Source of the DNA: Haloglomus litoreum
GTDB taxonomy: Archaea; Halobacteriota; Halobacteria; Halobacteriales; Haloarculaceae
Assembly (NCBI RefSeq): GCF_029338515.1
Contig: NZ_CP119988.1
Location: 372,001-436,000, forward strand
DNA length: 64,000 nucleotides
Direction: 5' to 3'
Shown here: positions 1 through 64,000 of the stretch, in pieces
Layout of the letters: every line of letters begins with the position of its first letter
Position numbering within the stretch: the first letter of the stretch is position 1
Position numbers and translations under genes: made by a program
Notes under the pieces: model-generated
The model's database searches: none
What the model saw: only the letters and a program-made list of their open reading frames with translations
What the model was told of the DNA's origin: nothing

Positions 1-2
1 TC

Positions 3-533
3 GCCGACTACGGCCTCATCCGGACGTTCCAGACGCCCCGCAAGCTGGAGGGGATGACCGTCCGCGAGGCGATGATGGTCGGCCCGCAGCACCAGCCCGG
101 GGAGTCGTTCGTGAAGCTGTTCACGTCGCCCGACGAGGTGCGCGAGCACGAGGAGCAGAACCTCTCGGACGTCGAGCGCATCCTCGGCGAGTTCGAGATC
201 GACCACCTCGCCACCCAGCCCGCGACGAAGATCTCGGGCGGGCAGATGAAACTCGTGGAACTCGCCCGTGCGATGCTCGCCGAGCCGGACATCCTCCTGC
301 TCGACGAGCCGGCCGCCGGCGTGAATCCGACGCTGCGGAACAAACTCGCCGAGCAGATACGGCGGCTCCACGACCAGGGGACGACGTTCCTCCTCATCGA
401 GCACGACATGGAGTTCGTGATGAGCCTCGCCGACCCCGTCATCGTGCTCGACCGCGGGAGCGTCCTGATGGAGGGCACCCCCGAGGAGGTCCAGACCGAC
501 GAACGAGTCATCGACGCGTACCTCGGAGGCTGA
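3..533 (+). CDS. livG: ABC transporter ATP-binding protein, LivG type (5' truncated)
   Basis: This is the C-terminal part of a nucleotide-binding subunit of a branched-chain amino-acid type (HAAT) importer. It hydrolyses ATP on the cytoplasmic face. The reading frame is open from the window edge, so the Walker A region lies outside. The visible part starts at the Q-loop (GLIRTFQ) with the family-typical LEGMTV stretch, then the ABC signature SGGQMKLVELARAM, Walker B DILLLDEPAAGVNP and the H-loop LLIEHDMEFV. The LivG-style 'AAGVNP' after Walker B separates it from LivF. It stops 2 bp before livF, so the two are one operon; the permeases and binding protein would lie upstream. The transported substrate cannot be told from the ATPases. 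Confidence 0.93.
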   Translation, partial: ADYGLIRTFQTPRKLEGMTVREAMMVGPQHQPGESFVKLFTSPDEVREHEEQNLSDVERILGEFEIDHLATQPATKISGGQMKLVELARAMLAEPDILLLDEPAAGVNPTLRNKLAEQIRRLHDQGTTFLLIEHDMEFVMSLADPVIVLDRGSVLMEGTPEEVQTDERVIDAYLGG

Positions 534-535
534 CA

Positions 536-1366
536 ATGAGCGAGAACCCATCCCCAGACACGGACGAGACCACAGCGGGCAGTGCCCGCGAGGACGACAC
601 CGCTGCGGAAACCGACGCCGATGCCGGCGAGTTCGAGTTCCCGGGCGACGGGAGCACGGAGCCGGTCATCGAACTGGACGGCGTCGACAGCGGCTACGGC
701 GAGGTCCAGGTGCTCGACGACTGCTCGCTCCACCTGAACCCCGAGGAGATCGTCTGTCTCATCGGGCCGAACGGGGCCGGCAAGTCCACGGTGCTCAAGA
801 CCATCTTCGGCATGCTGACGCCGTGGACCGGGACCGTCACCTACCACGGCGACGACATCGGCGGGATGGCCCCCGAGGACATCGTTCGCGAGGGTATCGG
901 CTACGTCCCGCAGACCGACAACGTGTTCGGCTCGCTCACCATCGACGAGAACCTCCGGATGGGCGGCGTCGCCCGGAAGGGCGGCCTCGAGGAGGTCATC
1001 GACCAGCTGTACGACCGGTTCCCGCTCCTCGACGACAAGCGCGACTCGAAGGCCCGGACCCTCTCGGGCGGCCAGCGCCAGGTGCTCGCGTTCGCCCGGG
1101 CGCTCGTGATGGAGCCCGACGTGCTCCTCATCGACGAGCCCTCGGCGGGGCTGGCGCCCAACACCGCACAGGAGGTGTTCGGCCACGTCGAGGCCGTCAA
1201 CGAGCTGGACACGGCCATCCTGATGGTCGAGCAGAACGCGAAGGAGGGGCTGGCCATCTCCGACCGTGGCTACGTCCTCGACCAGGGGACGGTCCGGTTC
1301 GAGGACCGCGCCGACCAGCTGCTCGACAACGACGAGGTCGGGCGGCTCTACCTCGGCGGGGCGTGA
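536..1366 (+). CDS. livF: ABC transporter ATP-binding protein, LivF type
   Basis: This is the second nucleotide-binding subunit of the HAAT importer. Residues 1-45 form an acidic, low-complexity extension not needed for ABC function; it is common in haloarchaea. The ABC domain follows: Walker A GPNGAGKST (about 77-85), signature LSGGQRQ (about 177), Walker B VLLIDEPSAGLAPN, and MVEQNA at the H-loop position, where LivF proteins characteristically have Gln instead of His. The 276-residue length is the usual 235-240 plus the extension. It is 2 bp downstream of livG and overlaps the next gene by 4 bp (GTGA), which indicates translational coupling. Confidence 0.93.
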   Translation: MSENPSPDTDETTAGSAREDDTAAETDADAGEFEFPGDGSTEPVIELDGVDSGYGEVQVLDDCSLHLNPEEIVCLIGPNGAGKSTVLKTIFGMLTPWTGTVTYHGDDIGGMAPEDIVREGIGYVPQTDNVFGSLTIDENLRMGGVARKGGLEEVIDQLYDRFPLLDDKRDSKARTLSGGQRQVLAFARALVMEPDVLLIDEPSAGLAPNTAQEVFGHVEAVNELDTAILMVEQNAKEGLAISDRGYVLDQGTVRFEDRADQLLDNDEVGRLYLGGA

Positions 1367-2289
1367 CGGGCCTCCGCCGCTACGTTTTCGCGCTCGCTCC
1401 GCTCGCGGCCGCCGCGCTCTGGGGCGGGCTGTACGTCGTCAGCAAGTGGAGCTTCGCGTTCGTCCCGCCGGTCACGCTCGGCTTCCTCCGCGTCGCGCTC
1501 GGCGGTCTCGCGCTGTGGCTCGGGCTCAGCGTCGTCCGTGGCGCCACGGCGTCCCGACCCGTCGCGCGCGAGGACTGGCCGGCGTTCGTCGAACTCGGCG
1601 GCTGGGTCGCGCTCTCCATCGTCACCCAGTTCCTCGGCACCGACCTGACGAACGCGAGCCAGGGGTCGCTCCTGACGGTCCTGACGCCGGTGTTCGTGGT
1701 CGTCCTCGGCGCCGCCCTGCTCGGCGAGCGCGTCACCCGGGCGCGGGCGGCGGGCGTCGCTCTGGCTGGCGCGGGAACCGTCGTCGTCCTCGCCGGCCAG
1801 TACGACCTCACAGCCATCGCGGCGGGCAACGCCGCCGGTATCGCCCTGCTCGTGGCCGCCAGCCTCACGTGGGCCGGCTACACCGTCCGCGGGGTGGCCG
1901 TCGTCCGGCGGTACTCGGCGCTGACCGCCGTGACGTACTCCACCCTCGCCGCTATCCCGATGCTGGGACTGCTGGCCGTCGCCGAACTCTGGTCCCTCGG
2001 CCGGGGGCTCGGCACTCTCCAGGCGACCCCGGCCGCGCTCCTCGCCGTCGCCTACCTGGGGCTGGCCGCCACCGCGGGCGCGTGGTACCTCTGGTACAAG
2101 GGACTGGAGTTCGTCCCCTCGGGGACCGTCGCGGTCTTCTTCTTCGTCCAGCCGGTCGTCGGCATCGCCCTCGGGGCGGCCCTGCTCGGCGAGCGGGTCG
2201 GCCCCGGGTTCCTCGCCGGCGGTGCCCTCATCGCGGCGGGCGTGTGGCTGGTGAGCCGCGAGCGCCAGGGCCGTGGGACGAGCCGGTGA
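1363..2289 (+). CDS. EamA/DMT-superfamily transporter
   Basis: The product is a probable drug/metabolite exporter with two EamA repeats of five membrane helices each (308 residues, normal for the family). The N-terminal segment ALWGGLYVVSKWSF is the family's conserved first-helix pattern. The second half contains LTWAGYTVRG and ends in a further repeat of helices (VAVFFFVQPVVGIALGAALLGE). A GTG start at 1363, overlapping the livF stop as GTGA, was chosen because the frame upstream is only a shadow of livF. The overlap suggests expression with the liv genes, but a functional link to amino-acid uptake is inference. The substrate is unknown. Confidence 0.85.
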   Translation: MTGLRRYVFALAPLAAAALWGGLYVVSKWSFAFVPPVTLGFLRVALGGLALWLGLSVVRGATASRPVAREDWPAFVELGGWVALSIVTQFLGTDLTNASQGSLLTVLTPVFVVVLGAALLGERVTRARAAGVALAGAGTVVVLAGQYDLTAIAAGNAAGIALLVAASLTWAGYTVRGVAVVRRYSALTAVTYSTLAAIPMLGLLAVAELWSLGRGLGTLQATPAALLAVAYLGLAATAGAWYLWYKGLEFVPSGTVAVFFFVQPVVGIALGAALLGERVGPGFLAGGALIAAGVWLVSRERQGRGTSR

Positions 2290-2418
2290 GGGCCGTCCGG
2301 GCGTGCGGGCGCTCGCGAACGGAACTCGTTGAGCGGTAATTGCGCCGTTACTCTCTGAAAGATGGCCTGTATGTGTCGGATTCTGCATTAGGGCTCGAAT
2401 ACGCGCATCTATGGAGTA

Positions 2419-3705
2419 ATGTCTGCACCTCGACACCGGTGCTGCTGCGGGGCCGTGGTCCCGGTACTGGTTTGTTCCCCCCGTGGGTACGCGAGTCGCG
2501 TGTCCAGAACGACGAACGCGTGGGTGGTGTTCGCCGGGTGCTTCCTCGTCTCCATCGGGGCCAACGCCTTCATGATCGCGCCGTCCAGCATCGCCCCGCT
2601 GTTCGTCGCGGAGTTCGCCATCGAGAAAGCGGCCGTGGGCGACATCGTCAGCGCCGCCATCGTCGGCTCCATCGTCACACAGATTCCGGGGGGCTACCTG
2701 ATGGACCGGTACGACAACCGGTGGCTGATGGCCCCGGGCGTCGCGCTGTTCGTGCTCGTCATCGTCGCCACGCTGGCGGTCGGGTCGTTCCTGCCGTTCC
2801 TCGCGCTGCGGGCGCTGGGTGGTATCGTCGGCGGGTTCGTCTTCACCGCCGGTGCGAACGTCGTCGGCGAGGTGTTCGTCGGCGAGCGGCAGAGCTTCGC
2901 CACCGGGCTGTTCATGACCAGTCCGCCGGTGGCGTTCGTCCTCGCGCACACGACCAGCCCGCTCGTCGGCACCGCTGTCGGCCCGCTGCGGGTGTTCCTC
3001 CTGCACGCGGGACTCGTGGTCGCGGGACTGGCTCTGTTCTGGGTCGGCGCGGGCAGCCCCATCCGGAGCGCGGGCACGCCGACGACGGCGGAGTTCACCC
3101 GAGCACTCGGCAACCCGCGGGTCCTCCTGCTGTCGGTGTCGACGTTCTGTGCGTACGCGCTGTACCTGTTCCTGAACAGCTGGGTGCCGACGTACGGGAC
3201 GGACGTGCTGTCGCTCTCGCTCTCGGCGGCGGGGACGGTCACGGCGCTGGTCCCGCTGGTCGGTATCGTCGCCCGGACCAGCGGCGGGTGGCTCAGCGCC
3301 CGCATCGGCAACCGTCGCCGCCCGGTGCTCGCCGGGGGGCTGCTGACCGGGCTCGTGCTCCTGGTCGCGGTCCCGTTCGCCGGGGGCTTCTGGCCGTTCG
3401 TCGTCCTGCTCGGGGCGGGCGCGTTCGCGATCCAGCTCGGCACCGGCGTCTACTACGTGCTCATCCGGGAGCTGGCCGCACCGGGGACCGAGGGGACCAG
3501 CCTCACCGTGATGACGACCATCGGCTTCACCGGCTCGTTCGTCGCGCCCATCGCCGGCGGCTGGCTCATCGAGAGCTACTCCTGGGTGGTCGCGTTCGGC
3601 ACGTTCGGCGCCATCGGTCTGCTCGGCGCGGTGGTCCTCGTCCCGCTCTCGGAGGGGGACGCCGCCGCGCCGGCGGTCGACTCCGCCCCCGACACCGACT
3701 CCTGA
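2419..3705 (+). CDS. Major facilitator superfamily transporter
   Basis: A 12-helix MFS carrier of 428 residues. It shows the cytoplasmic loop signature GGYLMDRYDNR between helices 2 and 3, and a second loop GGWLSARIGNRRRP between helices 8 and 9. Helix 1 begins near residue 33 (WVVFAGCFLVSIGANAF). The first 27 residues include a Cys cluster and look unlike a transporter start, so a GTG at 2500 is an alternative start. An AT-rich stretch about 25 bp before 2419 favours a leaderless transcript from there. It is probably a CynX/NarK-like or oxalate-formate type carrier, but the substrate cannot be assigned. Confidence 0.85.
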   Translation: MSAPRHRCCCGAVVPVLVCSPRGYASRVSRTTNAWVVFAGCFLVSIGANAFMIAPSSIAPLFVAEFAIEKAAVGDIVSAAIVGSIVTQIPGGYLMDRYDNRWLMAPGVALFVLVIVATLAVGSFLPFLALRALGGIVGGFVFTAGANVVGEVFVGERQSFATGLFMTSPPVAFVLAHTTSPLVGTAVGPLRVFLLHAGLVVAGLALFWVGAGSPIRSAGTPTTAEFTRALGNPRVLLLSVSTFCAYALYLFLNSWVPTYGTDVLSLSLSAAGTVTALVPLVGIVARTSGGWLSARIGNRRRPVLAGGLLTGLVLLVAVPFAGGFWPFVVLLGAGAFAIQLGTGVYYVLIRELAAPGTEGTSLTVMTTIGFTGSFVAPIAGGWLIESYSWVVAFGTFGAIGLLGAVVLVPLSEGDAAAPAVDSAPDTDS

Positions 3706-3782
3706 CGGGGTCCCCCCGGGTCATCCCGGGGCAGCGCGGAACGCACCAACACCTAACACCCCCGTCTGCGTGGCGTGATACC

Positions 3783-4793
3783 ATGTCCGAACTACGCATC
3801 GACGCGAGCGTGCCGGGACTGGACGAGGACACCGCCGGCCTGGCCGAGGCGGCCGAAGCTGCAGGCTTCGACGGCATCTGGGCGCCGGAGATGGATTTCG
3901 ACGCCTTCCTCCCGCTGCCGGTCGTCGCCGAGCACACGACCGACATCGAACTCGGCACCCGCATCGCCACCGCGTTCGCCCGGAGCCCCATGGTCCTCGC
4001 CCTGCAGGGCTGGGACCTCCAGCGCTACTCCGACGGCCGGTTCGTCCTCGGGCTGGGCACCCAGGTGAAGGGCCACAACGAGCGCCGGTTCTCCGTCGAC
4101 TTCGAGTGGGAGCGCCCCGGCCCCCGCCTGCGCGAGGTCGTCGAGTCCATCAAGCACATCTGGGACGTGTTCGAGGGCGAGGCCGACGAATTCGACTACG
4201 ACGGGGAGTTCTACCAGTTCTCGCTCCTGCCGGAGGCGTTCGACCCCGGGCCGCTGGACTCGGGCCAGCCCGATATCTGGGTCGCCGGCGTCAACGAGTA
4301 CAACCTGAAGATGGCCGGCGGCACCGCCGACGGCCTCTGCATGCACATCTTCAACACGCCGGAGTACACGGAGGAGGTCATCGAGCCCACCGTCCGGGCC
4401 GGCGCGGAGAAGATGGGCAAGTCGATGGACGAGGTCACCCTGTCGGCCAGCCCGTTCGTCATCACGGGCGACGCGGACCGCCGGGCGGCCCGCCGCGAGG
4501 AGGTCCGGGGCCGCATCGCCTTCTACGGCTCCACCCGGACCTACCACGACGTGTTCGAACTCCATGGCTGGGACGACATCGGCCCGGAACTGCACGAACT
4601 CTCGAAGGAGGGGCAGTGGGGCGAGATGCAGCGCCTCGTGACCGACGAGATGGTCGAGGCGTTCGCGGTCGAGGCACCGCCGGAGGAGCTGGCCGACGAG
4701 ATCCGGGAGACGTACGGCGGCATCGCCGACCGCGTCCAGCTGGAGTTCGACCCGACCGAGCCGTTCTGGGAGGACGTGGTCGGGGCGCTCTGA
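3783..4793 (+). CDS. LLM-class (luciferase-like) F420-dependent oxidoreductase
   Basis: A 336-residue TIM-barrel oxidoreductase of the bacterial luciferase superfamily. In haloarchaea such proteins usually use coenzyme F420 rather than FMN. Visible family features are the N-terminal AAEAAGFDGIWAPE, the repeated-barrel motif IELGTRIATAFARSP, RFVLGLGTQ near residue 85, and PDIWVAGVNEYNLKMAGGTADG in the middle. ATG 3783 follows a short gap after the MFS gene and gives a normal N-terminus. The substrate is not deducible. The gene stands alone between the MFS carrier and the convergent NSS symporter. Confidence 0.85.
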   Translation: MSELRIDASVPGLDEDTAGLAEAAEAAGFDGIWAPEMDFDAFLPLPVVAEHTTDIELGTRIATAFARSPMVLALQGWDLQRYSDGRFVLGLGTQVKGHNERRFSVDFEWERPGPRLREVVESIKHIWDVFEGEADEFDYDGEFYQFSLLPEAFDPGPLDSGQPDIWVAGVNEYNLKMAGGTADGLCMHIFNTPEYTEEVIEPTVRAGAEKMGKSMDEVTLSASPFVITGDADRRAARREEVRGRIAFYGSTRTYHDVFELHGWDDIGPELHELSKEGQWGEMQRLVTDEMVEAFAVEAPPEELADEIRETYGGIADRVQLEFDPTEPFWEDVVGAL

Positions 4794-4817
4794 CCGCGCT
4801 GTGGGCGGCTCACCCGA

Positions 4818-6218
4818 CTACGTCCGCCCGCGCCGGGCCGCCAGCGCCCCCGTCGCGACGAGCCCCAGGAGGAGCAGCGTCGCGACGAGCGCGACGGGTG
4901 CGCTCACCCCACCGCCGGCTGGGAGGCGGCGCCACGCCGGCGGCACGCCCCCGACGACCCGCGAGAGGACGACGACCACGAGGACGACGGGGATGGCGTA
5001 CCGGACGACCGGGACGAGCCGGCTGCTGCCGAGTTGCGCGACCAGTCGGTCGCGGTCCTGTGCGTGGCCGAAGACGAGCGCGATGACCAGCGCCGTCACC
5101 GGCAGGCCCAGCGTCCCGACCGTCTCGTCGAGGAGGTCCAGGACTGGCGCGCCGGCGACCGCGAGGTCGAGGGGGGAGTAGCTGAGCGCCGACGGCAGCC
5201 CCAGCAGCGCGACGCCCGCCGTGAGCCCGACGGTGACCGGGCGGCGCTCGCGTCCGGTCGCGTCGACGCCGGCGGCGACGCCGACCTCCAGCAGCGCGAC
5301 GGCCGAGGAGAGCGCCGCGAAGAAGAGGAGCGTGAAGAACCCCACCGCGACCAGTCCGCCGGCCGGCATCGCCGCGAACGCCGTCGGGAGCGTCGTGAAC
5401 GCGAGCTCCGTCCCCAGCGTCGGTTCCAGCCCGAACGTGAACACGACGGGGAAGACGAGGACGCCGGCCAGCATCGCCGCCCCCACGTCCGCGACCGTTA
5501 TGGCGAGCGCCGAGCGCACGAGGTCGGTCTCCGGCGCTACGTAGCGCCCGTAGGTGAGCATGATGCCCTGCCCGACAGAGAGCGAGAAGAACACCTGCCC
5601 GACGGCGGCCGCCCACAGCGCCGGGTCGCCGAGCGCGTCGAACCGGGGCCGGAGGAAGAACTCGAGGCCGGCGGCCGCGCCGTCGAGCGTGAGCGCGTAC
5701 GCCGCGAGCGCCGCGAGCGCGACGAACACGACCGGCATCACCACTCTCGAGACCAGTTCGATGCCGCCCTGCACCCCGCCCGCGACGACCGTCCCCGCCA
5801 TCGCCGCCACGACGAGGAACGCGGCGACCGGGACCCACGTGTCCGTGTACGCGCCGAACGCGGGGAGCTGCCCGGTCAGCGCGCCCAGCGCGAACGAGAG
5901 CACCCAGCCCGTCAGGACGAGGTAGTACGAGAGGACGAGCAGGACGCTCCCGACGACGAGCCACCCGAGCGGGACGAACGACTGGCGCACGCTCCTGAAG
6001 GCTCCGACCACGTCCGCGCGGGTGTCGCGCCCGACGCCGAGTTCCAGGACCAGCAGCGGCACCGCGAACGCGAACGCCGCGAACAGGTACGGGACGAGGT
6101 AGGCGCCGCCGCCGTTGCGCCCCACGACCGCGGGGAACCGCCAGATGTTGCCCAGCCCGACGGCCGCGCCGACCGTCGCCAGCACGAACCCCAGCCGCGA
6201 GGACCACTGCTCTGCCAT
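4818..6218 (-). CDS. Neurotransmitter:sodium symporter (NSS/SNF) family protein
   Basis: A Na+-coupled amino-acid or amine transporter with the LeuT fold. Near residues 16-30 lies the diagnostic helix-1 sequence VGAAVGLGNIWRFPA, whose unwound part binds Na+ and substrate. It continues with NGGGAYLVPYL and, in helix 6, VGQVFFSLSVGQGIMLTYG. The 466 residues hold about 11-12 membrane helices, typical of prokaryotic NSS proteins. A second long frame on the same strand is an out-of-frame shadow without membrane character. The gene is convergent with the LLM gene and 43 bp from the DHH gene that precedes it on the minus strand. Confidence 0.9.
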   Translation of the reverse strand: MAEQWSSRLGFVLATVGAAVGLGNIWRFPAVVGRNGGGAYLVPYLFAAFAFAVPLLVLELGVGRDTRADVVGAFRSVRQSFVPLGWLVVGSVLLVLSYYLVLTGWVLSFALGALTGQLPAFGAYTDTWVPVAAFLVVAAMAGTVVAGGVQGGIELVSRVVMPVVFVALAALAAYALTLDGAAAGLEFFLRPRFDALGDPALWAAAVGQVFFSLSVGQGIMLTYGRYVAPETDLVRSALAITVADVGAAMLAGVLVFPVVFTFGLEPTLGTELAFTTLPTAFAAMPAGGLVAVGFFTLLFFAALSSAVALLEVGVAAGVDATGRERRPVTVGLTAGVALLGLPSALSYSPLDLAVAGAPVLDLLDETVGTLGLPVTALVIALVFGHAQDRDRLVAQLGSSRLVPVVRYAIPVVLVVVVLSRVVGGVPPAWRRLPAGGGVSAPVALVATLLLLGLVATGALAARRGRT

Positions 6219-6261
6219 CGCCGGGGGCTCTCGCCCGGGTGAGAAAAGCGTGCGGGACCAG

Positions 6262-7377
6262 CTACTCCTCCTCGGTCTCGTCCTCGGGCAGGTTCATCGC
6301 CTCGACCAGCCGGTCGGTGACGATGCCCTCGACGAAGCCGACCAGCCGCTCGTCGGCCGACGCGTCGGCGAACAGGCCCAGCGGGACCCGCCCCCCGGCC
6401 ATCTCCCGGTGGCCGCCGGCGCTGCCGACGTCGTCGAAGGCCTCCGCCAGCACCTCGCCGACGTGGATCCGCGAGTCGGTGGTCCGGCCGCTCAGTTCGA
6501 GGCAGTTCTCGACGATGCCGAAGATGACGGCCGTCTGGACCCCCTCCAGCTCGACGAGGTAGTCGGCGGCCTGCGGGAGCGCGTCGCGCTCGCCGGTTCG
6601 CCCCACGTGCGAGATGAGGACCGAGCCCCGGACCTCGCGGTTGTCGATGGCCGTCCCGAGCGCGTCGGCCGTCGCACCCGTGACCGGCGGGCTGGCGAGC
6701 CGCCGGAGCGTCTCGCTGTCGGCGTGCGGGTGGAGGACGGCGGCGGCCTCGTGCTCGGCGGCGGTCACGCCCCGGAGGAAGCCCAGCGTCTCCCGGCGGA
6801 CGGCGAACAGGAGCGCGGTCGCGAGCCGGCCGTCGAGGCCCAGCCCCAGCGCCCGGACGTACTCCGTGAGGATGGTCGCCGTCGCGCCCGCGGACTCGCG
6901 GTGGTCGACGAACCGCGCCTCGACCGACTCGGCGGGGTGGTGGTCGATGACCACGTCGACCTCGGTGTCGGTCGGGACGGCGTTGTTCTCGCCCGGGACC
7001 GAGTGGTCGACGAACGCGACCAGCCGGTCGTCGAGCAACGCCGGCTCGAACGCCCGGAGCTCGACCTCGAGGAGGTTGACGAACGCGCGGTTCTGCTGGT
7101 GGGAGATGGAACCGCCGTAGCAGAGGACGACGTCGCCGACGCCGGCGTCCGTGGCGATCTCCGAGAGGGCGAGCGCGCTCGCCAGGCAGTCCGGGTCCGG
7201 GTTGTCGTGGCAGACGACGGTCAGCTCCTCGGCCTCGCCGAGGAGGTCGTGGAGCTCCCGCGCGCGGTCGCTGGTCGGGTCCGCCGGTGCCACCGCCGGC
7301 GGTGGGTCCGTCGCCGCGTCGCCGTCGGTGGGCGGCTCCACCTCGCCGTTCCCGTCGTCCCCGTCGTGCTGTTGCAT
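6262..7377 (-). CDS. DHH-family phosphoesterase
   Basis: This is a 371-residue DHH/DHHA1 phosphoesterase. An acidic, Pro-rich N-terminus (1-35) precedes motif I HDNPDPDCLAS (about 57-67). The DHH motif appears as VDVVIDHHPAES, and the C-terminal DHHA1 domain holds the glycine-rich GGHREMAGGRVPLG. Such enzymes need Mn2+ and cleave phosphodiester bonds in nano-RNA (NrnA-like) or cyclic dinucleotides; which applies here is open. ATG 7377 was chosen over the longer frame because upstream residues are Arg/Ser-rich and unlike the family. It neighbours another DHH gene on the same strand (103 bp apart), a pair suggestive of nucleic-acid turnover. Confidence 0.87.
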   Translation of the reverse strand: MQQHDGDDGNGEVEPPTDGDAATDPPPAVAPADPTSDRARELHDLLGEAEELTVVCHDNPDPDCLASALALSEIATDAGVGDVVLCYGGSISHQQNRAFVNLLEVELRAFEPALLDDRLVAFVDHSVPGENNAVPTDTEVDVVIDHHPAESVEARFVDHRESAGATATILTEYVRALGLGLDGRLATALLFAVRRETLGFLRGVTAAEHEAAAVLHPHADSETLRRLASPPVTGATADALGTAIDNREVRGSVLISHVGRTGERDALPQAADYLVELEGVQTAVIFGIVENCLELSGRTTDSRIHVGEVLAEAFDDVGSAGGHREMAGGRVPLGLFADASADERLVGFVEGIVTDRLVEAMNLPEDETEEE

Positions 7378-7480
7378 ACCTCGCCTTCGGCGTCTGGACA
7401 CATGGGTGTGTGGGGGCGTCCCGACACGCGAGAGCGGACCGCTGTGGCTCTCGACCCGGGGAACGGGGCGTCGGTGCCGT

Positions 7481-8974
7481 TCAGCCCAGCTGGTCGCCGA
7501 CGATACGGTCCGCCTCCTCGATGAACGCGCGCTCCTCGCCCGCGGGGATGGTGGCGCCCGCCGCCACGTCGTGGCCGCCGCCACCGCCGCCGACGGCGGC
7601 CGAGGCCTCGCCCATCACGACCGAGAGGTCGAGGCCCTGCCCCACGAGGGCCGGGGTCCCGCGCGAGGAGACCTTCGTCTCCTCGTCGCTCTTCCGGGCG
7701 AACGCGATGATGGGCGTGTTCCGGTCGACGCCGCTGGTGCCGACCGCCATCCCCGCGATGATGCCGACGATGGTCTCGCGGATCTCGTCGCCGGCGTCGA
7801 ACCACTGGAGGTTGTCCTCGCGGGTGACGCCGGTCCGCTTGACCCAGTTCAGCCCCTCGGAGAGGTTCCGCCGGTGGTCCCGGAGGAGCGTGCGCGCCCG
7901 CGCCAGTCCCGCGTCGCGGTCCCCTCGGCAGACCGCCAGTCCCACGTCGGCGCGCTCGTAGCGGGCCGTCGCGTTCAGCAGCGTCGAGAACTCGCTCGCG
8001 TCGCGCAGCTCCGTCCCGACTGGCTCGTCCAGCAGCGTGTAGGTGGTCCCGACGAGGTTCTCGGCCTTGTGGGCGGGGACGCCCGAGCGGATGGCCCGCT
8101 CGATGAGCCCCGACGTGATCGCCTGCTGCTCCTCCCGCGGGAGGTCGACCCAGGTCCGCCAGTCGCCGTCCGCGTCCTGCAGGTCCAGGTCCAGCGAGCG
8201 GAGGAACTCGATGGCGCCGGCCTCGTCGTTCGATATCCCGGGGACGAACGTGTCGGTGGCGTACTCGAGGAGCTTCGGGAGCGGTCGGGTCTGCTTCCCG
8301 TACACGGCGAGGTCCTGCCCCTCGTCCAGCACCCCGGCCGCGACCCCCTCGGCGACGATGCCGGCGTTGGCGCCGTGCAGCTCGCCGCCCGAGGCCTGCA
8401 TGTCACCGACGGCCCCCACGACGGCGAGTGCCGCGAGGTCGCGGTTGTCGGCGTCGCGCCCGTGCTCGCGCTCGGCGCCCACGGGTTCGAGTGCGCGCGC
8501 CAGGACGTACGCCGCGCCCGCGCCCGACAGCTCCGAGGCGCCGTTCAGCCCCCGGAGGAGGGGGTTCAGGTGGAACTCCGTCTCGCACGCCCCTCCGTCG
8601 GCGGCCTCCCCTGTCGCGGGCTGGTGGTGGTCCGCGATGACGGGTTCGAAGTGGCCCGCGCGCTCGTGGGCCGCGATGATGTCGAGTTGCCCGCTCCCGA
8701 AGTCCGTGAACAGGACGGTGTCGTAGTCGCGGTCGGCGATGCCGGCGACTGACTCGGCGTCCAGTTGCTTCTCGAAGACGACCTCGTACGGGATGCCCGC
8801 GCGTTCGAGCGCCGTCGACGCGACGGCGGCGCTGGTCAGGCCGTCGGCGTCGATGTGTGAGGCCAGCAGGACCCGGTCGGCCGCGGCGAGCCGCCGGGCG
8901 CAGCGTGCGGCGTCCTCGGCCAGCTCCGGCACCGGCATCTCATCGGGGTCCGGTGCGGCAACGGTGGCAGCCAT
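7481..8974 (-). CDS. Archaeal RecJ-like single-strand exonuclease (DHH family)
   Basis: The 497-residue protein has the archaeal RecJ/GAN layout. Motif I is SHIDADGLTSAAV (39-51), followed by TVLFTDFGSGQLD and the DHH motif VIADHHQP. The C-terminal DHHA1 domain has a glycine-rich loop, GGGGGGHDVAAGA. Members degrade single-stranded DNA or RNA from the 5' end (or 3'-5' on RNA) and some associate with GINS in the replisome. Haloarchaea carry several RecJ paralogues, so the exact role is not assigned. ATG 8974 was chosen because the family's N-terminal helix follows directly; residues from the longer frame have no similarity to it. Confidence 0.88.
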   Translation of the reverse strand: MAATVAAPDPDEMPVPELAEDAARCARRLAAADRVLLASHIDADGLTSAAVASTALERAGIPYEVVFEKQLDAESVAGIADRDYDTVLFTDFGSGQLDIIAAHERAGHFEPVIADHHQPATGEAADGGACETEFHLNPLLRGLNGASELSGAGAAYVLARALEPVGAEREHGRDADNRDLAALAVVGAVGDMQASGGELHGANAGIVAEGVAAGVLDEGQDLAVYGKQTRPLPKLLEYATDTFVPGISNDEAGAIEFLRSLDLDLQDADGDWRTWVDLPREEQQAITSGLIERAIRSGVPAHKAENLVGTTYTLLDEPVGTELRDASEFSTLLNATARYERADVGLAVCRGDRDAGLARARTLLRDHRRNLSEGLNWVKRTGVTREDNLQWFDAGDEIRETIVGIIAGMAVGTSGVDRNTPIIAFARKSDEETKVSSRGTPALVGQGLDLSVVMGEASAAVGGGGGGHDVAAGATIPAGEERAFIEEADRIVGDQLG

Positions 8975-9099
8975 TACCCGAGGGTGGGTCGGGTTCCCGG
9001 ATAAACCTGCGGTCGGCTTCCCCTGCCTCCCGCTCGGCCGCGGTCCGTCCGGCCCCTCGCCGGGCACGGAATTATGCCCTCCCCCAACGACGGGCCTGT

Positions 9100-9348
9100 A
9101 TGCGTGTTCAGCTCTCAGCGGTGGAGCGACGGACCGGCGGCTGGCTCCTCTGCCTCGCCGGTCTCGCACACCTCCTCGCACCGAACCTGACGGTCGACGT
9201 GGTCCGGGCCGTGTACGCCGAGACGCTGGACGCCGCGTTCATCCCCCGCGACGGCACGAACGCCCGCGTCCGCCTGCTGGGCGCGGTGCTGGTGGCACTC
9301 GGTCTGGTGGTGTCCCGTGGGACGGCCGGCCCCGCGACCGGCGAGTGA
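9100..9348 (+). CDS. Small membrane protein, unknown function
   Basis: An 82-residue protein with two hydrophobic stretches (about 13-30, WLLCLAGLAHLLAP, and 58-74, RLLGAVLVALGLVV) separated by a polar loop containing LDAAFIPRDGTNARVR. The pattern suggests two membrane helices in a hairpin. No function can be given. It lies immediately upstream of the first iron-regulated promoter and shares no promoter with it: its stop is 8 bp before the first operator. An AT-poor upstream region shows no clear TATA box. Confidence 0.6.
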   Translation: MRVQLSAVERRTGGWLLCLAGLAHLLAPNLTVDVVRAVYAETLDAAFIPRDGTNARVRLLGAVLVALGLVVSRGTAGPATGE

Positions 9349-9356
9349 CGGTCTGG

Positions 9357-9370
9357 TTAGGGCGGCCTAA
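9357..9370. promoter_or_regulatory. Distal TTAGG-N4-CCTAA operator of binding-protein gene 1
   Basis: TTAGGGCGGCCTAA, a near-perfect palindrome. It resembles the first 14 bases of the classical DtxR operator TTAGGTTAGCCTAA. It lies exactly 36 bp (start to start) upstream of the proximal site at 9393. A DtxR-type regulator is encoded at 14834-15250, making iron-responsive control the natural reading (inference). Confidence 0.8.
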
Positions 9371-9392
9371 AATTCGACGGGCTTTTCAATAG

Positions 9393-9406
9393 TTAGGGTG
9401 GCCTAA
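9393..9406. promoter_or_regulatory. Proximal TTAGG-N4-CCTAA operator of binding-protein gene 1
   Basis: TTAGGGTGGCCTAA, ending 5 bp before the ATG at 9412. A TATA-like stretch (TTTTCAATA, about 9382-9390) lies between the two operators, about 22-30 bp before the ATG. The transcript is therefore probably leaderless, and bound regulator would cover the region between TATA box and transcription start. Confidence 0.8.
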
Positions 9407-9411
9407 AACGT

Positions 9412-10560
9412 ATGGCAGACCACAGCGGTCGCGGCGTGTCGCGCAGGGACGTGCTGACAACCGGTGCCGGCGTCGCCGGCGCAACGCTGCTCGCGGGCTG
9501 TTCGGAGGGGTTCGGTGGAACCGGCGGCGGTGACGGTGGCGACGGTGGCGACACCTACACCGTCTCGATGGCGCCGACCGGCGAGGTGTCGTTCGACCGG
9601 CCGCCGGAGTCCGTGGCCCACTACTTCCCCGGCTACGCCGACATGGCCGTCGCGGTGGGCCACGCGGACAGCGTCAACTCCGTCGGCGTGGTGAGCCGCT
9701 ACCACGTCGACCACTACGACGAACTCGACGGGGTCTCCATCGACAAGTCGTCGCTGACGGAACTCGTCGGCGAGAGCGGCATCGACAAGGAGCTGCTCTA
9801 CGACCTCGACAGCGACCTCCACATGATCGACCCGGAGTGGCTGGTCAACAACGGCTTCTTCGGGTTCGAGCAGGCGGACATCGAGGAGCTGTCCGAGAAC
9901 GTGGCCCCGTTCCTCGGCAACAGCATCTTCCGCCGGACGGACAAGTGGCACGACTACCGCTTCTATACCCTGTACGAGGCGTTCGGGAAGGTCGCCAAGG
10001 CCCATCAGGAGGAGGAGCGCTACGAGTCCTTCCGCGCGTTCCACGACGACTTCCTCGCGGCGCTGCAGGCGTCGCTGCCGAGCGCCGACGCCCGCCCGAA
10101 CGGACTGCTCTGCTTCGCCGGCTCCGACGAACCCGAGGCGTTCAGCCCCTACCGGCTCACCGACAAGGGGACCAACAAGAAGCCGTTCCGCGACCTGGGT
10201 ATCCCGGACGCGCTCGCCGGGACCGGCATCGAGGGGCTCTCGACGACCGAGCGCGGGCAGATTGACTACGAGGCGATGCTCCAGGTCGACCCGGACGCGC
10301 TGTTCGTCCGCGGCCACGAGGACAAGAGCCGCGGGGAGTTCGAGGACACCGTCGTCGCGTTCATGGAACAGCACGATACTGCCAGCGAGCTGACCGCGGT
10401 GCAGGAGAACCGGGTGCTCCGCGGCGGCCCCATCTACCTCGGGCCCATCCAGCACCTGTTCGTCACCGAACGGCTGGCGCTGGAGCTGTTCCCGGACACC
10501 TACTCCGGCGAGCTGTTCGACCGGGATGAATTGGCGGGTATCATCACGGGAGATAAGTAA
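9412..10560 (+). CDS. Iron/siderophore ABC transporter substrate-binding lipoprotein 1
   Basis: A 382-residue extracytoplasmic solute-binding protein of the FepB/BtuF-like type. It begins with a Tat signal (SRRDVL, 10-15) and a lipobox LLAGC with the lipidated Cys at 30, then a Gly/Asp-rich spacer and VSMAPTGEVSFDRPPESVAHYFPGY-like opening of the first lobe. It is a paralogue of the two genes at 11648 and 12865: all share the TYTVSMAPxGxVxF opening, the 'DPDALFVRG' strand and the C-terminal LFDRxxLAxI. ATG 9412 directly follows the operator pair. It presumably delivers ferric siderophores to the permease at 15520. The ligand is unknown; other metal chelates are possible. Confidence 0.9.
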   Translation: MADHSGRGVSRRDVLTTGAGVAGATLLAGCSEGFGGTGGGDGGDGGDTYTVSMAPTGEVSFDRPPESVAHYFPGYADMAVAVGHADSVNSVGVVSRYHVDHYDELDGVSIDKSSLTELVGESGIDKELLYDLDSDLHMIDPEWLVNNGFFGFEQADIEELSENVAPFLGNSIFRRTDKWHDYRFYTLYEAFGKVAKAHQEEERYESFRAFHDDFLAALQASLPSADARPNGLLCFAGSDEPEAFSPYRLTDKGTNKKPFRDLGIPDALAGTGIEGLSTTERGQIDYEAMLQVDPDALFVRGHEDKSRGEFEDTVVAFMEQHDTASELTAVQENRVLRGGPIYLGPIQHLFVTERLALELFPDTYSGELFDRDELAGIITGDK

Positions 10561-10684
10561 AATATTCGGCATATATGTGGCAGAAAAACAGAATTCTAAA
10601 CATAGGTGGCCCACAAAACGATTAACGTACAGAGTGCGAATGCATCGCCGCCGGATTCACCATACCCCGCAACGACGGCCCCAC

Positions 10685-11590
10685 ATGGATCTGACCCCCC
10701 TCCTCGATGCCGCCCGTGAGGGCCCCGAGGCGTTCGCCGCCGCCTGCCCCGACGACGGCGACGCCCGGCACGAACTCGCGACCGCGCTGCGCGAACGCGC
10801 CGAGAGCGACCCCGACGCCGTCGCCGATGCGCTCGCCGGCCTCGCGCCGCTGCTGGCGGACGACCGCGATTCGACCCGACTGCTGACGGCGAAGACGTAC
10901 CTCGCGGTGGCCGAGGCGCGACCCGGCGCGGTTCCCACGGCGCCGCTCCGCGACGCGCTCGACGACGACTTCTACTACGTCCGGGGCCGGGCGGTCCAGG
11001 CGCTCGGGCGGGTGGCCCGCGCCCGCGGCGAGGTCGACCCGTCGTTGCTCGCGCGCCTGCTGAACGGGCTCGAACTCGAGCGCGAGGAGTCCCGCGAGCG
11101 CTACGCGGGCGCGCTGGCCGACTGCGCGCTGGCCGACGCGGCGGCGCTCCGCACCCTCGTGCCCGACATCGCCGACGCGCTCGACGACGACTCCGCGGTG
11201 GTGCGCTACCACCTCGTCACGGCGCTGGCGGCGGTCGCCGAGGTCGAACCGGGCTGGGTGGCGGACGTGGCTGACGCGCTCCGTGAGCAGCTCGCGGACG
11301 GGGAGTCGTACGTCGCCGGCCGCGCGGCCGAGGCGCTGGGGTACGCCGGGGTCGCGGTCGACCGCGCGGTGGCCGGCGATGGGGGCGACGCCGACGACGA
11401 GGCGCTCGCCTTCCGGGACGAACGGGTCGCGTTCGCGGCCGGCGACGCCCCGACAGCCGACCTGCCCGCCATCGCCGAGGGCCACGACGACGCGGCCGAG
11501 GCGGTGGCGGCGCCCGACGAGCAGGGCGACCCGGCGCTCCCCCCGGGCCATCCAGGGCACCCGGCGGGACCGGGTGGCCTCGGCCAGTGA
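10685..11590 (+). CDS. HEAT-repeat protein
   Basis: A 301-residue, Ala-rich helical protein without signal peptide. Degenerate HEAT repeats of about 40 residues are visible, for example FYYVRGRAVQALGRVAR, SAVVRYHLVTALAAVAEVEP and ESYVAGRAAEALGYAG. These form superhelices used for protein contacts. The last 70 residues are acidic then Pro/Gly-rich and probably disordered. ATG 10685 was chosen because the frame upstream is out of family character and reads back into the binding-protein gene. It sits between iron-uptake genes, and its stop overlaps no gene but ends 1 bp before the next operator. A role in assembling or controlling the uptake system is only a guess. Confidence 0.75.
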   Translation: MDLTPLLDAAREGPEAFAAACPDDGDARHELATALRERAESDPDAVADALAGLAPLLADDRDSTRLLTAKTYLAVAEARPGAVPTAPLRDALDDDFYYVRGRAVQALGRVARARGEVDPSLLARLLNGLELEREESRERYAGALADCALADAAALRTLVPDIADALDDDSAVVRYHLVTALAAVAEVEPGWVADVADALREQLADGESYVAGRAAEALGYAGVAVDRAVAGDGGDADDEALAFRDERVAFAAGDAPTADLPAIAEGHDDAAEAVAAPDEQGDPALPPGHPGHPAGPGGLGQ

Positions 11591-11591
11591 T

Positions 11592-11605
11592 TTAGGCCGG
11601 CCGAA
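11592..11605. promoter_or_regulatory. Distal operator of binding-protein gene 2 (one half-site degenerate)
   Basis: TTAGGCCGGCCGAA: the left half matches perfectly and the right half has one change (CCGAA for CCTAA). It is again exactly 36 bp upstream of the proximal site. Shared bases TCGACGGG follow it, as after the 9357 site, so the whole promoter block looks duplicated along with the binding-protein gene. Confidence 0.7.
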
Positions 11606-11627
11606 ACATCGACGGGTTCTTGTATCG

Positions 11628-11641
11628 TTAGGCGAGCCTAA
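11628..11641. promoter_or_regulatory. Proximal operator of binding-protein gene 2
   Basis: TTAGGCGAGCCTAA, ending 6 bp before ATG 11648. A TATA-like CTTGTATC (about 11619-11626) sits between the two sites. Layout and spacing copy the promoter at 9357-9411. Confidence 0.8.
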
Positions 11642-11647
11642 AACGTA

Positions 11648-12862
11648 ATGCCACGACGACCGACGCGGCGCGACGTACTGGGCGCGGGAGCAGCGGCGGG
11701 TGCGGGTCTGCTCGCGGGCTGTACGAGCGATGGCGACGGCGGCTCCGGCGACGGTTCCAGCGACCCGACGGCCACCGAGACGGACACCTCCTACACGGCC
11801 GAGTTGTTCCCCGTCGGCGAGGTGGAGTTCGAGTCCGTCCCGGAGTCGCTGACGACGTACAACATGGGCTGGGCGGACATGGTCGTCTCGCTCGGGCAGG
11901 CCACCAAGCTCCGGACGAACCGGCTGAGCGCGCCCACACTGTTCTACGACCGGTTCGACATCGACTACGACACCGACTACGCGGCGCTCTGGCAGAACGG
12001 CGGCTGGTCGAAGGAGGTCATGTACGACCGCGACCCCGACGTGTTCCTCTTCGACCCGAACCTCCTCGAACAGTGGGACGACAACTGGGCGGCCGAGGAC
12101 ACCGAGGAGCTCCGGTCGAACGTCGCCCCCTTCTTCGGCTGCCACAACCGCCGCATCCGCGGCGACTGGCAGATGGAACTGGGCTACCCCGAGCAGGCGC
12201 CGACGATGCTGGAGGCGTTCCAGAAGGTCGGCACGGTCCTCGACGAGGAGGCGCGCGCCCAGGCGTGGCTCGACCTCCACGCGGACCTGCAGTCGAACCT
12301 GCAGGACCGCCTGCCCGACGACGCCGAGTCGCCGTCCATCGCGCTGATCAACAGCGGCTCCAGTCCAGAGAAGGGGAAGTTCTACGTCCTCAACCTGGCC
12401 CAGGACGGTTACGAGATGAAGCCGTACCGCGACCTCGGGCTGGTCGACGCGGACGCGTTCGAGGGCGTCGAGACCGGCCAGTACGGCGAGACCGACTACG
12501 AGACCCTGCTGGAGGTCGACCCCGACGCCATCGTGGTCCACTGGGGCATCACGACGGGCTCGGTGACCTTCGACGGCGACGGCGCGTTCGACGCGGCCGA
12601 GTTCCAGAAGCGGTTCGTCACGCCGATGGAGGAGTCCAGCGCCGGCAGCGACCTCACCGCGGTCCAGGAGGGGCGCGTGCTGCCGGGTCCCACCGCCGAA
12701 CAGGGGCCGCTCGTCAACGCCTTCCAGACCGAACTGACCGCGCGCCTGTTCTTCCCCGAGACGTTCGGCGAACTCGACCTCGACGCGCCGCTGGACGTGC
12801 CCGAGGAGGAGCAGCTGTTCGACCGCCAGCGGGTGGCGGATATCCTCGACGGGAAGGTCTGA
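11648..12862 (+). CDS. Iron/siderophore ABC transporter substrate-binding lipoprotein 2
   Basis: A 404-residue solute-binding lipoprotein, paralogous to 9412-10560 and 12865-14088. The signal is PTRRDVLGAGAAAGAGLLAGC, with the Tat Arg pair at 7-8 and lipid-modified Cys at 25; a Gly/Asp/Ser spacer follows. The first lobe opens with SYTAELFPVGEVEFESVPES, and the C-terminus ends LFDRQRVADILDG. Family members bind ferric siderophores or haem-like ligands between two alpha/beta lobes joined by one helix. The start directly follows a paired operator, and gene 3 begins 2 bp after its stop, so 2 and 3 are co-transcribed. Confidence 0.9.
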   Translation: MPRRPTRRDVLGAGAAAGAGLLAGCTSDGDGGSGDGSSDPTATETDTSYTAELFPVGEVEFESVPESLTTYNMGWADMVVSLGQATKLRTNRLSAPTLFYDRFDIDYDTDYAALWQNGGWSKEVMYDRDPDVFLFDPNLLEQWDDNWAAEDTEELRSNVAPFFGCHNRRIRGDWQMELGYPEQAPTMLEAFQKVGTVLDEEARAQAWLDLHADLQSNLQDRLPDDAESPSIALINSGSSPEKGKFYVLNLAQDGYEMKPYRDLGLVDADAFEGVETGQYGETDYETLLEVDPDAIVVHWGITTGSVTFDGDGAFDAAEFQKRFVTPMEESSAGSDLTAVQEGRVLPGPTAEQGPLVNAFQTELTARLFFPETFGELDLDAPLDVPEEEQLFDRQRVADILDGKV

Positions 12863-12864
12863 TC

Positions 12865-14088
12865 ATGACGGGCGACGACACCGGAACGACGGCAGCACCG
12901 ACCCGCGAGACACCGACCCGCCGCGCCCTGCTCGGTGCGGGCGCCACGGCGGGCGCGGGCCTGCTCGCGGGCTGTACAGACTCGCTGGTCGGTACCGGCG
13001 GCTCCGGCGACCCGACCGCGAGCCCGACCGACAGCTCGTACACGGTATCGATGGCTCCCGTCGGCCAGGTCGCCTTCGATGCCGTCCCCGAGGACGTGAT
13101 GGTGTACAGCCTGCTGTACGCGGACATGGCGGTCGCGTTCGGCCACGGCGACGCGGTGAACTCGCTGGGGTTCGACGCGGCGGCCGGCGGCAACACGCTG
13201 GACGCCTACTACGAGCGGCTCCCGGGCGTCTCGTTCGAGTACGAGGACCTCACCCAGCTCAACAGCGGCTCCGGCGACATCCGCGTCGACCAGGAGCTGC
13301 TGTACGAACTCGACAGCGACCTCCACCTCGCGGACCCATGCCTGTTCCGCTCGTTCGACGGGTGGGGTGCCGCCGACATCGAGGCCATCCGCGAGCAGGT
13401 CGGGCCCTGGTTCGGCAACGTCTACAGCCGGAACCACGGCCAGCCGCCCGAGGGCTGCCGCGAGGGGTACGAGTACTACACCCTGCCCGAACTCGCCGGG
13501 CGCGTGGGGGCGGTGTTCCGCGAATCCGAGCGCGCCGCGGCACTCCAGTCGGTCAGGGAGGACCTGCTGGCGACCATCGAGGACGGCCTCCCGCCAGAGG
13601 ACGAGCGCCCGACGGTCGGCGCGGTCATCTTCTCGCAGGGGACGTTCTACCCGTCGAACATCAATTCGACGGGGTTCGCGAACGCCCACGTCCGGCCGCT
13701 GGGTGCCGTCGACGCGTTCGACGATGTGGACTACGACACCACCTACGGCTACGAGGGGCTGCTGGAGATAGACCCCGACGTCATCCTCCACCAGTTCGGC
13801 ATCGCCTCCTACTACGACGTGGGGAGCATCCGCGAGACGGTCGCGAACGACGAGGTGGGGGCGGAGCTCGCGGCCATCCGGAACGACCGGTTCTACCCCT
13901 CGGGCACCCCGACGCAGGGGCCGCTGATGAACCTGTTCCAGCTGGAGATGACCGCCAAGCAGCTCTACCCCGAGCAGTTCGGCGCGTGGCCCGGCTACGA
14001 GGCCGGGGCGCCGTACCCTGAACTCCCCGAGGGCGAACGGCTGTTCGACCGCGAGCGCGTGGCGAGCATCGTCCGGGGGGAACCCTGA
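12865..14088 (+). CDS. Iron/siderophore ABC transporter substrate-binding lipoprotein 3
   Basis: A 407-residue paralogue of the two preceding binding proteins. A 17-residue hydrophilic N-tail precedes the Tat pair Arg19-Arg20 and the lipobox LLAGC with Cys37. The first lobe opens SYTVSMAPVGQVAFDAVPED and the C-terminus ends LFDRERVASIVRG. It has no promoter of its own: it starts 2 bp after gene 2 and its stop overlaps the next start by 1 bp (TGATG). The three proteins diverge strongly in the ligand-facing middle, so different ligands are likely, although only one permease/ATPase pair is present nearby. Confidence 0.9.
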   Translation: MTGDDTGTTAAPTRETPTRRALLGAGATAGAGLLAGCTDSLVGTGGSGDPTASPTDSSYTVSMAPVGQVAFDAVPEDVMVYSLLYADMAVAFGHGDAVNSLGFDAAAGGNTLDAYYERLPGVSFEYEDLTQLNSGSGDIRVDQELLYELDSDLHLADPCLFRSFDGWGAADIEAIREQVGPWFGNVYSRNHGQPPEGCREGYEYYTLPELAGRVGAVFRESERAAALQSVREDLLATIEDGLPPEDERPTVGAVIFSQGTFYPSNINSTGFANAHVRPLGAVDAFDDVDYDTTYGYEGLLEIDPDVILHQFGIASYYDVGSIRETVANDEVGAELAAIRNDRFYPSGTPTQGPLMNLFQLEMTAKQLYPEQFGAWPGYEAGAPYPELPEGERLFDRERVASIVRGEP

Positions 14089-14555
14089 TGCCCGACGACG
14101 CGGCAGCGGCACTGACCCGGGCCCGCGAGCGGGTCGAGGAACTGGCCGACCCCGACGGCGCGTTCGCGGTCGCCTGCGCGGAGACGGGCGTGCGGCCGCC
14201 GCCGGTCTGGGGCTCGCGCTTCCCGTCGTTCGAGGCCGCCGAACGCGCCCGCGACGCCGCGGTCGCCTACCGCGAGGCGCTCCGTGAACTCGACCCCTAT
14301 TGCGAGCAGTACGACCTCGTGGTCTGCGAGGAGACCGACTCCTCGCTCGGCTTCGCCAGCGTCCGCGAGACGACGGCCGGCCGCCGGGCCAACGGCCTCC
14401 CCCGGACCCGCCGGACCGTCACGCTGGCGGGCGACGGCCGCGACGAGTGGCTCCGCGTCGAGAACGCGCCCATCGTCGACCTCGTCGGGCCCGAGGCGCT
14501 GCTCGACGACGAGGTGGTCGAGCGGCAGCTCCGGACGATGGGGGGCGAGCGATGA
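14088..14555 (+). CDS. Conserved haloarchaeal hypothetical protein of the iron cluster
   Basis: A 155-residue soluble protein, not recognised with certainty. The N-terminal half is helical and acidic (LTRARERVEELADPDGAFAV, then FEAAERARDAAVAYREALRE). The C-terminal half has beta-like segments (YDLVVCEETDSSLGFASV and RRTVTLAGDGRDEWLRVENA). No signal, membrane segment or metal motif is seen. It overlaps binding-protein gene 3 by one base and the next gene by four, so it belongs to the same iron-regulated operon. It may be an intracellular partner, for example in siderophore handling, but nothing in the sequence proves this. Confidence 0.7.
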   Translation: MPDDAAAALTRARERVEELADPDGAFAVACAETGVRPPPVWGSRFPSFEAAERARDAAVAYREALRELDPYCEQYDLVVCEETDSSLGFASVRETTAGRRANGLPRTRRTVTLAGDGRDEWLRVENAPIVDLVGPEALLDDEVVERQLRTMGGER

Positions 14556-14818
14556 CCGGGGACGAGCCGGCGACCGATACCGACGTGGCTGCCACGTCCG
14601 GGAGCGGGCAGGACTCGGTCGCTGCGGCCGAACCGGGGGCGATGCGCGCCCGGACGTGGTCCCTCGCCGCCAGCTTCCGCGACCCCGCGGACTACGGCAT
14701 CCCCTCGCTGCCCGAGTGGACCGTCTATCACGGTGATGGCGGGGCGATGGCACTCGGGCCCGAGGACGGTGACGGCGTGTTCATCGCCGCGGACGATCCG
14801 GTGCCGGTCCGGCGGTAG
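14552..14818 (+). CDS. Small conserved hypothetical protein of the iron cluster
   Basis: An 88-residue protein that closes the operon from 11648. The first 30 residues are acidic and Ser/Ala-rich. The rest has a compact core with YGIPSLPEWTVYHGDGGAMALGP-like sequence ending FIAADDPVPVRR. I do not recognise a function. The ATGA overlap with the upstream gene supports the start at 14552 and translational coupling. The convergent regulator gene ends 15 bp away. Confidence 0.65.
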   Translation: MTGDEPATDTDVAATSGSGQDSVAAAEPGAMRARTWSLAASFRDPADYGIPSLPEWTVYHGDGGAMALGPEDGDGVFIAADDPVPVRR

Positions 14819-14833
14819 TACCGTCGCGACCCA

Positions 14834-15250
14834 CTACTCCTCAGTGTCGTCCTCCCCGACGGCGACGGGCCCATCCAGCCCCGACGGGACCTCCGCGTCG
14901 TACGGCAGCGTCTCGACCAGTTCGGCCGCGACCTCGTGGTCCATCACCGCGGCCATCTCCATCGCCTTCCCCTCGTGGTCGTCGAGGTCGAGCACGCTCC
15001 GGAAGAACCACGAGAGCAGGACGTACGTCTCGTGCAGCTCCTCGGCGCGGGCCCGGCCCGCGTCGGTGAGCGCGACGCCCTCGTACGGTTCGTAGTCGAC
15101 CAGCCCGTCCTCGCCGAGCTTGCGGAACATCTCCGAGGCCGTCGCCGGCGACCGGCCGAGCCGCTCGGCCACCCGCCCGGGCGAAACCGGCGGGTCGCCC
15201 TGGTGCTCGGCGATGTACAGCGCCAGCACGTACTCGTCCCGCCCGCTCAT
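14834..15250 (-). CDS. DtxR/MntR-family metal-dependent transcriptional regulator
   Basis: A 138-residue regulator with the two core DtxR domains and no SH3-like C-terminal domain, so it is the short archaeal Idr/SirR-like form. The winged helix is at about 5-60 (VSPGRVAERLGRSPATASEMFRKL is the helix-turn-helix; DYEPYEGVALTDAGR the wing). The dimerisation/metal domain follows, with HETYVLLSWFF (His73) and DDHEGKAMEMAAVMDHEV (His92). The position equivalent to DtxR Glu83 appears to be Val, so the metal site may differ. A perfect TTAGG operator lies 90 bp upstream, next to its probable promoter, which suggests autoregulation. It is the obvious candidate for binding all six operators. Confidence 0.88.
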   Translation of the reverse strand: MSGRDEYVLALYIAEHQGDPPVSPGRVAERLGRSPATASEMFRKLGEDGLVDYEPYEGVALTDAGRARAEELHETYVLLSWFFRSVLDLDDHEGKAMEMAAVMDHEVAAELVETLPYDAEVPSGLDGPVAVGEDDTEE

Positions 15251-15336
15251 CCGCCCGCCCTCCGCGCGGGGGCGCCTCGGCCGCGCGTCCGGCTGCCCCG
15301 CCGGTCCCGTCCGTCGATGACTCGCGCACTCACCAT
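15247..15336 (-). CDS. Possible 29-residue leader ORF of the DtxR-family gene
   Basis: A small ATG-started frame lies between the operator and the regulator gene. It starts 5 bp after the operator, where a leaderless transcript should begin: TATATTTA lies about 20-27 bp upstream of its ATG on the minus strand. Its TGA overlaps the regulator's ATG as ATGA, the usual coupling arrangement. The peptide is very Arg-rich (MVSARVIDGRDRRGS...), so it may be a translated leader or merely the 5' untranslated region. No alternative start exists in the regulator's own frame upstream of 15250. Confidence 0.35.
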   Translation of the reverse strand: MVSARVIDGRDRRGSRTRGRGAPARRAGG

Positions 15337-15340
15337 GATT

Positions 15341-15354
15341 TTAGGCTAGCCTAA
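15341..15354. promoter_or_regulatory. Operator of the DtxR-family gene (perfect palindrome)
   Basis: TTAGGCTAGCCTAA is fully self-complementary and differs from the classical DtxR core TTAGGTTAGCCTAA at one base. It lies between a TATA-like TATATTTA (15354-15361, minus strand) and the probable start of the regulator transcript, suggesting autorepression. Only a single site is present here, unlike the paired sites at the binding-protein genes. Confidence 0.8.
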
Positions 15355-15475
15355 ATATACAAAACAATTCGGGTCCGCCGCGCCGCTCGCGACGGCGCTG
15401 GCGCCGGCCTGCCGGGGCGGCCGGCGCACCCGTCTGCGGCCCAGAGGAACCCCGAACCGCAACCCTCATGAATGC

Positions 15476-15489
15476 TTAGGTTGGCCTAA
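15476..15489. promoter_or_regulatory. Operator of the FecCD permease operon
   Basis: TTAGGTTGGCCTAA, a single site 30 bp before the permease ATG. A tiny frame, ATG 15501 to TGA 15530, begins 11 bp after it and overlaps the permease start. The permease start itself has a Shine-Dalgarno-like GGAGGGG about 7 bp upstream, unlike the leaderless binding-protein genes. Confidence 0.78.
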
Positions 15490-15519
15490 AATACAACGAG
15501 ATGTTCACGGAGGGGCTGG

Positions 15520-16659
15520 ATGGCGACTGAGACACGCGAGGTGCTGGGTCGCGAGGTCGGCTGGCTGGACCGCTCGCTCGCGGTGACCTGTGCGGCGGGG
15601 CTCGTCGTCACCGTGCTGGCGGGGCTGGTGCAGGTCCGCTTCGGCGCCTACGACATGACGTTCTGGCAGGTCGTCGGCGCCGTCTTCGACCCGCTGGTGT
15701 GGTTTCGGCCGAACGTGCTGGCGTCGTTCGTCCTCGGTGACGGCCTGGCGAGCGCGCTCGGCTTCCGGACGGAGTTCGACCTGCCGACGACGACGCTCAT
15801 CGTCTGGAACGTCCGCCTGCCGCGCGTCCTCGTGGGCGCGCTGGTCGGCCTGAACCTGGCGCTCTCGGGCGCGGTGTTCCAGGCGGTCACGCGCAACGAA
15901 CTCGCGAGCCCGTTCATCCTCGGCGTCTCCTCGGGGGCCGGCTTCGCCGTCCTGCTGACGCTGGTCGTCTTCGCCAACTTCGCCGCGCTCCTCCCGCTGA
16001 CGGCGGCGCTCGGCGGTACCGTCGCCTTCCTCGTCGTCTACGCCATCGCGTGGCAGGGCGGCACCTCCCCCGTCCGCCTCGTCCTGGCGGGCGTCATCGT
16101 CGGGACCGTCCTCAACTCGATGCAGACGGCGCTGTTCTTCTTCGCCTCGGACCTGGGCACGGTGCAGGCGGCCATCGCGTGGACCACGGGGTCGCTGACC
16201 GGCGTCGACTGGGAGCAGGTCCGGATGATTCTCCCACCGACGCTGCTCGTGCTGCCCGGCGCCGTCCTGGGCGCGCGCTACCTGAACGTCCTCCTCCTGG
16301 GCGAGTCGACCGCGAGCGCGCTCGGGATGCGCGTCGAGCGCGCGCGCTTCCTCCTCTCGGCGCTGGCCATCCTCGCGGCCGCGGCCGCGGTCGCCGTCGC
16401 GGGCATCGTCGGCTTCGTCGGCCTCATCGTCCCGCACATGGTCCGCACCGTGGTCGGGAGTGACTACCGCCGGCTGATGGTCGGCTGTGCGTTCGTCGGC
16501 CCGGCGCTCCTCGTCGCGGCCGACCTGGGTGCGCGCCTGGCCTTCCAGTTCGCCACGGGCGCGCCCATCCAGCTCCCGGTCGGCATCGTCACCGGCCTCG
16601 TCGGCGGGCCGTACTTCCTCTACCTGATGCGGCGGGAGCAGAACCTGGGTGACCTCTGA
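15520..16659 (+). CDS. FecCD-family iron-siderophore ABC transporter permease
   Basis: A 379-residue BtuC/FecCD-type permease with about ten membrane helices. Family landmarks are WNVRLPRVLVGALVGLNLALSGAVFQAVTRNELASP near residue 90-125 (written in part: LPRVLVGALVG and NELASPFILG), GVSSGAGF, and the cytoplasmic coupling region ASALGMRVERARF followed by GFVGLIVPHMVR. It passes ferric chelates delivered by the binding lipoproteins. The ATG is preceded by GGAGGGG, and the stop overlaps the ATPase start by one base. It is slightly long for the family because of an N-terminal tail and a stretched loop after helix 1. Confidence 0.93.
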   Translation: MATETREVLGREVGWLDRSLAVTCAAGLVVTVLAGLVQVRFGAYDMTFWQVVGAVFDPLVWFRPNVLASFVLGDGLASALGFRTEFDLPTTTLIVWNVRLPRVLVGALVGLNLALSGAVFQAVTRNELASPFILGVSSGAGFAVLLTLVVFANFAALLPLTAALGGTVAFLVVYAIAWQGGTSPVRLVLAGVIVGTVLNSMQTALFFFASDLGTVQAAIAWTTGSLTGVDWEQVRMILPPTLLVLPGAVLGARYLNVLLLGESTASALGMRVERARFLLSALAILAAAAAVAVAGIVGFVGLIVPHMVRTVVGSDYRRLMVGCAFVGPALLVAADLGARLAFQFATGAPIQLPVGIVTGLVGGPYFLYLMRREQNLGDL

Positions 16660-17552
16660 TGGATGGGACACGCGCGACAGAGACGGACGACGGGCCGGCC
16701 TCGAGCGACCACGGGACGGGCGACCGGACGGGGGATTCGCCGGGGTCGGCGGAGGCCGGGGCGGCCGCCAGCGAACTCGTCGGGCGCGACCTCGCCATCG
16801 GCTACCCCGCGACCGACGAGCCCGTCGTCGAGTGCGAGCGCGTCGTCATCCCCGCGGGCGAGGTGACCGCGCTCGTGGGGCCGAACGGGAGCGGGAAGTC
16901 GACGCTCCTGAAGGCGCTCGCCGGCCAGCTCGAACCGTGGTCGGGGACCGTCGAACTGGACGGCCAGGACGTGTACGCCCTCGACGACAAGGCCCGCGCC
17001 CGCAAGGTCGGACTGCTCTCCCAGGAGCGCGAGGAGCCGGGCTCGCTGACCGTCGAGAACCTCGTCCAGCACGGGCGCTACCCGTACCGTGGCTTCCTCG
17101 ACGGCCTGGCGGACGCCGACCGGTCGGCCGTCGACCGTGCCATCGAACAGGCTGGCGTCGAGCACCTCCGCGACCGCCCCATCTCGGACCTCTCGGGCGG
17201 ACAGAAGCAGCTCGCCTGGGTCGCCATGTCGCTGGCACAGGAGACCGACGTGTTGCTGCTGGACGAGCCGACGACGTTCCTCGACCTGCGCCACCAGCTG
17301 AACGTGCTGGAGACGGTCCGGTCGCTGAACGCCGACCGCGACGTGACCGTCGGGGTCGTCCTCCACGACATCTCCCAGGCCGCCCGCTACGCGGACAACC
17401 TCATCGCCATGCAGGACGGCGAGCCCTACGACTGGGGGCCACCGACCGAGGTGGTGACGGAGGAACTGCTCGCGGACGTGTTCGGCGTCGACGCGACGGT
17501 TCGTGAGGGGCTGGATGGCCCGGAGATCGTCCCTCGGCGGCCGCTAGAGTAG
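16659..17552 (+). CDS. Iron-siderophore ABC transporter ATP-binding protein (FecE type)
   Basis: A 297-residue ATPase partnering the FecCD permease. An acidic tail (1-38) precedes the ABC domain: Walker A GPNGSGKST (74-82), Q-loop LLSQE, signature LSGGQKQLAWVAMSLAQ, Walker B VLLLDEPTTFLDL and the H-loop VVLHDISQAARYADN typical of Fe3+/B12 importers. C-terminal residues TEELLADVFGVDATVRE also match that group. It overlaps the permease by one base. No further gene follows in the operon; the downstream 775 bp is repeat DNA. Confidence 0.94.
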   Translation: MDGTRATETDDGPASSDHGTGDRTGDSPGSAEAGAAASELVGRDLAIGYPATDEPVVECERVVIPAGEVTALVGPNGSGKSTLLKALAGQLEPWSGTVELDGQDVYALDDKARARKVGLLSQEREEPGSLTVENLVQHGRYPYRGFLDGLADADRSAVDRAIEQAGVEHLRDRPISDLSGGQKQLAWVAMSLAQETDVLLLDEPTTFLDLRHQLNVLETVRSLNADRDVTVGVVLHDISQAARYADNLIAMQDGEPYDWGPPTEVVTEELLADVFGVDATVREGLDGPEIVPRRPLE

Positions 17553-17590
17553 GGGTCCGGTGTCGGCGACTCCCACGAGGGGATTGTCTC

Positions 17591-17830
17591 GAAAGCCCCC
17601 GCTTGCTCTCTCTGCGACCGCCACAGCGACGATGGAGACAAGTAGAAAGCGCCCGGCCCCTTTCAGTCCCGCCCTGTGGCCTGTTCGGGCGAGTGTTCGG
17701 GCGTGGTGGTTCCAGCGGAGTGCTGGTGTCCCCACACCTCCCCGCGCGAGCGCCGCAGTAAGTCTCAGCACGCTCGCTCCGCTCGCGGCTTCGACTGTGG
17801 GGCGCTCGCGCGCTTCCTGTTCCCGGAACC
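17591..17830 (-). repeat. Intergenic repeat copy A, left half (inverted relative to copy B)
   Basis: Runs from GAAAGCCCCCGC (17591) through the conserved core at 17655-17674, the reverse complement of GGGCGGGACTGAAAGGGGCC, and a second block near 17698-17755 (GGTGGTTCCAGCGGAGTGCT, then CCCCACACCTCCCCGCGC), to TCCCGGAACC. The same blocks occur in reverse order and orientation in copy B at 20335-20618, across the ABC exporter gene. The core is also present at 42737-42756. Confidence 0.8.
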
Positions 17831-17899
17831 GGCGAACGGATCAGCCGCTCCGTGGCCGGGAGCGCGTGGCGGAACGAAGTGGAGCCCGCGCGACCTGGG

Positions 17900-18126
17900 G
17901 AAGGGCAGGGCCACAGCGCCCGTGCCACTTCAACGCCCCTGGCGGACTCAAAGGGCGAGCGCTCTCGACCCATCCCGGACGACGCAAGCACCGGAGGCCG
18001 AACGTAGTGAGGCCGAGGAGCGTGGTTCGAGAGACGCCGACGGCGTCTCTCGTCATCACGAGAGAGCTTCGCTCTCTCGAACGACAGCGAGGCCCGGATG
18101 GTCGAGAGCGCGAGGGCTTCGTAGGT
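17900..18126 (+). repeat. Intergenic repeat copy A, right half with two triloop hairpins
   Basis: This half reads in the opposite direction to 17591-17830, so copy A is head to head. It carries a degenerate core (GGACTCAAAGGGCG), the GCAAGCACCGG and GAGGCCGAGGAGCGTGGTTCG blocks, then two perfect hairpins. One is CGAGAGACGCC/GGCGTCTCTCG with loop GAC (18028-18052); the other is CGAGAGAGC/GCTCTCTCG with loop TTC (18059-18079). It ends near GAGGGCTTCG, a worn form of the GGGGGCTTTC end. Confidence 0.7.
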
Positions 18127-18328
18127 GTCTCTGTCGTCGCTGCTGCTGTCGGAGGGTACGAGGGGCGCGCGAGCGGTGATTGTTCCAGAGGCTGCAGATT
18201 TCGTGCTGACTATCTCCGATAAAGTTCAAGATGCGGTAATAAAATGACAATATTCTTGTTTAGAATGCTATGCCATGTATCACCCCGATGAGTAACCCCT
18301 ATCCGCCCGACCGCCCGACCACGGGTAG

Positions 18329-20308
<1,980 letters not shown>

Positions 20309-20334
20309 CCCACGAGGGAGTCACGCGACCGGTC

Positions 20335-20618
20335 GGTTCCGGGACCAGGAAGCGCGCTCGCGCTTCCCCGTGGAGGGCCCGAGGCCCGTGCGGCCGAGGG
20401 GCCGGAACACCACAGCGCGAGCGCGGGGAGGTGTGGGGGCACGAGCACTCCGCTGGAACCACCACGCGCGTCGCTCGGCCGAACCAGCAACAGGGCGGGA
20501 CTGAAAGGGGCCGCCCGTCTCGACGAAGCACGGCGACGTAAGCACCGCAGCGGAGCGAACGAAGTGAGCGGAGCGAGGAGCGCAGCGAGCCGCGCAAGTC
20601 GAGCGGGCGGGGGCTTTC
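20335..20618 (+). repeat. Intergenic repeat copy B
   Basis: Contains, in order: GGTTCCGGGACC, a GGAAGCGCG/CGCGCTTCC hairpin, GCGGGGAGGTGTGGGG, AGCACTCCGCTGGAACCACC, the core GGGCGGGACTGAAAGGGGCC (20493-20512), GTAAGCACCGCAGCGGAGCG, GAACGAAGTGAGCGGAGCGA and the end GCGGGGGCTTTC (20607-20618). It mirrors copy A across the ABC exporter. The rest of the 20309-20710 interval has no gene. Confidence 0.8.
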
Positions 20619-20710
20619 TATCCGGTTCCGTCGTGGCTGTCATCGCGAGGATAACTGGCTGGGGCTTTCGACACGACTCTGCCGCTGGTAGTTCCCAATT
20701 CTCAACGTTC

Positions 20711-21212
20711 TCAGGGGTCGCGCATGGGGAACAGCAACAGCCCCGTCATCGTCATCACGGGCGTCCCGTCCTGTTTGCGCGTCGTCGTCTCGCTCTCCAT
20801 GATGCCGACGCCGGCCATCCCGTCCCAGGGCTCCTTGCCGACGACCTCCGTCTCGACGGTCAGCGTGTCGCCGGGCCGCACCGGCTGCTTCCAGCGCAGG
20901 CCGTCGATGCCGGCCGCGCCCATCGCGCCCGAGTCGTCGAGGTAGTTGTCGACGAGCATGCGCATGGTCATCGCCGCCGTGTGCCAGCCGGCTGGCGGAC
21001 TTCGCCGCCAGCTATTCGTTTGCCGGCGAAGCCGGCAAACCCGACGCGATGAGGCCGCCGAACAGCGTCCCCTTCGCCGCCTCGGGGTCCACGTGGAACG
21101 GCTGCGGGTCGTACTGCTCCGCGAACTCGACGATCTCCGCCTCGGTCACCTCGTACTCGCCGAACGAGCGCTCCTCGCCGACCGTGATGTCCTCGTAGTA
21201 CTGGTCTGCCAT
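20711..21212 (-). pseudogene. MaoC-like (R)-hydratase gene split by a 52-bp insertion
   Basis: The two parts together would encode an intact MaoC/hot-dog acyl dehydratase of about 149 residues. The 5' part (21212 to 21040) reads MADQYYEDITVGEERSFGEY, then the hydratase motif with FAEQYDPQPFHVD and GTLFGGLIASG. It then runs into foreign sequence and stops at a TAG (21012-21014). The 3' part resumes as WHTAAMTMRMLVDNYL and continues to LLLFPMRDP. Removing 20988-21039 joins SG to WHTAA in frame, exactly as in the family. Since 52 is not a multiple of 3, the insertion also shifts the frame. The gene is probably inactive. Confidence 0.85.
20988..21039. mobile_element. 52-bp double-hairpin insertion in the MaoC-like gene
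   Basis: Two adjacent inverted repeats make up nearly all of the insert. The first is GCTGGCGG/CCGCCAGC (20991-21012) with a bulged A, extending to a C-TTC-G triloop. The second is a perfect 10-bp stem GTTTGCCGGC/GCCGGCAAAC with loop GAA (21018-21040). The junctions share CC, so either 52 bp was inserted or 50 bp with a 2-bp target duplication. No protein is encoded, so movement would need an enzyme supplied in trans. Confidence 0.7.
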
Positions 21213-21261
21213 ACCCGCCGCCACGTCCGGGTGTGAGTAGGTGTTTCGGTCGCCCCCCTAC

Positions 21262-21711
21262 TCACCACCGTCGCTCGACGCTCTCGACGGCGGCCGCGGG
21301 CGAGTCGACCGCCTCGAAGCCGTCGAACCCGGAGAGGTCGTGCGTGTCCAGCCCCGCGACCGGCGTCCCGTCGTCGAGCGCGAGCGCCAGCTCCGAGAGC
21401 GTCCCCGTCGCGCCGTCGACCGCGACGACGCCGTCGCCGTTGAGGACGACCAGCACGTTCCGGCCGTTCCCCATCCCCGTGACGATGGGTGTGTCGACGT
21501 AGTCGTTCGCGGCGCTCGCGTCGGTCCCCTTCAGGATGCCGACGGTATCGCCGCCGGCCTCCTTCGCGCCACGGCAGGCCGCCTCCATCACGCCGCCGTA
21601 GCCCCCGCAGACGACCGTGTGACCCCGCTCGCCGCAGCACCGCCCGACCGCCCGGGCCCGTTCGTAGGTCGCCTCGTCCACCCGGCTGCCACCGATGACG
21701 CTGATGCGCAT
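21262..21711 (-). CDS. LOG-like protein of the TIGR00725 group
   Basis: A 149-residue Rossmann-fold protein related to lysine-decarboxylase-like/LOG nucleotide phosphoribohydrolases. It starts MRISVIGGSRVD and contains CGGYGGVMEAACRGAKEAGG, the family's phosphate-binding segment. The usual PGGxGTxxE catalytic motif is replaced by DGATGTLSELALAL: the GT and Glu remain but the PGG is lost. That makes classical LOG activity uncertain. The gene is single, downstream of an AT-rich region, and convergent with nothing nearby except the MaoC pseudogene on the same strand. Confidence 0.78.
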   Translation of the reverse strand: MRISVIGGSRVDEATYERARAVGRCCGERGHTVVCGGYGGVMEAACRGAKEAGGDTVGILKGTDASAANDYVDTPIVTGMGNGRNVLVVLNGDGVVAVDGATGTLSELALALDDGTPVAGLDTHDLSGFDGFEAVDSPAAAVESVERRW

Positions 21712-21966
21712 ACGGGGACCCCTCGGGACGTGCCGGCGAAAACCTCCCGGGACGGTGTGGCGGCCCGCAGAAACATATATGAGATGTCATTTCCGCGGGT
21801 GTCCCGTGAACGGAAGCGCTCCCCGGAACGCGGGACAGGACGGTTCCAGTGCGGCTCAATAGGGATATCGATACCTCCACAACCGTCCAGTTCGGTCAGG
21901 TATCTCTGTTCTATAATATGTCGGTTGCAAGTAAGGATTATGCGTGGGCGGCCCCTGGGCCGGCGT

Positions 21967-22134
21967 ATGAGCAGCGAGTCCGGTGGGAACCCGGAGATCT
22001 GTTGTCGTGGCTGTGGCGCGCCCGTGACCGTCGATCCAGGCGAGACAGGTGCGTTCGCGTTCGTCTGCGACGCCTGTGGCGAGCCCGCCCAGGGCCGCTA
22101 CCGCGAGGAGAGCAGGACCATCGTCTGGCAGTAG
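21967..22134 (+). CDS. Small zinc-ribbon protein
   Basis: A 55-residue protein with two Cys pairs, CRGC and CDAC, about 20 residues apart, arranged as a single zinc ribbon. The linker is VTVDPGETGAFAF, and the C-terminus REESRTIVWQ is short and basic. An ATG at 21940 in the same frame would add nine residues; a TATAATA about 25 bp before it supports a leaderless start there, so both starts are plausible. Haloarchaea have many such one-finger microproteins, mostly of unknown function. Confidence 0.65.
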   Translation: MSSESGGNPEICCRGCGAPVTVDPGETGAFAFVCDACGEPAQGRYREESRTIVWQ

Positions 22135-22140
22135 CGCGCG

Positions 22141-22875
22141 CTACCGTCGCGTCGTCACGGCCGACTCGAAGCCGGGGCTGTAGTGGACGGTCGGCTCCCC
22201 GGAGAGGTCGACGCCCAGCGGCCGTCCCAGCGAGTTCTCGCTCACCGCGGCCGTGGCGGGGGCGACCTGCCACGGGTCGCGGTCGATCTCACCGACCCGG
22301 AGGCCGGGGCCCGCCCGCGCGAGGTACGGCGAGGGCTGGCTGGCGTCGGTGAACCAGCGGCGGCGCTCGATACAGAACTCGGCCAGCGACCCCGGCTCGA
22401 CCGGGCCGGCCGCTCCGGCGGGTCCGTAGTCGGCGGCGAACGTCGCGGCTGGCTGCCCGGGCTGGGAGCGGCGACTGCGGAACGCGACGGATTCGATGCC
22501 ATCGTTCGACCGCCGGATATCGACGCTCGTCGCCGCGACGTAGCAGGGCATCCCCATCGCGCTGTGGAGTGCCGCCGCGCCGACCCGGGTCCCGGCGTCG
22601 AGCGAGAGGAAGTAGACGCCCGGCCGGTCGTCGTGCCGGACGTAGGTCCGCAGGTTCACCTCGCCGAACGTCCCGGTGGGCCACAGGCCGGCGGGCAGCG
22701 CCCGGGGGCGGGCCGCGGTCACCTCGAACGCCAGCACGCTGGCCCAGGCCGACCCGTCGTACCGGTCGAGTTCGAGGCCGTCGGGCAGGTGCGGCCGGAG
22801 CTGGTCGTCGGCCACGGGCCAGTGGGCGAACAGCACCGCCCGTCCGGTGGTCGTCAGGGCGGTGTCCATGCGCAT
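22141..22875 (-). CDS. DUF2071 (YqjF-type) family protein
   Basis: A 244-residue protein of the DUF2071 family, of acetoacetate-decarboxylase-like fold. It has FAHWPVADDQLRPHLPDGLE close to the N-terminus, where the family has its W-PV...L...LP pattern, then FGEVNLRTYVRHDDRPGVYF and LDAGTRVGAAALHSA. No function has been settled for the family. Start 22875 was chosen over the longer frame; an ATG six bases further in (22869) is equally possible. The gene is divergent from the acyl-CoA dehydrogenase gene, with about 108 bp between the starts. Confidence 0.8.
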   Translation of the reverse strand: MRMDTALTTTGRAVLFAHWPVADDQLRPHLPDGLELDRYDGSAWASVLAFEVTAARPRALPAGLWPTGTFGEVNLRTYVRHDDRPGVYFLSLDAGTRVGAAALHSAMGMPCYVAATSVDIRRSNDGIESVAFRSRRSQPGQPAATFAADYGPAGAAGPVEPGSLAEFCIERRRWFTDASQPSPYLARAGPGLRVGEIDRDPWQVAPATAAVSENSLGRPLGVDLSGEPTVHYSPGFESAVTTRR

Positions 22876-22983
22876 AGGCCCCCTTGCGGGCGGGGGGTCT
22901 TGCCGTTTCGGGGTGGCCACCCGGCCCGGTTTCCGGCCCCCGGTGGGGGGAACCTACAAGCCGCCCCCACCCGCCCCTGGGGC

Positions 22984-24132
22984 ATGGTCACGCTCACCGA
23001 CGAGCAGCGGATGCTGGTGGACGTACTGGACGACATCGCACGCGACGAGTTCGCCGCCGACGCCTTCACCCACGACGGCTTCCCCTGGGAGAACGTCCGG
23101 ACCCTCGCCGAGCACGACCTCTGGGCCGTCAACCTCGGCGAGGAGTGGGGCGGTGGGGGGCTCTCGGAGTTCGCCGCCGTCCTCGCCATCGAGACGGTCG
23201 GCGCGGTCTGCCCGGAGACCGCGAACGCCATCTACGGGCAGACGATGGTCGCGCCACGGGCCATCGAGATGTTCGGCTCCGAGACGCTCAAGGAGCGGTA
23301 CCTGCCACCGGTCTGTGCCGGCGAGTCCGCCATCGCCATCGGCATCAGCGAGCCGGCCGCCGGGAGCGACGCGGGCGCGATGGCGACCGCGGTGCGGGAG
23401 ACCGACGACGGGCTCGTCCTCTCGGGCGAGAAGATCTGGCTCTCCTACGTCCCCGCCAGCGACGCGGCCGTCGTCTGGGCGCGGTTCCCCGACGACACCC
23501 TCGGGACCGTCCTCGTCGACCTGGACACGCCAGGGGTCGACGTCCACGAGCACTACACCAACATGGCGGGCCACACGCAGAGCCACCTGTTCTTCGAGGA
23601 CGTGCCCGTCCCCGAGGAGCAGGTGCTCGTCCGGGGGAAGCAGGCGCTCAAGGAGCAGCTGAAGGCACTCAACTGGGAGCGGGTCGGGAGCGCCGCGTAC
23701 GCCACCTCGATGGCGCGCTGCGCGCTGGAGCACGCCATCGACTACGCCGGCGACCGCGAGCAGTTCGGCCAGCCCATCGGCGAGTTCCAGGGGCTCCGGT
23801 GGGAGGTGGCCGACGCTGTCAAGGAGTACACCGCTTCGCGGGCGCTCACGCACGACGCGGCCACGAACACACATGGCGAGGGCGACACGCCCGCCCACCC
23901 GGACCGCCTGCGCGCGAGCATCGCGAAGTTCCACGCCTCCGAGACCGCAGAGCGCGTCGTCAGCGACTGCCTGCAGGTGTTCGGCGCGACGGGCTACCAG
24001 CAGGGCCACCCGCTGGAGTTCCTCTACCGGCTCGCCCGGGGGCGCCGCATCGCCGCCGGCACGGACGAGATCATGCGCGAGAACATCGCCGACGAGGTCT
24101 TCGACGGCGGCGGCCTGCCGTCGCTGGGGTGA
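22984..24132 (+). CDS. Acyl-CoA dehydrogenase family protein
   Basis: A 382-residue FAD flavoenzyme of the acyl-CoA dehydrogenase superfamily. It shows the substrate/FAD segment IAIGISEPAAGSDAGAM near the middle, IWLSYVPAS, and the C-terminal helical domain with DREQFGQPIGEFQGLRWEVAD. The C-terminal FAD segment reads RIAAGTDEIMRENIADEV. The residue that is the catalytic Glu in medium-chain enzymes (xEGT) is Ala here, so the base may lie elsewhere, as in isovaleryl or long-chain enzymes. The likely role is oxidation of an acyl-CoA, with electrons passed to ETF. The gene is monocistronic. Confidence 0.88.
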   Translation: MVTLTDEQRMLVDVLDDIARDEFAADAFTHDGFPWENVRTLAEHDLWAVNLGEEWGGGGLSEFAAVLAIETVGAVCPETANAIYGQTMVAPRAIEMFGSETLKERYLPPVCAGESAIAIGISEPAAGSDAGAMATAVRETDDGLVLSGEKIWLSYVPASDAAVVWARFPDDTLGTVLVDLDTPGVDVHEHYTNMAGHTQSHLFFEDVPVPEEQVLVRGKQALKEQLKALNWERVGSAAYATSMARCALEHAIDYAGDREQFGQPIGEFQGLRWEVADAVKEYTASRALTHDAATNTHGEGDTPAHPDRLRASIAKFHASETAERVVSDCLQVFGATGYQQGHPLEFLYRLARGRRIAAGTDEIMRENIADEVFDGGGLPSLG

Positions 24133-24183
24133 GAGCTGCGGCCGGGGCTGAAACTTATCACCTGTCACGGCCCACATCGAGGT

Positions 24184-24519
24184 ATGAGCGGTGCGCTGGA
24201 CGGTCACGAGCGCGCGGTCGAGGAACTCCGCGAGCGACTCGGGTCGGCCGACATCCCCGGGCTGGATCGGCTCATCCTGTTCGGCAGCGTGGCCCGCCGC
24301 GACCACCAGCCGGACTCCGATGTCGACGCGCTGGCCGTCCTTGCCGACGACGCTCCCGGCGAAACGGGCGAACGCGTGCGGGACATCGCGTACGACGTGA
24401 TGCTCGAGACGGGGACCGTCGTCAGCGTCCAGGTGGTCCATGCCGGGACGTTCGCCGAGCGGTCGGACCACCCGTTCTTCCGACGGGTCCGGAGCGAGGG
24501 GACGGCGCTGTATGGTTGA
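24184..24519 (+). CDS. Minimal nucleotidyltransferase (MNT) antitoxin candidate
   Basis: A 111-residue nucleotidyltransferase with the catalytic motif LFGSVARRDHQPDSDVDALA (GS-x10-D-x-D). The third acidic position is not clear. In HEPN/MNT pairs, known as type VII toxin-antitoxin systems, this protein AMPylates the HEPN RNase near its active site and silences it. It overlaps the HEPN gene at 24512 by 8 bp, so the two are made together. An alternative is a role in antibiotic or phage response. The pairing and motif are seen; the activity is inferred from the family. Confidence 0.88.
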   Translation: MSGALDGHERAVEELRERLGSADIPGLDRLILFGSVARRDHQPDSDVDALAVLADDAPGETGERVRDIAYDVMLETGTVVSVQVVHAGTFAERSDHPFFRRVRSEGTALYG

Positions 24520-24901
24520 CGACCGCTACGTCCGCGAGGAGCTGGACAAGGCCCGGGACGCCCTCACCGATGCCGAGGCGCTCCTCGCCGCGGACGGAAG
24601 CACCGAGGGCGTCGTCAACCGGCTCTACTACGCCGCGTTCCACGCCGCCCAGGCTGTACTCTACGACAGGGATGTCGAACCCGGGTCCCACGGCGGCGTC
24701 CGGAACCGGTTCGGCGAGGAACTCGTCCTCGAGGGGCCGGCCACGCGCGAACAGGGGCGACTACTGACCACGCTCGCAGACCTCCGCCAGCAGGCGGACT
24801 ACGGATACGAACCCATCTCGGCCGACCCGGGCGAACTGCACGACCGGACTCGGGCGTTCGTCGAGGCGATGACTGACCTGGTGGATGCGGGGACCGACTG
24901 A
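24512..24901 (+). CDS. HEPN-domain RNase toxin candidate
   Basis: A 129-residue all-helical HEPN protein. The active-site motif is present as RLYYAAFH (R-x6-H, about residues 36-43 in the protein), followed by AAQAVLYDRDVEP. Residues HGGVRNRFGEELV and YGYEPISADP match the C-terminal half of the family. Many such proteins cleave mRNA or tRNA when freed from the MNT partner. ATG 24512 gives a normal start and the 8-bp overlap with the MNT gene. Confidence 0.88.
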   Translation: MVDDRYVREELDKARDALTDAEALLAADGSTEGVVNRLYYAAFHAAQAVLYDRDVEPGSHGGVRNRFGEELVLEGPATREQGRLLTTLADLRQQADYGYEPISADPGELHDRTRAFVEAMTDLVDAGTD

Positions 24902-24953
24902 ACTCGGCCCCGGAGCCGTTCGGGCTTTCCGGTCGCGGCCCCTACACGCAGGT

Positions 24954-25367
24954 ATGGACACGCTCGAACTCCCGACCGGCGAGACGGTGACGCCGGAGGA
25001 CGTCTTCTGCTACGAGGGCTACCCCTACCGGTTCGTGCCCGCCGACGCCCGCGAGGGAAGCAACGCCCGTATCGAGGGGCCCGGCCCGGGCCCCGACGAG
25101 GTGCAGTTCTACCTCGTCCCGCTGTACTGGGGCGGCGGCGACATGGACGTCCCCTTCCCGGACCGCGAGGCGCTGGTCGAGCAGTGGGACGACGCGCGCG
25201 GCGTCCTGACCGACGTGGAGTGGCGGGACTGGCTGGTCGAATCGCGTGCCGACGACCGGTTCGACGACGCCGAACTCGACGCCATCGCCGCGGAACTCGG
25301 GCTCGAGGACGGCCGTGGTGGCGGGGGCGGTGGGCTCCTCGCGCGGGTCCGGCGGCTGCTCGGATGA
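24954..25367 (+). CDS. Hypothetical protein, 137 residues
   Basis: A soluble acidic protein. The N-terminal half is beta-rich and aromatic (EDVFCYEGYPYRFVPADA and EVQFYLVPLYWGGG), giving an SH3-like impression. The C-terminal half is helical (LVEQWDDARGVLTDVEWRDW) and ends in a glycine run plus a basic tail, LLARVRRLLG. I do not recognise the family. ATG 24954 follows 52 bp after the HEPN gene; no shared function is implied. Confidence 0.6.
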   Translation: MDTLELPTGETVTPEDVFCYEGYPYRFVPADAREGSNARIEGPGPGPDEVQFYLVPLYWGGGDMDVPFPDREALVEQWDDARGVLTDVEWRDWLVESRADDRFDDAELDAIAAELGLEDGRGGGGGGLLARVRRLLG

Positions 25368-25505
25368 TCAGGGCCACGACCCCCGTGCTACCGACCTGCC
25401 CCGATAACTCAATAGCCAACAGATTGCTCCGTAATTCTCAATATATTCTCAATAACGCAACGAAAAGCGCTTAGTGTACAGGATATCTGCGATAAAACGA
25501 GAACA

Positions 25506-25574
25506 ATGTCCGGGTCGAGTGGCGACGTGTGTCGTCGGCTGGCGACCGTCGGCAGACGGGTGGTTGTAGCGTGA
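25506..25574 (+). CDS. Possible 22-residue leader ORF before ppk1
   Basis: ATG 25506 opens a short frame whose TGA overlaps the GTG at 25571 (GTGA). An AT-rich region with TTAGTGTA about 28-35 bp upstream could place a leaderless transcript start at this ATG. The peptide (MSGSSGDVCRRLA...) has no recognisable features. This is analogous to the arrangement before the DtxR-family gene but may be coincidence. Confidence 0.25.
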   Translation: MSGSSGDVCRRLATVGRRVVVA

Positions 25575-28081
25575 CCGACGAGGTGGTCGAGCGGGTCGCC
25601 GCCGAGCCGCTTCCCGACCCGGACGAGGACCCGGACCTCACCGACTCGGCGTACTACCTGAACCGGGAGCTCTCGGAACTGGCGTTCCAGCGCCGGGTCC
25701 TGCAGGAGGCGCTCGACGAGCGGAACCCGCTGCTGGAACGGGCGCGCTTCCTGGGCCTGTTCACCAAGAACATCGACGAATTCGTGATGAAGCGGGTGGG
25801 TGGGCTGAAACAGCAGATGGACGCGGGCGTCACCGAGCGCACGGTCGACGGCCGGACCCCACGCGAGCAGTGGGAGGCCGTGCTGGACGCACTGGGGCCG
25901 ATGCTCGACGCCCAGACGGACTGTTTCACCGGCGAGTTCCGACGTGCGCTCGCCGACGCGGGCATCCACCTCCACACCTACGAGGACCTCACGTCCGGGC
26001 AGCGGGCGGACCTGCGCGACTACTTCGAGGCGTCGGTCCTGCCGACGCTGACGCCGCTGGCGTTCGACCCGGCGCACCCGTTCCCGTTCATCTCGAACCG
26101 GTCGCTGTCGCTGGCCGTCGTCACGCGCCGCGACGACGAGGACGAACCGACGTTCACGCGGGTAAAGATCCCACAGAACCGCCCCCGGCTCGTGGAGGTC
26201 GGCGACGCCGAGTACGTCCTGCTGGAGGAGGTCGTCCGCGAGAACCTGGACCTGCTGCTCCCGAGCGTCGAGATCCTGGACACGTCGCTGTTCCGGCTCA
26301 CGCGGAACGCGGAGGTGCGGCGCAACGAGGAGGTCGCCGAGGACCTCATCGAGATGATCGAGGAGGTGCTCGAACAGCGGCGGTTCGCGACCGCCGTCCG
26401 ACTGGAGGTGGAGGCCGACGCGCCCCAGCGCGTCGTGGACATCCTGTCCGAGCAACTCGACCTCGCCGAGCGCGAGGTGTTCCGGCGGGAGGGCATCCTC
26501 GACTACCGGCCGCTGCTGGAACTCGCCGACCTCGACCGACCGGACCTGAAACTCCCCGCGTGGACGCCGCTGGCGCACCCGCGGCTGGAGCGGGGGAGCG
26601 GGCGGCCCGCGGTCCCCGGCTCCGGCAAGGAGGAGCGCCCCTCCGTCTTCAGCGAGGTGGCGCGCGACGACGTGCTGCTCCACCACCCGTACCACTCGTT
26701 CGAGGAGACCTTCCAGCGGTTCCTCGAGGAGGCCGCCGAGGACCCGGACGTGCTGGCGATCAAGGCCGCAATCTACCGGACGGCGAGCGACTCGCGGGTC
26801 ATCCAGAGCCTCATCGACGCGGCCGACAACGGCAAGCAGGTCGCGGTGATGGTCGAGCTGAAGGCCCGCTTCGACGAGGAGAACAACCTCGACTGGGTCC
26901 GCACGCTGGAGGAGGAGGGCATCCACGTCGCCTACGGCACCATCGGGCTGAAGACCCACACGAAGACGGCGCTCGTCGTCCGGGATGAGTCCGGGCGCGG
27001 CGAGGGCGACGCCAACACCGCCGACCCGAGCGGTGTGCGGCTCTACTCCCACGTCGGCACGGGCAACTACCACTCCGAGACCGCGAAGGGGTACGTCGAC
27101 CTGGGCCTCCTCACCGCGGACCGCGACATCGGCCGCGACCTGGTGAAGGTGTTCAACTTCTTCACGGGCCCGTCGCTGGACGAGGATTTCCGGAAGCTGC
27201 TCATCGCGCCGGTGACGATGCGTCGCGAGTTCACGCGCTACATCAGGCGGGAGGCCGAGCACGCCCGCGCCGGCCGACGTGCCCGCATCGTCGTCAAGGC
27301 GAACGGGCTGGAGGACCCCGACATCGTCCGCGAACTGTACGAGGCGGCCCGCGCGGGCGTCGAGATCGACCTCGTCGTCCGGGACATCTGCCGGCTCCGC
27401 CCTGGCATCGAGGGCGTCAGCGATACGGTGCGGGTCCACAGCATCGTCGGGCGGTTCCTCGAGCACTCGCGGATCTTCTACTTCGAGAACGGCGGCGACC
27501 CCGAGTACTACACCGGGAGCGCCGACTGGATGACCCGCAACCTGGACAGCCGGGTCGAGGCCGTCGTCCCCGTCGAGGATTCGGCCATCCGCGAGCAGTT
27601 GCGGTTCAACCTCCACCTCAACCTCTCGGACAACCGCAAGCGCTGGACGATGAACCCGGACGGCTCGTACGTCCAGCAGCGCCCCGGCGACGCCCCCGAG
27701 GTGAACACCCAGGCGATCCTGATGGACTGCACCCGGGAGGCGAACCGCCGTGAGGACGTCCACACGGGTATCGTCCCCGAGCACGAGCACGTCGACGGCG
27801 ACCTGCTCGTCGAACCCGTCGATGACGCCGACACGGACGCGAACGGGCGGACCACGGTGACGAGCGGGGACGACCCCACCGCGGCCGACGGGACCGGCGA
27901 CACCGCCGTCACCGCCGACCCGGACGACGACCTCCCGGCCGTGCTGGCGGGCGCCCGCGACCGCTGGTACATCCCCGACAGCAGCCGGTACGCGTACGCG
28001 GTCCGGACGCCGGACGGCGACCGGCGCTACTTCCGGACCGCCGAGGGTGCGGCCGACGCCGTCGAGCGGTTCTACGGCTGA
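25571..28081 (+). CDS. ppk1: Polyphosphate kinase 1
   Basis: PPK1 reversibly transfers the terminal phosphate of ATP to polyphosphate. The protein (836 residues from GTG 25571; a GTG at 25529 is possible) has all four domains. The N-terminal helical domain starts SAYYLNRELSELAFQRRVL. The middle contains the phospholipase-D-like fold with SHVGTGNYHSETAKGYVDLG, whose first His is the phospho-accepting residue, and RVHSIVGRFLEHSRIFYF with YYTGSADWMTRNLDSRVE. Two acidic low-complexity inserts (about 495-505 and about 755-795) are haloarchaeal additions. No exopolyphosphatase or phosphate-transport gene is adjacent. Confidence 0.94.
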   Translation: MTDEVVERVAAEPLPDPDEDPDLTDSAYYLNRELSELAFQRRVLQEALDERNPLLERARFLGLFTKNIDEFVMKRVGGLKQQMDAGVTERTVDGRTPREQWEAVLDALGPMLDAQTDCFTGEFRRALADAGIHLHTYEDLTSGQRADLRDYFEASVLPTLTPLAFDPAHPFPFISNRSLSLAVVTRRDDEDEPTFTRVKIPQNRPRLVEVGDAEYVLLEEVVRENLDLLLPSVEILDTSLFRLTRNAEVRRNEEVAEDLIEMIEEVLEQRRFATAVRLEVEADAPQRVVDILSEQLDLAEREVFRREGILDYRPLLELADLDRPDLKLPAWTPLAHPRLERGSGRPAVPGSGKEERPSVFSEVARDDVLLHHPYHSFEETFQRFLEEAAEDPDVLAIKAAIYRTASDSRVIQSLIDAADNGKQVAVMVELKARFDEENNLDWVRTLEEEGIHVAYGTIGLKTHTKTALVVRDESGRGEGDANTADPSGVRLYSHVGTGNYHSETAKGYVDLGLLTADRDIGRDLVKVFNFFTGPSLDEDFRKLLIAPVTMRREFTRYIRREAEHARAGRRARIVVKANGLEDPDIVRELYEAARAGVEIDLVVRDICRLRPGIEGVSDTVRVHSIVGRFLEHSRIFYFENGGDPEYYTGSADWMTRNLDSRVEAVVPVEDSAIREQLRFNLHLNLSDNRKRWTMNPDGSYVQQRPGDAPEVNTQAILMDCTREANRREDVHTGIVPEHEHVDGDLLVEPVDDADTDANGRTTVTSGDDPTAADGTGDTAVTADPDDDLPAVLAGARDRWYIPDSSRYAYAVRTPDGDRRYFRTAEGAADAVERFYG

Positions 28082-28235
28082 CCGAGGCGAGTGACTCGCG
28101 GCCCGACCCCGGGTCGATTCACGCCGAGAGTGTCCGAACGCGCCACCTGGGAGTGCCCGAACACGCTGTATCGGGGTGGCGGCCGGGGAACCGAAGGTCT
28201 AAACGGGTCGCCACCATGGCTACCGAGGGTTCGAC

Positions 28236-29309
28236 ATGACTGCAGACGACCCCGCCATCCGCACGGGGCTCTCCTACGACGACGTACTGGTCGTCCCGGC
28301 ACGCTCGCCCGTGGACTCCCGGAGCGACGTCTCGCTCGCCACGCACCTCACCGACGACATCGCGCTGGAGGCGCCGCTCCTGAGCGCGCCGATGGATACC
28401 GTCACGGGGCCGGACCTCGCCGTCGCGCTCCACGAACTCGGCGGGTTCGGCACCATCCACCGCTTCCAGACTGTCGGCGACCAGGTCGCCGCCGTCGAGG
28501 AGACCGTCGACCGCGGTGCGCGGGTCGGCGCCGCGCTCGGCATCGACGAGCGGTTCCGTGACCGCGCCGAGCGTGTCCTCGAGGCCGGCGCCGCGTGCCT
28601 GATGGTCGACGTCGCGCACGGCCACATGGAGGCCGCACTCGACACCGTCGAGGCGGTCGCCACCGAGTTCGACGCGCCGCTCGTCGCGGGCAACGTCGCC
28701 ACGGCCGCGGGCGTGGCCGACCTCGCGGCCGCCGGCGCCGACTGCGTCAAGGTCGGCATCGGTCCCGGGAGCCACTGCACCACGCGCGAGGTGGCCGGCG
28801 CCGGCGTCCCGCAGTTCACGGCCGTCCGTGACTGCGCCCGCGCGGCCGACGAGTACGGCGTCCGGACCATCGCCGACGGCGGCATCAGCGGCTCGGGCGA
28901 CGCCGTGACGGCGCTGCTCGCCGGCGCGGACACGGTGATGATGGGCGGGTTCTTCGCCGGCACTGAGGCGGCCCCCGGTGAACTCGTCGAGTACGAGGGG
29001 AGCCGCTACAAGCGCTCGCACGGGATGGCCTCCACGTCGGCGAACGAGGCGCGCTCGGACAAGGCCGCCGAGGAGTCCGCCCCCGGCGCCGACGAGGGCG
29101 TCGCCGGCCTCGTGCCGTACCGCGGGCCGCTCCTCGATGTCGTCTCGGAGTTCCTCGCGGGTGTCCGCTCGGGCATGAGCTACGCCGGCGGGCACACGCT
29201 GCCCGAGGCCCGCGACGGCGTGGAGTTCATCCGCGTCACGGAGGGCGCGAAGGCCCGCTCGGGCGCACACACGTTCGTCCGCGACGAGATGCGCCCCGCC
29301 GGGGACTAG
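28236..29309 (+). CDS. guaB: GuaB-family enzyme without CBS domains (IMP dehydrogenase or GMP reductase)
   Basis: A 357-residue TIM-barrel enzyme acting on purine nucleotides. It contains the opening [14 protein letters not shown], the substrate loop [17 protein letters not shown] with the catalytic Cys, and [27 protein letters not shown]-type phosphate-binding strands. The C-terminal [17 protein letters not shown] and the Arg/Tyr-rich flap resemble IMP dehydrogenases. The regulatory CBS pair found in the usual haloarchaeal GuaB is absent, so this may be the second paralogue or a GMP reductase. The start follows an AT-poor leader. Its neighbours do not settle the choice. Confidence 0.88.
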
Positions 29310-29420
29310 TCACTCCCCCTGCCCGCCACATCTGCGGCAACGTATCGGATGGGACAGTTCCTGGCTCGTCGCTCGAACACGGGTGGTATCTCGCCCGGCT
29401 ACGAAGCCGCCGCGCCCGCG

Positions 29421-30518
29421 TCACTCCCCACCCGCGTACTCCGGGATCCGCGCCGACCGGTCCGACCCCTCGTGGAAGGGCAGTTCGACCACCTCGGCAG
29501 GGACCTCCGTGCCGTCCACCCGGACGGTGACCTCGCTCGCATCCAGCCCGAAGTCGACGTAGGCCATCGCTGCGGGCCCCTCCAGCGTCGGCGACTCGAC
29601 CGCGCGCGTGACCTCGCCAGCCGCGCTGTCGCCGTCGAAGACGGCCGCGCCGGCCTCCGGGACGGTCCCGGGGAGTAGCCCGACCAGTCGCTGCGAGGGT
29701 CGGCCCTGGTTCTCCACCTTCGAGACGACCTCCTGGCCGACGTAGCAGCCCTTCTCGAAGTCGAGCGCGTTCCGGACCCCGGCGACGTTCGGGATCTGCC
29801 CCTCCAGCTCCGTGTCGAACAGCGGCGTGCCCGCCTCGAGCGCGAGCGTCTCGTAGACGTGGTAGCCGAAGGGGACCGCGTTCAGCCCCCGCGTGAGGAG
29901 CGTGTCGAACACCTCCTCGGCGCCGTCGGCCGCGCAGATGACCTCGTACCCCTCCTCGCCGAGGAGACCGTCGGTCCGGACCACCGTGACGCCGGCGTCA
30001 CCCATCGACCCGCGGACGAAGGAGAGCTGCCGGTCCGGTGACCCGGCGCCGTTCAGCACCGAGGCGACCTTCTCCGTCGAGGTGGGGCCGTGGACGCCGA
30101 AGACCCCGAAGTCGGCCGACGCGTTCCGGATCTCGACGTCCTGGATGAACACCTTCTCCGACCAGTCCTCGATCAGCGGTTCGGCGCGGGCCGGCGGCGT
30201 GAACACCAGCAGCTGCTCGCCGGCGTTGTAGACGTACATGTCCGTCGTGATGGCGCCTTGCGGGTCCAGCAACAGCGCGTAGCAGCCCTCGCCGTCGGTA
30301 GCGGGGACGCGGTTCGAGACCGCGTCGTCGACGAAGTCGTGGCGGTCCTCGCCGGTGATGGCGACGACGCCGTACCCCATCTCGACGACGCCGACCCCGT
30401 TCCGGACGGCGGTCGCGGTTCGCTCGGGCCGGCGGTACCGCTCGACGACGCGGCGCCTGTCCGCGAGCTCGCGGAAGGTCGCGCCGTGCGCCTCGTGATC
30501 TGCCGCGACGACGGTCAT
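29421..30518 (-). CDS. Folate-binding YgfZ/GcvT-like protein
   Basis: A 365-residue protein with the aminomethyltransferase fold. The COG0354 signature KGCYVGQEVVSKVENQGRPS is present near residue 255, which marks YgfZ/IBA57-type folate-binding proteins that assist Fe-S cluster maintenance rather than glycine cleavage. Other landmarks are VAITGEDRHDFVDDAVSNRVP at the N-terminus and GVFGVHGPTSTEKV. Glycine-cleavage partners are not nearby. A bona fide GcvT is an alternative, but the signature favours YgfZ. ATG 30518 was chosen because residues upstream in the longer frame are basic and unlike the family. Confidence 0.85.
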   Translation of the reverse strand: MTVVAADHEAHGATFRELADRRRVVERYRRPERTATAVRNGVGVVEMGYGVVAITGEDRHDFVDDAVSNRVPATDGEGCYALLLDPQGAITTDMYVYNAGEQLLVFTPPARAEPLIEDWSEKVFIQDVEIRNASADFGVFGVHGPTSTEKVASVLNGAGSPDRQLSFVRGSMGDAGVTVVRTDGLLGEEGYEVICAADGAEEVFDTLLTRGLNAVPFGYHVYETLALEAGTPLFDTELEGQIPNVAGVRNALDFEKGCYVGQEVVSKVENQGRPSQRLVGLLPGTVPEAGAAVFDGDSAAGEVTRAVESPTLEGPAAMAYVDFGLDASEVTVRVDGTEVPAEVVELPFHEGSDRSARIPEYAGGE

Positions 30519-30652
30519 ACCCGCCGGTAGCGGGTCTCGGGGGATAACTCCGACGCCATCGTGGCGCGGGACGGGGACCCGGGCGTCCGCCGGTGGGGGG
30601 AGCGGGGCCGGCATCGCGGCGGTGAGGGAGGGGTTGCCGCGGGCCGTCGCCG

Positions 30653-30796
30653 CTACAGGTCGTACCGGACGATGTCCGTCGACTCGCAGGCCGGGCAGCC
30701 GGATTCGGCGGGGTCGACCGTCGTGCCACAGCGGCGGCACTCGTGGAAGCCGGCCGACCGGTTCCCGCGGAGGGCCGCGACGACGCGTGCGATCAT
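30653..30796 (-). CDS. 47-residue zinc-ribbon microprotein
   Basis: A tiny frame not obvious in a length-filtered search. It reads MIARVVAALRGNRSAG, then ECRRCGTTVDPAESGCPACES and ends DIVRYDL. Two CxxC knuckles 13 residues apart form one zinc finger, as in other haloarchaeal one-finger microproteins. The GC-rich codon pattern and ATG start support it. Its start is about 135 bp upstream of the YgfZ gene's start on the same strand, so the two may be co-transcribed. Function is unknown. Confidence 0.7.
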   Translation of the reverse strand: MIARVVAALRGNRSAGFHECRRCGTTVDPAESGCPACESTDIVRYDL

Positions 30797-30955
30797 GTCC
30801 CCTCGAATACGCCTCGAGCGTAAATACCCCACCGAACCGCTTCGGAAGTAGAGAACGCCCGAGGGCGACGGGGTCGTCCCAGAGCCGTCAGCCGGATGTC
30901 AGACGCCGGGCCCGGGGGTCCGCGGGGCGCGGCGGCCGGCGGACAGCCGTCCGGA

Positions 30956-31255
30956 TCAGAGCGGCAGCCGCTCCAGTACCCGGTCGACGAGCGACGGCTC
31001 GGTCTCCTCGGCCTCGCCGGGCTCGGGAACCACGCGCTCGTCGGGGTAGATGCGTGTCCGGCTCCCCTCCTCCTCGACGCGGATGAGGCCGGCCTCCTTC
31101 AGCCCGCCGAGCGCCGTCTCGATGGTGTCGATGTCGAGGTCGGTCCCCGACCGGAGTTCGAACACCGTCATACCCTCCTCGTGGCGGTCGACGAGCGCGT
31201 CGAGCACCGCGACCTGCGGCTCGTCACGGTCCCGGTACTCGGGCTTCGCCTGCAT
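30956..31255 (-). CDS. Winged-helix DNA-binding-like protein, 99 residues
   Basis: A small protein with a MarR/ArsR-like helix-turn-helix: VAVLDALVDRHEEGMTVFEL, then SGTDLDIDTIETALGGLKEAGLIRVEEEG as recognition helix and wing. The C-terminal 30 residues are acidic and Pro/Glu-rich, ending LVDRVLERLPL. ATG 31255 was chosen because the family begins MQAKPEYRDRDEPQVAV; the longer frame upstream is not similar. It is probably a haloarchaeal transcription factor; targets are unknown. Confidence 0.75.
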   Translation of the reverse strand: MQAKPEYRDRDEPQVAVLDALVDRHEEGMTVFELRSGTDLDIDTIETALGGLKEAGLIRVEEEGSRTRIYPDERVVPEPGEAEETEPSLVDRVLERLPL

Positions 31256-31462
31256 GGTCGACCGTAGTACGTGCCCGGACATAAATCCGCGCGGGCGGTC
31301 CGCGGTGTCGGCCCCGTGGCCGGCCGGCACGGCTGCTGTCGCGGGTGCCCACGGAGCGCCGCCCCGCCGCCGCGGACGGTGTCTGACGCACGACTGACGC
31401 CCGCACGTCGGGGGTCACACCCTGCAGTACGTTTAAATTCGTCTCGGAGCCAGGGTCGAGCA

Positions 31463-32491
31463 ATGGGGCTGAAGTGTTCGCTCTTCGGGCACACGTTCGA
31501 CGAGCGCGATGTCGTCCGGGAGCGCGAGTCCAAGGGGAGCGAGGTCGTCACCGTCGCGAGGGATGTCGAGCGGTGCACGGAGTGTGGCGCCACGCGCGTC
31601 GTCTCGACGAACAAGGAGGTCGTCTCGACCGCGGGCGCCACCGCGGACGGCGGCGTCGACTCGAGCCCGACGCTCCGGGCGCCCGGCGACGAGCCGGACG
31701 GCCCGGACACGGCAGACGCCTTCGACGCCACCGACCAGCTGGACGCGAGGATCGGGGCGGGCGACGCCAGCGGCGGCGCCGGTGGCACGACCGCGGCGGA
31801 GGGGAGCGACGCCGACGCCTTCGGCGGGCTCGTCGACCGGAGCGACGCGAGCGACGAGACCGACACGGGCCACGATGCGACGGCGACGCCCGATACCGCG
31901 ACGCCCGACACCGGGGCGGACGAGGGTGTCGAGCTGATGACCGGCGACGAGGACGACGCGGCGGCCGGCCCGACCGACGTGGCCTCCGAGCCCGAGCCCA
32001 CAGCGCCCGGGCCCGCGGAGCCCGAGGGCGCCGACGACAGGCCCGACCCGGAGACGGAGGACGCGGAGATCCTCACGGACGAGCCCGAGCCCGACCGTGC
32101 GCCGGGTCAGTGGCCGGGGGACGACGCGGGCGAGGCCTGGGAACCGGAGCCGCTGACCGACGACGACAGCGAGCCGGACACCGGGGCCGACGACCACGAC
32201 GCGGACGGGACCGCCGGCTCCGGCGAGACCGACGAGACGGCCGACCCGGGCGAGGCGTCGGCCGAGATACTCGACGGGGCCGACGACGGTGACACGAGCG
32301 AGACACCGGACACGGCGGCCGAGCCGGCGCCGGACCTCGAACCGGAACCCGCCGCGACCGCCACCTTCACCGTCCCCGACGGGCACTACCGCTGCCCGGA
32401 GTGCGGCCACACCATCCCCGCCGAGTCCTCGTTCCGCCGGGGCGACGCCTGCCCGGAGTGCATCGAGGGCTACCTCGAAGCGGGCGAGTAG
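31463..32491 (+). CDS. Two-zinc-finger protein with long acidic disordered linker
   Basis: A 342-residue protein built as finger, linker, finger. The N-terminal finger reads MGLKCSLFGHTFDERDVVRE and CTECGATRVV. About 240 residues of Asp/Glu/Thr/Pro/Gly-rich sequence without hydrophobic core follow. The C-terminal ribbon is YRCPECGHTIPAESSFRRGD followed by CPECIEGYL. This layout is known from conserved haloarchaeal proteins of unknown function. The acidic linker is extreme even for a halophile and should be fully disordered. The start is 5-25 bp after an AT-rich stretch (GTTTAAATTCG), which fits a leaderless transcript. Confidence 0.75.
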   Translation: MGLKCSLFGHTFDERDVVRERESKGSEVVTVARDVERCTECGATRVVSTNKEVVSTAGATADGGVDSSPTLRAPGDEPDGPDTADAFDATDQLDARIGAGDASGGAGGTTAAEGSDADAFGGLVDRSDASDETDTGHDATATPDTATPDTGADEGVELMTGDEDDAAAGPTDVASEPEPTAPGPAEPEGADDRPDPETEDAEILTDEPEPDRAPGQWPGDDAGEAWEPEPLTDDDSEPDTGADDHDADGTAGSGETDETADPGEASAEILDGADDGDTSETPDTAAEPAPDLEPEPAATATFTVPDGHYRCPECGHTIPAESSFRRGDACPECIEGYLEAGE

Positions 32492-32634
32492 GACGGGGAC
32501 CCGACCCCGGCGCGCAGCGGTCGTCCTGAACCGTATCCAGCCCCCACCAGCAGCCTCAGCGCCGCGGCGTGTCTCCCCCCGTGGCGGGGCGGCAGGCCGA
32601 AATCGGTAAACCCCTCCTCCGCAAACCGGCGCGC

Positions 32635-33027
32635 ATGGAGGAGTACAAGATGCGCCGGGGCGAGTATCTCGAAGAGCGGGTGCCCGACCTGAAGGGGACC
32701 ATCGAGGACTACTTCGGGCCCATCACGGGCACGCAGGAGTTCAAGGGGAGCGACCTGTACGTCGTCGGCGAGCCGAAGAACCCCGTGTTCGAGAAGGTCG
32801 TCGCGGGCGCCGTCGCCTACTCGGGCAAGAAGGACAAGCTCGCGGTCGACTTCGTCGAGCGCGACCTCGAGAGCCTGATGGAGACCGGTGACGTGGACGC
32901 CGCCGGCGACGCCAACAGCGCGAAGAACGAGTTCCTGCTGGAGTGCACCGGCCGCGACGCCAAATCCCGTCGCGAGTCGATGAAGCGCGCCGTCGAGGAC
33001 GACGCCGACACGCCGGACGACGTCTGA
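32635..33027 (+). CDS. DUF5611-type conserved archaeal protein
   Basis: A 130-residue protein starting MEEYKMRRGEYLEERVPDLK. It has a middle segment FKGSDLYVVGEPKNPVFEKVVAGAV and a basic-acidic tail with CTGRDAKSRRESMKRAVEDD. It is a compact alpha/beta protein conserved in haloarchaea, function unknown. The family identification is by memory of its N-terminal pattern and is not certain. ATG 32635 follows a short leader containing GGTAAACCCC. Confidence 0.7.
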   Translation: MEEYKMRRGEYLEERVPDLKGTIEDYFGPITGTQEFKGSDLYVVGEPKNPVFEKVVAGAVAYSGKKDKLAVDFVERDLESLMETGDVDAAGDANSAKNEFLLECTGRDAKSRRESMKRAVEDDADTPDDV

Positions 33028-33239
33028 ACGGAACCGCGACCGACTCCTCTCGAACCCCCCGTCCGAGCGGCGGCACCATCCGGGAGACCGAACCGCTACC
33101 AGCGGCCCAGCCACCACCGCTACCAGCGCTCCAGTCACCCCCACGAACGGGATGATGCCTGGTCCGTGGGCCGTGCGAGCGAGTCCCGCTCGTTGGGCGG
33201 ACCGCAACCACTAACGGCCGGCCACCCCCGGGTTCGGAT

Positions 33240-34844
33240 ATGCAACTGGCCGGAATGGCGTCCAACCGCGGGCGCAACCTGCTGCACATCGCCGACCGCG
33301 CGCCGGGCGGCGCCGAGTTCGCCGTCGTCCTCGCGAACGAGGAGGGCGCCCCCGTGCTGGAGGCGGCCTCGGAGCGTGGCATCCCGACCGAGGTCGTCGT
33401 CCGCGAGGAGGGCGAGTCCCGCGAATCGCACGAGGAACGCGTCCGCGAGCGGCTGGCGGGCTACGAGTTCGACCTCGTCTGCCTCGACGGCTACATGCGC
33501 ATCCTCACGGAGTCGTTCCTCAAGGCGGTCCCGACGACGCTCAACGTCCACCCGTCGCTCCTGCCGGCGTTCCCGGGGATGGACGCCCACGAGCAGGTAC
33601 TCGACGCGGGCGTCTCGGTCACGGGCTGTACCGTCCACGTCGTCGACGAGACGGTCGACGGCGGCCCCATCGTCACGCAGGAACCCGTCCCCGTCTACGA
33701 CGATGACGACGCGGCGGACCTGAAAGAGCGGGTGCTGTACGAGGCGGAGTTCGCCGCCTACCCCCGCGCCGTCGAGTGGTTCGCCGAGGACCGCATCACC
33801 GTCGACCACGACACCGGCACCGTCAGCGTCGACGGGGACACCGCCACTCGCGACGACGGGGAGCCGTTCCCGCGTCGCCGGCTCGCGGCCGACGACCGCG
33901 TCGCCGACCTCCGGTACGGGGAGAACCCCCACCAGGCCGCCGCGCTGTACGCCGACGCCACCTGCGAGGAGGCCAACGTCGTCGACGCCCCGCAACTGAA
34001 CGAGGGCGCGAAGGCACTCTCGTACAACAACTACAACGACGCCGACGGGGCGCTCGACCTCATCAAGGAGTTCGACGAGCCCGCCGCCGCCGTCATCAAG
34101 CACACCAACCCCGCGGGCTGTGCCACGGCCGAGACGCTCGCGGACGCCTACGCGGACGCCCTCTCGACGGACCCGATGAGCGCCTTCGGCGGCATCGTCG
34201 CCCTCAACCGGGAGTGCGACGCCGCGACCGCCGAGCAGATCATCGACTCGTTCAAGGAGGTCGTCGTCGCGCCCGGCTACACCGACGCCGCGCTCGACGT
34301 GCTGTTCGAGAAGGAGAACCTGCGCGTGCTGGATGTGGGCGACGAGGAGACGCTCTCGGAGACGAGCGAGCGCCACACCGAGAAACCGCTCGTCGGCGGC
34401 CGACTTGTCCAGGACCGCGACCTGCAGGACATCGGGGCCGCGGACCTGGAGTTCGTCACCGAGCGCGAGCCCACGGACCCGGAGGTCGAGACGATGCTGT
34501 TCGCCTGGAAGACGCTCAAGCACGTCAAGTCCAACGGCATCCTGTTCGCGCAGGGGACCGAGACGGTCGGTGTCGGGATGGGGCAGGTCTCGCGCGTCGA
34601 CGCCGTCCGCCTCGCCGCGATGAAGGCCGACGAGCACGCCGAGGGCAAGTCCGCCGAGGGCGCCGTGATGGCCTCTGACGCCTTCTTCCCGTTCCCGGAC
34701 GGCATCGAGGAGGCCGCCGACGCCGGCATCGAGGCCGTCATCCAGCCCGGCGGGAGCGTCAACGACGAGGACGTCATCGAGGCCGCCGACGAGCACGGGA
34801 TGGCGATGGCGTTCACCGGCCAGCGGTCGTTCCGGCACGACTGA
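33240..34844 (+). CDS. purH: PurN-AICAR transformylase fusion enzyme of purine synthesis
   Basis: A 534-residue bifunctional enzyme. Residues 1-190 are a PurN-like glycinamide ribonucleotide formyltransferase domain, with NVHPSLLPAFPGMDAHEQVL (catalytic His and Asp) and GCTVHVVDETVDGGPI. Residues about 215-534 are the AICAR transformylase half of PurH (RYGENPHQAAALY, LSYNNYNDADGAL, KHTNPAGCATAET, SAFGGIVALNRECD). The IMP cyclohydrolase (MGS-like) domain of bacterial PurH is absent; archaea generally use PurO for that step. Both domains use a formyl donor on successive one-carbon steps, so the fusion is logical. The gene is monocistronic and followed by an oligo-T run. Confidence 0.92.
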   Translation: MQLAGMASNRGRNLLHIADRAPGGAEFAVVLANEEGAPVLEAASERGIPTEVVVREEGESRESHEERVRERLAGYEFDLVCLDGYMRILTESFLKAVPTTLNVHPSLLPAFPGMDAHEQVLDAGVSVTGCTVHVVDETVDGGPIVTQEPVPVYDDDDAADLKERVLYEAEFAAYPRAVEWFAEDRITVDHDTGTVSVDGDTATRDDGEPFPRRRLAADDRVADLRYGENPHQAAALYADATCEEANVVDAPQLNEGAKALSYNNYNDADGALDLIKEFDEPAAAVIKHTNPAGCATAETLADAYADALSTDPMSAFGGIVALNRECDAATAEQIIDSFKEVVVAPGYTDAALDVLFEKENLRVLDVGDEETLSETSERHTEKPLVGGRLVQDRDLQDIGAADLEFVTEREPTDPEVETMLFAWKTLKHVKSNGILFAQGTETVGVGMGQVSRVDAVRLAAMKADEHAEGKSAEGAVMASDAFFPFPDGIEEAADAGIEAVIQPGGSVNDEDVIEAADEHGMAMAFTGQRSFRHD

Positions 34845-34852
34845 CCACGAGC

Positions 34853-34858
34853 TTTTTT
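34853..34858 (+). terminator. Oligo-T terminator after the purine fusion gene
   Basis: TTTTTT lies 9 bp after the purH stop. Archaeal RNA polymerase terminates at such T runs, usually without needing a hairpin. Confidence 0.55.
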
Positions 34859-34875
34859 CCGGCTCGGGTGCCCCC

Positions 34876-35096
34876 GGCGCGGCTTCGCCGCGCCTGCGGA
34901 CACCACTCGCCGTCGTGGAATCGCGGGGCGATTCCACGGGCAATCAGAACGCTCCGCGTTCTGATGACGCCAAAAAACGTTCAGAAAAAAGGCCGGCACT
35001 CGGGCGCCTGCGGCGCCCTCGTGCCGGTGAGGGCGAGAGTCCGAACGCCGTCGGAACTCGCTTCCGACGGAAGTGAAACCGCGCCGAAGGCGCGGT
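34876..35096. repeat. Cluster of six perfect or near-perfect hairpins
   Basis: Six inverted repeats occur in 221 bp, four with 3-nt loops. They are GGCGCGGC/GCCGCGCC, loop TTC (34876-34894); CGTGGAATCGC/GCGATTCCACG, loop GGG (34914-34938); ATCAGAACGC/GCGTTCTGAT, loop TCC (34943-34965); CCGGCAC..GGGCGCC/GGCGCCC..GTGCCGG, loop TGC (34993-35027); CCGTCGGAA/TTCCGACGG, loop CTCGC (35048-35070); and ACCGCGCC/GGCGCGGT, loop GAA (35078-35096). Stem sequences all differ, so this is not a tandem duplication. No coding frame is convincing. Oligo-A/T runs lie between hairpins 3 and 4. Confidence 0.85.
34972..34990 (-). terminator. Two oligo-T runs, minus strand, inside the hairpin cluster
   Basis: On the minus strand TTTTTT occurs at 34990-34985 and again at 34977-34972. 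They lie about 145 bp after the stop of the surface-protein gene at 35133 and could end its transcript after hairpins 6, 5 and 4. Confidence 0.5.
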
Positions 35097-35132
35097 ATGC
35101 ATCCCTCGCCTGTCCCCAGCACCGTTATCGAG

Positions 35133-36143
35133 TTATGTCGGCTTCCTGGCGTAGAGTGCGGAGATTATCGAGATAATCGCGACTCCCACGCCGAATCCGG
35201 GCTGTCCATCACTACTCGTCACGGGCGGCGTTCCGTCGTCCCCGTCGGTCGGGGTCGGTGAGGCGGTCGCTGTGTCCGGCGTGTCCGGGGCGTGGGGACT
35301 GGGCGAGGGGGTCGGCGGCTCCGGGCCCGCGGTGGGAGTGGTCGGCGTGGGGGTGGCGGTGGGCGTCGTCGACCCGTTGCGGTTCGCGTCCTCGGTCACG
35401 CTGAGGACGCCCAGGTCCGTCGCGCTCCCGTTGACGGTGAGCGTGAGGTCGTACTCGCCCGCGGGCAGCGGCGGGTCCGCCGGGTCCGCGAGCGTCACGT
35501 TCGCGAGCGTCGCGTTCGGGCCGGCCGCGAACACTGCGTCGGCCGTGTTCGTCGCGTTCGTGTCGAGGCTGACGACGTTGTGTCCGGGCGAGAGGTTCAG
35601 CGTGGCGTTCGCGCTGAAGTTCGCCGACCCGGAGCCGACGTGGAGCGTGGCGCGGTCGCCGCAGTCGGTGTCGATGCCGATGGCAGCGGTCCCACCTGGG
35701 CGGACACGCGTCACGGAATCCTCGAACGCCGGGCTGGTGTCCGCCGGTGCGACCACCTCGACGGTGGCGTTCGCGTTCGGCGTCATCGTGGTCCCGCTCA
35801 GGACGAACTCGTACTCGCCGGGTCGTCCGCACTCGTCGAACCGCACCGCGACGCGGCCGTCGGAGACGTTGGCGATGACCTCGTCGCCGCTGGGGGAGCC
35901 CTCGACGACGCGGTGGAGGCGCTCGGCCGGCATGTCGGGGCTGTCGATGCTGATGGTGTCGGAGCTGGTGTTGTTCACCAGCAGAGTCGTGTTCGCCCCT
36001 GCCGCGACCGTGTCGGGCTGGAACTCGGCGGTGATGGTGTCGTTGTGTGACCCTGCGACCGGCGACGGTGTCGCGGTCGTGGCGCCGGCGCCCGCGAGTG
36101 CGAGGCCGACGACGACGACCGCGAGGAGGGCATGTCGTCGCAT
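35133..36143 (-). CDS. Secreted surface glycoprotein with PGF-CTERM-like tail (1)
   Basis: A 336-residue exported protein. It has a Sec signal (MRRHALLAVVVVGLALAGAG, cleavage near ATATPSP), then a beta-rich ectodomain with many N-x-S/T sites (NATVEV, NFSANATLNLS, NATNTAD), consistent with N-glycosylation. A Thr/Pro-rich linker (TPTATPTPTTPTAGPEPPTP) leads to the tail DGQPGFGVGVAIISIISALYARKPT (PGF motif, helix, basic end). Archaeosortase A would cut at PGF and attach a lipid. It is paralogous to the next gene upstream on the same strand, 55 bp away. The ligand or role is unknown. Confidence 0.85.
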   Translation of the reverse strand: MRRHALLAVVVVGLALAGAGATTATPSPVAGSHNDTITAEFQPDTVAAGANTTLLVNNTSSDTISIDSPDMPAERLHRVVEGSPSGDEVIANVSDGRVAVRFDECGRPGEYEFVLSGTTMTPNANATVEVVAPADTSPAFEDSVTRVRPGGTAAIGIDTDCGDRATLHVGSGSANFSANATLNLSPGHNVVSLDTNATNTADAVFAAGPNATLANVTLADPADPPLPAGEYDLTLTVNGSATDLGVLSVTEDANRNGSTTPTATPTPTTPTAGPEPPTPSPSPHAPDTPDTATASPTPTDGDDGTPPVTSSDGQPGFGVGVAIISIISALYARKPT

Positions 36144-36198
36144 CGTCCGAGGACGAGTGTGGTTCCGGTAAGTGTCTTGGGCCGGGCGCGCCGCCGCC

Positions 36199-37584
36199 TC
36201 ACCGCTCCCGACGGGCGAGTACGAGCCCGAGCCCGCACAGGAGCGCGGCGAGTACCGCCGGCAGGCCGAACCCGGGCTGCCCGTCGGTCGCGGTGACCGG
36301 CGCCGCCGTCGGACTCGGTGTCGCGGTGGCCGCCGGTGACGCGTCCGGGCTCGGTGTCGCGGTGGTCGTGGTTGTCGGGGTGGACGACGGTGACCCGGTC
36401 CGGGTCGGCGTTCCCGCGCCCCCACGCCGGGTCTCGCGGGCCGTCGCCGTGGGTGTGGGTGTCGCCGTGACCGTCGGTCCGGCGGTCGGCGTGGCCGTCG
36501 GTGTCGCCGTCGACCGGACCCGGAACGTCCCGACGTCCTGCTGGCGGCCGCCCTGGTACACCGTCAGGCGGTAGTTACCGGGCGGGAGCGCGTCGGCGTC
36601 GGGGCGGCGCTCGACGGTCGCGTTCGCGAAGGTGGCGCCGGTGGTCGCGTCGAACAGCTCGTCCGGCGGCGCCGAGCCCGCGACCGCCGTGTCGAACCGG
36701 AGTTCGCCGTAGTTGTTCTCGCGGGTGGTGGTGAACGTCGCGTTCGCGAGGAACGAGGCGTTCGCCGAGCCGATGCGGACGGTCACGCTCGGCTGGCAGC
36801 GGGTCAGGACGCCGATGCCGGCGGTCTCGCCGGGGTCGACGGTGACGGGTGACTCGTCGAGGAGGACCCTGGTCTCGGTGGTCGCATCCAGCCCGACGCG
36901 CTCGGTCGTCGTCGCGCCGGTCGAGACACCCTCGATGGTGAACTCGTACTCGCCGGCACGGCAGGCGAAGGTCGCGGGGAACTCCATCCCCAGCCGCCCG
37001 TCCGAGACGGGGACCCGGACGCCGTCGGCGGTCCCGGTCCCGCCGGTCAGGTCGGCGAGGGTGCCGAGGTCGAGGCGCTCGGAGCGGACGTAGACGGCGT
37101 CGTCGTCGCTGGCCCGAACGTTGAACGACGCGCTCCCGCCGTCCGCGCCGACCTCGACGGTCGTCTGCCGAGGGACGACGCGGAAGGTGCAGTCGAGCAC
37201 CTCCCATGAGGCGTCGGAGGCGTTCCCGGTCCCGACCTGGTAGCCCGTCCCGTCGACCACGACCGGCGCCCCGCTCGCGTTGCGCAGGACGTAGACCCCC
37301 TGGAGGCCGCTCGTCGGGACCACTCCGGTCGCGTTCGCGTCGAGGGCGACCTCCTTCTCCGGCGGCGCGAGCGGCGGCGGGTCCTCCGTCGTGACCTCGT
37401 AGGTGGCGTTGGCGCTGCTGTTTGTGGCGCCGAAGAAGGCCTCCTGTCCCTCACAGTACGGCTCGCCGGAGGTGAGCGTCGCGTTCGAGTCGGTTCGGTC
37501 GTCGTCGATCGCCGCCGCGGGTGGCGCGAGCGCGAGTATCCCCACCACCACCAGCGCGACGACCAGGGAGGGAACGGGTCGCAT
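36199..37584 (-). CDS. Secreted surface glycoprotein with PGF-CTERM tail (2)
   Basis: A 461-residue relative of the preceding protein. It has the signal peptide MRPVPSLVVALVVVGILALAPPAAA and a long beta-rich ectodomain with N-glycosylation sequons, then a Thr/Pro linker (TPTATPTAGPTVTATPTPTA). The tail QPGFGLPAVLAALLCGLGLVLARRER is a textbook PGF-CTERM. Both proteins share GGTAAIGIDTDCG / GETAGIGVLTRCQ and GEYEFVLSGT / GEYEFTIEGV blocks, so they arose by duplication, with an extra N-terminal domain in this one. It is probably an S-layer-associated lipoprotein-like component. Confidence 0.87.
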   Translation of the reverse strand: MRPVPSLVVALVVVGILALAPPAAAIDDDRTDSNATLTSGEPYCEGQEAFFGATNSSANATYEVTTEDPPPLAPPEKEVALDANATGVVPTSGLQGVYVLRNASGAPVVVDGTGYQVGTGNASDASWEVLDCTFRVVPRQTTVEVGADGGSASFNVRASDDDAVYVRSERLDLGTLADLTGGTGTADGVRVPVSDGRLGMEFPATFACRAGEYEFTIEGVSTGATTTERVGLDATTETRVLLDESPVTVDPGETAGIGVLTRCQPSVTVRIGSANASFLANATFTTTRENNYGELRFDTAVAGSAPPDELFDATTGATFANATVERRPDADALPPGNYRLTVYQGGRQQDVGTFRVRSTATPTATPTAGPTVTATPTPTATARETRRGGAGTPTRTGSPSSTPTTTTTATPSPDASPAATATPSPTAAPVTATDGQPGFGLPAVLAALLCGLGLVLARRER

Positions 37585-37683
37585 ATCCTCGGGTTCCACT
37601 CGCCTGTAAAGAAACCTCTGGACACTGCTACCGCGGCACGTGCGACCAGTAGGCTGACGACCCTGGCGTCCGGTTCCAGCCGC

Positions 37684-38271
37684 ATGGACCCCGTGAACGC
37701 CGCCGACCTGGAGTGGACGGAGACCGAGGAGGGCGCGACCCACTTCCGCCGGAAGCAACTCGCCGCCGCTGCGGGTGGCGAGCGCATCGGGACGAGCCTC
37801 TACGAACTCCCGCCCGGCGCCCGCTCGTGGCCGCTCCACTACCACAGGGGCAACGAGGAGGCGTTCTTCGTGCTCGCCGGCGAGGGGCGGCTCCGGACCG
37901 ACGAGACGGACGATGCCGAGGACGGCCACCCCGTCGAAGCGGGCGACTACGTCGCCTGCCCGGCCGACGAGCGTGGCGCCCACCAGCTCGTCAACACGGG
38001 CGAGGCACCGCTGCGCTTCCTGGCCGTCTCGACCATGCACGAGCCCGACGTGGCCGTCTACCCCGAATCCGGGACCGTCGGCACCTTCGTCGGCCGGGCG
38101 CCGGGTGGGGAGGGTGATGCGTCGCCGGCGTTCTACCGGGAGGCCGACGCCGTCGGCTACTGGGACGACGACGGCCCCGGCGGTCGGCACGCCGCCGGGA
38201 GCGAGGGTGAGGACACCGAGCGGCGTGCGGCTGACGGCGACGAACCCGACGACGGCGACCGGGAGGCGTAG
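37684..38271 (+). CDS. Cupin-domain protein (1)
   Basis: A 195-residue single-domain cupin. The metal-binding motif is WPLHYHRGNEEAFFVLAGEG (G-x5-HxH-x4-E), and the second cupin motif appears as CPADERGAHQLVNTGEAPLRFLAVS. The last 60 residues are acidic, Gly-rich and probably disordered. Such proteins may act as sugar-phosphate isomerases, dioxygenases or plain sensors; nothing here decides. It is followed within 31 bp by a second, different cupin. Confidence 0.85.
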   Translation: MDPVNAADLEWTETEEGATHFRRKQLAAAAGGERIGTSLYELPPGARSWPLHYHRGNEEAFFVLAGEGRLRTDETDDAEDGHPVEAGDYVACPADERGAHQLVNTGEAPLRFLAVSTMHEPDVAVYPESGTVGTFVGRAPGGEGDASPAFYREADAVGYWDDDGPGGRHAAGSEGEDTERRAADGDEPDDGDREA

Positions 38272-38302
38272 GCTTTAGTCGGCCACCCCCGACGGGCCGG
38301 CC

Positions 38303-38770
38303 ATGGAACACGTGCGCATCGAGGACGTGGACTCGTGGATGAGCCCGGCGAGCGCGAAGCGGCCGCTCTCGAAGGCGCTCGGCACCGAGGACGTCACCAT
38401 CAACCACTACGAACTCGCGCCTGGCGAGAGCTTCGCCTTCGGCTACCACCAGCACGAGGGGCAGGAGGAGGTCTTCTACGTGCTGGAGGGCACCGCAACG
38501 TTCGAGATCGAGGAGGGCGAGGTCCGTGTGGCACAGGGCGAGGCCGTCCGCTTCGCGCCGGGCGAGTGGCAGCAGGGGACCAACGAGACCGACGAGCGCG
38601 TCGTGGCACTCGCCATCGGTGCGCCCGCCGAGATGGGCGAGACGACCATCCTCCGCGAGTGCGGGGACTGCGGCGAGCGGACCGAGCAGGCCGTCCAGCC
38701 GACCGACGAGAAGGACGCCCTGGTGACCGTCTGCCAGGACTGCGGCGCCGAGACCGGTCGGTTCGACTGA
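38303..38770 (+). CDS. Cupin-domain protein (2) with C-terminal zinc-ribbon-like tail
   Basis: A 155-residue protein. The cupin core has FAFGYHQHEGQEEVFYVLEG (His-x-His and Glu ligands) and GEAVRFAPGEWQQGTNETDERVVALAIG. The C-terminal 40 residues add a zinc-ribbon-like CGDCGERTEQAV ... VCQDCGAETGRFD, so it combines a cupin with a metal-binding knuckle pair. It is next to another cupin on the same strand and they may be co-transcribed. Function is unknown. Confidence 0.85.
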   Translation: MEHVRIEDVDSWMSPASAKRPLSKALGTEDVTINHYELAPGESFAFGYHQHEGQEEVFYVLEGTATFEIEEGEVRVAQGEAVRFAPGEWQQGTNETDERVVALAIGAPAEMGETTILRECGDCGERTEQAVQPTDEKDALVTVCQDCGAETGRFD

Positions 38771-38850
38771 TCCGAGGCCCTCGTAGCCGGACGACGGTTC
38801 GTCGCCCCGTCGCCGGAAGCCACTCGACGCTCGCGCCCCTACGGCCGCAC

Positions 38851-39249
38851 ATGGACACGCGTGACGCGGGCGAGCGCGAGCCGGCGTGGCTCGTCTACGA
38901 CGACGACTGCGGCTTCTGCTCGTGGTGGGCCGCGATCGCCGCCGAGTACACCGACCTCGGCATCGTCGGGTTCGGGGCGCTCACCGACGAGGAGCGGGCC
39001 CGCCTCCCCGACGACTACGAGGACTGCGCCCATCTCCTGACCGAGGACGAGGTCCGTTCGTGTGGCGCGGCCATCGAGGCCGTCCTCGACCGGCTGGGCG
39101 TCCTCCCCCGGGAACTGCGGCTCTTCCTGAACCAGACCGCCGACTACGGGCCGCTGCGTGAGCGACTGTATCGCGCGGCGGCCGACCGCCGGGCCTGGTG
39201 GGGACGGTTCGTCTCCGAGGAGCCACCCGAACGCCGCGAGCCGCGGTGA
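38851..39249 (+). CDS. DCC-family (DUF393) thiol-disulfide-like protein
   Basis: A 132-residue protein. The diagnostic motif is VYDDDCGFCSWWA near residue 17: DDxCxxC, the basis of the DCC family name. The C-terminal half is helical (LRLFLNQTADYGPLRERLYRA). The two Cys suggest a thioredoxin-like redox activity, which is inferred from the family. ATG 38851 was chosen because the DCC core starts shortly after it and the upstream frame is non-homologous. Confidence 0.85.
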   Translation: MDTRDAGEREPAWLVYDDDCGFCSWWAAIAAEYTDLGIVGFGALTDEERARLPDDYEDCAHLLTEDEVRSCGAAIEAVLDRLGVLPRELRLFLNQTADYGPLRERLYRAAADRRAWWGRFVSEEPPERREPR

Positions 39250-39337
39250 CAGCGGCGCCGCACCGGCCACCGGCAGCCGCGCGTGCCTCGCCGGGGTCGG
39301 CGAAGACGTATGGCGCTGGCGCCACCCACTCCGATCG

Positions 39338-39994
39338 ATGGCAGACACGGCTCTGGTCGCGGGGGTCGGCCCGCGCATCGGCGAAGCGGTCGTCCGGCGG
39401 TTCCACGCCGCCGGCTACGATGTCGGCATGTTCGCGCGGTCGGGCGAGTTCATCGAGGCGCTGGCCGCCGACCTCGGTGAGAGGGTCACGGCCGTCGAGA
39501 CGGATGTCACCGACGAGAGCGCCGTCGCCGCCGGGGTCGAGACGGTCCGCGAGGCGCACGGCCCGATCGAGGCGCTGGTACTGAACGCGAGCGGGGGCGC
39601 CGGGCGCCCGTTCGAGGACGCGAGCGTCGACCGGCTCCGGTCGCTGTTCGACATCCGGGTAGCGGGGTCGCTCGCGTGTGTGCAGGCGGCCGCGGACGAC
39701 CTCCGCGAGATCGGGGGGACGGTCCTGTTCAGCGGGACGACGTTCGCCGAGGCGGCGAGCCCGGACCAGGTCGAGTGGGGCGCGGTCGCGCCCGGGACCC
39801 GCGGCCTCGCGAGGACGCTCGCGCAGTCGCTCGAGTCGGTGCAGGTCACGTACGTCAGCATCGGGACGGCGGTCCGACCGGACGCCGACGGGGAGCGTGC
39901 GCTCGCCGCCGAGACGGTCGCCGAGCGGTACCTCGACCTCGTCGAGCGCGAGGACGCGGTGACGCGTGAACTGGACCTGTACCGGCGGGGGTAG
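39338..39994 (+). CDS. Short-chain dehydrogenase/reductase-like protein lacking the catalytic Tyr
   Basis: A 218-residue Rossmann protein. The cofactor loop is ALVAGVGPRIGEAVVRRF (GxxxGIG-like), and ALVLNASGG is the NAG-equivalent strand. The position of the usual YxxxK motif reads VEWGAVAPGTRGLARTLAQS, so the Tyr is Trp and the Lys is Pro or Gly. Substrate-binding Ser is present in LFSGTTF. Reductase activity by the ordinary SDR mechanism is therefore unlikely, although the fold and cofactor binding may be kept. It is a lone gene, convergent with glutaryl-CoA dehydrogenase. Confidence 0.8.
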   Translation: MADTALVAGVGPRIGEAVVRRFHAAGYDVGMFARSGEFIEALAADLGERVTAVETDVTDESAVAAGVETVREAHGPIEALVLNASGGAGRPFEDASVDRLRSLFDIRVAGSLACVQAAADDLREIGGTVLFSGTTFAEAASPDQVEWGAVAPGTRGLARTLAQSLESVQVTYVSIGTAVRPDADGERALAAETVAERYLDLVEREDAVTRELDLYRRG

Positions 39995-40060
39995 TAGGAC
40001 GAAGCGGAGACGGCGGCGACCGCGAGCCGCGGCCGGGACGCCGCGGCCGAGCTGGGGCCG

Positions 40061-41224
40061 CTACTCGAAGGCGGGGATGCCGGTGAGGTCGTGGCCGAGG
40101 ATGAGCGAGTGGATGTCGTGGGTGCCCTCGTAGGTGTAGACGGTCTCCAGATTGGCCATGTGGCGCATCGGGGAGTAGTCGGCCGTGATGCCGTTTCCAC
40201 CCAGCATCTCGCGGGCGATGCGCGACTGGTCGCGCGCCATCCGGACGTTGTTGCGCTTGGCCATCGACACCTGCTCGGGCCGCAGGTCACCGCGCTCCTT
40301 CAGCTCCGTGAGCCGGTAGGCGAGCAGCTGTGCGGTGGTGATCTGGGTGGCCATCTCGGCGAGTTTCTCCTGCTGGAGCTGGAAACTGCCGATGGGCTTG
40401 CCGAACTGCTCGCGGTCGGTCGCGTACTGGCGGGCCGTCTCGAAGCAATCGCGCGCCGCGCCGATGGCGCCCCAGGCGATACCGTAGCGGGCCTGTGTCA
40501 GGCAGGACAGCGGGCCCTTCATCCCCTCGACACCGGGCAGCACGTTCGCCTCGGGCACGTAGACGTTCGAGAGCTCGATCTGCCCGGTGATGGAGGCCCG
40601 GAGCGAGAGTTTCTCGTCGATCTTCGGTGTCTCGACGCCGTCGCGGTCCGTCTCCACGAGGAAGCCCCGAACCGGATTATCGGGCGCGGAGCGGTCCTTC
40701 GCCCAGACGACCGCCACGTCCGCGAGCGGCGAGTTCGTGATCCAGGTCTTGGTGCCGTTGAGGATGTACCCGTCGTCCTCGGCCTCGGCGTGGGTCTCCA
40801 TCCGCGACGGGTTCGAGCCGTGGTTGGGCTCGGTGAGGCCGAAACAGCCGATCTTCTCGCCCGTCCCCATCTCCTCGAGCCACTCGTCCTTCTGTGCCTC
40901 GCTGCCGTACGTGTAGATGGGATACATCACCAGCGAGCCCTGGACGGAGGCCATCGAGCGCAGCCCCGAGTCACCCGCTTCGAGCTCCTGCATCAGGATG
41001 CCGTAGGCGGTCTCCGAGAGGTCCGGCAGGCCGTAGCCCGAGAGGTTCGGCGCGTAGAAGCCCAGTTCACCCATCTCCTCGATGAGGTCCATCGGGAACG
41101 TCCCCTCGATCCAGTGGTCCGCCACCACCGGCTTGACCTCGTCCTCGACGAACTCACGCGCCGTATCCCGCACCATCCGCTCCTCCTCCGTCAGATCCGA
41201 CTCCAGGTCCACGTAATCGAGCAT
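40061..41224 (-). CDS. gcdH: Acyl-CoA dehydrogenase, glutaryl-CoA dehydrogenase type
   Basis: A 387-residue flavoenzyme. The N-terminal sequence LTEEERMVRDTAREFVEDEV and the FAD/substrate loop CFGLTEPNHGSNPSRMETHA are typical of the superfamily. LSLRASITGQIELSNVYVPE and the catalytic region TYEGTHDIHSLILGHDLTG match glutaryl-CoA dehydrogenase, including the Glu base. The enzyme would oxidise and decarboxylate glutaryl-CoA to crotonyl-CoA, linking lysine/tryptophan breakdown to beta-oxidation. Other pathway genes are not adjacent. Crotonobetainyl/related acyl-CoA dehydrogenases are an alternative. Confidence 0.88.
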   Translation of the reverse strand: MLDYVDLESDLTEEERMVRDTAREFVEDEVKPVVADHWIEGTFPMDLIEEMGELGFYAPNLSGYGLPDLSETAYGILMQELEAGDSGLRSMASVQGSLVMYPIYTYGSEAQKDEWLEEMGTGEKIGCFGLTEPNHGSNPSRMETHAEAEDDGYILNGTKTWITNSPLADVAVVWAKDRSAPDNPVRGFLVETDRDGVETPKIDEKLSLRASITGQIELSNVYVPEANVLPGVEGMKGPLSCLTQARYGIAWGAIGAARDCFETARQYATDREQFGKPIGSFQLQQEKLAEMATQITTAQLLAYRLTELKERGDLRPEQVSMAKRNNVRMARDQSRIAREMLGGNGITADYSPMRHMANLETVYTYEGTHDIHSLILGHDLTGIPAFE

Positions 41225-41287
41225 ACCCGCACCAAGGGAAGCGCGCGGAAAAACGTGCGGGTCCGGCCGTCCATCCACGGCTCAGTT

Positions 41288-41848
41288 ATGCGCTCGACCC
41301 GAAGCGAGGGGGCTTTGAGGCCGGCAGCCCGCCGGGGAGACGTGTCGCAGACGCGGCTCGCGCTCCGGACGGGTGTCGTCTCGGCGGCCCTGCTGGTCGT
41401 CGCCGGCGGGGCGGCCTGGCTGACGGGCCTGCCGGCGCTGTTCCCGAGCCTCGGCCCGACGGCGTACGTGCTGGCCGACCGGCCCGATGCCCCGGAGACC
41501 CACCCACGAAGGGTGATCGGCGGGCACGCCATCGGCGTCGCTGCCGGGCTAGCGTGCTACGCGCTCGTGGCCGGCGACGGGAGCGTCGCCACCGTCCCGC
41601 CGCCGGAGTCGCTCGCTGGGCTCCGGCTCGCCGCTGCGGGCGTCTGCAGCGTCGGGCTGACGACGGGCGCGATGCTCGCAACGGACCTCCAGCACGCCCC
41701 CGCCTGCGCGACGACGCTCATCGTCTCGCTGGGGCTGTTGTCCACGGCGGCCGAGGGACTGCTCGTCGTCGCCGCAGTCTCCGGCGTGGTGGCGGTCCAC
41801 CGGGTCGCACGCGCCGCGATGGTGACGGCGAGGCGGAACCAGCCGTAA
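41288..41848 (+). CDS. HPP-family membrane protein
   Basis: A 186-residue membrane protein with about four helices. The HPP-family segment is FPSLGPTAYVLADRPDAPETHPRR followed by VIGGHAIGVAAGLACYAL. The helical part near the end (CATTLIVSLGLLSTAAEGLLVVAA) includes the second family block AxATTLI. Some HPP proteins transport nitrite; others are unknown. ATG 41288 starts a basic N-tail before helix 1. The start lies 63 bp from the divergent gcdH start. Confidence 0.8.
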   Translation: MRSTRSEGALRPAARRGDVSQTRLALRTGVVSAALLVVAGGAAWLTGLPALFPSLGPTAYVLADRPDAPETHPRRVIGGHAIGVAAGLACYALVAGDGSVATVPPPESLAGLRLAAAGVCSVGLTTGAMLATDLQHAPACATTLIVSLGLLSTAAEGLLVVAAVSGVVAVHRVARAAMVTARRNQP

Positions 41849-41909
41849 TCCAACGACACTCCAAATTATTCGGTTGTATGGATTTTAAAAGTATAGGTGT
41901 CGGAATACT

Positions 41910-42401
41910 CTAGAAACTCTCGGTCTCCGCGCGTTCGCCCTCGTTCCGTCGGTCGTACTGCCGGGCGATGGCTTCGATCCACGCCAGTTTCAGCCCGGAG
42001 GCGAGGACCGTCGCCACGACCAGTTCCCGCGGTCGGCGGCGGAGTGCGGCCACGAGCGCGACGACGTTCGCGGCTGCCCCCGCGAGGTTGATGGCGTTCG
42101 GCCAGCCCAGCCCCAGCGTCCCGCGTCCCTGGTCGAGCCACCACCGCTCGGCGCGCACGACGCGGGTCATCCAGCTCTCGGTGTCCGGGTCCGGTGGCGA
42201 GAAGAGGAACGGGTTGACGACGACCCAGCCGAGGACGAGCGCGAGCAGCCGCTTGCTCCGCAGGTAGACCGCGAGCATCAGCGCCGGCCCGGCCGGGACC
42301 CGGCTCCAGCCGCTCCAGGGGTTCTCGTGGCGGGCCCACATCGTCGCTTCGAGGCGTTCGCGGAGGCTGTCGGAGGTGTTCTCGACCGTATCGGGGACCA
42401 T
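41910..42401 (-). CDS. Small membrane protein, unknown function
   Basis: A 163-residue protein with four hydrophobic stretches. The N-terminal half reads MWARHENPWSGWSRVPAGPAL then LMLAVYLRS and LLALVLGWVVVNPFLF. A soluble loop FSPPDPDTESWMTRVVRAER with a WWL motif follows, then AINLAGAAANVVALVAALRR and the last helix. The WARHxNPxSGWSR pattern recalls the DUF6653-like family, but I am not certain. Its start abuts the repeat region. Confidence 0.65.
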   Translation of the reverse strand: MVPDTVENTSDSLRERLEATMWARHENPWSGWSRVPAGPALMLAVYLRSKRLLALVLGWVVVNPFLFSPPDPDTESWMTRVVRAERWWLDQGRGTLGLGWPNAINLAGAAANVVALVAALRRRPRELVVATVLASGLKLAWIEAIARQYDRRNEGERAETESF

Positions 42402-42974
42402 GGTCGAATAGAGGTTGGGTGGTGAGGTGAGTGTTTCCCGGGAGTTCGTAGGTTGCGACGGCAAAGAGGCCGGACAGGAAGCCCCCGGTCGCTCGACGTT
42501 CCGGGACTCGCTGTCGTTCGAGAGAGCGAAGCTCTCTCGTGATGACGAGAGACGCCGTAGGCGTCTCTCGAACCACGCTCCTCGCCTCGCTCCCTCTGGT
42601 CGCTCGGCTGCGGTGCTTGCGTCGCCCGGGAACGGTCGAGCGACCGGCCCCTTCCATTCCCACCCGAGACTGTTCGGTCCACGGAGCGCACGCAGCGAGC
42701 TATCGTGGTGTGGACGCGACCGTGGAACACCGAACCGGGCGGGACTGAAAGGGGCCGGACGCTCGGCGTCGCCCCGACGAGGTAAGCACCGCAACGGCGG
42801 GAACGGAGTGACCGGAGTGAGGAGCGTGGTTCGAGAGAGCGAAGCTCTCTCGTCATCCCGAAAATCTCCGATCTTCCGAGACAGCGAGTCCCGGCGGCCC
42901 GAGCGTCCGGGGGCTTTCAACAGCCGCTTCTCTGGTTGTTGTTCAGCTCACCGAGGAACCTCGTGCGCTCTCGC
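42402..42974. other. Gene-free interval filled by intergenic repeat copy C
   Basis: There is no convincing gene. Frames here are long only because of GC content. Most of it is the head-to-head repeat at 42477-42918. Confidence 0.7.
42477..42918. repeat. Intergenic repeat copy C, head-to-head pair
   Basis: The left half reads inward: GGAAGCCCCCGG, then hairpin CGAGAGAGC/GCTCTCTCG with loop GAA (42519-42539), hairpin CGAGAGACGCC/GGCGTCTCTCG with loop GTA (42546-42570), and a degenerate core GGCCCCTTCCATTCC near 42646. The right half reads outward: core GGGCGGGACTGAAAGGGGCC (42737-42756), GGTAAGCACCGCAACGG, hairpin CGAGAGAGC/GCTCTCTCG with loop GAA (42832-42852), and the end CCGGGGGCTTTC (42907-42918). 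It has the same architecture as copy A. Confidence 0.8.
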
Positions 42975-43766
42975 CTACTTCCCACCGTCACGCGCGGCCA
43001 CGAAGACCTCGTCGTGGAGGCGCTCGCCGACCAGGTCCATCAGCCGCCGGAGGTTGACCGTGTCCTCGCGGTTGTACGAGACGAGCGTCTCCAGGCTGGA
43101 CTCGTCGCCGCCTTGGTACTCGCGCCAGAGCCGCACCGCGTCCCGGCCGGAGATGTCGGGCCGGTCGCGGTCGATGCCGACGTCCTGCTCGATGCGCTTC
43201 AGCCCGCCGTCGAGGCCGAGGCGCTTGCAGGGGTACATCAGGTCGAGGTGGGGGGCCTCGGTCGACCAGCCCAGCGAGGTCTCGAGGAACGGCTGGTCGA
43301 ACCGGATACCGTTGAACGTCACCAGCAGCGGGGCGTCGAGGGCGTCGTCGAGGCGTTCGCGGGTCAGTGGCTCGTGGTCCGGCTGGGTTCCGCCGCCGTT
43401 CACGAGGGTCCGGGTCTCGCCGTCGCGGTGGACGCTCACGGTGGTCACGCTGTCGCGGTGCTCGTCCAGCCCGGTCGTCTCGATGTCGAAGAAGGCGGCC
43501 TCGTCGCGGAAGTCCTCGTAGAGCCGCCAGCGCTCGCTGGAGGGGAGTCGCTGGTCGAAGAACGCGGCATCGCGGTCGTCCAGTCGCTCGGGGGCCTCGT
43601 CGACGAACGACTCGATGCGGTCGGCCGTCGTCGCGCCGACGCCGCGGCAGTCCCGGGCCACGGCCGGGTCGTAGTCGGCCCAGCGCGTCACGCCGCGTTG
43701 CCACAGCCGCTGCTCCGTCGCCTCGCCGACCCCGCGGACCCCGATGAACGAGTTCTCCAGTCGCAC
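42975..43766 (-). CDS. RNase H-like 3'-5' exonuclease domain protein (YprB type)
   Basis: A 263-residue protein. Residues 1-60 form helix-hairpin-helix-like DNA-binding turns (GVRGVGEATEQRLWQRGVT and CRGVGATTADRIESF). The exonuclease core follows with motif I AFFDIETTGLDEHRD, motif II LVTFNGIRFDQPFL and motif III around SYNREDTVNLRRLMDLV, giving the DEDD-type acidic residues. Activity would be 3'-5' degradation of DNA or RNA. The strand opposite carries no gene. It is upstream of, and co-oriented with, nothing obviously related. Confidence 0.82.
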   Translation of the reverse strand: MRLENSFIGVRGVGEATEQRLWQRGVTRWADYDPAVARDCRGVGATTADRIESFVDEAPERLDDRDAAFFDQRLPSSERWRLYEDFRDEAAFFDIETTGLDEHRDSVTTVSVHRDGETRTLVNGGGTQPDHEPLTRERLDDALDAPLLVTFNGIRFDQPFLETSLGWSTEAPHLDLMYPCKRLGLDGGLKRIEQDVGIDRDRPDISGRDAVRLWREYQGGDESSLETLVSYNREDTVNLRRLMDLVGERLHDEVFVAARDGGK

Positions 43767-43821
43767 GGGAGAGAGTAGCCACCCCCGCCGTCATAAACGC
43801 TCCGTGCGCTCCCCGTGCCGC

Positions 43822-44421
43822 TCAGGGTCGGACCACGTCGCCCGCCGGCGCGTACTCCATCTCGGTGGCCACCTGCCGGGCCACCTCGGAGCCGAACTCG
43901 CGGTCGACGAGGTGGAAGGCCAGATCGAGACCGGAGGTGACGCCACCCGCCGTCACGACATCGCCGTCGTCGACGACCCGGGCGTCGACCACGCTGGCGT
44001 ACTCGCCGAGGTCCGTGAGCGCGCTCGCGTGCGTGACCGCGGGCCGGCCCGCGAGGATACCGGCGCGCGCGGCGAGCATCCCGCCGGTGCAGACGCTCGC
44101 GACGATGGCGCCGGCCTCGTGTGCGTCGGCGATGGCCTCGGGGATGGCCCCGCGCTCGGCTTCGGCCCAGGCGCCCGGGCGGTCGCGGTCGTTCCAGCCG
44201 CCGCCCGGTACGAGGAGCAGGTCCCCATCCCCGAGCCGGGGTAGTGGCCCATCCGGTTCGACGCGCATCCCGTGGCTCGCCTCGACGCGGTCGGTCCCGT
44301 CGAGCGTGTAGAGCCCGACCTCGCAGTCGGCCCCGGCGCGGGCGGCGTTCGCGAACACCTCGAACGGCCCGACGGCGTCCATCTCGTCGAACCCGTCGTA
44401 CAGCAGTACAGCGACGTGCAT
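43822..44421 (-). CDS. DJ-1/PfpI family protein
   Basis: A 199-residue class I glutamine-amidotransferase-like protein. It starts MHVAVLLYDGFDEMDAVGPF, with the family Glu. The nucleophile elbow is ASVCTGGMLAARAGILAGR (Cys near residue 105). The His follows in RPAVTHASAL, and VTAGGVTSGLDLAFHLVDRE is another landmark. These features are closest to the DJ-1/PfpI proteins of the isonitrile hydratase or AraC-less type. Possible roles include glyoxalase or deglycase activity; no neighbour helps. Confidence 0.87.
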   Translation of the reverse strand: MHVAVLLYDGFDEMDAVGPFEVFANAARAGADCEVGLYTLDGTDRVEASHGMRVEPDGPLPRLGDGDLLLVPGGGWNDRDRPGAWAEAERGAIPEAIADAHEAGAIVASVCTGGMLAARAGILAGRPAVTHASALTDLGEYASVVDARVVDDGDVVTAGGVTSGLDLAFHLVDREFGSEVARQVATEMEYAPAGDVVRP

Positions 44422-44551
44422 GCCCTCGTTGACGATACCAGCGGGCTTGAGCGTACCCCCACCTCGACCCGAAACGGCCCTCCCGTGTGCCCCACGTCAC
44501 ACGACGGAGGGAAGCTTGAAGTGGCCGCCCGACCGTGGTGAAAGTGAAATT

Positions 44552-45673
44552 ATGGGCGGCGAGGACATGCTCGGCTGGGACGAGTCCGTCTTCCGCGACG
44601 AGCACGTCTTCGAGTTCGACTACCTCCCGGAGACGTTCAAGCACCGGGACAGCCAGATGGAGACGCTGAAGTACGCGCTCCGTCCCGCCGTGCGTGGCTC
44701 GCGCCCGCTGAACGTGATGATGCGCGGGCCGCCGGGCACCGGGAAGACCACCGCGGTCTGGAAGCTGTTCGACGAGTTGCAGGGGATGCCCGACGTGCGC
44801 GCGGTCCGGGTGAACTGCCAGGTGAACTCGACGCGCTACTCCGTCTTCTCGCAGCTGTTCGAGGGGATGTTCGACTACGAGCCGCCGACCTCGGGCATCT
44901 CGTTCAAGAAACTCTTCTCGCAGATCACCGACCGCCTCGTCGAGGACGACGAGGTGCTGGTCGTGGCGCTGGACGACGTGAACTACCTGTTCTACGAGTC
45001 CGAGGCCTCCGAAACGTTGTACTCGCTCATCCGCGCTCACGAGGAGCACTCCGGCGCGAAGATCGGCGTCGTCGTCGTCTCCTCGGACCTGGACCTCGAC
45101 GTCATCGACGAACTGGACTCGCGGGTCCAGTCCGTCTTCCGCCCGGAGGAGGTCTACTTCCCGACCTACGACGAGGCCGAGATCGTCGACATCCTCCGCG
45201 AGCGCGTCGAGCGTGGCTTCCGCGAGGGCGTGGTCGGCCCGCAGGTGCTCGACCGCGTAGCCGAACTCACGGCCGACGCCGGCGGCGACCTGCGGGTCGG
45301 CATCGACCTCCTCCGGCGCTCGGGGATGACCGCCGAGATGCGCGGGTCGACGGCCGTCGAGCGGGAGGACGTGGAGACGGCCTACGAGAAGGCCAAGCAC
45401 GTCCACCTCTCGCGGCACCTCCGCGGGCTCTCCGAGTCGGAGGCCGACCTCCTCCGGGTGCTCGCGGACCACCAGGGCAAGCAGGCCGGCGATCTGTACG
45501 ACGCCTTCGAGGCCGAGACGGGGCTGGGCTACACGCGCTACTCGGAGATCCTGAAGAAGCTCGAGCAGCTGGGCCTCGTCGAGGCCGAGTACGCCGACGT
45601 GGAGGGACGCGGGCGCTCGCGGGAGTTCTCGCTCGCCTACGACGCCGACGCGGTGCTGGAGCGGCTGGACTGA
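44552..45673 (+). CDS. Orc1/Cdc6-family replication initiator-like protein
   Basis: A 373-residue AAA+ protein. It has Walker A RGPPGTGKTT (about 59-68), Walker B LVVALDDVNYLF, sensor-1 VVVVSSDLDLDVIDEL (D-S-R follows) and sensor-2 around GDLRVGIDLLRRSG. A C-terminal winged helix spans about 290-373 (LRVLADHQGKQAGDLYDAFE). Some members bind origin repeats and load MCM. Haloarchaea encode many paralogues, several not linked to active origins. No origin-recognition-box array is visible in the 130 bp upstream, so this is probably an orphan or regulatory copy. Confidence 0.9.
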   Translation: MGGEDMLGWDESVFRDEHVFEFDYLPETFKHRDSQMETLKYALRPAVRGSRPLNVMMRGPPGTGKTTAVWKLFDELQGMPDVRAVRVNCQVNSTRYSVFSQLFEGMFDYEPPTSGISFKKLFSQITDRLVEDDEVLVVALDDVNYLFYESEASETLYSLIRAHEEHSGAKIGVVVVSSDLDLDVIDELDSRVQSVFRPEEVYFPTYDEAEIVDILRERVERGFREGVVGPQVLDRVAELTADAGGDLRVGIDLLRRSGMTAEMRGSTAVEREDVETAYEKAKHVHLSRHLRGLSESEADLLRVLADHQGKQAGDLYDAFEAETGLGYTRYSEILKKLEQLGLVEAEYADVEGRGRSREFSLAYDADAVLERLD

Positions 45674-45680
45674 CCTCGAG

Positions 45681-46238
45681 TCAGGGGCCGGAATCCGCCG
45701 TGTTCTGCTGTCTCGCGATTGCACTGTCCGGGCTCGTCTGCCGGACCTCCTGGAAGAGCGCCCCCGCGCCGACGGCGTTCACCACCAGCTGTGCGACGCC
45801 CCCGCCGACCGGGACGATCGCGAGGCCGGCGGCGACGGCGGCGCCGATGACGAGACACTGCGTCGTCGTGGTGCCGCCGAGGAAGCGACCGACGATGGTC
45901 GCGCCGAACACGGATGTGACGACCAGGAACAGCAGCAGTCCCAGCCCGGCGAACAGGGCGACCAGCGGGACGAACAGGAGCGCGTACCCGGTGCCGACCG
46001 TGAGCAGGAGCGTTGCGAACCCGTAGACGACAGTCCGGACGGGCCCCGCGACGGCGATGTCGGTCGCACGGGCGGTCCGGTTCGGGAGCGCGTTCACGAC
46101 CATCGCGCCGAGCAGCAGCGTCAGGCCGAACGTGATGCCGGCCCGGACGGCCGGCCCGAGTCCCGTGTACGCGCCGGCCTCGGCGCTCTGTGCGACGACG
46201 ACACCCAGGTTCCCACCCGTCCCGCCGAGTCCCACCAT
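45681..46238 (-). CDS. Polytopic membrane protein, unknown function
   Basis: A 185-residue protein with about five hydrophobic segments, among them AGITFGLTLLLGAMVVNALP, TVVYGFATLLLTVGTGYALL, ALFAGLGLLLFLVVTSVFG and QCLVIGAAVAAGLAIVPVGG. The C-terminus is polar. The arrangement resembles small haloarchaeal bactofilin-neighbour or Yip1-like membrane proteins, but no clear match is recalled. It converges with the Orc1/Cdc6 gene, with 7 bp between stops. Confidence 0.7.
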   Translation of the reverse strand: MVGLGGTGGNLGVVVAQSAEAGAYTGLGPAVRAGITFGLTLLLGAMVVNALPNRTARATDIAVAGPVRTVVYGFATLLLTVGTGYALLFVPLVALFAGLGLLLFLVVTSVFGATIVGRFLGGTTTTQCLVIGAAVAAGLAIVPVGGGVAQLVVNAVGAGALFQEVRQTSPDSAIARQQNTADSGP

Positions 46239-46450
46239 ACCTTCGCCTGCGACTGTCGTGATAAATAGCCACCGGCATCGCTGACAGCGGCGTCGGGCGC
46301 GAGGAGCATCCGGACGGCCCCGGGACATCTCTCCCTCGGGGAGCGTCGGCCGTCGGGGCCCTCGCGGCGGTGCGGTTTCGCACGTTCGCCCACGAACCAC
46401 CGCAAAGAGCAATCCTTAACGGGTGAGGCCCACCCACACACGAACGACAC

Positions 46451-47365
46451 ATGACCAAAGTGAGCGTCATCGGCGCCGCCGGGACGGTCGGCGCGGCGGC
46501 GGGGTACAACATCGCGCTTCGGGACATCGCGGACGAACTCGTCTTCGTCGACATCCCGGACATGGAGGAGACGACCATCGGGCAGGCCGCCGACACGAAC
46601 CACGGCATCGCCTACGACTCGAACACGACGGTCCGGCAGGGTGGTTACGAGGCGACCGAGGGCTCGGACGTCGTCGTCATCACGGCCGGTATCCCGCGCA
46701 AGGAGGGCCAGACCCGCATCGACCTCGCGGGCGACAACGCGCCCATCATGGACGACATCGGCTCCTCCCTCGCGGAGTACAACGACGACTTCGTCTCCAT
46801 CACCACCTCGAACCCGGTGGACCTGCTCAACCGCCACCTGTACGAGTCGGGCGACCGCGACCGGCACAAGGTCATCGGCTTCGGTGGCCGCCTCGACTCG
46901 GCGCGCTTCCGCTACGTCCTCTCCGAGCGCTTCGACGCGCCCGTCCAGAACGTGGAGGCGACCATCCTCGGCGAGCACGGCGACGCGCAGGTGCCCGTCT
47001 TCTCGAAGGTCCGCGTCGACGGCACGGACCCCGAGTTCAGCGAGGACGAGAAGGAGGAGATCCTCGGCGACCTGCAGGAGTCCGCGATGGACGTCATCTC
47101 GCGCAAGGGCGCGACCGAGTGGGGCCCGGCGACCGGCGTCGCCCACATGGTCGAGGCCGTCGTCCGCGACACGGGCGAGGTCCTGCCCGGGTCGCTCGTG
47201 CTCGACGGCGAGTTCGGCTACGAGGACACCGCGTTCGGCGTTCCCGTCAGGCTCGGCTCGAACGGCATCGAGGAGGTCGTCGAGTGGGACCTCGACGACT
47301 ACGAGGCCGAGCTGATGGACGAGGCGGCCGAGAAGCTCTCGGATCAGTACGACGAGATCGCGTAA
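46451..47365 (+). CDS. mdh: Malate dehydrogenase (LDH-like)
   Basis: A 304-residue NAD-dependent dehydrogenase of the lactate/malate family, converting malate to oxaloacetate in the TCA cycle. The NAD loop is [13 protein letters not shown]. The active site carries [13 protein letters not shown] (the Arg that selects malate), the Asn in [10 protein letters not shown] and the Asp/His pair in [12 protein letters not shown] and [16 protein letters not shown]. It is highly acidic, and its sequence closely follows the well-studied haloarchaeal tetrameric enzyme. The gene is monocistronic; the leader has a short AT-rich promoter (GCAATCCTTAACGGG). Confidence 0.95.
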
Positions 47366-47580
47366 GCGACCACCGTCACCGTTCTCGCGGTTCCGTCCGG
47401 AACAGCGCCGCCCACTCCGAGACGTGTCGCTCGCTGTCGGTTCGCCGTCGCGTCCTGTCGCCCGTCGTGTCGATGCGGTCGCGACCCCTCATACCCCGAA
47501 CGACACCGGGGGCGCCCGTAAACACCGCCGCCGGTCCCCAGCGGCTGGGAACGGCCCGGCCAGGGAGCGGGCCCGGCGGC

Positions 47581-47826
47581 TCAGGGGATCAGCTGCTCGC
47601 CGTCGTCGTCGTAGACCGTGATGGCCTCGACCGGACAGGCCCGGGCGGCGAACTTCGCGTCCAGCTCGGCGCCTTCGGGAACCTCGCGGACGAACACGTC
47701 CTCGTCGGTCTCTTCGCCGTCGACGAGCACCGCCTTCCCGGCGCTCTCGTCCTTCTCGAAGCCGTCCCACTCGGCGACGCACTGGAACATCCCGATGCAG
47801 GTGTCCCGGTCGTACTCGATGCGCAT
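47581..47826 (-). CDS. Ferredoxin with a probable [3Fe-4S] cluster
   Basis: An 81-residue acidic ferredoxin. The cluster ligands are CIGMFQC near residues 10-16 and ACPVEAI further on. The first motif is C-x5-C with no middle Cys, so only three Cys ligands are present, as in [3Fe-4S] ferredoxins. An Asp/Glu-rich loop (VDGETDEDVFVREVPEGAELD-like) is inserted before the last motif. It is short, stand-alone, and its electron partners cannot be inferred. ATG 47826 was chosen because the longer frame is an antisense shadow of the isochorismatase. Confidence 0.88.
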   Translation of the reverse strand: MRIEYDRDTCIGMFQCVAEWDGFEKDESAGKAVLVDGEETDEDVFVREVPEGAELDAKFAARACPVEAITVYDDDGEQLIP

Positions 47827-47934
47827 ACTGCCGGTTCGGCGCCACCCGGCAAAGGCGTGACGACGGGGGCGAACGACGCCGAACGCGGTGGCCCCCGGAC
47901 AACGGTTTTGCCCCGCGCCGTCCAAGCCGCGCGT

Positions 47935-48513
47935 ATGGCAGCGACACTCGAGGGCGAACGGGCGGCGGTCGTCGTCGTGGATATGCAGAACGGCTTCTGC
48001 AAGCCCGATGGCGCGCTGTACGCGCCCGGGAGCGAGGCCGTCATCGAGCCCGTGGTGGACCTCGTCGAGCGCGCCCGGGACGCCGGTGCGCGCGTCGTCT
48101 ACACCCGCGACGTCCACCCGCCGGGGCAGTTCGACGGCAACCACTACTACGACGAGTTCGAGCGCTGGGGCGAGCACGTCGTCGAGGGCTCCTGGGAGGC
48201 CGAACTCGTCGAGGAACTCGATGTTCGCGAGGACGACCTCGTCGTCGAGAAGCACACGTACGACGCCTTCCACGAGACGCAGCTCGACGGCTGGCTCTCG
48301 GCGCGCGGGGTCGAGGACCTCGCGGTGTGCGGGACGCTCGCGAACGTCTGCGTGCTCCACACCGCCGGGTCGGCGGGGCTGCGTGACTACCGGCCCGTCC
48401 TCGTCGAGGACGCCATCGGCGCCATCGAGGACGACCACCGGGAGTACGCGCTCGAACACGCCGACTGGCTGTTCGGCGAGGTCGAGTCGAGCGCGGACGT
48501 GACGTTCGCGTGA
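47935..48513 (+). CDS. Isochorismatase-like cysteine hydrolase (nicotinamidase type)
   Basis: A 192-residue hydrolase with the family's catalytic triad: Asp in VVVDMQNGFCKPDGAL, Lys in VVEKHTYDAFHETQLD, and Cys in VCGTLANVCVLHTAGSA. Metal-ligand-like residues occur in DVHPPGQFDGNHYYDEFERW. Nicotinamidase or a related amide hydrolase is likely. The GNAT gene's possible GTG start (48510) overlaps the stop, so the two may be co-transcribed. The divergent ferredoxin gene starts about 108 bp away. Confidence 0.88.
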   Translation: MAATLEGERAAVVVVDMQNGFCKPDGALYAPGSEAVIEPVVDLVERARDAGARVVYTRDVHPPGQFDGNHYYDEFERWGEHVVEGSWEAELVEELDVREDDLVVEKHTYDAFHETQLDGWLSARGVEDLAVCGTLANVCVLHTAGSAGLRDYRPVLVEDAIGAIEDDHREYALEHADWLFGEVESSADVTFA

Positions 48514-48551
48514 GCGGGGACGACCGCCCGGGGGCGCCCGGAGACGGCCGC

Positions 48552-49082
48552 ATGAGCGGCGTCCGGCTCCGCCGATTCGACCCGGAACGCGACGAGCCCG
48601 CCGACCTGTACGCACTCCACGAGCGGGCGCTGCGCGACGCCGGGACCGACGCCGACGACGTGCCCGGGACCGATGACCTCGACCGCATCCCGGCGACCTA
48701 CCTCGACGGCGGCGAGTTCCTCGTGGGCGAGGCGGACGGGGCGGAACCGTCCGGAGTCGTCGCGATGGGTGGGTTCCGCCCCGCGAGCGACCTGCCGGCG
48801 GGCGGCCACGAGGGGTTCGCGGGCGGCGAGGCCGACCCCGGGGCCGCCGTCGAGCTGTTCCGCATCGCCGTCGCCCCCGAAGCGCAGGGGCGCGGCCTGG
48901 GAGCCGCCGTGCTGGACGAGCTCGAGCGCCGCGCCGCCGACGCGGGGTTCGACTGGACCGTCCTCACCACGGCGGCCCGCCAGCGCGCCGGCGTCGAACT
49001 CTACCGCTCCCGCGGCTACGACGAGGTCGGCCGACTGCAGGAGGGCGAGTACGAGCTCGTCCGGTTCGAGAAGCGACTGTAG
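48552..49082 (+). CDS. GNAT N-acetyltransferase (1)
   Basis: A 176-residue acetyltransferase (190 if started at GTG 48510, which overlaps the previous stop). Acetyl-CoA-binding motif A is present as LFRIAVAPEAQGRGLGAAVLDELE (Q/RxxGxG/A). It is followed by motif B with TTAARQRAGVELYRSRGYDEV. The substrate is unknown. A second, diverged GNAT gene follows 126 bp downstream and shares the same layout, so the pair probably comes from a duplication. Confidence 0.85.
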   Translation: MSGVRLRRFDPERDEPADLYALHERALRDAGTDADDVPGTDDLDRIPATYLDGGEFLVGEADGAEPSGVVAMGGFRPASDLPAGGHEGFAGGEADPGAAVELFRIAVAPEAQGRGLGAAVLDELERRAADAGFDWTVLTTAARQRAGVELYRSRGYDEVGRLQEGEYELVRFEKRL

Positions 49083-49208
49083 TGGCCAATATCTGGAAAA
49101 CGGCCGGATCTCGATACGAAAATTTGCGATTATCGAGCAATCGCCGTCCGGGCGAACAGGTTGCCGGTAGCCGGTGCCCTCAACTGCCTCCGGTCGTCAG
49201 CGCCGTCC

Positions 49209-49709
49209 GTGACCGATGCCCTCCCCCTGCGGCCCGTCGAGGCGGCCGACGCCGAGCGGGTCCGCGCCGTCTACGAGCGAGCGATGCGCGACGCCGACGC
49301 CTACCTCCCGGGAGCCGACCACGCGGACCTCGACGCCCCGACCACCGCCTACGCCGACGGGGCGTTCCTCGTGGGCGAGGTCGACGGCGAGGTGGTCGCG
49401 GTCGGCGGTGTCCGGCCGGTCGCGGCCGACGCCCCGACCACCGACGGCACCGCGTTCGAGACGGAGCGCGTCGCCGTTCACCCGGCGTTCCAGGGCGAGG
49501 GGGACGGTCGCGCGGTGGTCCGGGCCCTGGAGGACGCCGCCCGTGACCGGGGCGCCGACCGCGTCGTGCTGGAGACGGGCGCGGAGCAGCGGGCGGCACA
49601 GGCGCTGTACGAGTCGCAGGGCTACGAGCGGGTCGAGCGCCTCTCCTACGCCGGCGGCGAGGTCGTCGGCCTCCGGTACGCGAAGCGAGTGTCAGTTCCC
49701 CACGACTGA
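49209..49709 (+). CDS. GNAT N-acetyltransferase (2), C-terminus formed by a repeat hairpin
   Basis: A 166-residue relative of the preceding gene. Motif A reads TERVAVHPAFQGEGDGRAVVRAL: the canonical Q-x-x-G-x-G is partly changed to QGEGDG. Motif B reads ETGAEQRAAQALYESQGYERV. The last residues KRVSVPHD and the TGA stop fall inside the hairpin at 49699-49718. The normal family end would be close to GLRYAKRV, so the last few residues are foreign. GTG 49209 was chosen; a TTG at 49161 is an alternative. Confidence 0.8.
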   Translation: MTDALPLRPVEAADAERVRAVYERAMRDADAYLPGADHADLDAPTTAYADGAFLVGEVDGEVVAVGGVRPVAADAPTTDGTAFETERVAVHPAFQGEGDGRAVVRALEDAARDRGADRVVLETGAEQRAAQALYESQGYERVERLSYAGGEVVGLRYAKRVSVPHD

Positions 49710-49718
49710 AGTCGTGGG
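49699..49718. mobile_element. Orphan hairpin resembling an IS200/IS605 (IS1341-type) terminus
   Basis: CCCACGAC/GTCGTGGG, with loop TGAA, lies in the context GTGTCAGTTC-hairpin-CTTCC. In haloarchaea this hairpin and its flank are typical of the right end of tnpB-bearing IS1341-type elements (from memory, read in reverse). No transposase gene is near, so this would be a remnant or a solo end. It supplies the last three codons and the stop of the GNAT gene. Confidence 0.5.
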
Positions 49719-49813
49719 CTTCCTCCTTGCATCTATGTGAGGCGGACGGCTCCCGGCCGCCCGCCCGTGCCCGCCGGGACAGCCGTTTTCACCCCTCCCG
49801 CAGACGTCCGGGT

Positions 49814-50713
49814 ATGTCGACCGCCGACGCCGCCGGGTCGGAGACGCTCCTCGCGGACCTCGAACTGTCCCGCGGGCTCACCATCCAGATGACCGCCGTG
49901 GGCGGACTGGGGTTCGTCGTCTCGTTCGCGGTGTTCACCGCCGTCTTCCAGGCGGCGACGGGCCGGGCGGCGTCGTTCGCGTTCGCGCCCGGCGTCGGCT
50001 GGTGGAACGACGCGCTGAACCTGCTGGTCATCGCCGTGCTGGCGACCGTCATCCTCGTGCCCCACGAGTGGCTCCACGGGCTCGCGTTCCGGCACTACGG
50101 CGGGGACCCCAGCTACGGGGTCGGTGTCGCACACTTCATCCTCCCGTACGCATACGCGACCAGCCCCGAGCGGTTCACACGGAACCAGTTCCTCGTCATC
50201 CTGCTGGCGCCGCTGGTCGTCATGACCGCCGTCGGTGTCCCGGCGATGCTCCTGCTGGGCTGGGGGTGGCTCGCGCTGCCGCTGGCGGCCAACGCCGGCG
50301 GCGCCGTCGCCGATGTCTGGATGGCGCTGACGCTGCTGGGCTACCCCGCCCACGTCGGCGTCGAGGACCACGAGAAGGGCGTCCGCATCCTCGGTCGGGC
50401 GGGGGACCGCGTCCCGGCGCTGTCGGTGACGAATCTCTCATGGGACGCCCTCGCCGGCGCCGCGGTCGCGGCGTTCGGGCTGTTGCTGCTGCTGGGAATC
50501 GGCGGGCCGCTCTTCCTCTCTGCGCTCGGCGTCGACTCGCTCACCGTCGGCCGCCCCGGGACCATCACCTACCTGTTCTCGTTCGTGAACACCCCCGACG
50601 AGATCTCGCTCGGCATCGGCCCCGGCATCCTCGTCCTCGGCTCGCTGCTGGGGCTGTGCTACGCGTTCGCCCGGAGCTATCGGCGACGTAGGGGGCCCGC
50701 GGCTGGCGAGTGA
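49814..50713 (+). CDS. DUF3267-like membrane protein with HExxH metalloprotease motif
   Basis: A 299-residue protein with about six membrane helices. The zinc motif is VPHEWLHGLAFRHYGGDPSYG (HEWLH), followed by a region GVGVAHFILPYAYATSPERF, as in the DUF3267 group of putative membrane metalloproteases. A second motif with N/D in the C-terminal half (NAGGAVADVWMALTL) may hold the third zinc ligand. ATG 49814 was chosen since the longer frame begins in the IS-like remnant. Confidence 0.82.
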   Translation: MSTADAAGSETLLADLELSRGLTIQMTAVGGLGFVVSFAVFTAVFQAATGRAASFAFAPGVGWWNDALNLLVIAVLATVILVPHEWLHGLAFRHYGGDPSYGVGVAHFILPYAYATSPERFTRNQFLVILLAPLVVMTAVGVPAMLLLGWGWLALPLAANAGGAVADVWMALTLLGYPAHVGVEDHEKGVRILGRAGDRVPALSVTNLSWDALAGAAVAAFGLLLLLGIGGPLFLSALGVDSLTVGRPGTITYLFSFVNTPDEISLGIGPGILVLGSLLGLCYAFARSYRRRRGPAAGE

Positions 50714-50740
50714 CCCGCGGCGCTCGCGGCCCTGGCGGCG

Positions 50741-51232
50741 TCACTCCGCCCCGTCCTCGACCCCGTCGCTCCGGTCGGAGTTGAACAGCCGGTACGCGCC
50801 CGTCCCGGCCGCCACCGGCTTCTGTCCCTCGCCGGGCACGTCACTGACCACCTCGATGTAGGAGACGCCGACCGACCCGCCGGCGCGGATGGGTTCGGCG
50901 GTCGCCACGAGGTCCCCGGCGGCCCGCCGGAGGTAGTTGACGTTGAGGGTGATGGTCGCGATGCCGTCGTTGACGGGGTCGGTGAGGTACGGGCGGAGCG
51001 CGATGCCGCCGGCCGTGTCGACGAGCGTCGAGGCCACGCCGCCCTGGACCGTCGGTGGGTCGGTGGGGTTGGTGAGCTTCTGGTCGAACGGGATGCGCCC
51101 GACGAGGCGGTCGGCGGTGAACTCCTCGACGGTGAACCCGAGCCACGACAGGAACTCGTGCTGGTTCTCCAGGTACTCCGTGATCATCGCCGCCGCGTCC
51201 TCGGGCATCTCGTGGGCTGGCTCGTCGGGCAT
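50741..51232 (-). CDS. PaaI-family thioesterase (hot-dog fold)
   Basis: A 163-residue thioesterase. The substrate-binding region VQGGVASTLVDTAGGIALRP carries the family's G-G...D pattern, with the catalytic Asp. The rest alternates beta strands (ATITLNVNYLRRAAGDLVATA, GVSYIEVVSDVPGEGQKPVA). Hydrolysis of an aryl- or short-chain acyl-CoA is likely. The N-terminal helix MPDEPAHEMPEDAAAMITEY precedes the core. No pathway neighbours are present. Confidence 0.85.
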   Translation of the reverse strand: MPDEPAHEMPEDAAAMITEYLENQHEFLSWLGFTVEEFTADRLVGRIPFDQKLTNPTDPPTVQGGVASTLVDTAGGIALRPYLTDPVNDGIATITLNVNYLRRAAGDLVATAEPIRAGGSVGVSYIEVVSDVPGEGQKPVAAGTGAYRLFNSDRSDGVEDGAE

Positions 51233-51388
51233 TGCGCCCCGGTATGCGTGAGCCTGGCAAGAGGGTGGTGGTTCCGCCGTGTGACGTGCCGGAGGGGGCC
51301 TCCTGCACCTGTTCGTCGCTGTCGTCGCTGTCGTCGTCTCCTGTCAGTCACCGATACCGTCAAGCCCCGCCCGGGAGACCCACCGTGT

Positions 51389-51565
51389 ATGCGCGACGAG
51401 GCGGCAATCCGCGAGCGGATCGCCGAACTGGAGGCCGAGTACGACAGCCACGACCCGCCGTCGTCGGCGCTGGAGGACGAGGCCGAGGTGGCCATCCTCC
51501 GGGCCATCGAGGAGCTGGAGTGGGTGCTCGAGGAGCACGACGCCGAGGGCGGGTTCACGACCTGA
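51389..51565 (+). CDS. 58-residue acidic helical protein
   Basis: A short protein, MRDEAAIRERIAELEAEYDS, then a turn DPPSSALEDE and EVAILRAIEELEWVLEEHD. It reads as two amphipathic helices, possibly a coiled coil. Its codon pattern is that of real haloarchaeal genes. No function is known. It converges with TFB, 34 bp between stops. Confidence 0.6.
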   Translation: MRDEAAIRERIAELEAEYDSHDPPSSALEDEAEVAILRAIEELEWVLEEHDAEGGFTT

Positions 51566-51599
51566 CGGTCTCGGCCGCCGAGGAGCGGGGATCGGACGC

Positions 51600-52607
51600 T
51601 CAGGCGCGGGCGGTCTCGGCCGCCGTGTCCGAGCTCATGACGCCCGCCGCCTCCAGCAGGTCCTTGTAGCGGTTCCGGATGGTCACCTCGGAGATGTCGG
51701 CGACCTCGCCGACCTCTGTCTGGGTCAGCCCCTCGTCGGTGAGCAGGGAGGCGGCGTACAGCGCGGCCGCCGCGATGCCGACCGGCGACTTCCCGGACAG
51801 GAGGGTCTCCTCGCTGGCCGTCTCGACCAGCTCGACGGCCTTGCGCTCGGTGGCGTCGCTCGCGTCGAGTTCGGAGGCGAACCGGGGCAGGTACTCCGTC
51901 GGGTCGGCCGGCTCGATGGCCAGGTTCAGCTCCTTGACGATGTAGCGGTAGGCGCGCTTGAACTCCTCCTTGTCGACGCGGCAGACCCGCGCGACCTCGT
52001 CGAGGCTCCGCGGGACGTTGGCCTGCCGGGCGGCCGCGTAGACGGCGGCCGTCGCGATGCCCTCGATGGAGCGGCCGGGCAGCAGGTTCTCGTCGAGCGC
52101 GCGGCGGTAGATGACGCTCGCGGTCTCGCGGACGTTCTCGGGGAGTCCGAGCGCGCTCGCCATCCGGTCGATCTCGCCGAGCGCCTGCTTGAGGTTGCGC
52201 TCCTTCGCGTCCCGGGTGCGGAACCGCTCGTTCCAGGTCCGCAGGCGCTGCATCTTCTGGCGCTGCTGGCTGGATAGCGAGTTGCCGTAGGCGTCCTTGT
52301 CCTGCCAGCCGATGTTGGTCGAGAGCCCCCTGTCGTGCATCATGTTCGTCGTCGGGGCGCCGACGCGGCTCTTCTCGTCGCGCTCGCTGGCGTCGAACGC
52401 GCGCCACTCGGGCCCGCGGTCGACGGCGTCCTCGTCGACGACGAGCCCACAGTCGCTGCAGACGGTCTCGCCGTGCTCCGTGTCGGTGCTGAGGTTGCCC
52501 CCACACTCCGGGCAGACGAGCGCGTCGGTCTCCTCGCCCTCCTCGACCGTCGGCTCGGTCCCCTCTCGGGGTCGCTCGGCACGCTCTGTGAGACGGGTTT
52601 CGGACAT
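51600..52607 (-). CDS. tfb: Transcription initiation factor TFB
   Basis: A 335-residue general transcription factor. The N-terminal zinc ribbon is CPECGGNLSTDTEHGETVCSDCG (residues about 33-55). A B-finger region follows (DRGPEWRAFDASERDEKSRV). Then come two cyclin-like repeats, the first about 115-210 and the second, ending in the helix-turn-helix LTQTEVGEVADISEVTIRNRY, that reads the BRE. It bridges TBP and RNA polymerase. Haloarchaea carry several TFBs, each serving gene subsets. A 282-bp region upstream, shared with the zinc-ribbon gene, is the presumed promoter. Confidence 0.95.
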   Translation of the reverse strand: MSETRLTERAERPREGTEPTVEEGEETDALVCPECGGNLSTDTEHGETVCSDCGLVVDEDAVDRGPEWRAFDASERDEKSRVGAPTTNMMHDRGLSTNIGWQDKDAYGNSLSSQQRQKMQRLRTWNERFRTRDAKERNLKQALGEIDRMASALGLPENVRETASVIYRRALDENLLPGRSIEGIATAAVYAAARQANVPRSLDEVARVCRVDKEEFKRAYRYIVKELNLAIEPADPTEYLPRFASELDASDATERKAVELVETASEETLLSGKSPVGIAAAALYAASLLTDEGLTQTEVGEVADISEVTIRNRYKDLLEAAGVMSSDTAAETARA

Positions 52608-52889
52608 GGGTTCTGGGTTGATCCGCTCGGGTGGTCGGGGCGACGGATGCCTTCTCGGCTCTGCGCCGTTCGGTCCGGTCCGTACCCCGAGTGTGGGGCT
52701 GGCTCCCGGGTCGGCCTTGCGCCGAACAGTTCTGGGCTTTAAGTGGGGCCGCGTACGTCGCGTCGCTCGTGTGACACACTGTCACCGGACGGCGAGCGGT
52801 GCCCGTCGTGGACACCGGTACGCCGATGACCCTCGGTGTGTGTGGCGGTCGCACACTTTATGCGCCTGGGGCCCGAACTCACCGGTGTC

Positions 52890-53213
52890 ATGTACGACCC
52901 GCAGGTCTACGGCCTGCTCGGGGCCGTCCTGCTGTTGCACCTCGGGACGCTGGTCTACGTCTACCTCCGGCGCCAGCGGTCCGGCGAGTCGCCGACACTG
53001 GAGAGCGGGGCGGCCGTCGACAGGTCGGCGACGGACGGCTCGCGGGCGGACACGGGGGTCGATGTCGAGACGGCGGAGTCGGCGGAGACGGTGATCTGCT
53101 CGGCGTGTGGCGTCCGGAACGCGGCCGATTACCGCTTCTGCCGGGCCTGCGTCGCGGACCTCTCCGGCGGGGCATCCCACGACAGCGGCGAGGCGTTCTC
53201 GAACGCCGCCTGA
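52890..53213 (+). CDS. Membrane-anchored zinc-ribbon protein
   Basis: A 107-residue protein. It begins MYDPQVYGLLGAVLLLHLGTL with one membrane helix and a basic stop (YLRRQRSGE). An acidic linker follows, then a zinc ribbon ICSACGVRNAADYRFCRACV (two CxxC knuckles). This is probably a membrane-tethered regulatory or scaffold protein. The gene is divergent from TFB. The leader has a TATA-like ACTTTATG near 52855, 30-35 bp before the start. A longer start at 52836 is possible but less likely. Confidence 0.7.
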   Translation: MYDPQVYGLLGAVLLLHLGTLVYVYLRRQRSGESPTLESGAAVDRSATDGSRADTGVDVETAESAETVICSACGVRNAADYRFCRACVADLSGGASHDSGEAFSNAA

Positions 53214-53512
53214 TTCCTGGGCCCGCTCGCCGGTCGACCGGGCCGTCACTCCCGAGCGTCGGCTTCGATAACAGCCAGCGACAAAAGCGCCGTCGGCCGG
53301 CCGTTCCGGCGACCACACCGTGGCGGACGAGGTTGCAATCCCTTCGTTCGAGCAGGTCGATACCCTTCCTCGCCCGTCCGCTTCCCGTTACGCGCGAGGA
53401 GGAGATAACCATGTCGGACGGTACCACGCCTCCGGGGGCGGGACCCGTCGCCCCGGGAGCGGGGACCGTCGGTGCCCGCGGGTTCCCGTCGAGACCAGCC
53501 CAATCCGGCGGT

Positions 53513-54151
53513 TCAGGGGAGCCGACGGACGAGTCCGAGGTACGCCTGGTTCCGGCTGTAGCGCCGCTCGAACACCGTCCCCCAGGTCCCCAGCAGGTCC
53601 CACCCCTCTGCAGCGCGGAAGCGCGCCCGGAACTCCGCGGGCGAGACGCCGTACTCCCGGCGCGGGTCGGGTCGGGCGTCACCGAGGACGCAGAACAGCC
53701 CGCCCGGGTCCAGGACGGTCGACAGGCCCGCGACGTACCGCTCGCGGTCGGCGAACCGGAGGACGTGGAACGTCGCACAGTCCAGGACCGTGCGGACGGT
53801 GATCCCCGCCCGGGCCAGTCCGTCGAGCGCGAGCGCGTCCCAGACGGCGAAGCGGGCGGGGTTCCGCCGCCAGTGGGCCTTCTCCCGGGCCGTCGCCACC
53901 GCCCGCGGGGAGATATCGATTCCCAGCGCCTCGTACCCCTGCCGGGCCAGGAACATCGTCAGCTCACCCGTTCCGCACCCGACGTCCAGGACCGGCCCCC
54001 GGACCAGGCCGGCCTCCACCAGCCGGACGAACGCCCGCTGTGGCCGCCCGATATCCCAGTTCGGGACGCCCTCGTACGCCGCGTCGAAGGCGTACGCCTC
54101 CGGGCGCGGACCCGTGTAGTCCGCCGGAACGTACGCCTCGGGGTCGCTCAC
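53513..54151 (-). CDS. Class I SAM-dependent methyltransferase
   Basis: A 212-residue methyltransferase (start GTG 54151; another GTG at 54211 would add 20 residues). SAM-binding motif I is VLDVGCGTGELTMFLARQGY, followed by the acidic strand end ALGIDISPRAV and motif II/III-like TVLDCATFHVL and PGGLFCVLGDA. The substrate is unknown. It sits between the zinc-ribbon gene and Hsp20; the three are not clearly linked. Confidence 0.85.
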   Translation of the reverse strand: MSDPEAYVPADYTGPRPEAYAFDAAYEGVPNWDIGRPQRAFVRLVEAGLVRGPVLDVGCGTGELTMFLARQGYEALGIDISPRAVATAREKAHWRRNPARFAVWDALALDGLARAGITVRTVLDCATFHVLRFADRERYVAGLSTVLDPGGLFCVLGDARPDPRREYGVSPAEFRARFRAAEGWDLLGTWGTVFERRYSRNQAYLGLVRRLP

Positions 54152-54362
54152 GGGACGGCCCCCCGCTTCGAGTGGACTCCGGGCACGCTCCGACCCACGA
54201 CCGGGACTCACATAGCTCCCCGGAACGGTCCCCCTGTCCGCCGGTGGATGCGGTCACAGCGGACCCGCGGCAGCGGACCTATCGGTTGTTCTGTGTGGGG
54301 TGTGTGGACATCGTTCACTCCTGGCAGAACGCTTACGTCCGGGACCAACCGACCAGTAGGTG

Positions 54363-54746
54363 ATGAGTGACCTCTCGCGGACGCGGACGGTCTTCGACGC
54401 GCTCACGCTCCCGGCCCGGCTGCTGCGTGCCGGGTTCGCCGAGGGTGAGAACGCCCGCGTGCGGGTCGATGCGGACGCCTACGTGCTCGATCTGGATCTC
54501 CCGGGGTTCGACACCGATGCGTTCGACGTCAGCTGGGAGGACGGCTATCTCACGGTCGCCGCGACCGCCGCGGACCGGTCGTACGAGGAGTCCTTCCACT
54601 TCCCCTCGGTCGTCCGCCCGTCCGAGATCAGCGCGACCTACGACGCCGACGAGGGCGTGCTGACGGTCACCCTGCCGGTGTACGGGCGGCGCCCCAGCGC
54701 AGGTAGCACCGACGCGCCCGAGCGCAGCCACGGAATCGCCGACTGA
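54363..54746 (+). CDS. Hsp20/alpha-crystallin-like protein
   Basis: A 127-residue small heat-shock-type protein. It holds the alpha-crystallin domain: VDADAYVLDLDLPGFDTDAFDVSWEDGYLTVAATA, then SFHFPSVVRPSEISATYDADEGVLTVTLP, with the GVLTVTLP end typical of the family. The usual I/V-x-I/V tail motif is not obvious. The start has a GTGATG choice at 54360/54363. Possible chaperone or membrane-stabilising role. Confidence 0.8.
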   Translation: MSDLSRTRTVFDALTLPARLLRAGFAEGENARVRVDADAYVLDLDLPGFDTDAFDVSWEDGYLTVAATAADRSYEESFHFPSVVRPSEISATYDADEGVLTVTLPVYGRRPSAGSTDAPERSHGIAD

Positions 54747-54789
54747 GACGGCTCCCCGGGCGCGTCGTCGCGTGACCGCCCGCGCACAC

Positions 54790-55692
54790 TCACGCCGGCG
54801 GATCGGGGACGTAGTCGGGCCCGACCCGGAGGTCGAGCGCCCGCGGGCGAGCGTACATCGTCACGCGGTCGTGTTCGGCGATCTCCCCGTCACGCGAGAA
54901 GGTGATGGCCTCGTCGCTGGTCACCGTCACCTGCGCCGCCTGGAAGTGATGCACCGAGTCGGTCCCCTCCCCGAGGAGCCGGTGGATGGCGGCCTCGACC
55001 GCGAGGTTCCCCGCCGGGACGTCCTCGACGACGGCCACGTCGAACAGGCCGTCCTCCATGTCGGCCTGGCCGCCCTGCTCGACGAACCGGCGGGCGTTGC
55101 CGACGAGTACCGTGACCGCCGAGCCCTCCCAGCTATCGCTCCGGCCGCCGCCGTGGAGGTCGAGCTGGAGGTCGAGCCCCTCGAACTCGACGGCCTGCTG
55201 CAGCCCGCTGACGACGAACGCGAGGGTACCCAGACGCTGTTTCAGCTCGCCGGAGGCGGAGGTGCTGGCGTCGGCGGGGAAGCCGGCGATACAGGAGACG
55301 ACGAACGGCTCCCCGTCGGCGAGCCCCACGTCCACGGCACGGACCTCCCCCTTGTCGGTGAGCTGGAGGCCGTGCTCGATGCTCCGGATGCCGACGGCGT
55401 TCGCCAGGAGGTTCGCCGTCCCCGCGGGGATGACGTTCAGCGTCACCTCGTCCAGGTGGTCGGCCTGCTCCAGCCCCCGGAGCACCTCGTTGATGGTGCC
55501 GTCGCCGCCACAGACCGCGATCTCCCCGACGTCCTCCTCCCCGGCCCGGCGGCCCAGCGCGACCCCGTCGCCCTCGCCCTCGGTCTCCCACACCGCGAAC
55601 CCCTTCCCGCGGGCCTTCTGGCGCACCAGCTCGGCGTGGTCGCCGGTCCCGCTGACGGGGTTCATGATGAGGGTGCGCGACCCGACCTGCAT
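54790..55692 (-). CDS. Diacylglycerol/sphingosine-kinase-like lipid kinase
   Basis: A 300-residue protein of the DAGK catalytic family. It starts MQVGSRTLIMNPVSGTGDHA, with the NP-SG motif, and has the nucleotide motif AVCGGDGTINEVLRGL near residue 70. VIPAGTANLLANAVGI follows, and the C-terminal beta-sandwich ends with SRDGEIAEHDRVTMYARP. It would phosphorylate a lipid alcohol, which in archaea could be an archaeol derivative. The substrate is inferred. ATG 55692 was chosen as the family starts there. Confidence 0.87.
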   Translation of the reverse strand: MQVGSRTLIMNPVSGTGDHAELVRQKARGKGFAVWETEGEGDGVALGRRAGEEDVGEIAVCGGDGTINEVLRGLEQADHLDEVTLNVIPAGTANLLANAVGIRSIEHGLQLTDKGEVRAVDVGLADGEPFVVSCIAGFPADASTSASGELKQRLGTLAFVVSGLQQAVEFEGLDLQLDLHGGGRSDSWEGSAVTVLVGNARRFVEQGGQADMEDGLFDVAVVEDVPAGNLAVEAAIHRLLGEGTDSVHHFQAAQVTVTSDEAITFSRDGEIAEHDRVTMYARPRALDLRVGPDYVPDPPA

Positions 55693-55815
55693 GGTCGAGG
55701 GGTCGGTGTCGGGGTACTTAGGGGGTGTGGACACCGGCCGACCGGCGCCGGAGGCCGGGTCTCCAGCGCGTTCTCGCACCGCACGGCCCCAGACTGCTCC
55801 TGGCCGTGGGTCGCG

Positions 55816-58074
55816 CTAGCGCCCTCTGGAGAGCCGCTTGGCCCGTCTCTCGTGTTTCTTCGCCTTGAACGGGTAGTTCAGGTCCCTGAGGCAGATGGCG
55901 TAGTTGCGGTGGGCGGTCGCGTAGTCGGGGTCGATGTCCAGTGCACGCTCGTAATGTCGCTTCGCCCCGCGACGTTTGCCGAACTGGTTCCTGAGGAGGT
56001 TCGCGTAGTTGTTGTGCGCCACGGCGTCCTCGGGGTCGAGTTCGAGTGCGCGCTCGTAGTGTCGCTTCGCCTTCCGGTGGTTGCTCGAGTGCTCCTGGAG
56101 CAGGTAGGCGTAGTCGAAATGTGCTGACTGGTAGTCGGGGTCGATCTCGAGGGCACGTTCGTAGTGTCTCTGGGCCTTCCGGTAGTTGCCCAGGTGGTCC
56201 CGGAGGAGGTTGCCGTAGTTGCGGTGTGCTTGCTCGTAGTCGGGGTCGATCTCGAGTGCGCGCTCGTAGTGGTGTTTCGCCTTCCGGTAGTTGCCCAGGT
56301 GGTCCTGGAGGAGGTTGCCGTAGTTGCGGTGTGCTTGCTCGTAGTCGGGGTCGATCTCGAGTGCGCGCTCGTAGTGTCGCCTCGCCTTGCGGTGGTTGTC
56401 CAGGTCGTTCTGGAGGAGGTTGCCGTAGTTGCGGTGTGCTTGCTCGTAGTCGGGGTCGATCTCGAGTGCGCGCTCGTAGTGGTGTTTCGCCTTCCGGTAG
56501 TTGTCCAGGTCGTTCTGGAGGAGGTTACCGTAGTTGCGGTGGGCGGTCGCGTAGTCGGGGTTGATCTCGAGTGCGCGCTCGTAGTGGTGTTTCGCCTTGC
56601 GGAGTTTCTCGAACTGGTTCTTGAGGAGGTTCGCGTAGTTGTTGTGCGTCACGGAGCCGTCAGGGTCGATCTCGAGTGCGCGCTCGTAGTGGTGTTTCGC
56701 CTTGGGGTAGTTCTCGAGGTGCTCCTGGAGCAGGTAGGCGTAGTCGAAATGTGCTGACCGGTAGTCGCTGTCGATCTCGAGGGCGCGCTGGTAGTACTCC
56801 TCCGCGAGGCGGTACTCTCCGAGCTGCCGCGAGAGGAACCGTGCGTACTTCCGGTGCCAGGTCCGGCTGTCCGGGTTGATCTCCAGTGACCGCTCGTAAT
56901 GCTGGCGTGCCGCCGCCGGTCGGTCGAGCTCCTCGGCCAGCAGGCTCGCCAGTGACCTGTGGGTGGAGGCGTCATCCGGGTCGAGTTCGACCGCACGCTC
57001 GTACTGCCGTCTCGCCGCCTCGTGTCGTCCGAGCTGGTCCGTGAGGAATTTCGCGTACTGCTTGCGTGGGGCCGTGTCGTTCGGGTCGAGCTCGATGGCC
57101 CGCCGGTAGTGCTCCTCGGCCTCCCGATAGCGTTCCAGGTTGTACTCCAGCAGCTCCCCGTAGCCCAGATGTGCCTCCGTGTGCTCGGGGTCGAGTTCGA
57201 GTGCGCGCCGGTAGTGTGTCTCGGCCGTCTCGTGCTCGCGGGCGGTGCTGAGTATCTCCGCGTACTCGTACTGCACGCTCGCACTCTCCGGACGGCACGC
57301 GACCGCGCGCTCCCCGTGTTCCACGTGCGTCTCGTCGGTGATCCATGCGGCTTCGTCGCCCAGTTCGAGGTGGAGTTCGGCGATCGCCTCCCCCGCCTCG
57401 CCGAGGTCGATCGACCGGAGCGCGGTCACCGACAGGGTCACGATGGTCGAGGCGATGATGCCGGCCAGGACGTCCTCCTCGTTCAGGTAGCCCCCGTCGT
57501 TCTCGTCCGTCCCGAGCCGCTGCTCCAGCTTCGAGACGAGGTCGTCGACGAACTCGTCATCGACGATGGCCGAACCGCTCGCGTCCCCGGCCGACAGCTC
57601 GGTCCGTGCCAGCGACTCCAGGGGGCTGTCGGCCTCGTCCCCGGCGTCGAGCGCCGGGTCCAGGAGCTCCAGCCGCCGCCGCTCCCACTCCCGGACCGGC
57701 CCCTGCTCCACGTCCACTCGTAGCGTCTCCGCCACGACCGTCCCGTCGCGCTCCACCCCGTACGGGATCGTGGCCTTCAGGCGGTAGTCCCGGAGGATCT
57801 GTTCGACGTTCTCGATGGACGCCTCGGTGTCCGTCTCGGAGTGCCGGATGAGGAAGAGCTCCGAACGGATCCCGATCGCACGCTCGAGCGCCCCCCGGAA
57901 CTCCTCGTACGTCTCACCGGCCGCACCCTCGGTGACGGCTTCGCGCACGAACTCCGCGGGCTCCTCCTCGTCGGCGTCGACGACCAGCTCCCCCTCGAGG
58001 GTGTCCCTCGCAGCCTCGGCTCGCTCCTCGGCCGCCTCCGCCCGCTCGAGCACTGCCTCTATCGATTCCCCCAT
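55816..58074 (-). CDS. TPR protein with 13 repeats and a membrane-like segment
   Basis: A 752-residue protein. The N-terminal 200 residues are an unknown acidic domain with a possible enzyme-like beta region (SIENVEQILRDYRLKATIPYG). A hydrophobic stretch IIASTIVTLSVTALRSI near residue 215 may be a membrane segment. From about 270 to the end there are 13 repeats of 35 residues of the form HYERALEIDPDYEQAHRNYG, one residue longer than the standard 34-residue TPR. The repeats are nearly identical at the DNA level in the middle (56110-56640), so recent repeat expansion is likely. The short C-terminus is basic (KAKKHERRAKRLSRGR). A protein-interaction scaffold is implied. Confidence 0.85.
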   Translation of the reverse strand: MGESIEAVLERAEAAEERAEAARDTLEGELVVDADEEEPAEFVREAVTEGAAGETYEEFRGALERAIGIRSELFLIRHSETDTEASIENVEQILRDYRLKATIPYGVERDGTVVAETLRVDVEQGPVREWERRRLELLDPALDAGDEADSPLESLARTELSAGDASGSAIVDDEFVDDLVSKLEQRLGTDENDGGYLNEEDVLAGIIASTIVTLSVTALRSIDLGEAGEAIAELHLELGDEAAWITDETHVEHGERAVACRPESASVQYEYAEILSTAREHETAETHYRRALELDPEHTEAHLGYGELLEYNLERYREAEEHYRRAIELDPNDTAPRKQYAKFLTDQLGRHEAARRQYERAVELDPDDASTHRSLASLLAEELDRPAAARQHYERSLEINPDSRTWHRKYARFLSRQLGEYRLAEEYYQRALEIDSDYRSAHFDYAYLLQEHLENYPKAKHHYERALEIDPDGSVTHNNYANLLKNQFEKLRKAKHHYERALEINPDYATAHRNYGNLLQNDLDNYRKAKHHYERALEIDPDYEQAHRNYGNLLQNDLDNHRKARRHYERALEIDPDYEQAHRNYGNLLQDHLGNYRKAKHHYERALEIDPDYEQAHRNYGNLLRDHLGNYRKAQRHYERALEIDPDYQSAHFDYAYLLQEHSSNHRKAKRHYERALELDPEDAVAHNNYANLLRNQFGKRRGAKRHYERALDIDPDYATAHRNYAICLRDLNYPFKAKKHERRAKRLSRGR

Positions 58075-58167
58075 AGGGCGACTACAGGGCAGGGCGTGAT
58101 AGGGATTTCCCGGGTGGGGCCCGCCCTCCGCTCTCTCCCCGACGGCTGCCGGCTCCCTTCCCGACGG

Positions 58168-59253
58168 TCAGTTCATGCCCTCGGTGCCGATGTCGGGGTG
58201 CTCGCGGTAGAACTCCACGAGGGTCTCGGCGTACTCCTCGAAGGCGGGGCACTCGATGCCCGACCCCTCGAGGTCCTCGACGGCGTTCGAGCAGTCGAAG
58301 GAGGCCGGCCAGGTCTGGTACTCCAGGCCGCCGCTCTTCAGCAGCTCGGACTCGGGCTTGAACGTCTCCAGCAGCCCCTTCACGATGCCCTTCGGGTACG
58401 GGACGACGAAGGTGCGTTCCTTGCCGGCGGCGTCGCCGAGGATCTTCACCAGTTCCGTCGTCGACGGCGGGTCCGGGTCCGCGAGGTGGTACGTCTTCCC
58501 CTCGGACCCGTCGATGCCGGAGAGGTAGCCGATGGCGTCGACGACGTAGTCCCGCGGGACGACGTTGAACTCGCCGTCGCTGGCGCCCTTCGGCGCCGGG
58601 ATGACGGCGTTGTCGCCCTGCTCGACCAGCCCCTCCACGAAGGCGTACATCCCGTCGTACTTCTGGGTCTCGCCGGTCTCGCTGTCACCGACCGCGACGC
58701 CCGGGCGGTAGATGGTGGTCGGGACCTCGTCCATCCGCTCGCGGACCTGCACCTCGGCCATGTGCTTGGTGGACTCGTAGTAGTTGTAGAACGACTGGCC
58801 CTCCTGGAGCATCTCCTCGGTGAAGCGGCCGTCGTAGTCGCCGGCGACGACGACGCTGGAGACGTAGTGGAAGCGGTCGGCGTCGGCTTCGGCGGCGAAG
58901 TCGGCCATGTGGGCGCTCCCGTCGATGTTGACGGCCTTCCCGGGCGCGCGGTCCATGGTCAGGTCGTAGATGGCGGCGAAGTGGTAGACCACGTCCGTCT
59001 CGTCGACCAGGCCCTCGTAGTCGTCGACGGCGAGTTCGGGGTCCGTGATGTCGCCCTCGACGAGTTCGACTCGCGTCTCGGCGTCGGCGTCGACGTCGTC
59101 GTCGATCTCGGCCCGGCGCTGCCCGGCCTCACTGGCGTACTTCGGCTGCACCAGACAGGTCACTGTCGCGTCCTCGTCGTGCCGTTCGAGCAGTACCTCG
59201 ACCATCGCCGACCCCAGGAACCCCGGGAACCCGGTCAGGAACACGTCCGTCAT
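58168..59253 (-). CDS. Extended short-chain dehydrogenase (NAD-dependent epimerase-like)
   Basis: A 361-residue oxidoreductase of the extended SDR type. The cofactor loop is VFLTGFPGFLGSAMVEVLLE, followed by VVYHFAAIYDLTMDR. The catalytic motif is YNYYESTKHMAEVQV (YxxxK). The N-terminal part resembles the male-sterility/fatty acyl-CoA reductase group, so substrates may be acyl-CoA or sugar-like. The C-terminal lobe holds YRPGVAVGDSETGETQKYDG. ATG 59253 was chosen over the longer frame, whose upstream residues are basic and non-homologous. Confidence 0.87.
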   Translation of the reverse strand: MTDVFLTGFPGFLGSAMVEVLLERHDEDATVTCLVQPKYASEAGQRRAEIDDDVDADAETRVELVEGDITDPELAVDDYEGLVDETDVVYHFAAIYDLTMDRAPGKAVNIDGSAHMADFAAEADADRFHYVSSVVVAGDYDGRFTEEMLQEGQSFYNYYESTKHMAEVQVRERMDEVPTTIYRPGVAVGDSETGETQKYDGMYAFVEGLVEQGDNAVIPAPKGASDGEFNVVPRDYVVDAIGYLSGIDGSEGKTYHLADPDPPSTTELVKILGDAAGKERTFVVPYPKGIVKGLLETFKPESELLKSGGLEYQTWPASFDCSNAVEDLEGSGIECPAFEEYAETLVEFYREHPDIGTEGMN

Positions 59254-59377
59254 GGCCCCGACGGGGCGGGCCGCCGACAAAGAGGTTGCCCCGTGTGTAC
59301 GGGCCCCGCTTATGTCGTTCGCCGGGAACGCGCGGCGGGGCGGGGACCGCTCCGGTGGCCGGGCCGTCGCCCGCGAC

Positions 59378-60082
59378 TCACTCCAGCAGGACGGTGAAGC
59401 CCCACTCGCCCACGGCTCCCGCACCGGGTGCCGAGTCGCAGGGGCCGACCTGGTAGCGCGTCGAGAACGTGTGCTCGCCGACGGGGAGGCAGGCATCCGT
59501 CTCGGCGCTCGCGTACAGGGCCAGGTCGGCCGTCGCGGCGGCGCCCGGCGCCAGCTCGAACGTCCGGTACTCCTCCGTGACGGCGATGCCGTGGCGGAGT
59601 CGCCAGCAGTCGGGCACGGCGTCCCACTCGCCGTCCGCCGGGAGGAGGACGAGCCGCCCGGACTCGTCGTGGACGTACTGGAAGCGGGCGGCGCGTCCCT
59701 CGCCGACGCGGACCGCGCTGTCGCCGGTGTTGGTGAGGGTGACGCGGAGCGTGGGTGGTGCCTCGGCGGTCGCGACCGGTTCGAGCAGCGTCACGTCGGC
59801 CGCGAGGGGGGCGTCCGGCCCGTCGACGCTCACCAGCGAGACGCCGGGACCACCCGTGCCCGCGGGTCGGGTCCCGCCGGCCGCGTCGTCGCCGTCGTCT
59901 CCGGGGAGGCCACCGTCGGTGGTCGGGGTGGGTGTCGGTGAGGGGGTCGGCGTCGGCCCCTCCCCGCCCGCGCCCGGGGTGCTGGCGCCGGTCGTGCAGC
60001 CCGCGAGCAGGGCGATGCCGGCGAGCCCACCGGCGCGGAGGAGCGCGCGGCGGGTCGGCCGGTCGGATGGGTCGGTGTGCAT
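59378..60082 (-). CDS. Tat-exported lipoprotein, unknown function
   Basis: A 234-residue secreted protein. The signal holds Arg11-Arg12 (RPTRRALLRAGGLAG) and lipobox LLAGC. A linker rich in Thr/Pro/Gly (TPTPSPTPTPTTDG) follows, then a single immunoglobulin-like beta domain of about 140 residues (LRVTLTNTGDSAVRVGEGRA, then GEHTFSTRYQVGP), with a Cys pair that may be bridged. Its fold resembles DUF-type carbohydrate or metal-binding domains. It is single and convergent with nothing. The likely place is the outer face of the membrane. Confidence 0.8.
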   Translation of the reverse strand: MHTDPSDRPTRRALLRAGGLAGIALLAGCTTGASTPGAGGEGPTPTPSPTPTPTTDGGLPGDDGDDAAGGTRPAGTGGPGVSLVSVDGPDAPLAADVTLLEPVATAEAPPTLRVTLTNTGDSAVRVGEGRAARFQYVHDESGRLVLLPADGEWDAVPDCWRLRHGIAVTEEYRTFELAPGAAATADLALYASAETDACLPVGEHTFSTRYQVGPCDSAPGAGAVGEWGFTVLLE

Positions 60083-60220
60083 ACCCTCCTGACGCGCGCT
60101 CACGGCATGAACTAGCGCATGGCTCAAACGCCCGTTTGTCGCATCGAGCGGTCTGCTATCCCGTGTCTGCCGGATGGCTATTCGCCCGGCCGGGGGTTGA
60201 TGGCGCCGGCGCCCGCAGCG

Positions 60221-60649
60221 ATGGGCGTGTCCGACGCGCCGACACCCCCCGACGACGAGCGGAACGTCCTCGGCGAGCCCCTCGAACCGTGCAGCACGGA
60301 CCCGATGACCGGCGCCCTGCGCGACGGCGAGTGCCACGCGCTCCTGCGCGACCCGGGCCGCCACGAGGTCTGTGCGGTGATGACCGAGACGTTCCTGGAG
60401 TACAGCCGCGCGCAGGGCAACGACCTGGTGACCCCACGCCCGGACCTGAACTTCCCGGGCCTGGAGCCGGGTGACCGCTGGTGCGTCTGCGTCCCCCGGT
60501 GGCTGGAGGCGGCCGAGGCCGACTGCGCCCCGCCGGTCGTGCTGGCGGCGACGAACGAGTCCGTGCTGGACATGATTCCCCGGTCACAACTCGAGGCCCA
60601 CGCCCACGACGCGGACGTGGGTGCCGACGCCGACACCGGCGACGACTGA
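60221..60649 (+). CDS. DUF2237-family protein
   Basis: A 142-residue cytosolic protein. It holds the DUF2237 hallmarks NVLGEPLEPCSTDPMTGALRDGEC (two Cys), CAVMTETFLEYSRAQGNDLVTPRPDLNFPGL and GDRWCVCVPRWLEA with C-V-C. It is conserved in bacteria and haloarchaea, function unknown. The longer frame at 60119 adds residues without family similarity, so ATG 60221 was chosen. The acidic tail DADVGADADTGDD is halophile-specific. Confidence 0.85.
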   Translation: MGVSDAPTPPDDERNVLGEPLEPCSTDPMTGALRDGECHALLRDPGRHEVCAVMTETFLEYSRAQGNDLVTPRPDLNFPGLEPGDRWCVCVPRWLEAAEADCAPPVVLAATNESVLDMIPRSQLEAHAHDADVGADADTGDD

Positions 60650-61051
60650 GCGCCGATGGGACCGGGCCGAGGACCGAGCGCCGAGCACTGAAACCACCTC
60701 ACACGGCCCAGCCCCCCGTTCGAGGCCGTTCTCGCTCGCGCGCGACCGGTCGCGCCGCTCGCCCGCCACTGGTCTCCGGTTCCGGCCGCAATTCTCGCCG
60801 GCCGTTGACGACCGTCCAGTTGCCGTCGGGTGTCGCGCCCGTTTCTGGACGCGCGAGGATACCCGATTCATTATATCCGTTGGAAGACTCCGGGGTCCGA
60901 ACGTTATCGGGCAGACTTTTGCATATTTGTAAAGGATAACTGGTAAATACGTCAGTTCGCTGCGTTTCTGGTGTGAATCTGTGATGTTCGCAAAGGGATT
61001 CTGCGGAGCGGTAGACGAGCGTCGCATCATCGGCCGTCCGGAGGTGTCCGG
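60650..61051. promoter_or_regulatory. 402-bp intergenic region upstream of nasA
   Basis: No gene is seen. The distal half is GC-rich. From about 60860 it turns AT-rich: CCGATTCATTATATCCGTTG, then TTTTGCATATTTGTAAAGG near 60917 and GGTAAATACGTC. Two TATA-like boxes are thus present about 130 and 185 bp before the ATG, giving a leader long for a haloarchaeal gene. It probably holds the nitrogen-responsive promoter. Confidence 0.5.
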
Positions 61052-63262
61052 ATGACCGAGTGGGTGTCGACCACCTGCATGCGGTGCGCGGTCGGGTGCG
61101 GCCACCGACAGCGCGCCGTCGACGACGGCTACGGCATCGACACGGTGAGCGGCGACCCGATGCACCCGGTCAGCGAGGGGCTGGCCTGCCGGCGCGGAAC
61201 CCGGGAGTCCGCCGACCCCGACGGGACCTGGCTCACCCGGCCGCTGGTCCGGCGCGACGGCGAACTCCGGTCGACGACCTGGGAGAACGCCCTCGAGGAG
61301 GCTGCCGGCGCCATGCGCCGGGCGATGGCCCGTGACCCCGACGCGGTCGCCGTCCTCGGGAGCGGCCAGCAGACCAACGAGGCCGCCTACGCGCTCGGGA
61401 AACTCGCCCGCGGCGGCATCGGGACCCGGTACTACGACGCCAACACCACGCTCTGCATGGCGAGCGCCGTCACGGCGTACTACGACGCCTTCGGCAGCGA
61501 CGCGCCGCCGTGCACGTACGACGACATCCCCGAGGCGGAGTCCCACGTCGTCTGGGGCGCGAACCCGGCGGTCGCGCACCCGGTCATGTTCCGGTGGATC
61601 CGCGCGTCGGCCGAGAACGGCGACCTCCTCGTCGTCGACCCCGTGGCGACGGAGACGGCCGACCTCGCCGACACGCACGTCGCCCCGGACCCGGGTGGCG
61701 ACCTCGCGCTGGCACGGGCGGTCCTCGCCCGCGTTCTCGACCGCGACGACGCCGACGAGGCGTTCGTCGCGGCCGCGACGACCGGCTTCGCCGAGTTGCG
61801 CGCGAAGCTCCCGGACGCCGAGGTGGCCGCCGCCGAGGCGGGTGTCCCGATGGCCGACGTGGACGCCCTCGCGGACGCGTTCGACGGCCGGACGCTGGTC
61901 TACTGGGGGATGGGCGTCAACCAGTCCGTCGACGGGACCGCCACCTCGGGCGCGCTCATCGACATCTGTCTCGCGACGGGCAACCTCGGCCCCGGCACCG
62001 GGCCGTTCTCCCTGACCGGCCAGGCCAACTCGATGGGGACCCGGGTCTGCTCCTCGAAGGGCTCCTGGCCCGGCCACCGCGACTTCCAGGACCCACACGA
62101 GCGGGCCGCGGTCGCGGACTACTGGGACGTCGACCCCGGCCGCCTGCCCGACGACACCGGTCCCGGGCCGGTCGGGACCCTCCGCGCGGTCGAGGACGAG
62201 GTCGACGTGGTCTGGACGGTCGCGACGAACCCCGTCGCGGGCGTGCCCGACGCCGGGAACGTCGCCGGCCGCCTCGACGAGGCGTTCCTCGTCGTGCAGG
62301 ACGCCTTCCACTCCGAGACCGTCGAGCACGCCGATGTCGTCCTCCCGGCGGCGACGTGGGGTGAGTCCGAGGGGACCGTGATGAACATGGAGCGCACCGT
62401 CTCGCGGGTCCGTGCTGCCACCGAGACGCCCTCCGGCGTCAAGCAGGACATCGACATCATCGCCGATATCGGCCAGCGGCTCTGCCCCGGGCTGCTGGGC
62501 GAGCCGCCGCTGGACCCCGAGGCCGTGTTCCGGGAGTTCTGCGACCTCACCGCCGACACGGACGCGGACTGCTCCGGGCTCTCGTACACGCGGCTGGAGG
62601 CCGAGACCGCGGTGCGATGGCCGGCGCCCGGCCCGCGGGCGAGTGGCGGCTATCGGTACCACTCGCCGGCTGACGACGGGGCCGGGCCGACCGAGACCGT
62701 GGACGGGGACGCCGATGCGACCGACGCCGACGGCGAGGCGGCCGCCCCCACCGGCGCGGACGCCGACTGGTCGTTCCCGACGCCGTCGGGGAAGGCGCGG
62801 TTCTCGACCGCGGTCGAGCCCCACGACGCCGAGCCGACCGACGAGTCGTACCCGCTCGTCCTCACGACGGGGCGGGAGGCCGACGGCTACAACACGGGCG
62901 TCCGGTCCCGGGAGGGCCCCGGCGAGCCGACGGCGCCCGTCGCCCGGGTCGCCCCGGCCACGATGTCCGAGGTGGCCGACGGCGACAGAGAGGTCAGCCT
63001 CGCCTCCCGGCGCGGCAGCGTGGACGTGACGCTCCACCCCGACGAGGCCGTCCCCGACGGCGTCGTCTGGCTCTCCATCCACCACCCCGCGACGAACCGG
63101 CTGACGACGCCGGAGCGTGACCCGCGCTCGGCCGAGCCGAACCTCAAGCAGTGTGCCGTCCGGGTCGAGCCCCGCACCGAGGAGTCCGAGGCGAAGGGGG
63201 CCGAGCCGGACGAGGAGACGCCGACCGACCGGCCCGCCCCGGTCGGGGAGGTGGCCGAATGA
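61052..63262 (+). CDS. nasA: Assimilatory nitrate reductase, molybdopterin subunit
   Basis: A 736-residue molybdopterin oxidoreductase that reduces nitrate to nitrite for assimilation. The N-terminal Cys cluster TTCMRCAVGCGHRQRAV with CRRGT holds a [4Fe-4S] cluster. The rest matches the DMSO-reductase family: GSGQQTNEAAYALGKLARGG, NTTLCMASAV, GANPAVAHPVMFRW, and the cofactor-binding C-terminal domain SFPTPSGKARFS and LTTGREADGYNTG. The acidic insert (about 545-575) is a haloarchaeal loop. Haloarchaeal nas operons pair this gene with a MobA-like gene, as here: the next start overlaps its stop as ATGA. No narGH or nirK genes are visible. Confidence 0.92.
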   Translation: MTEWVSTTCMRCAVGCGHRQRAVDDGYGIDTVSGDPMHPVSEGLACRRGTRESADPDGTWLTRPLVRRDGELRSTTWENALEEAAGAMRRAMARDPDAVAVLGSGQQTNEAAYALGKLARGGIGTRYYDANTTLCMASAVTAYYDAFGSDAPPCTYDDIPEAESHVVWGANPAVAHPVMFRWIRASAENGDLLVVDPVATETADLADTHVAPDPGGDLALARAVLARVLDRDDADEAFVAAATTGFAELRAKLPDAEVAAAEAGVPMADVDALADAFDGRTLVYWGMGVNQSVDGTATSGALIDICLATGNLGPGTGPFSLTGQANSMGTRVCSSKGSWPGHRDFQDPHERAAVADYWDVDPGRLPDDTGPGPVGTLRAVEDEVDVVWTVATNPVAGVPDAGNVAGRLDEAFLVVQDAFHSETVEHADVVLPAATWGESEGTVMNMERTVSRVRAATETPSGVKQDIDIIADIGQRLCPGLLGEPPLDPEAVFREFCDLTADTDADCSGLSYTRLEAETAVRWPAPGPRASGGYRYHSPADDGAGPTETVDGDADATDADGEAAAPTGADADWSFPTPSGKARFSTAVEPHDAEPTDESYPLVLTTGREADGYNTGVRSREGPGEPTAPVARVAPATMSEVADGDREVSLASRRGSVDVTLHPDEAVPDGVVWLSIHHPATNRLTTPERDPRSAEPNLKQCAVRVEPRTEESEAKGAEPDEETPTDRPAPVGEVAE

Positions 63263-64000
63263 GCCGCGACGACGACCGGGAGCGGTCCGGGCGCCCCGAG
63301 CGCTCGGCGCTCCTCCTCGCGGGGGGTCGCTCCACCCGCTTCGGCGAGTCCGAGAAGGCGCTCGCCGAGCTGGGCGGTGCGCCGCTGCTCTGTCACACGG
63401 CGGCCGCGCTCGCGCCCGTCGTCGACGAACTCGTCGTCAACTGCCGCGAGGACCAGCGCGACGCGTTCGCCGCGGCGCTGGCCCCGCTCGACGAGCGGCT
63501 CCCGGTCCGCTTCGCGGTCGATCCGGTCGACGACGAGGGGCCCGTCGCCGGCCTGCTGACGGGGCTCCGGGTGGCGCGGGGCCAGTACGTCGCGGTGGCC
63601 GGCTGTGACCAGCCGTTCCTCCGGACCGCGACGGTGGCGGATCTGTTCGCGCACGCGACGGGCGAGGCCGGTGCCGGGACCCCGGCGGGCGCGGCGCCGC
63701 TGGCCGAGGACCGCCCCCAGCCGCTGGGCGCGGTCTACCACCGCGACCGGGCCCGCGAGGCGGCCGTCCACACGATGGCCGCCGGGTCGCGGGCCCTGCG
63801 GGACGTCCTCGCACGGGTCGACCCCCTGGCTGTCCCGGTCGCGCCCGGCGTGGTCCGCGATATCGACACGCAGGACGAACTCGGTGCGGTATCGGGCGAG
63901 GAAATGTCGAAAGATGCTGGCAATCGTGAAATAATGGAAGTAATTATCGAGAACACGGCGCCGACGGCGAACCGTCCTGCAAGCGACACCGCGGTCCTCC
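63259..64000 (+). CDS. MobA-like molybdenum cofactor guanylyltransferase (3' truncated)
   Basis: A nucleotidyltransferase for molybdopterin guanine dinucleotide, the cofactor of the adjacent nitrate reductase. It opens with ALLLAGGRSTRFGESEKALA (LAGGxSxRxG...K) and contains VDPVDDEGPVAGLLTGLRVA and VAGCDQPFLR, ending the usual domain at VVRDIDTQDELG. The frame is open to the window edge (247 residues seen). After the MobA end the sequence turns AT-rich (KDAGNREIMEVIIENTA) and continues beyond the normal MobA length, so a second domain may follow. It overlaps nasA by 4 bp; in Haloferax the equivalent gene is called nasC (from memory). Confidence 0.88.
   Translation, partial: MSRDDDRERSGRPERSALLLAGGRSTRFGESEKALAELGGAPLLCHTAAALAPVVDELVVNCREDQRDAFAAALAPLDERLPVRFAVDPVDDEGPVAGLLTGLRVARGQYVAVAGCDQPFLRTATVADLFAHATGEAGAGTPAGAAPLAEDRPQPLGAVYHRDRAREAAVHTMAAGSRALRDVLARVDPLAVPVAPGVVRDIDTQDELGAVSGEEMSKDAGNREIMEVIIENTAPTANRPASDTAVL

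Follow-up and report, generated by a model that had tools for sequence, protein, structure and literature searches.

A 52-bp segment interrupts a maoC hydratase gene, which encodes a fatty-acid enzyme, of the haloarchaeon Haloglomus litoreum. We read this segment, with a probability of roughly 87%, as a small mobile element, non-coding and non-autonomous, that entered the gene recently and consists of two independent hairpins with a 5-nt AT-rich linker between them. By sequence comparison, the insert belongs to a dispersed non-coding family, for which we found no published name and which is called M2 here. The window, the whole 64,000-nucleotide stretch of DNA analysed, belongs to a genome (G000) that is a single contig of 4.70 Mb. 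The gene, the insert, and the parts of the insert are located as follows.

20711 to 21212, minus strand: maoC gene, which the insert divides into a 5' part (21212-21040) and a 3' part (20987-20711); the intact orthologue is L021 in genome G002
20988 to 21039, no strand: 52-bp insert (it may equally be placed at 20989-21040 or 20990-21041, the latter in register with the rest of the M2 family)
20991 to 21012, plus strand: hairpin 1, GCTGGCGG-ACTTCG-CCGCCAGC, with the stem common to the whole M2 family
21013 to 21017, plus strand: linker TATTC, whose minus-strand GAATAG gives an in-frame TAG stop
21018 to 21040, plus strand: hairpin 2, GTTTGCCGGC-GAA-GCCGGCAAAC, a variable stem with compensatory changes among copies

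The interrupted maoC gene and the fold of the insert

When the 52 bp are removed, one minus-strand frame of 149 residues runs across the join (IASG/WHTAAMTMRML) and matches Pfam MaoC with 85.5 bits (E 2.9e-24), in accordance with an earlier note on this DNA, which had claimed that the removal restores a perfect MaoC frame. The unedited frame runs off the gene past IASG and ends at the linker TAG of the insert (...IASGLPASPANE, then the stop). Since the insert shifts the frame and brings a stop, the hydratase copy encoded by the split gene is expected to be inactive. Besides the two maoC halves, four further MaoC-domain genes are present in G000 (E <= 1e-30), so the loss of this copy is affordable. 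The empty site is identical for three placements of the insert (shifts 0, 1, and 2), a placement ambiguity of 2 nt. Therefore, the edge duplication at maoC is CC at most, as had been proposed.

In a search of 145 relatives, an uninterrupted maoC orthologue with 94% identity is found in G002, a genome of the same genus in which the gene order and the upstream neighbour are kept. In addition, the insert is absent at the corresponding site of those more distant MaoC homologues whose site was read. Therefore, the insertion is derived in the lineage of G000. The lack of any empty site in relatives would have refuted the earlier note, and the sister genome G002 provides one. The rejoined maoC differs from the G002 gene in 31 silent nucleotides and nine amino-acid codons, the differences being mostly silent on either side of the insert, and carries no further damage. 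Since no other damage is present, the insertion event is probably recent.

Hairpin 1 of the insert has an 8-bp stem and a 6-nt loop, ACTTCG, which is the TTC triloop of the family with one extra A. Hairpin 2 has a perfect 10-bp stem and a GAA/TTC triloop. The insert had been described as two inverted repeats with TTC- and GAA-type triloops; the two hairpins and the triloop of hairpin 2 stand, but the loop of hairpin 1 has six nucleotides. The two hairpins form on either strand. The folding z is -5.1 as DNA and -5.2 as RNA, and equal stability is reached in 0 of 200 shuffles. No Rfam family matches at E <= 1 in window positions 20000-36000.

The M2 family and its filled and empty sites

M2 copies are about 51-53 bp long and consist of a G, the hairpin GCTGG(C)CGGC nnn GCCG(G)CCAGC, a linker, a second stem-loop, and a C. 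The linker is about 5 nt long and AT-rich (TATTC, TAATA, TATAC, GAATA). The second stem is of the type GATTGTCGGC, ATTTCTCGGC, or GTTCGTCGGC; the maoC copy has GTTTGCCGGC, which is unseen in all other copies compared. The loops are found in inverted forms (GAA/TTC, GGA/TCC, TAC/GTA). In agreement with the earlier description, an element of this size has no coding capacity and no typical IS end, and the IS200/605 ends in these genomes are unlike M2.

Copies of the insert, which the earlier note had proposed to seek in the genome and its relatives, are found in G000 and across the genus. Searched by itself with BLAST, the insert matches partial copies at other places in G000 (E 6e-6 to 6e-3). 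A covariance model built from three copies gives genome-wide copy numbers that are lower bounds: at least about 7-8 full copies each in G000, G001, and G002 and at least about 18 in G003, with strands merged and a best E of 4e-14 among the copies of the genus (G000-G003). Additional copies in G000 have a nested element inside (L092-L096). At 1e-6, and with both strands counted, each of the four genomes of the genus has at least 8-24 matches, and no match is found in 67 of the 86 genomes of the family that were searched. Across the order, 6 of 117 genomes have M2 matches. Weaker matches in other genera have the same double-hairpin layout with stems of their own and lie mostly within larger intergenic repeats. 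In G084, a related double hairpin occurs twice in tandem, 55 bp apart (L135, L147). A pattern of hairpin 1 plus TATTC has 55 matches across genome contigs, mostly by chance; three of them are in 'Halobacteriales archaeon QS_4_70_19'. Within the window, the model gives no further match at E < 0.05 beyond the maoC insert.

Among 24 distinct second hairpins, 96.7% of the cells are paired, and six of the ten pairs show double-sided changes. The covariation score of hairpin 2 is 0.408; shuffles give 0.160 +/- 0.021, and the signal collapses in slid controls. Therefore, what is conserved in M2 is the pairing, not the sequence. The shuffles leave the relatedness of the copies in, and the evidence that the stems are kept by compensatory changes is strong but not a formal proof. 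Such changes can also arise by palindrome correction in replication, without selection or an enzyme.

Five orthologous pairs of filled and empty sites are available (maoC, a MOSC gene, and three intergenic sites), with the filled copies in four different genomes. The second genic copy is as follows.

L107, about 1500-1551, G001: in-frame M2 copy in a MOSC-like gene, adding 17 residues

This 51-bp copy leaves the MOSC-domain gene open (GTFAS-RFLGSAERLSAGGEAAS-RDGSD), and no interruption is present in the orthologues of G000, G002, and G003. The MOSC identity comes from reading the protein, without a Pfam scan, and the open-span test on joined loci, which is noisy in GC-rich DNA, served only to pick this copy. 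An 8-nt sequence, CGCCAGCC, is repeated at the insertion site; the repeat is ambiguous. At each of the three intergenic sites (L068/L236, L054/L239, and L101/L253), one species has the element and another lacks it; all three lie downstream of orthologous genes whose proteins are 95-98% identical.

On sequence comparison alone, these sites show that M2 inserted independently at different positions in different species of the genus. They likewise show that M2 is multi-copy and inserts precisely 3' of CC, both at maoC and in the intergenic units described below, with a duplication of at most 2 nt at maoC. The suggestion that a tiny palindromic element moves is thus borne out by the other copies in the genome and genus and by the further orthologous filled and empty sites.

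Two other loci resemble in-frame copies. At L109 of G001 (about 1500-1552), the protein has a metallo-beta-lactamase fold and may be about 16 residues longer than in G002 because of a decayed double hairpin. At L145 of G057, a genome from another genus, an S9-type peptidase gene holds an in-frame double hairpin of this layout (about 1500-1555), directly before VIVDIHGGP. Both look like decayed or related copies; the matter is not settled.

Intergenic repeat units and hairpin clusters

Most M2 copies reside in two kinds of larger intergenic repeat, here type a and type b. One unit of each lies in the window, and two further double-hairpin modules, M3 and M4, are found in such units.

20497 to 20621, plus strand: type a unit, GGGACTGAAAGGGGCCGCCC...GGGCTTTC, M2-empty, just downstream of the broken maoC
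34849 to 34987, plus strand: type b unit, GAGCTTTTTT...AAAAAACGTTCAGAAA, directly following a stop codon; without M2 at 34904/34905, the point that M2 occupies in other units
34913 to 34970, plus strand: M4, 58-bp double-hairpin module, CGTGGAATCGC/GCGATTCCACG - GGCA - ATCAGAACGC/GCGTTCTGAT, filling the type b unit of the window
L093 and L095 around 1530-1600, L061 around 1420, L237, and L003 around 1580: locations of M3

Type b units read GAGCTTTTTT...CTCGGG...AAAAAACGTTCAGAAA, with the end also written AAAAAACGTTCAG, and occur in at least 25 places in G000. In most cases read, they lie at or directly after stop codons, and they may serve as 3'-end or terminator structures. M2 is present in 3, M4 in 4, and M3 in 2 of 25 units in G000, and 17 of the 25 have none of the three. 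M2 is placed between CC and (A/G)CT(C/T)G. At the point of M4, M4-empty units read ACTCGCCG-CAAAAAACG.

Type a units (GGGACTGAAAGGGGCCG...) number at least 54 in G000. M2 is present in 4 of the 30 units read in this genome, positioned just before (G)CTCGAC or GCCTCGAC, and in two of these four M3 is inside the first hairpin of M2. Within each type of unit, M2 always occupies the identical point. M3 is a 56-bp double hairpin ending in GACG that inserts after GGCG inside hairpin arms, including those of M2. When M3 is removed from the nested copies, a perfect M2 hairpin is restored, and other GGCG sites are filled by the same M3 type. The type a unit of the window presents, at about 20530-20545 (gcacggcgacgtaag), the empty site that matches the M3-filled L003.

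The insert had been likened to the hairpins of the array at 34876-35096. The resemblance is one of kind, but the array is M2-empty and holds M4, a different double hairpin, along with other hairpin modules; we therefore reject the reading of the array as M2 copies. The related proposal, that mobile palindromes explain how intergenic clusters arise, is supported by partly filled units and nested insertions, except that this array is not built from M2. Because equivalent unit sites are either filled or empty, and because M3 and M4 lie within units and M3 also inside M2 hairpins, clusters grow by insertion. As far as can be judged from these loci, the intergenic hairpin clusters look like piles of insertions, mixtures of several double-hairpin elements. 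The M2 copies in intergenic units could have spread partly with the units and not by their own movement.

Mobilisation and relation to known elements

How M2 moves is inferred. At roughly even odds, a hairpin-recognising enzyme, probably of the HUH/Y1 kind, would act in trans and move M2 in the form of a folded single strand. Enzymes of the IS200/605 type recognise folded single strands. If M2 is recognised by its folded hairpins, this would account for copies that keep their stem pairing and the lengths of loop and linker although the stem letters change. No mobilising enzyme for M2 was found among the Y1/TnpB loci tested in G000 and the Y1 loci of relatives. G000 has one Y1 and ten TnpB loci, with end hairpins CCCACGACTTCAGTCGTGGG or others, all unlike M2. 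Near the Y1 loci of the genus relatives no M2 is present, and the end hairpins of those IS200/605-type elements are unrelated. The M2 model gives no match better than E 0.018, which is chance level, around the Y1 or TnpB genes tested. No Y1 transposase passes the cut-off in G028 and G037, two genomes with related double hairpins. On the unrelated end hairpins at the Y1/TnpB loci of G000 and the Y1 loci of relatives, an origin of M2 from these IS200/605 elements is rejected.

M2 might instead have spread without a dedicated transposase, by template switching at replication forks or in repair with few matching target bases, which we consider unlikely but worth keeping in view. The insertion points of both genic targets have GCCAGCC, which is the outer arm of M2 itself and, in the window, has about 2.6e-4 occurrences per position on each strand (roughly one in 4,000). 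Rare by expectation and present at both targets, this match could mean microhomology-driven copying. The 8-nt repeat at the MOSC site, the inverted loops, which are a mark of palindrome flipping, and the lack of a fitting transposase among those examined point the same way. However, the GCCAGCC match is absent from the intergenic targets, and the regular ends and target points (CC before M2, one point in all repeat units) are more enzyme-like. A broader proposal, in which a class of about 50-58 bp double hairpins (M2, M3, M4, and counterparts in other genera) enters genes and each other without a known kind of transposase (through template switching driven by the hairpins, say, or a single-strand enzyme as yet unknown) and so builds the haloarchaeal clusters, remains tentative, a possibility we rate slightly above template switching for M2.

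The closest described elements are the 52-bp terminal-only PATEs of ISHwa23 and HqIRS46 in Haloquadratum walsbyi, whose palindromes derive from IS605-type transposon ends and which may be mobile, without target duplication (PMC3119063). Like M2, they are haloarchaeal, about 52 bp long, palindromic, non-coding, and strain-specific in their insertions, with no clear target duplication (PMC3119063). If M2 were such an element, it would be the fused ends of a core-deleted IS200/605-type transposon, moved by the TnpA of that transposon, and size and palindromes agree with this. M2 also lacks a transposase gene and coding room, and its target duplication is CC at most at maoC, with the 8-nt MOSC repeat ambiguous. 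However, M2 has two different stems and a fixed-length linker instead of a single fused palindrome, and its hairpins match no IS200/605 end found in G000 or the genus. In particular, the TnpB/TnpA elements of G000 end in CCCACGACTTCAGTCGTGGG hairpins, none of them M2-like, and the M2 model near the tested genes stays at E 0.018. The relatedness to IS605 ends that defines PATEs is thus unmet, as compared with the G000 ends and the genus Y1 loci; the Haloquadratum sequences were not compared. We regard a PATE origin, from an IS200/605 parent now lost, as doubtful, more so than template switching.

Other small palindromes fit in part. CGTC-tagged REPs, described from five bacterial phyla, and Rickettsia palindromic elements of about 150 bp are, like M2, short and palindromic, have no known transposase of their own, and lie mostly between genes and sometimes in frame within them (PMC3733652, PMC10969869). 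In-frame insertion into a gene, as in these elements, is seen in the 51-bp MOSC copy of G001, and the maoC copy is out of frame. The CGTC tag, however, is absent from M2, which has G at one end and C at the other; where maoC meets the insert, the CGTC is part of the gene. M3 and M4 have GACG, which is complementary to CGTC, at or near their end, and this offers a lead. GTAG REPs, REPINs, and BIMEs, moved by RAYT transposases, are also short, non-autonomous, mostly intergenic hairpin DNA (PMC3733652, PMC3116915). Neither GTAG nor CTAC is found at the ends or hairpin base of the aligned M2 copies, and no RAYT-like (Y1) gene is flanked by M2 among the one Y1 gene of G000 and the genus Y1 loci. 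The SMR-A/B elements of Haloquadratum, 80-110 bp with terminal inverted repeats, are transposase-free, have an unknown mobiliser, and enter the palindromes of other elements, as M3 enters M2 (PMC3119063). M2 differs from them in its length of about 51-53 bp and its two separate hairpins, and meets neither the size nor the terminal repeats. MITEs carry terminal inverted repeats that are related to a known transposon and, in most cases, a target duplication; M2 does not fit, its ends being only G...C and its two hairpins not being inverted copies of one another. Judged by these comparisons, M2 behaves like small non-autonomous palindromes, yet misses one defining feature of the PATE, CGTC, and GTAG kinds, and is assigned to none.

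Two readings concern the maoC copy only. T4 gene 60 and the mitochondrial byps are known cases of bypass, and the insert could be tolerated in the same way, or by splicing, with MaoC still produced. The gap lies between the Gly codons GGT and GGC, at which ribosomes might take off and land, the length and hairpins recall known bypass elements, and the gene is otherwise undamaged, with mostly silent differences on both sides. Still, a recent insertion is expected to show no further decay, M2 copies are found mainly between genes, the MOSC copy, the other genic one for which an empty site can be compared, simply keeps the frame, and the four further MaoC-domain genes make the loss affordable. 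Tolerance is therefore very improbable. An assembly or sequencing artefact, judged without reads, can be practically dismissed, since the insert has the family architecture but its own letters (the GTTTGCCGGC stem), hence is no misplaced copy of another locus, and the genome is a single contig.

Prokaryotes commonly have small palindromic repeats; to our knowledge, direct evidence of their movement, in the form of filled and empty orthologous sites, is uncommon. In the literature on haloarchaeal palindromic elements we found only the Haloquadratum work, and little is described of small palindromic elements in archaea beyond that organism. For genome annotation, frameshifts of this kind can be real insertions and not sequencing errors. 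M2 offers a defined short substrate and several filled and empty sites for seeking the unknown mobiliser. One class of element ties together a newly disrupted gene, a protein with an in-frame insertion, and the puzzling clusters of intergenic hairpins in haloarchaea.
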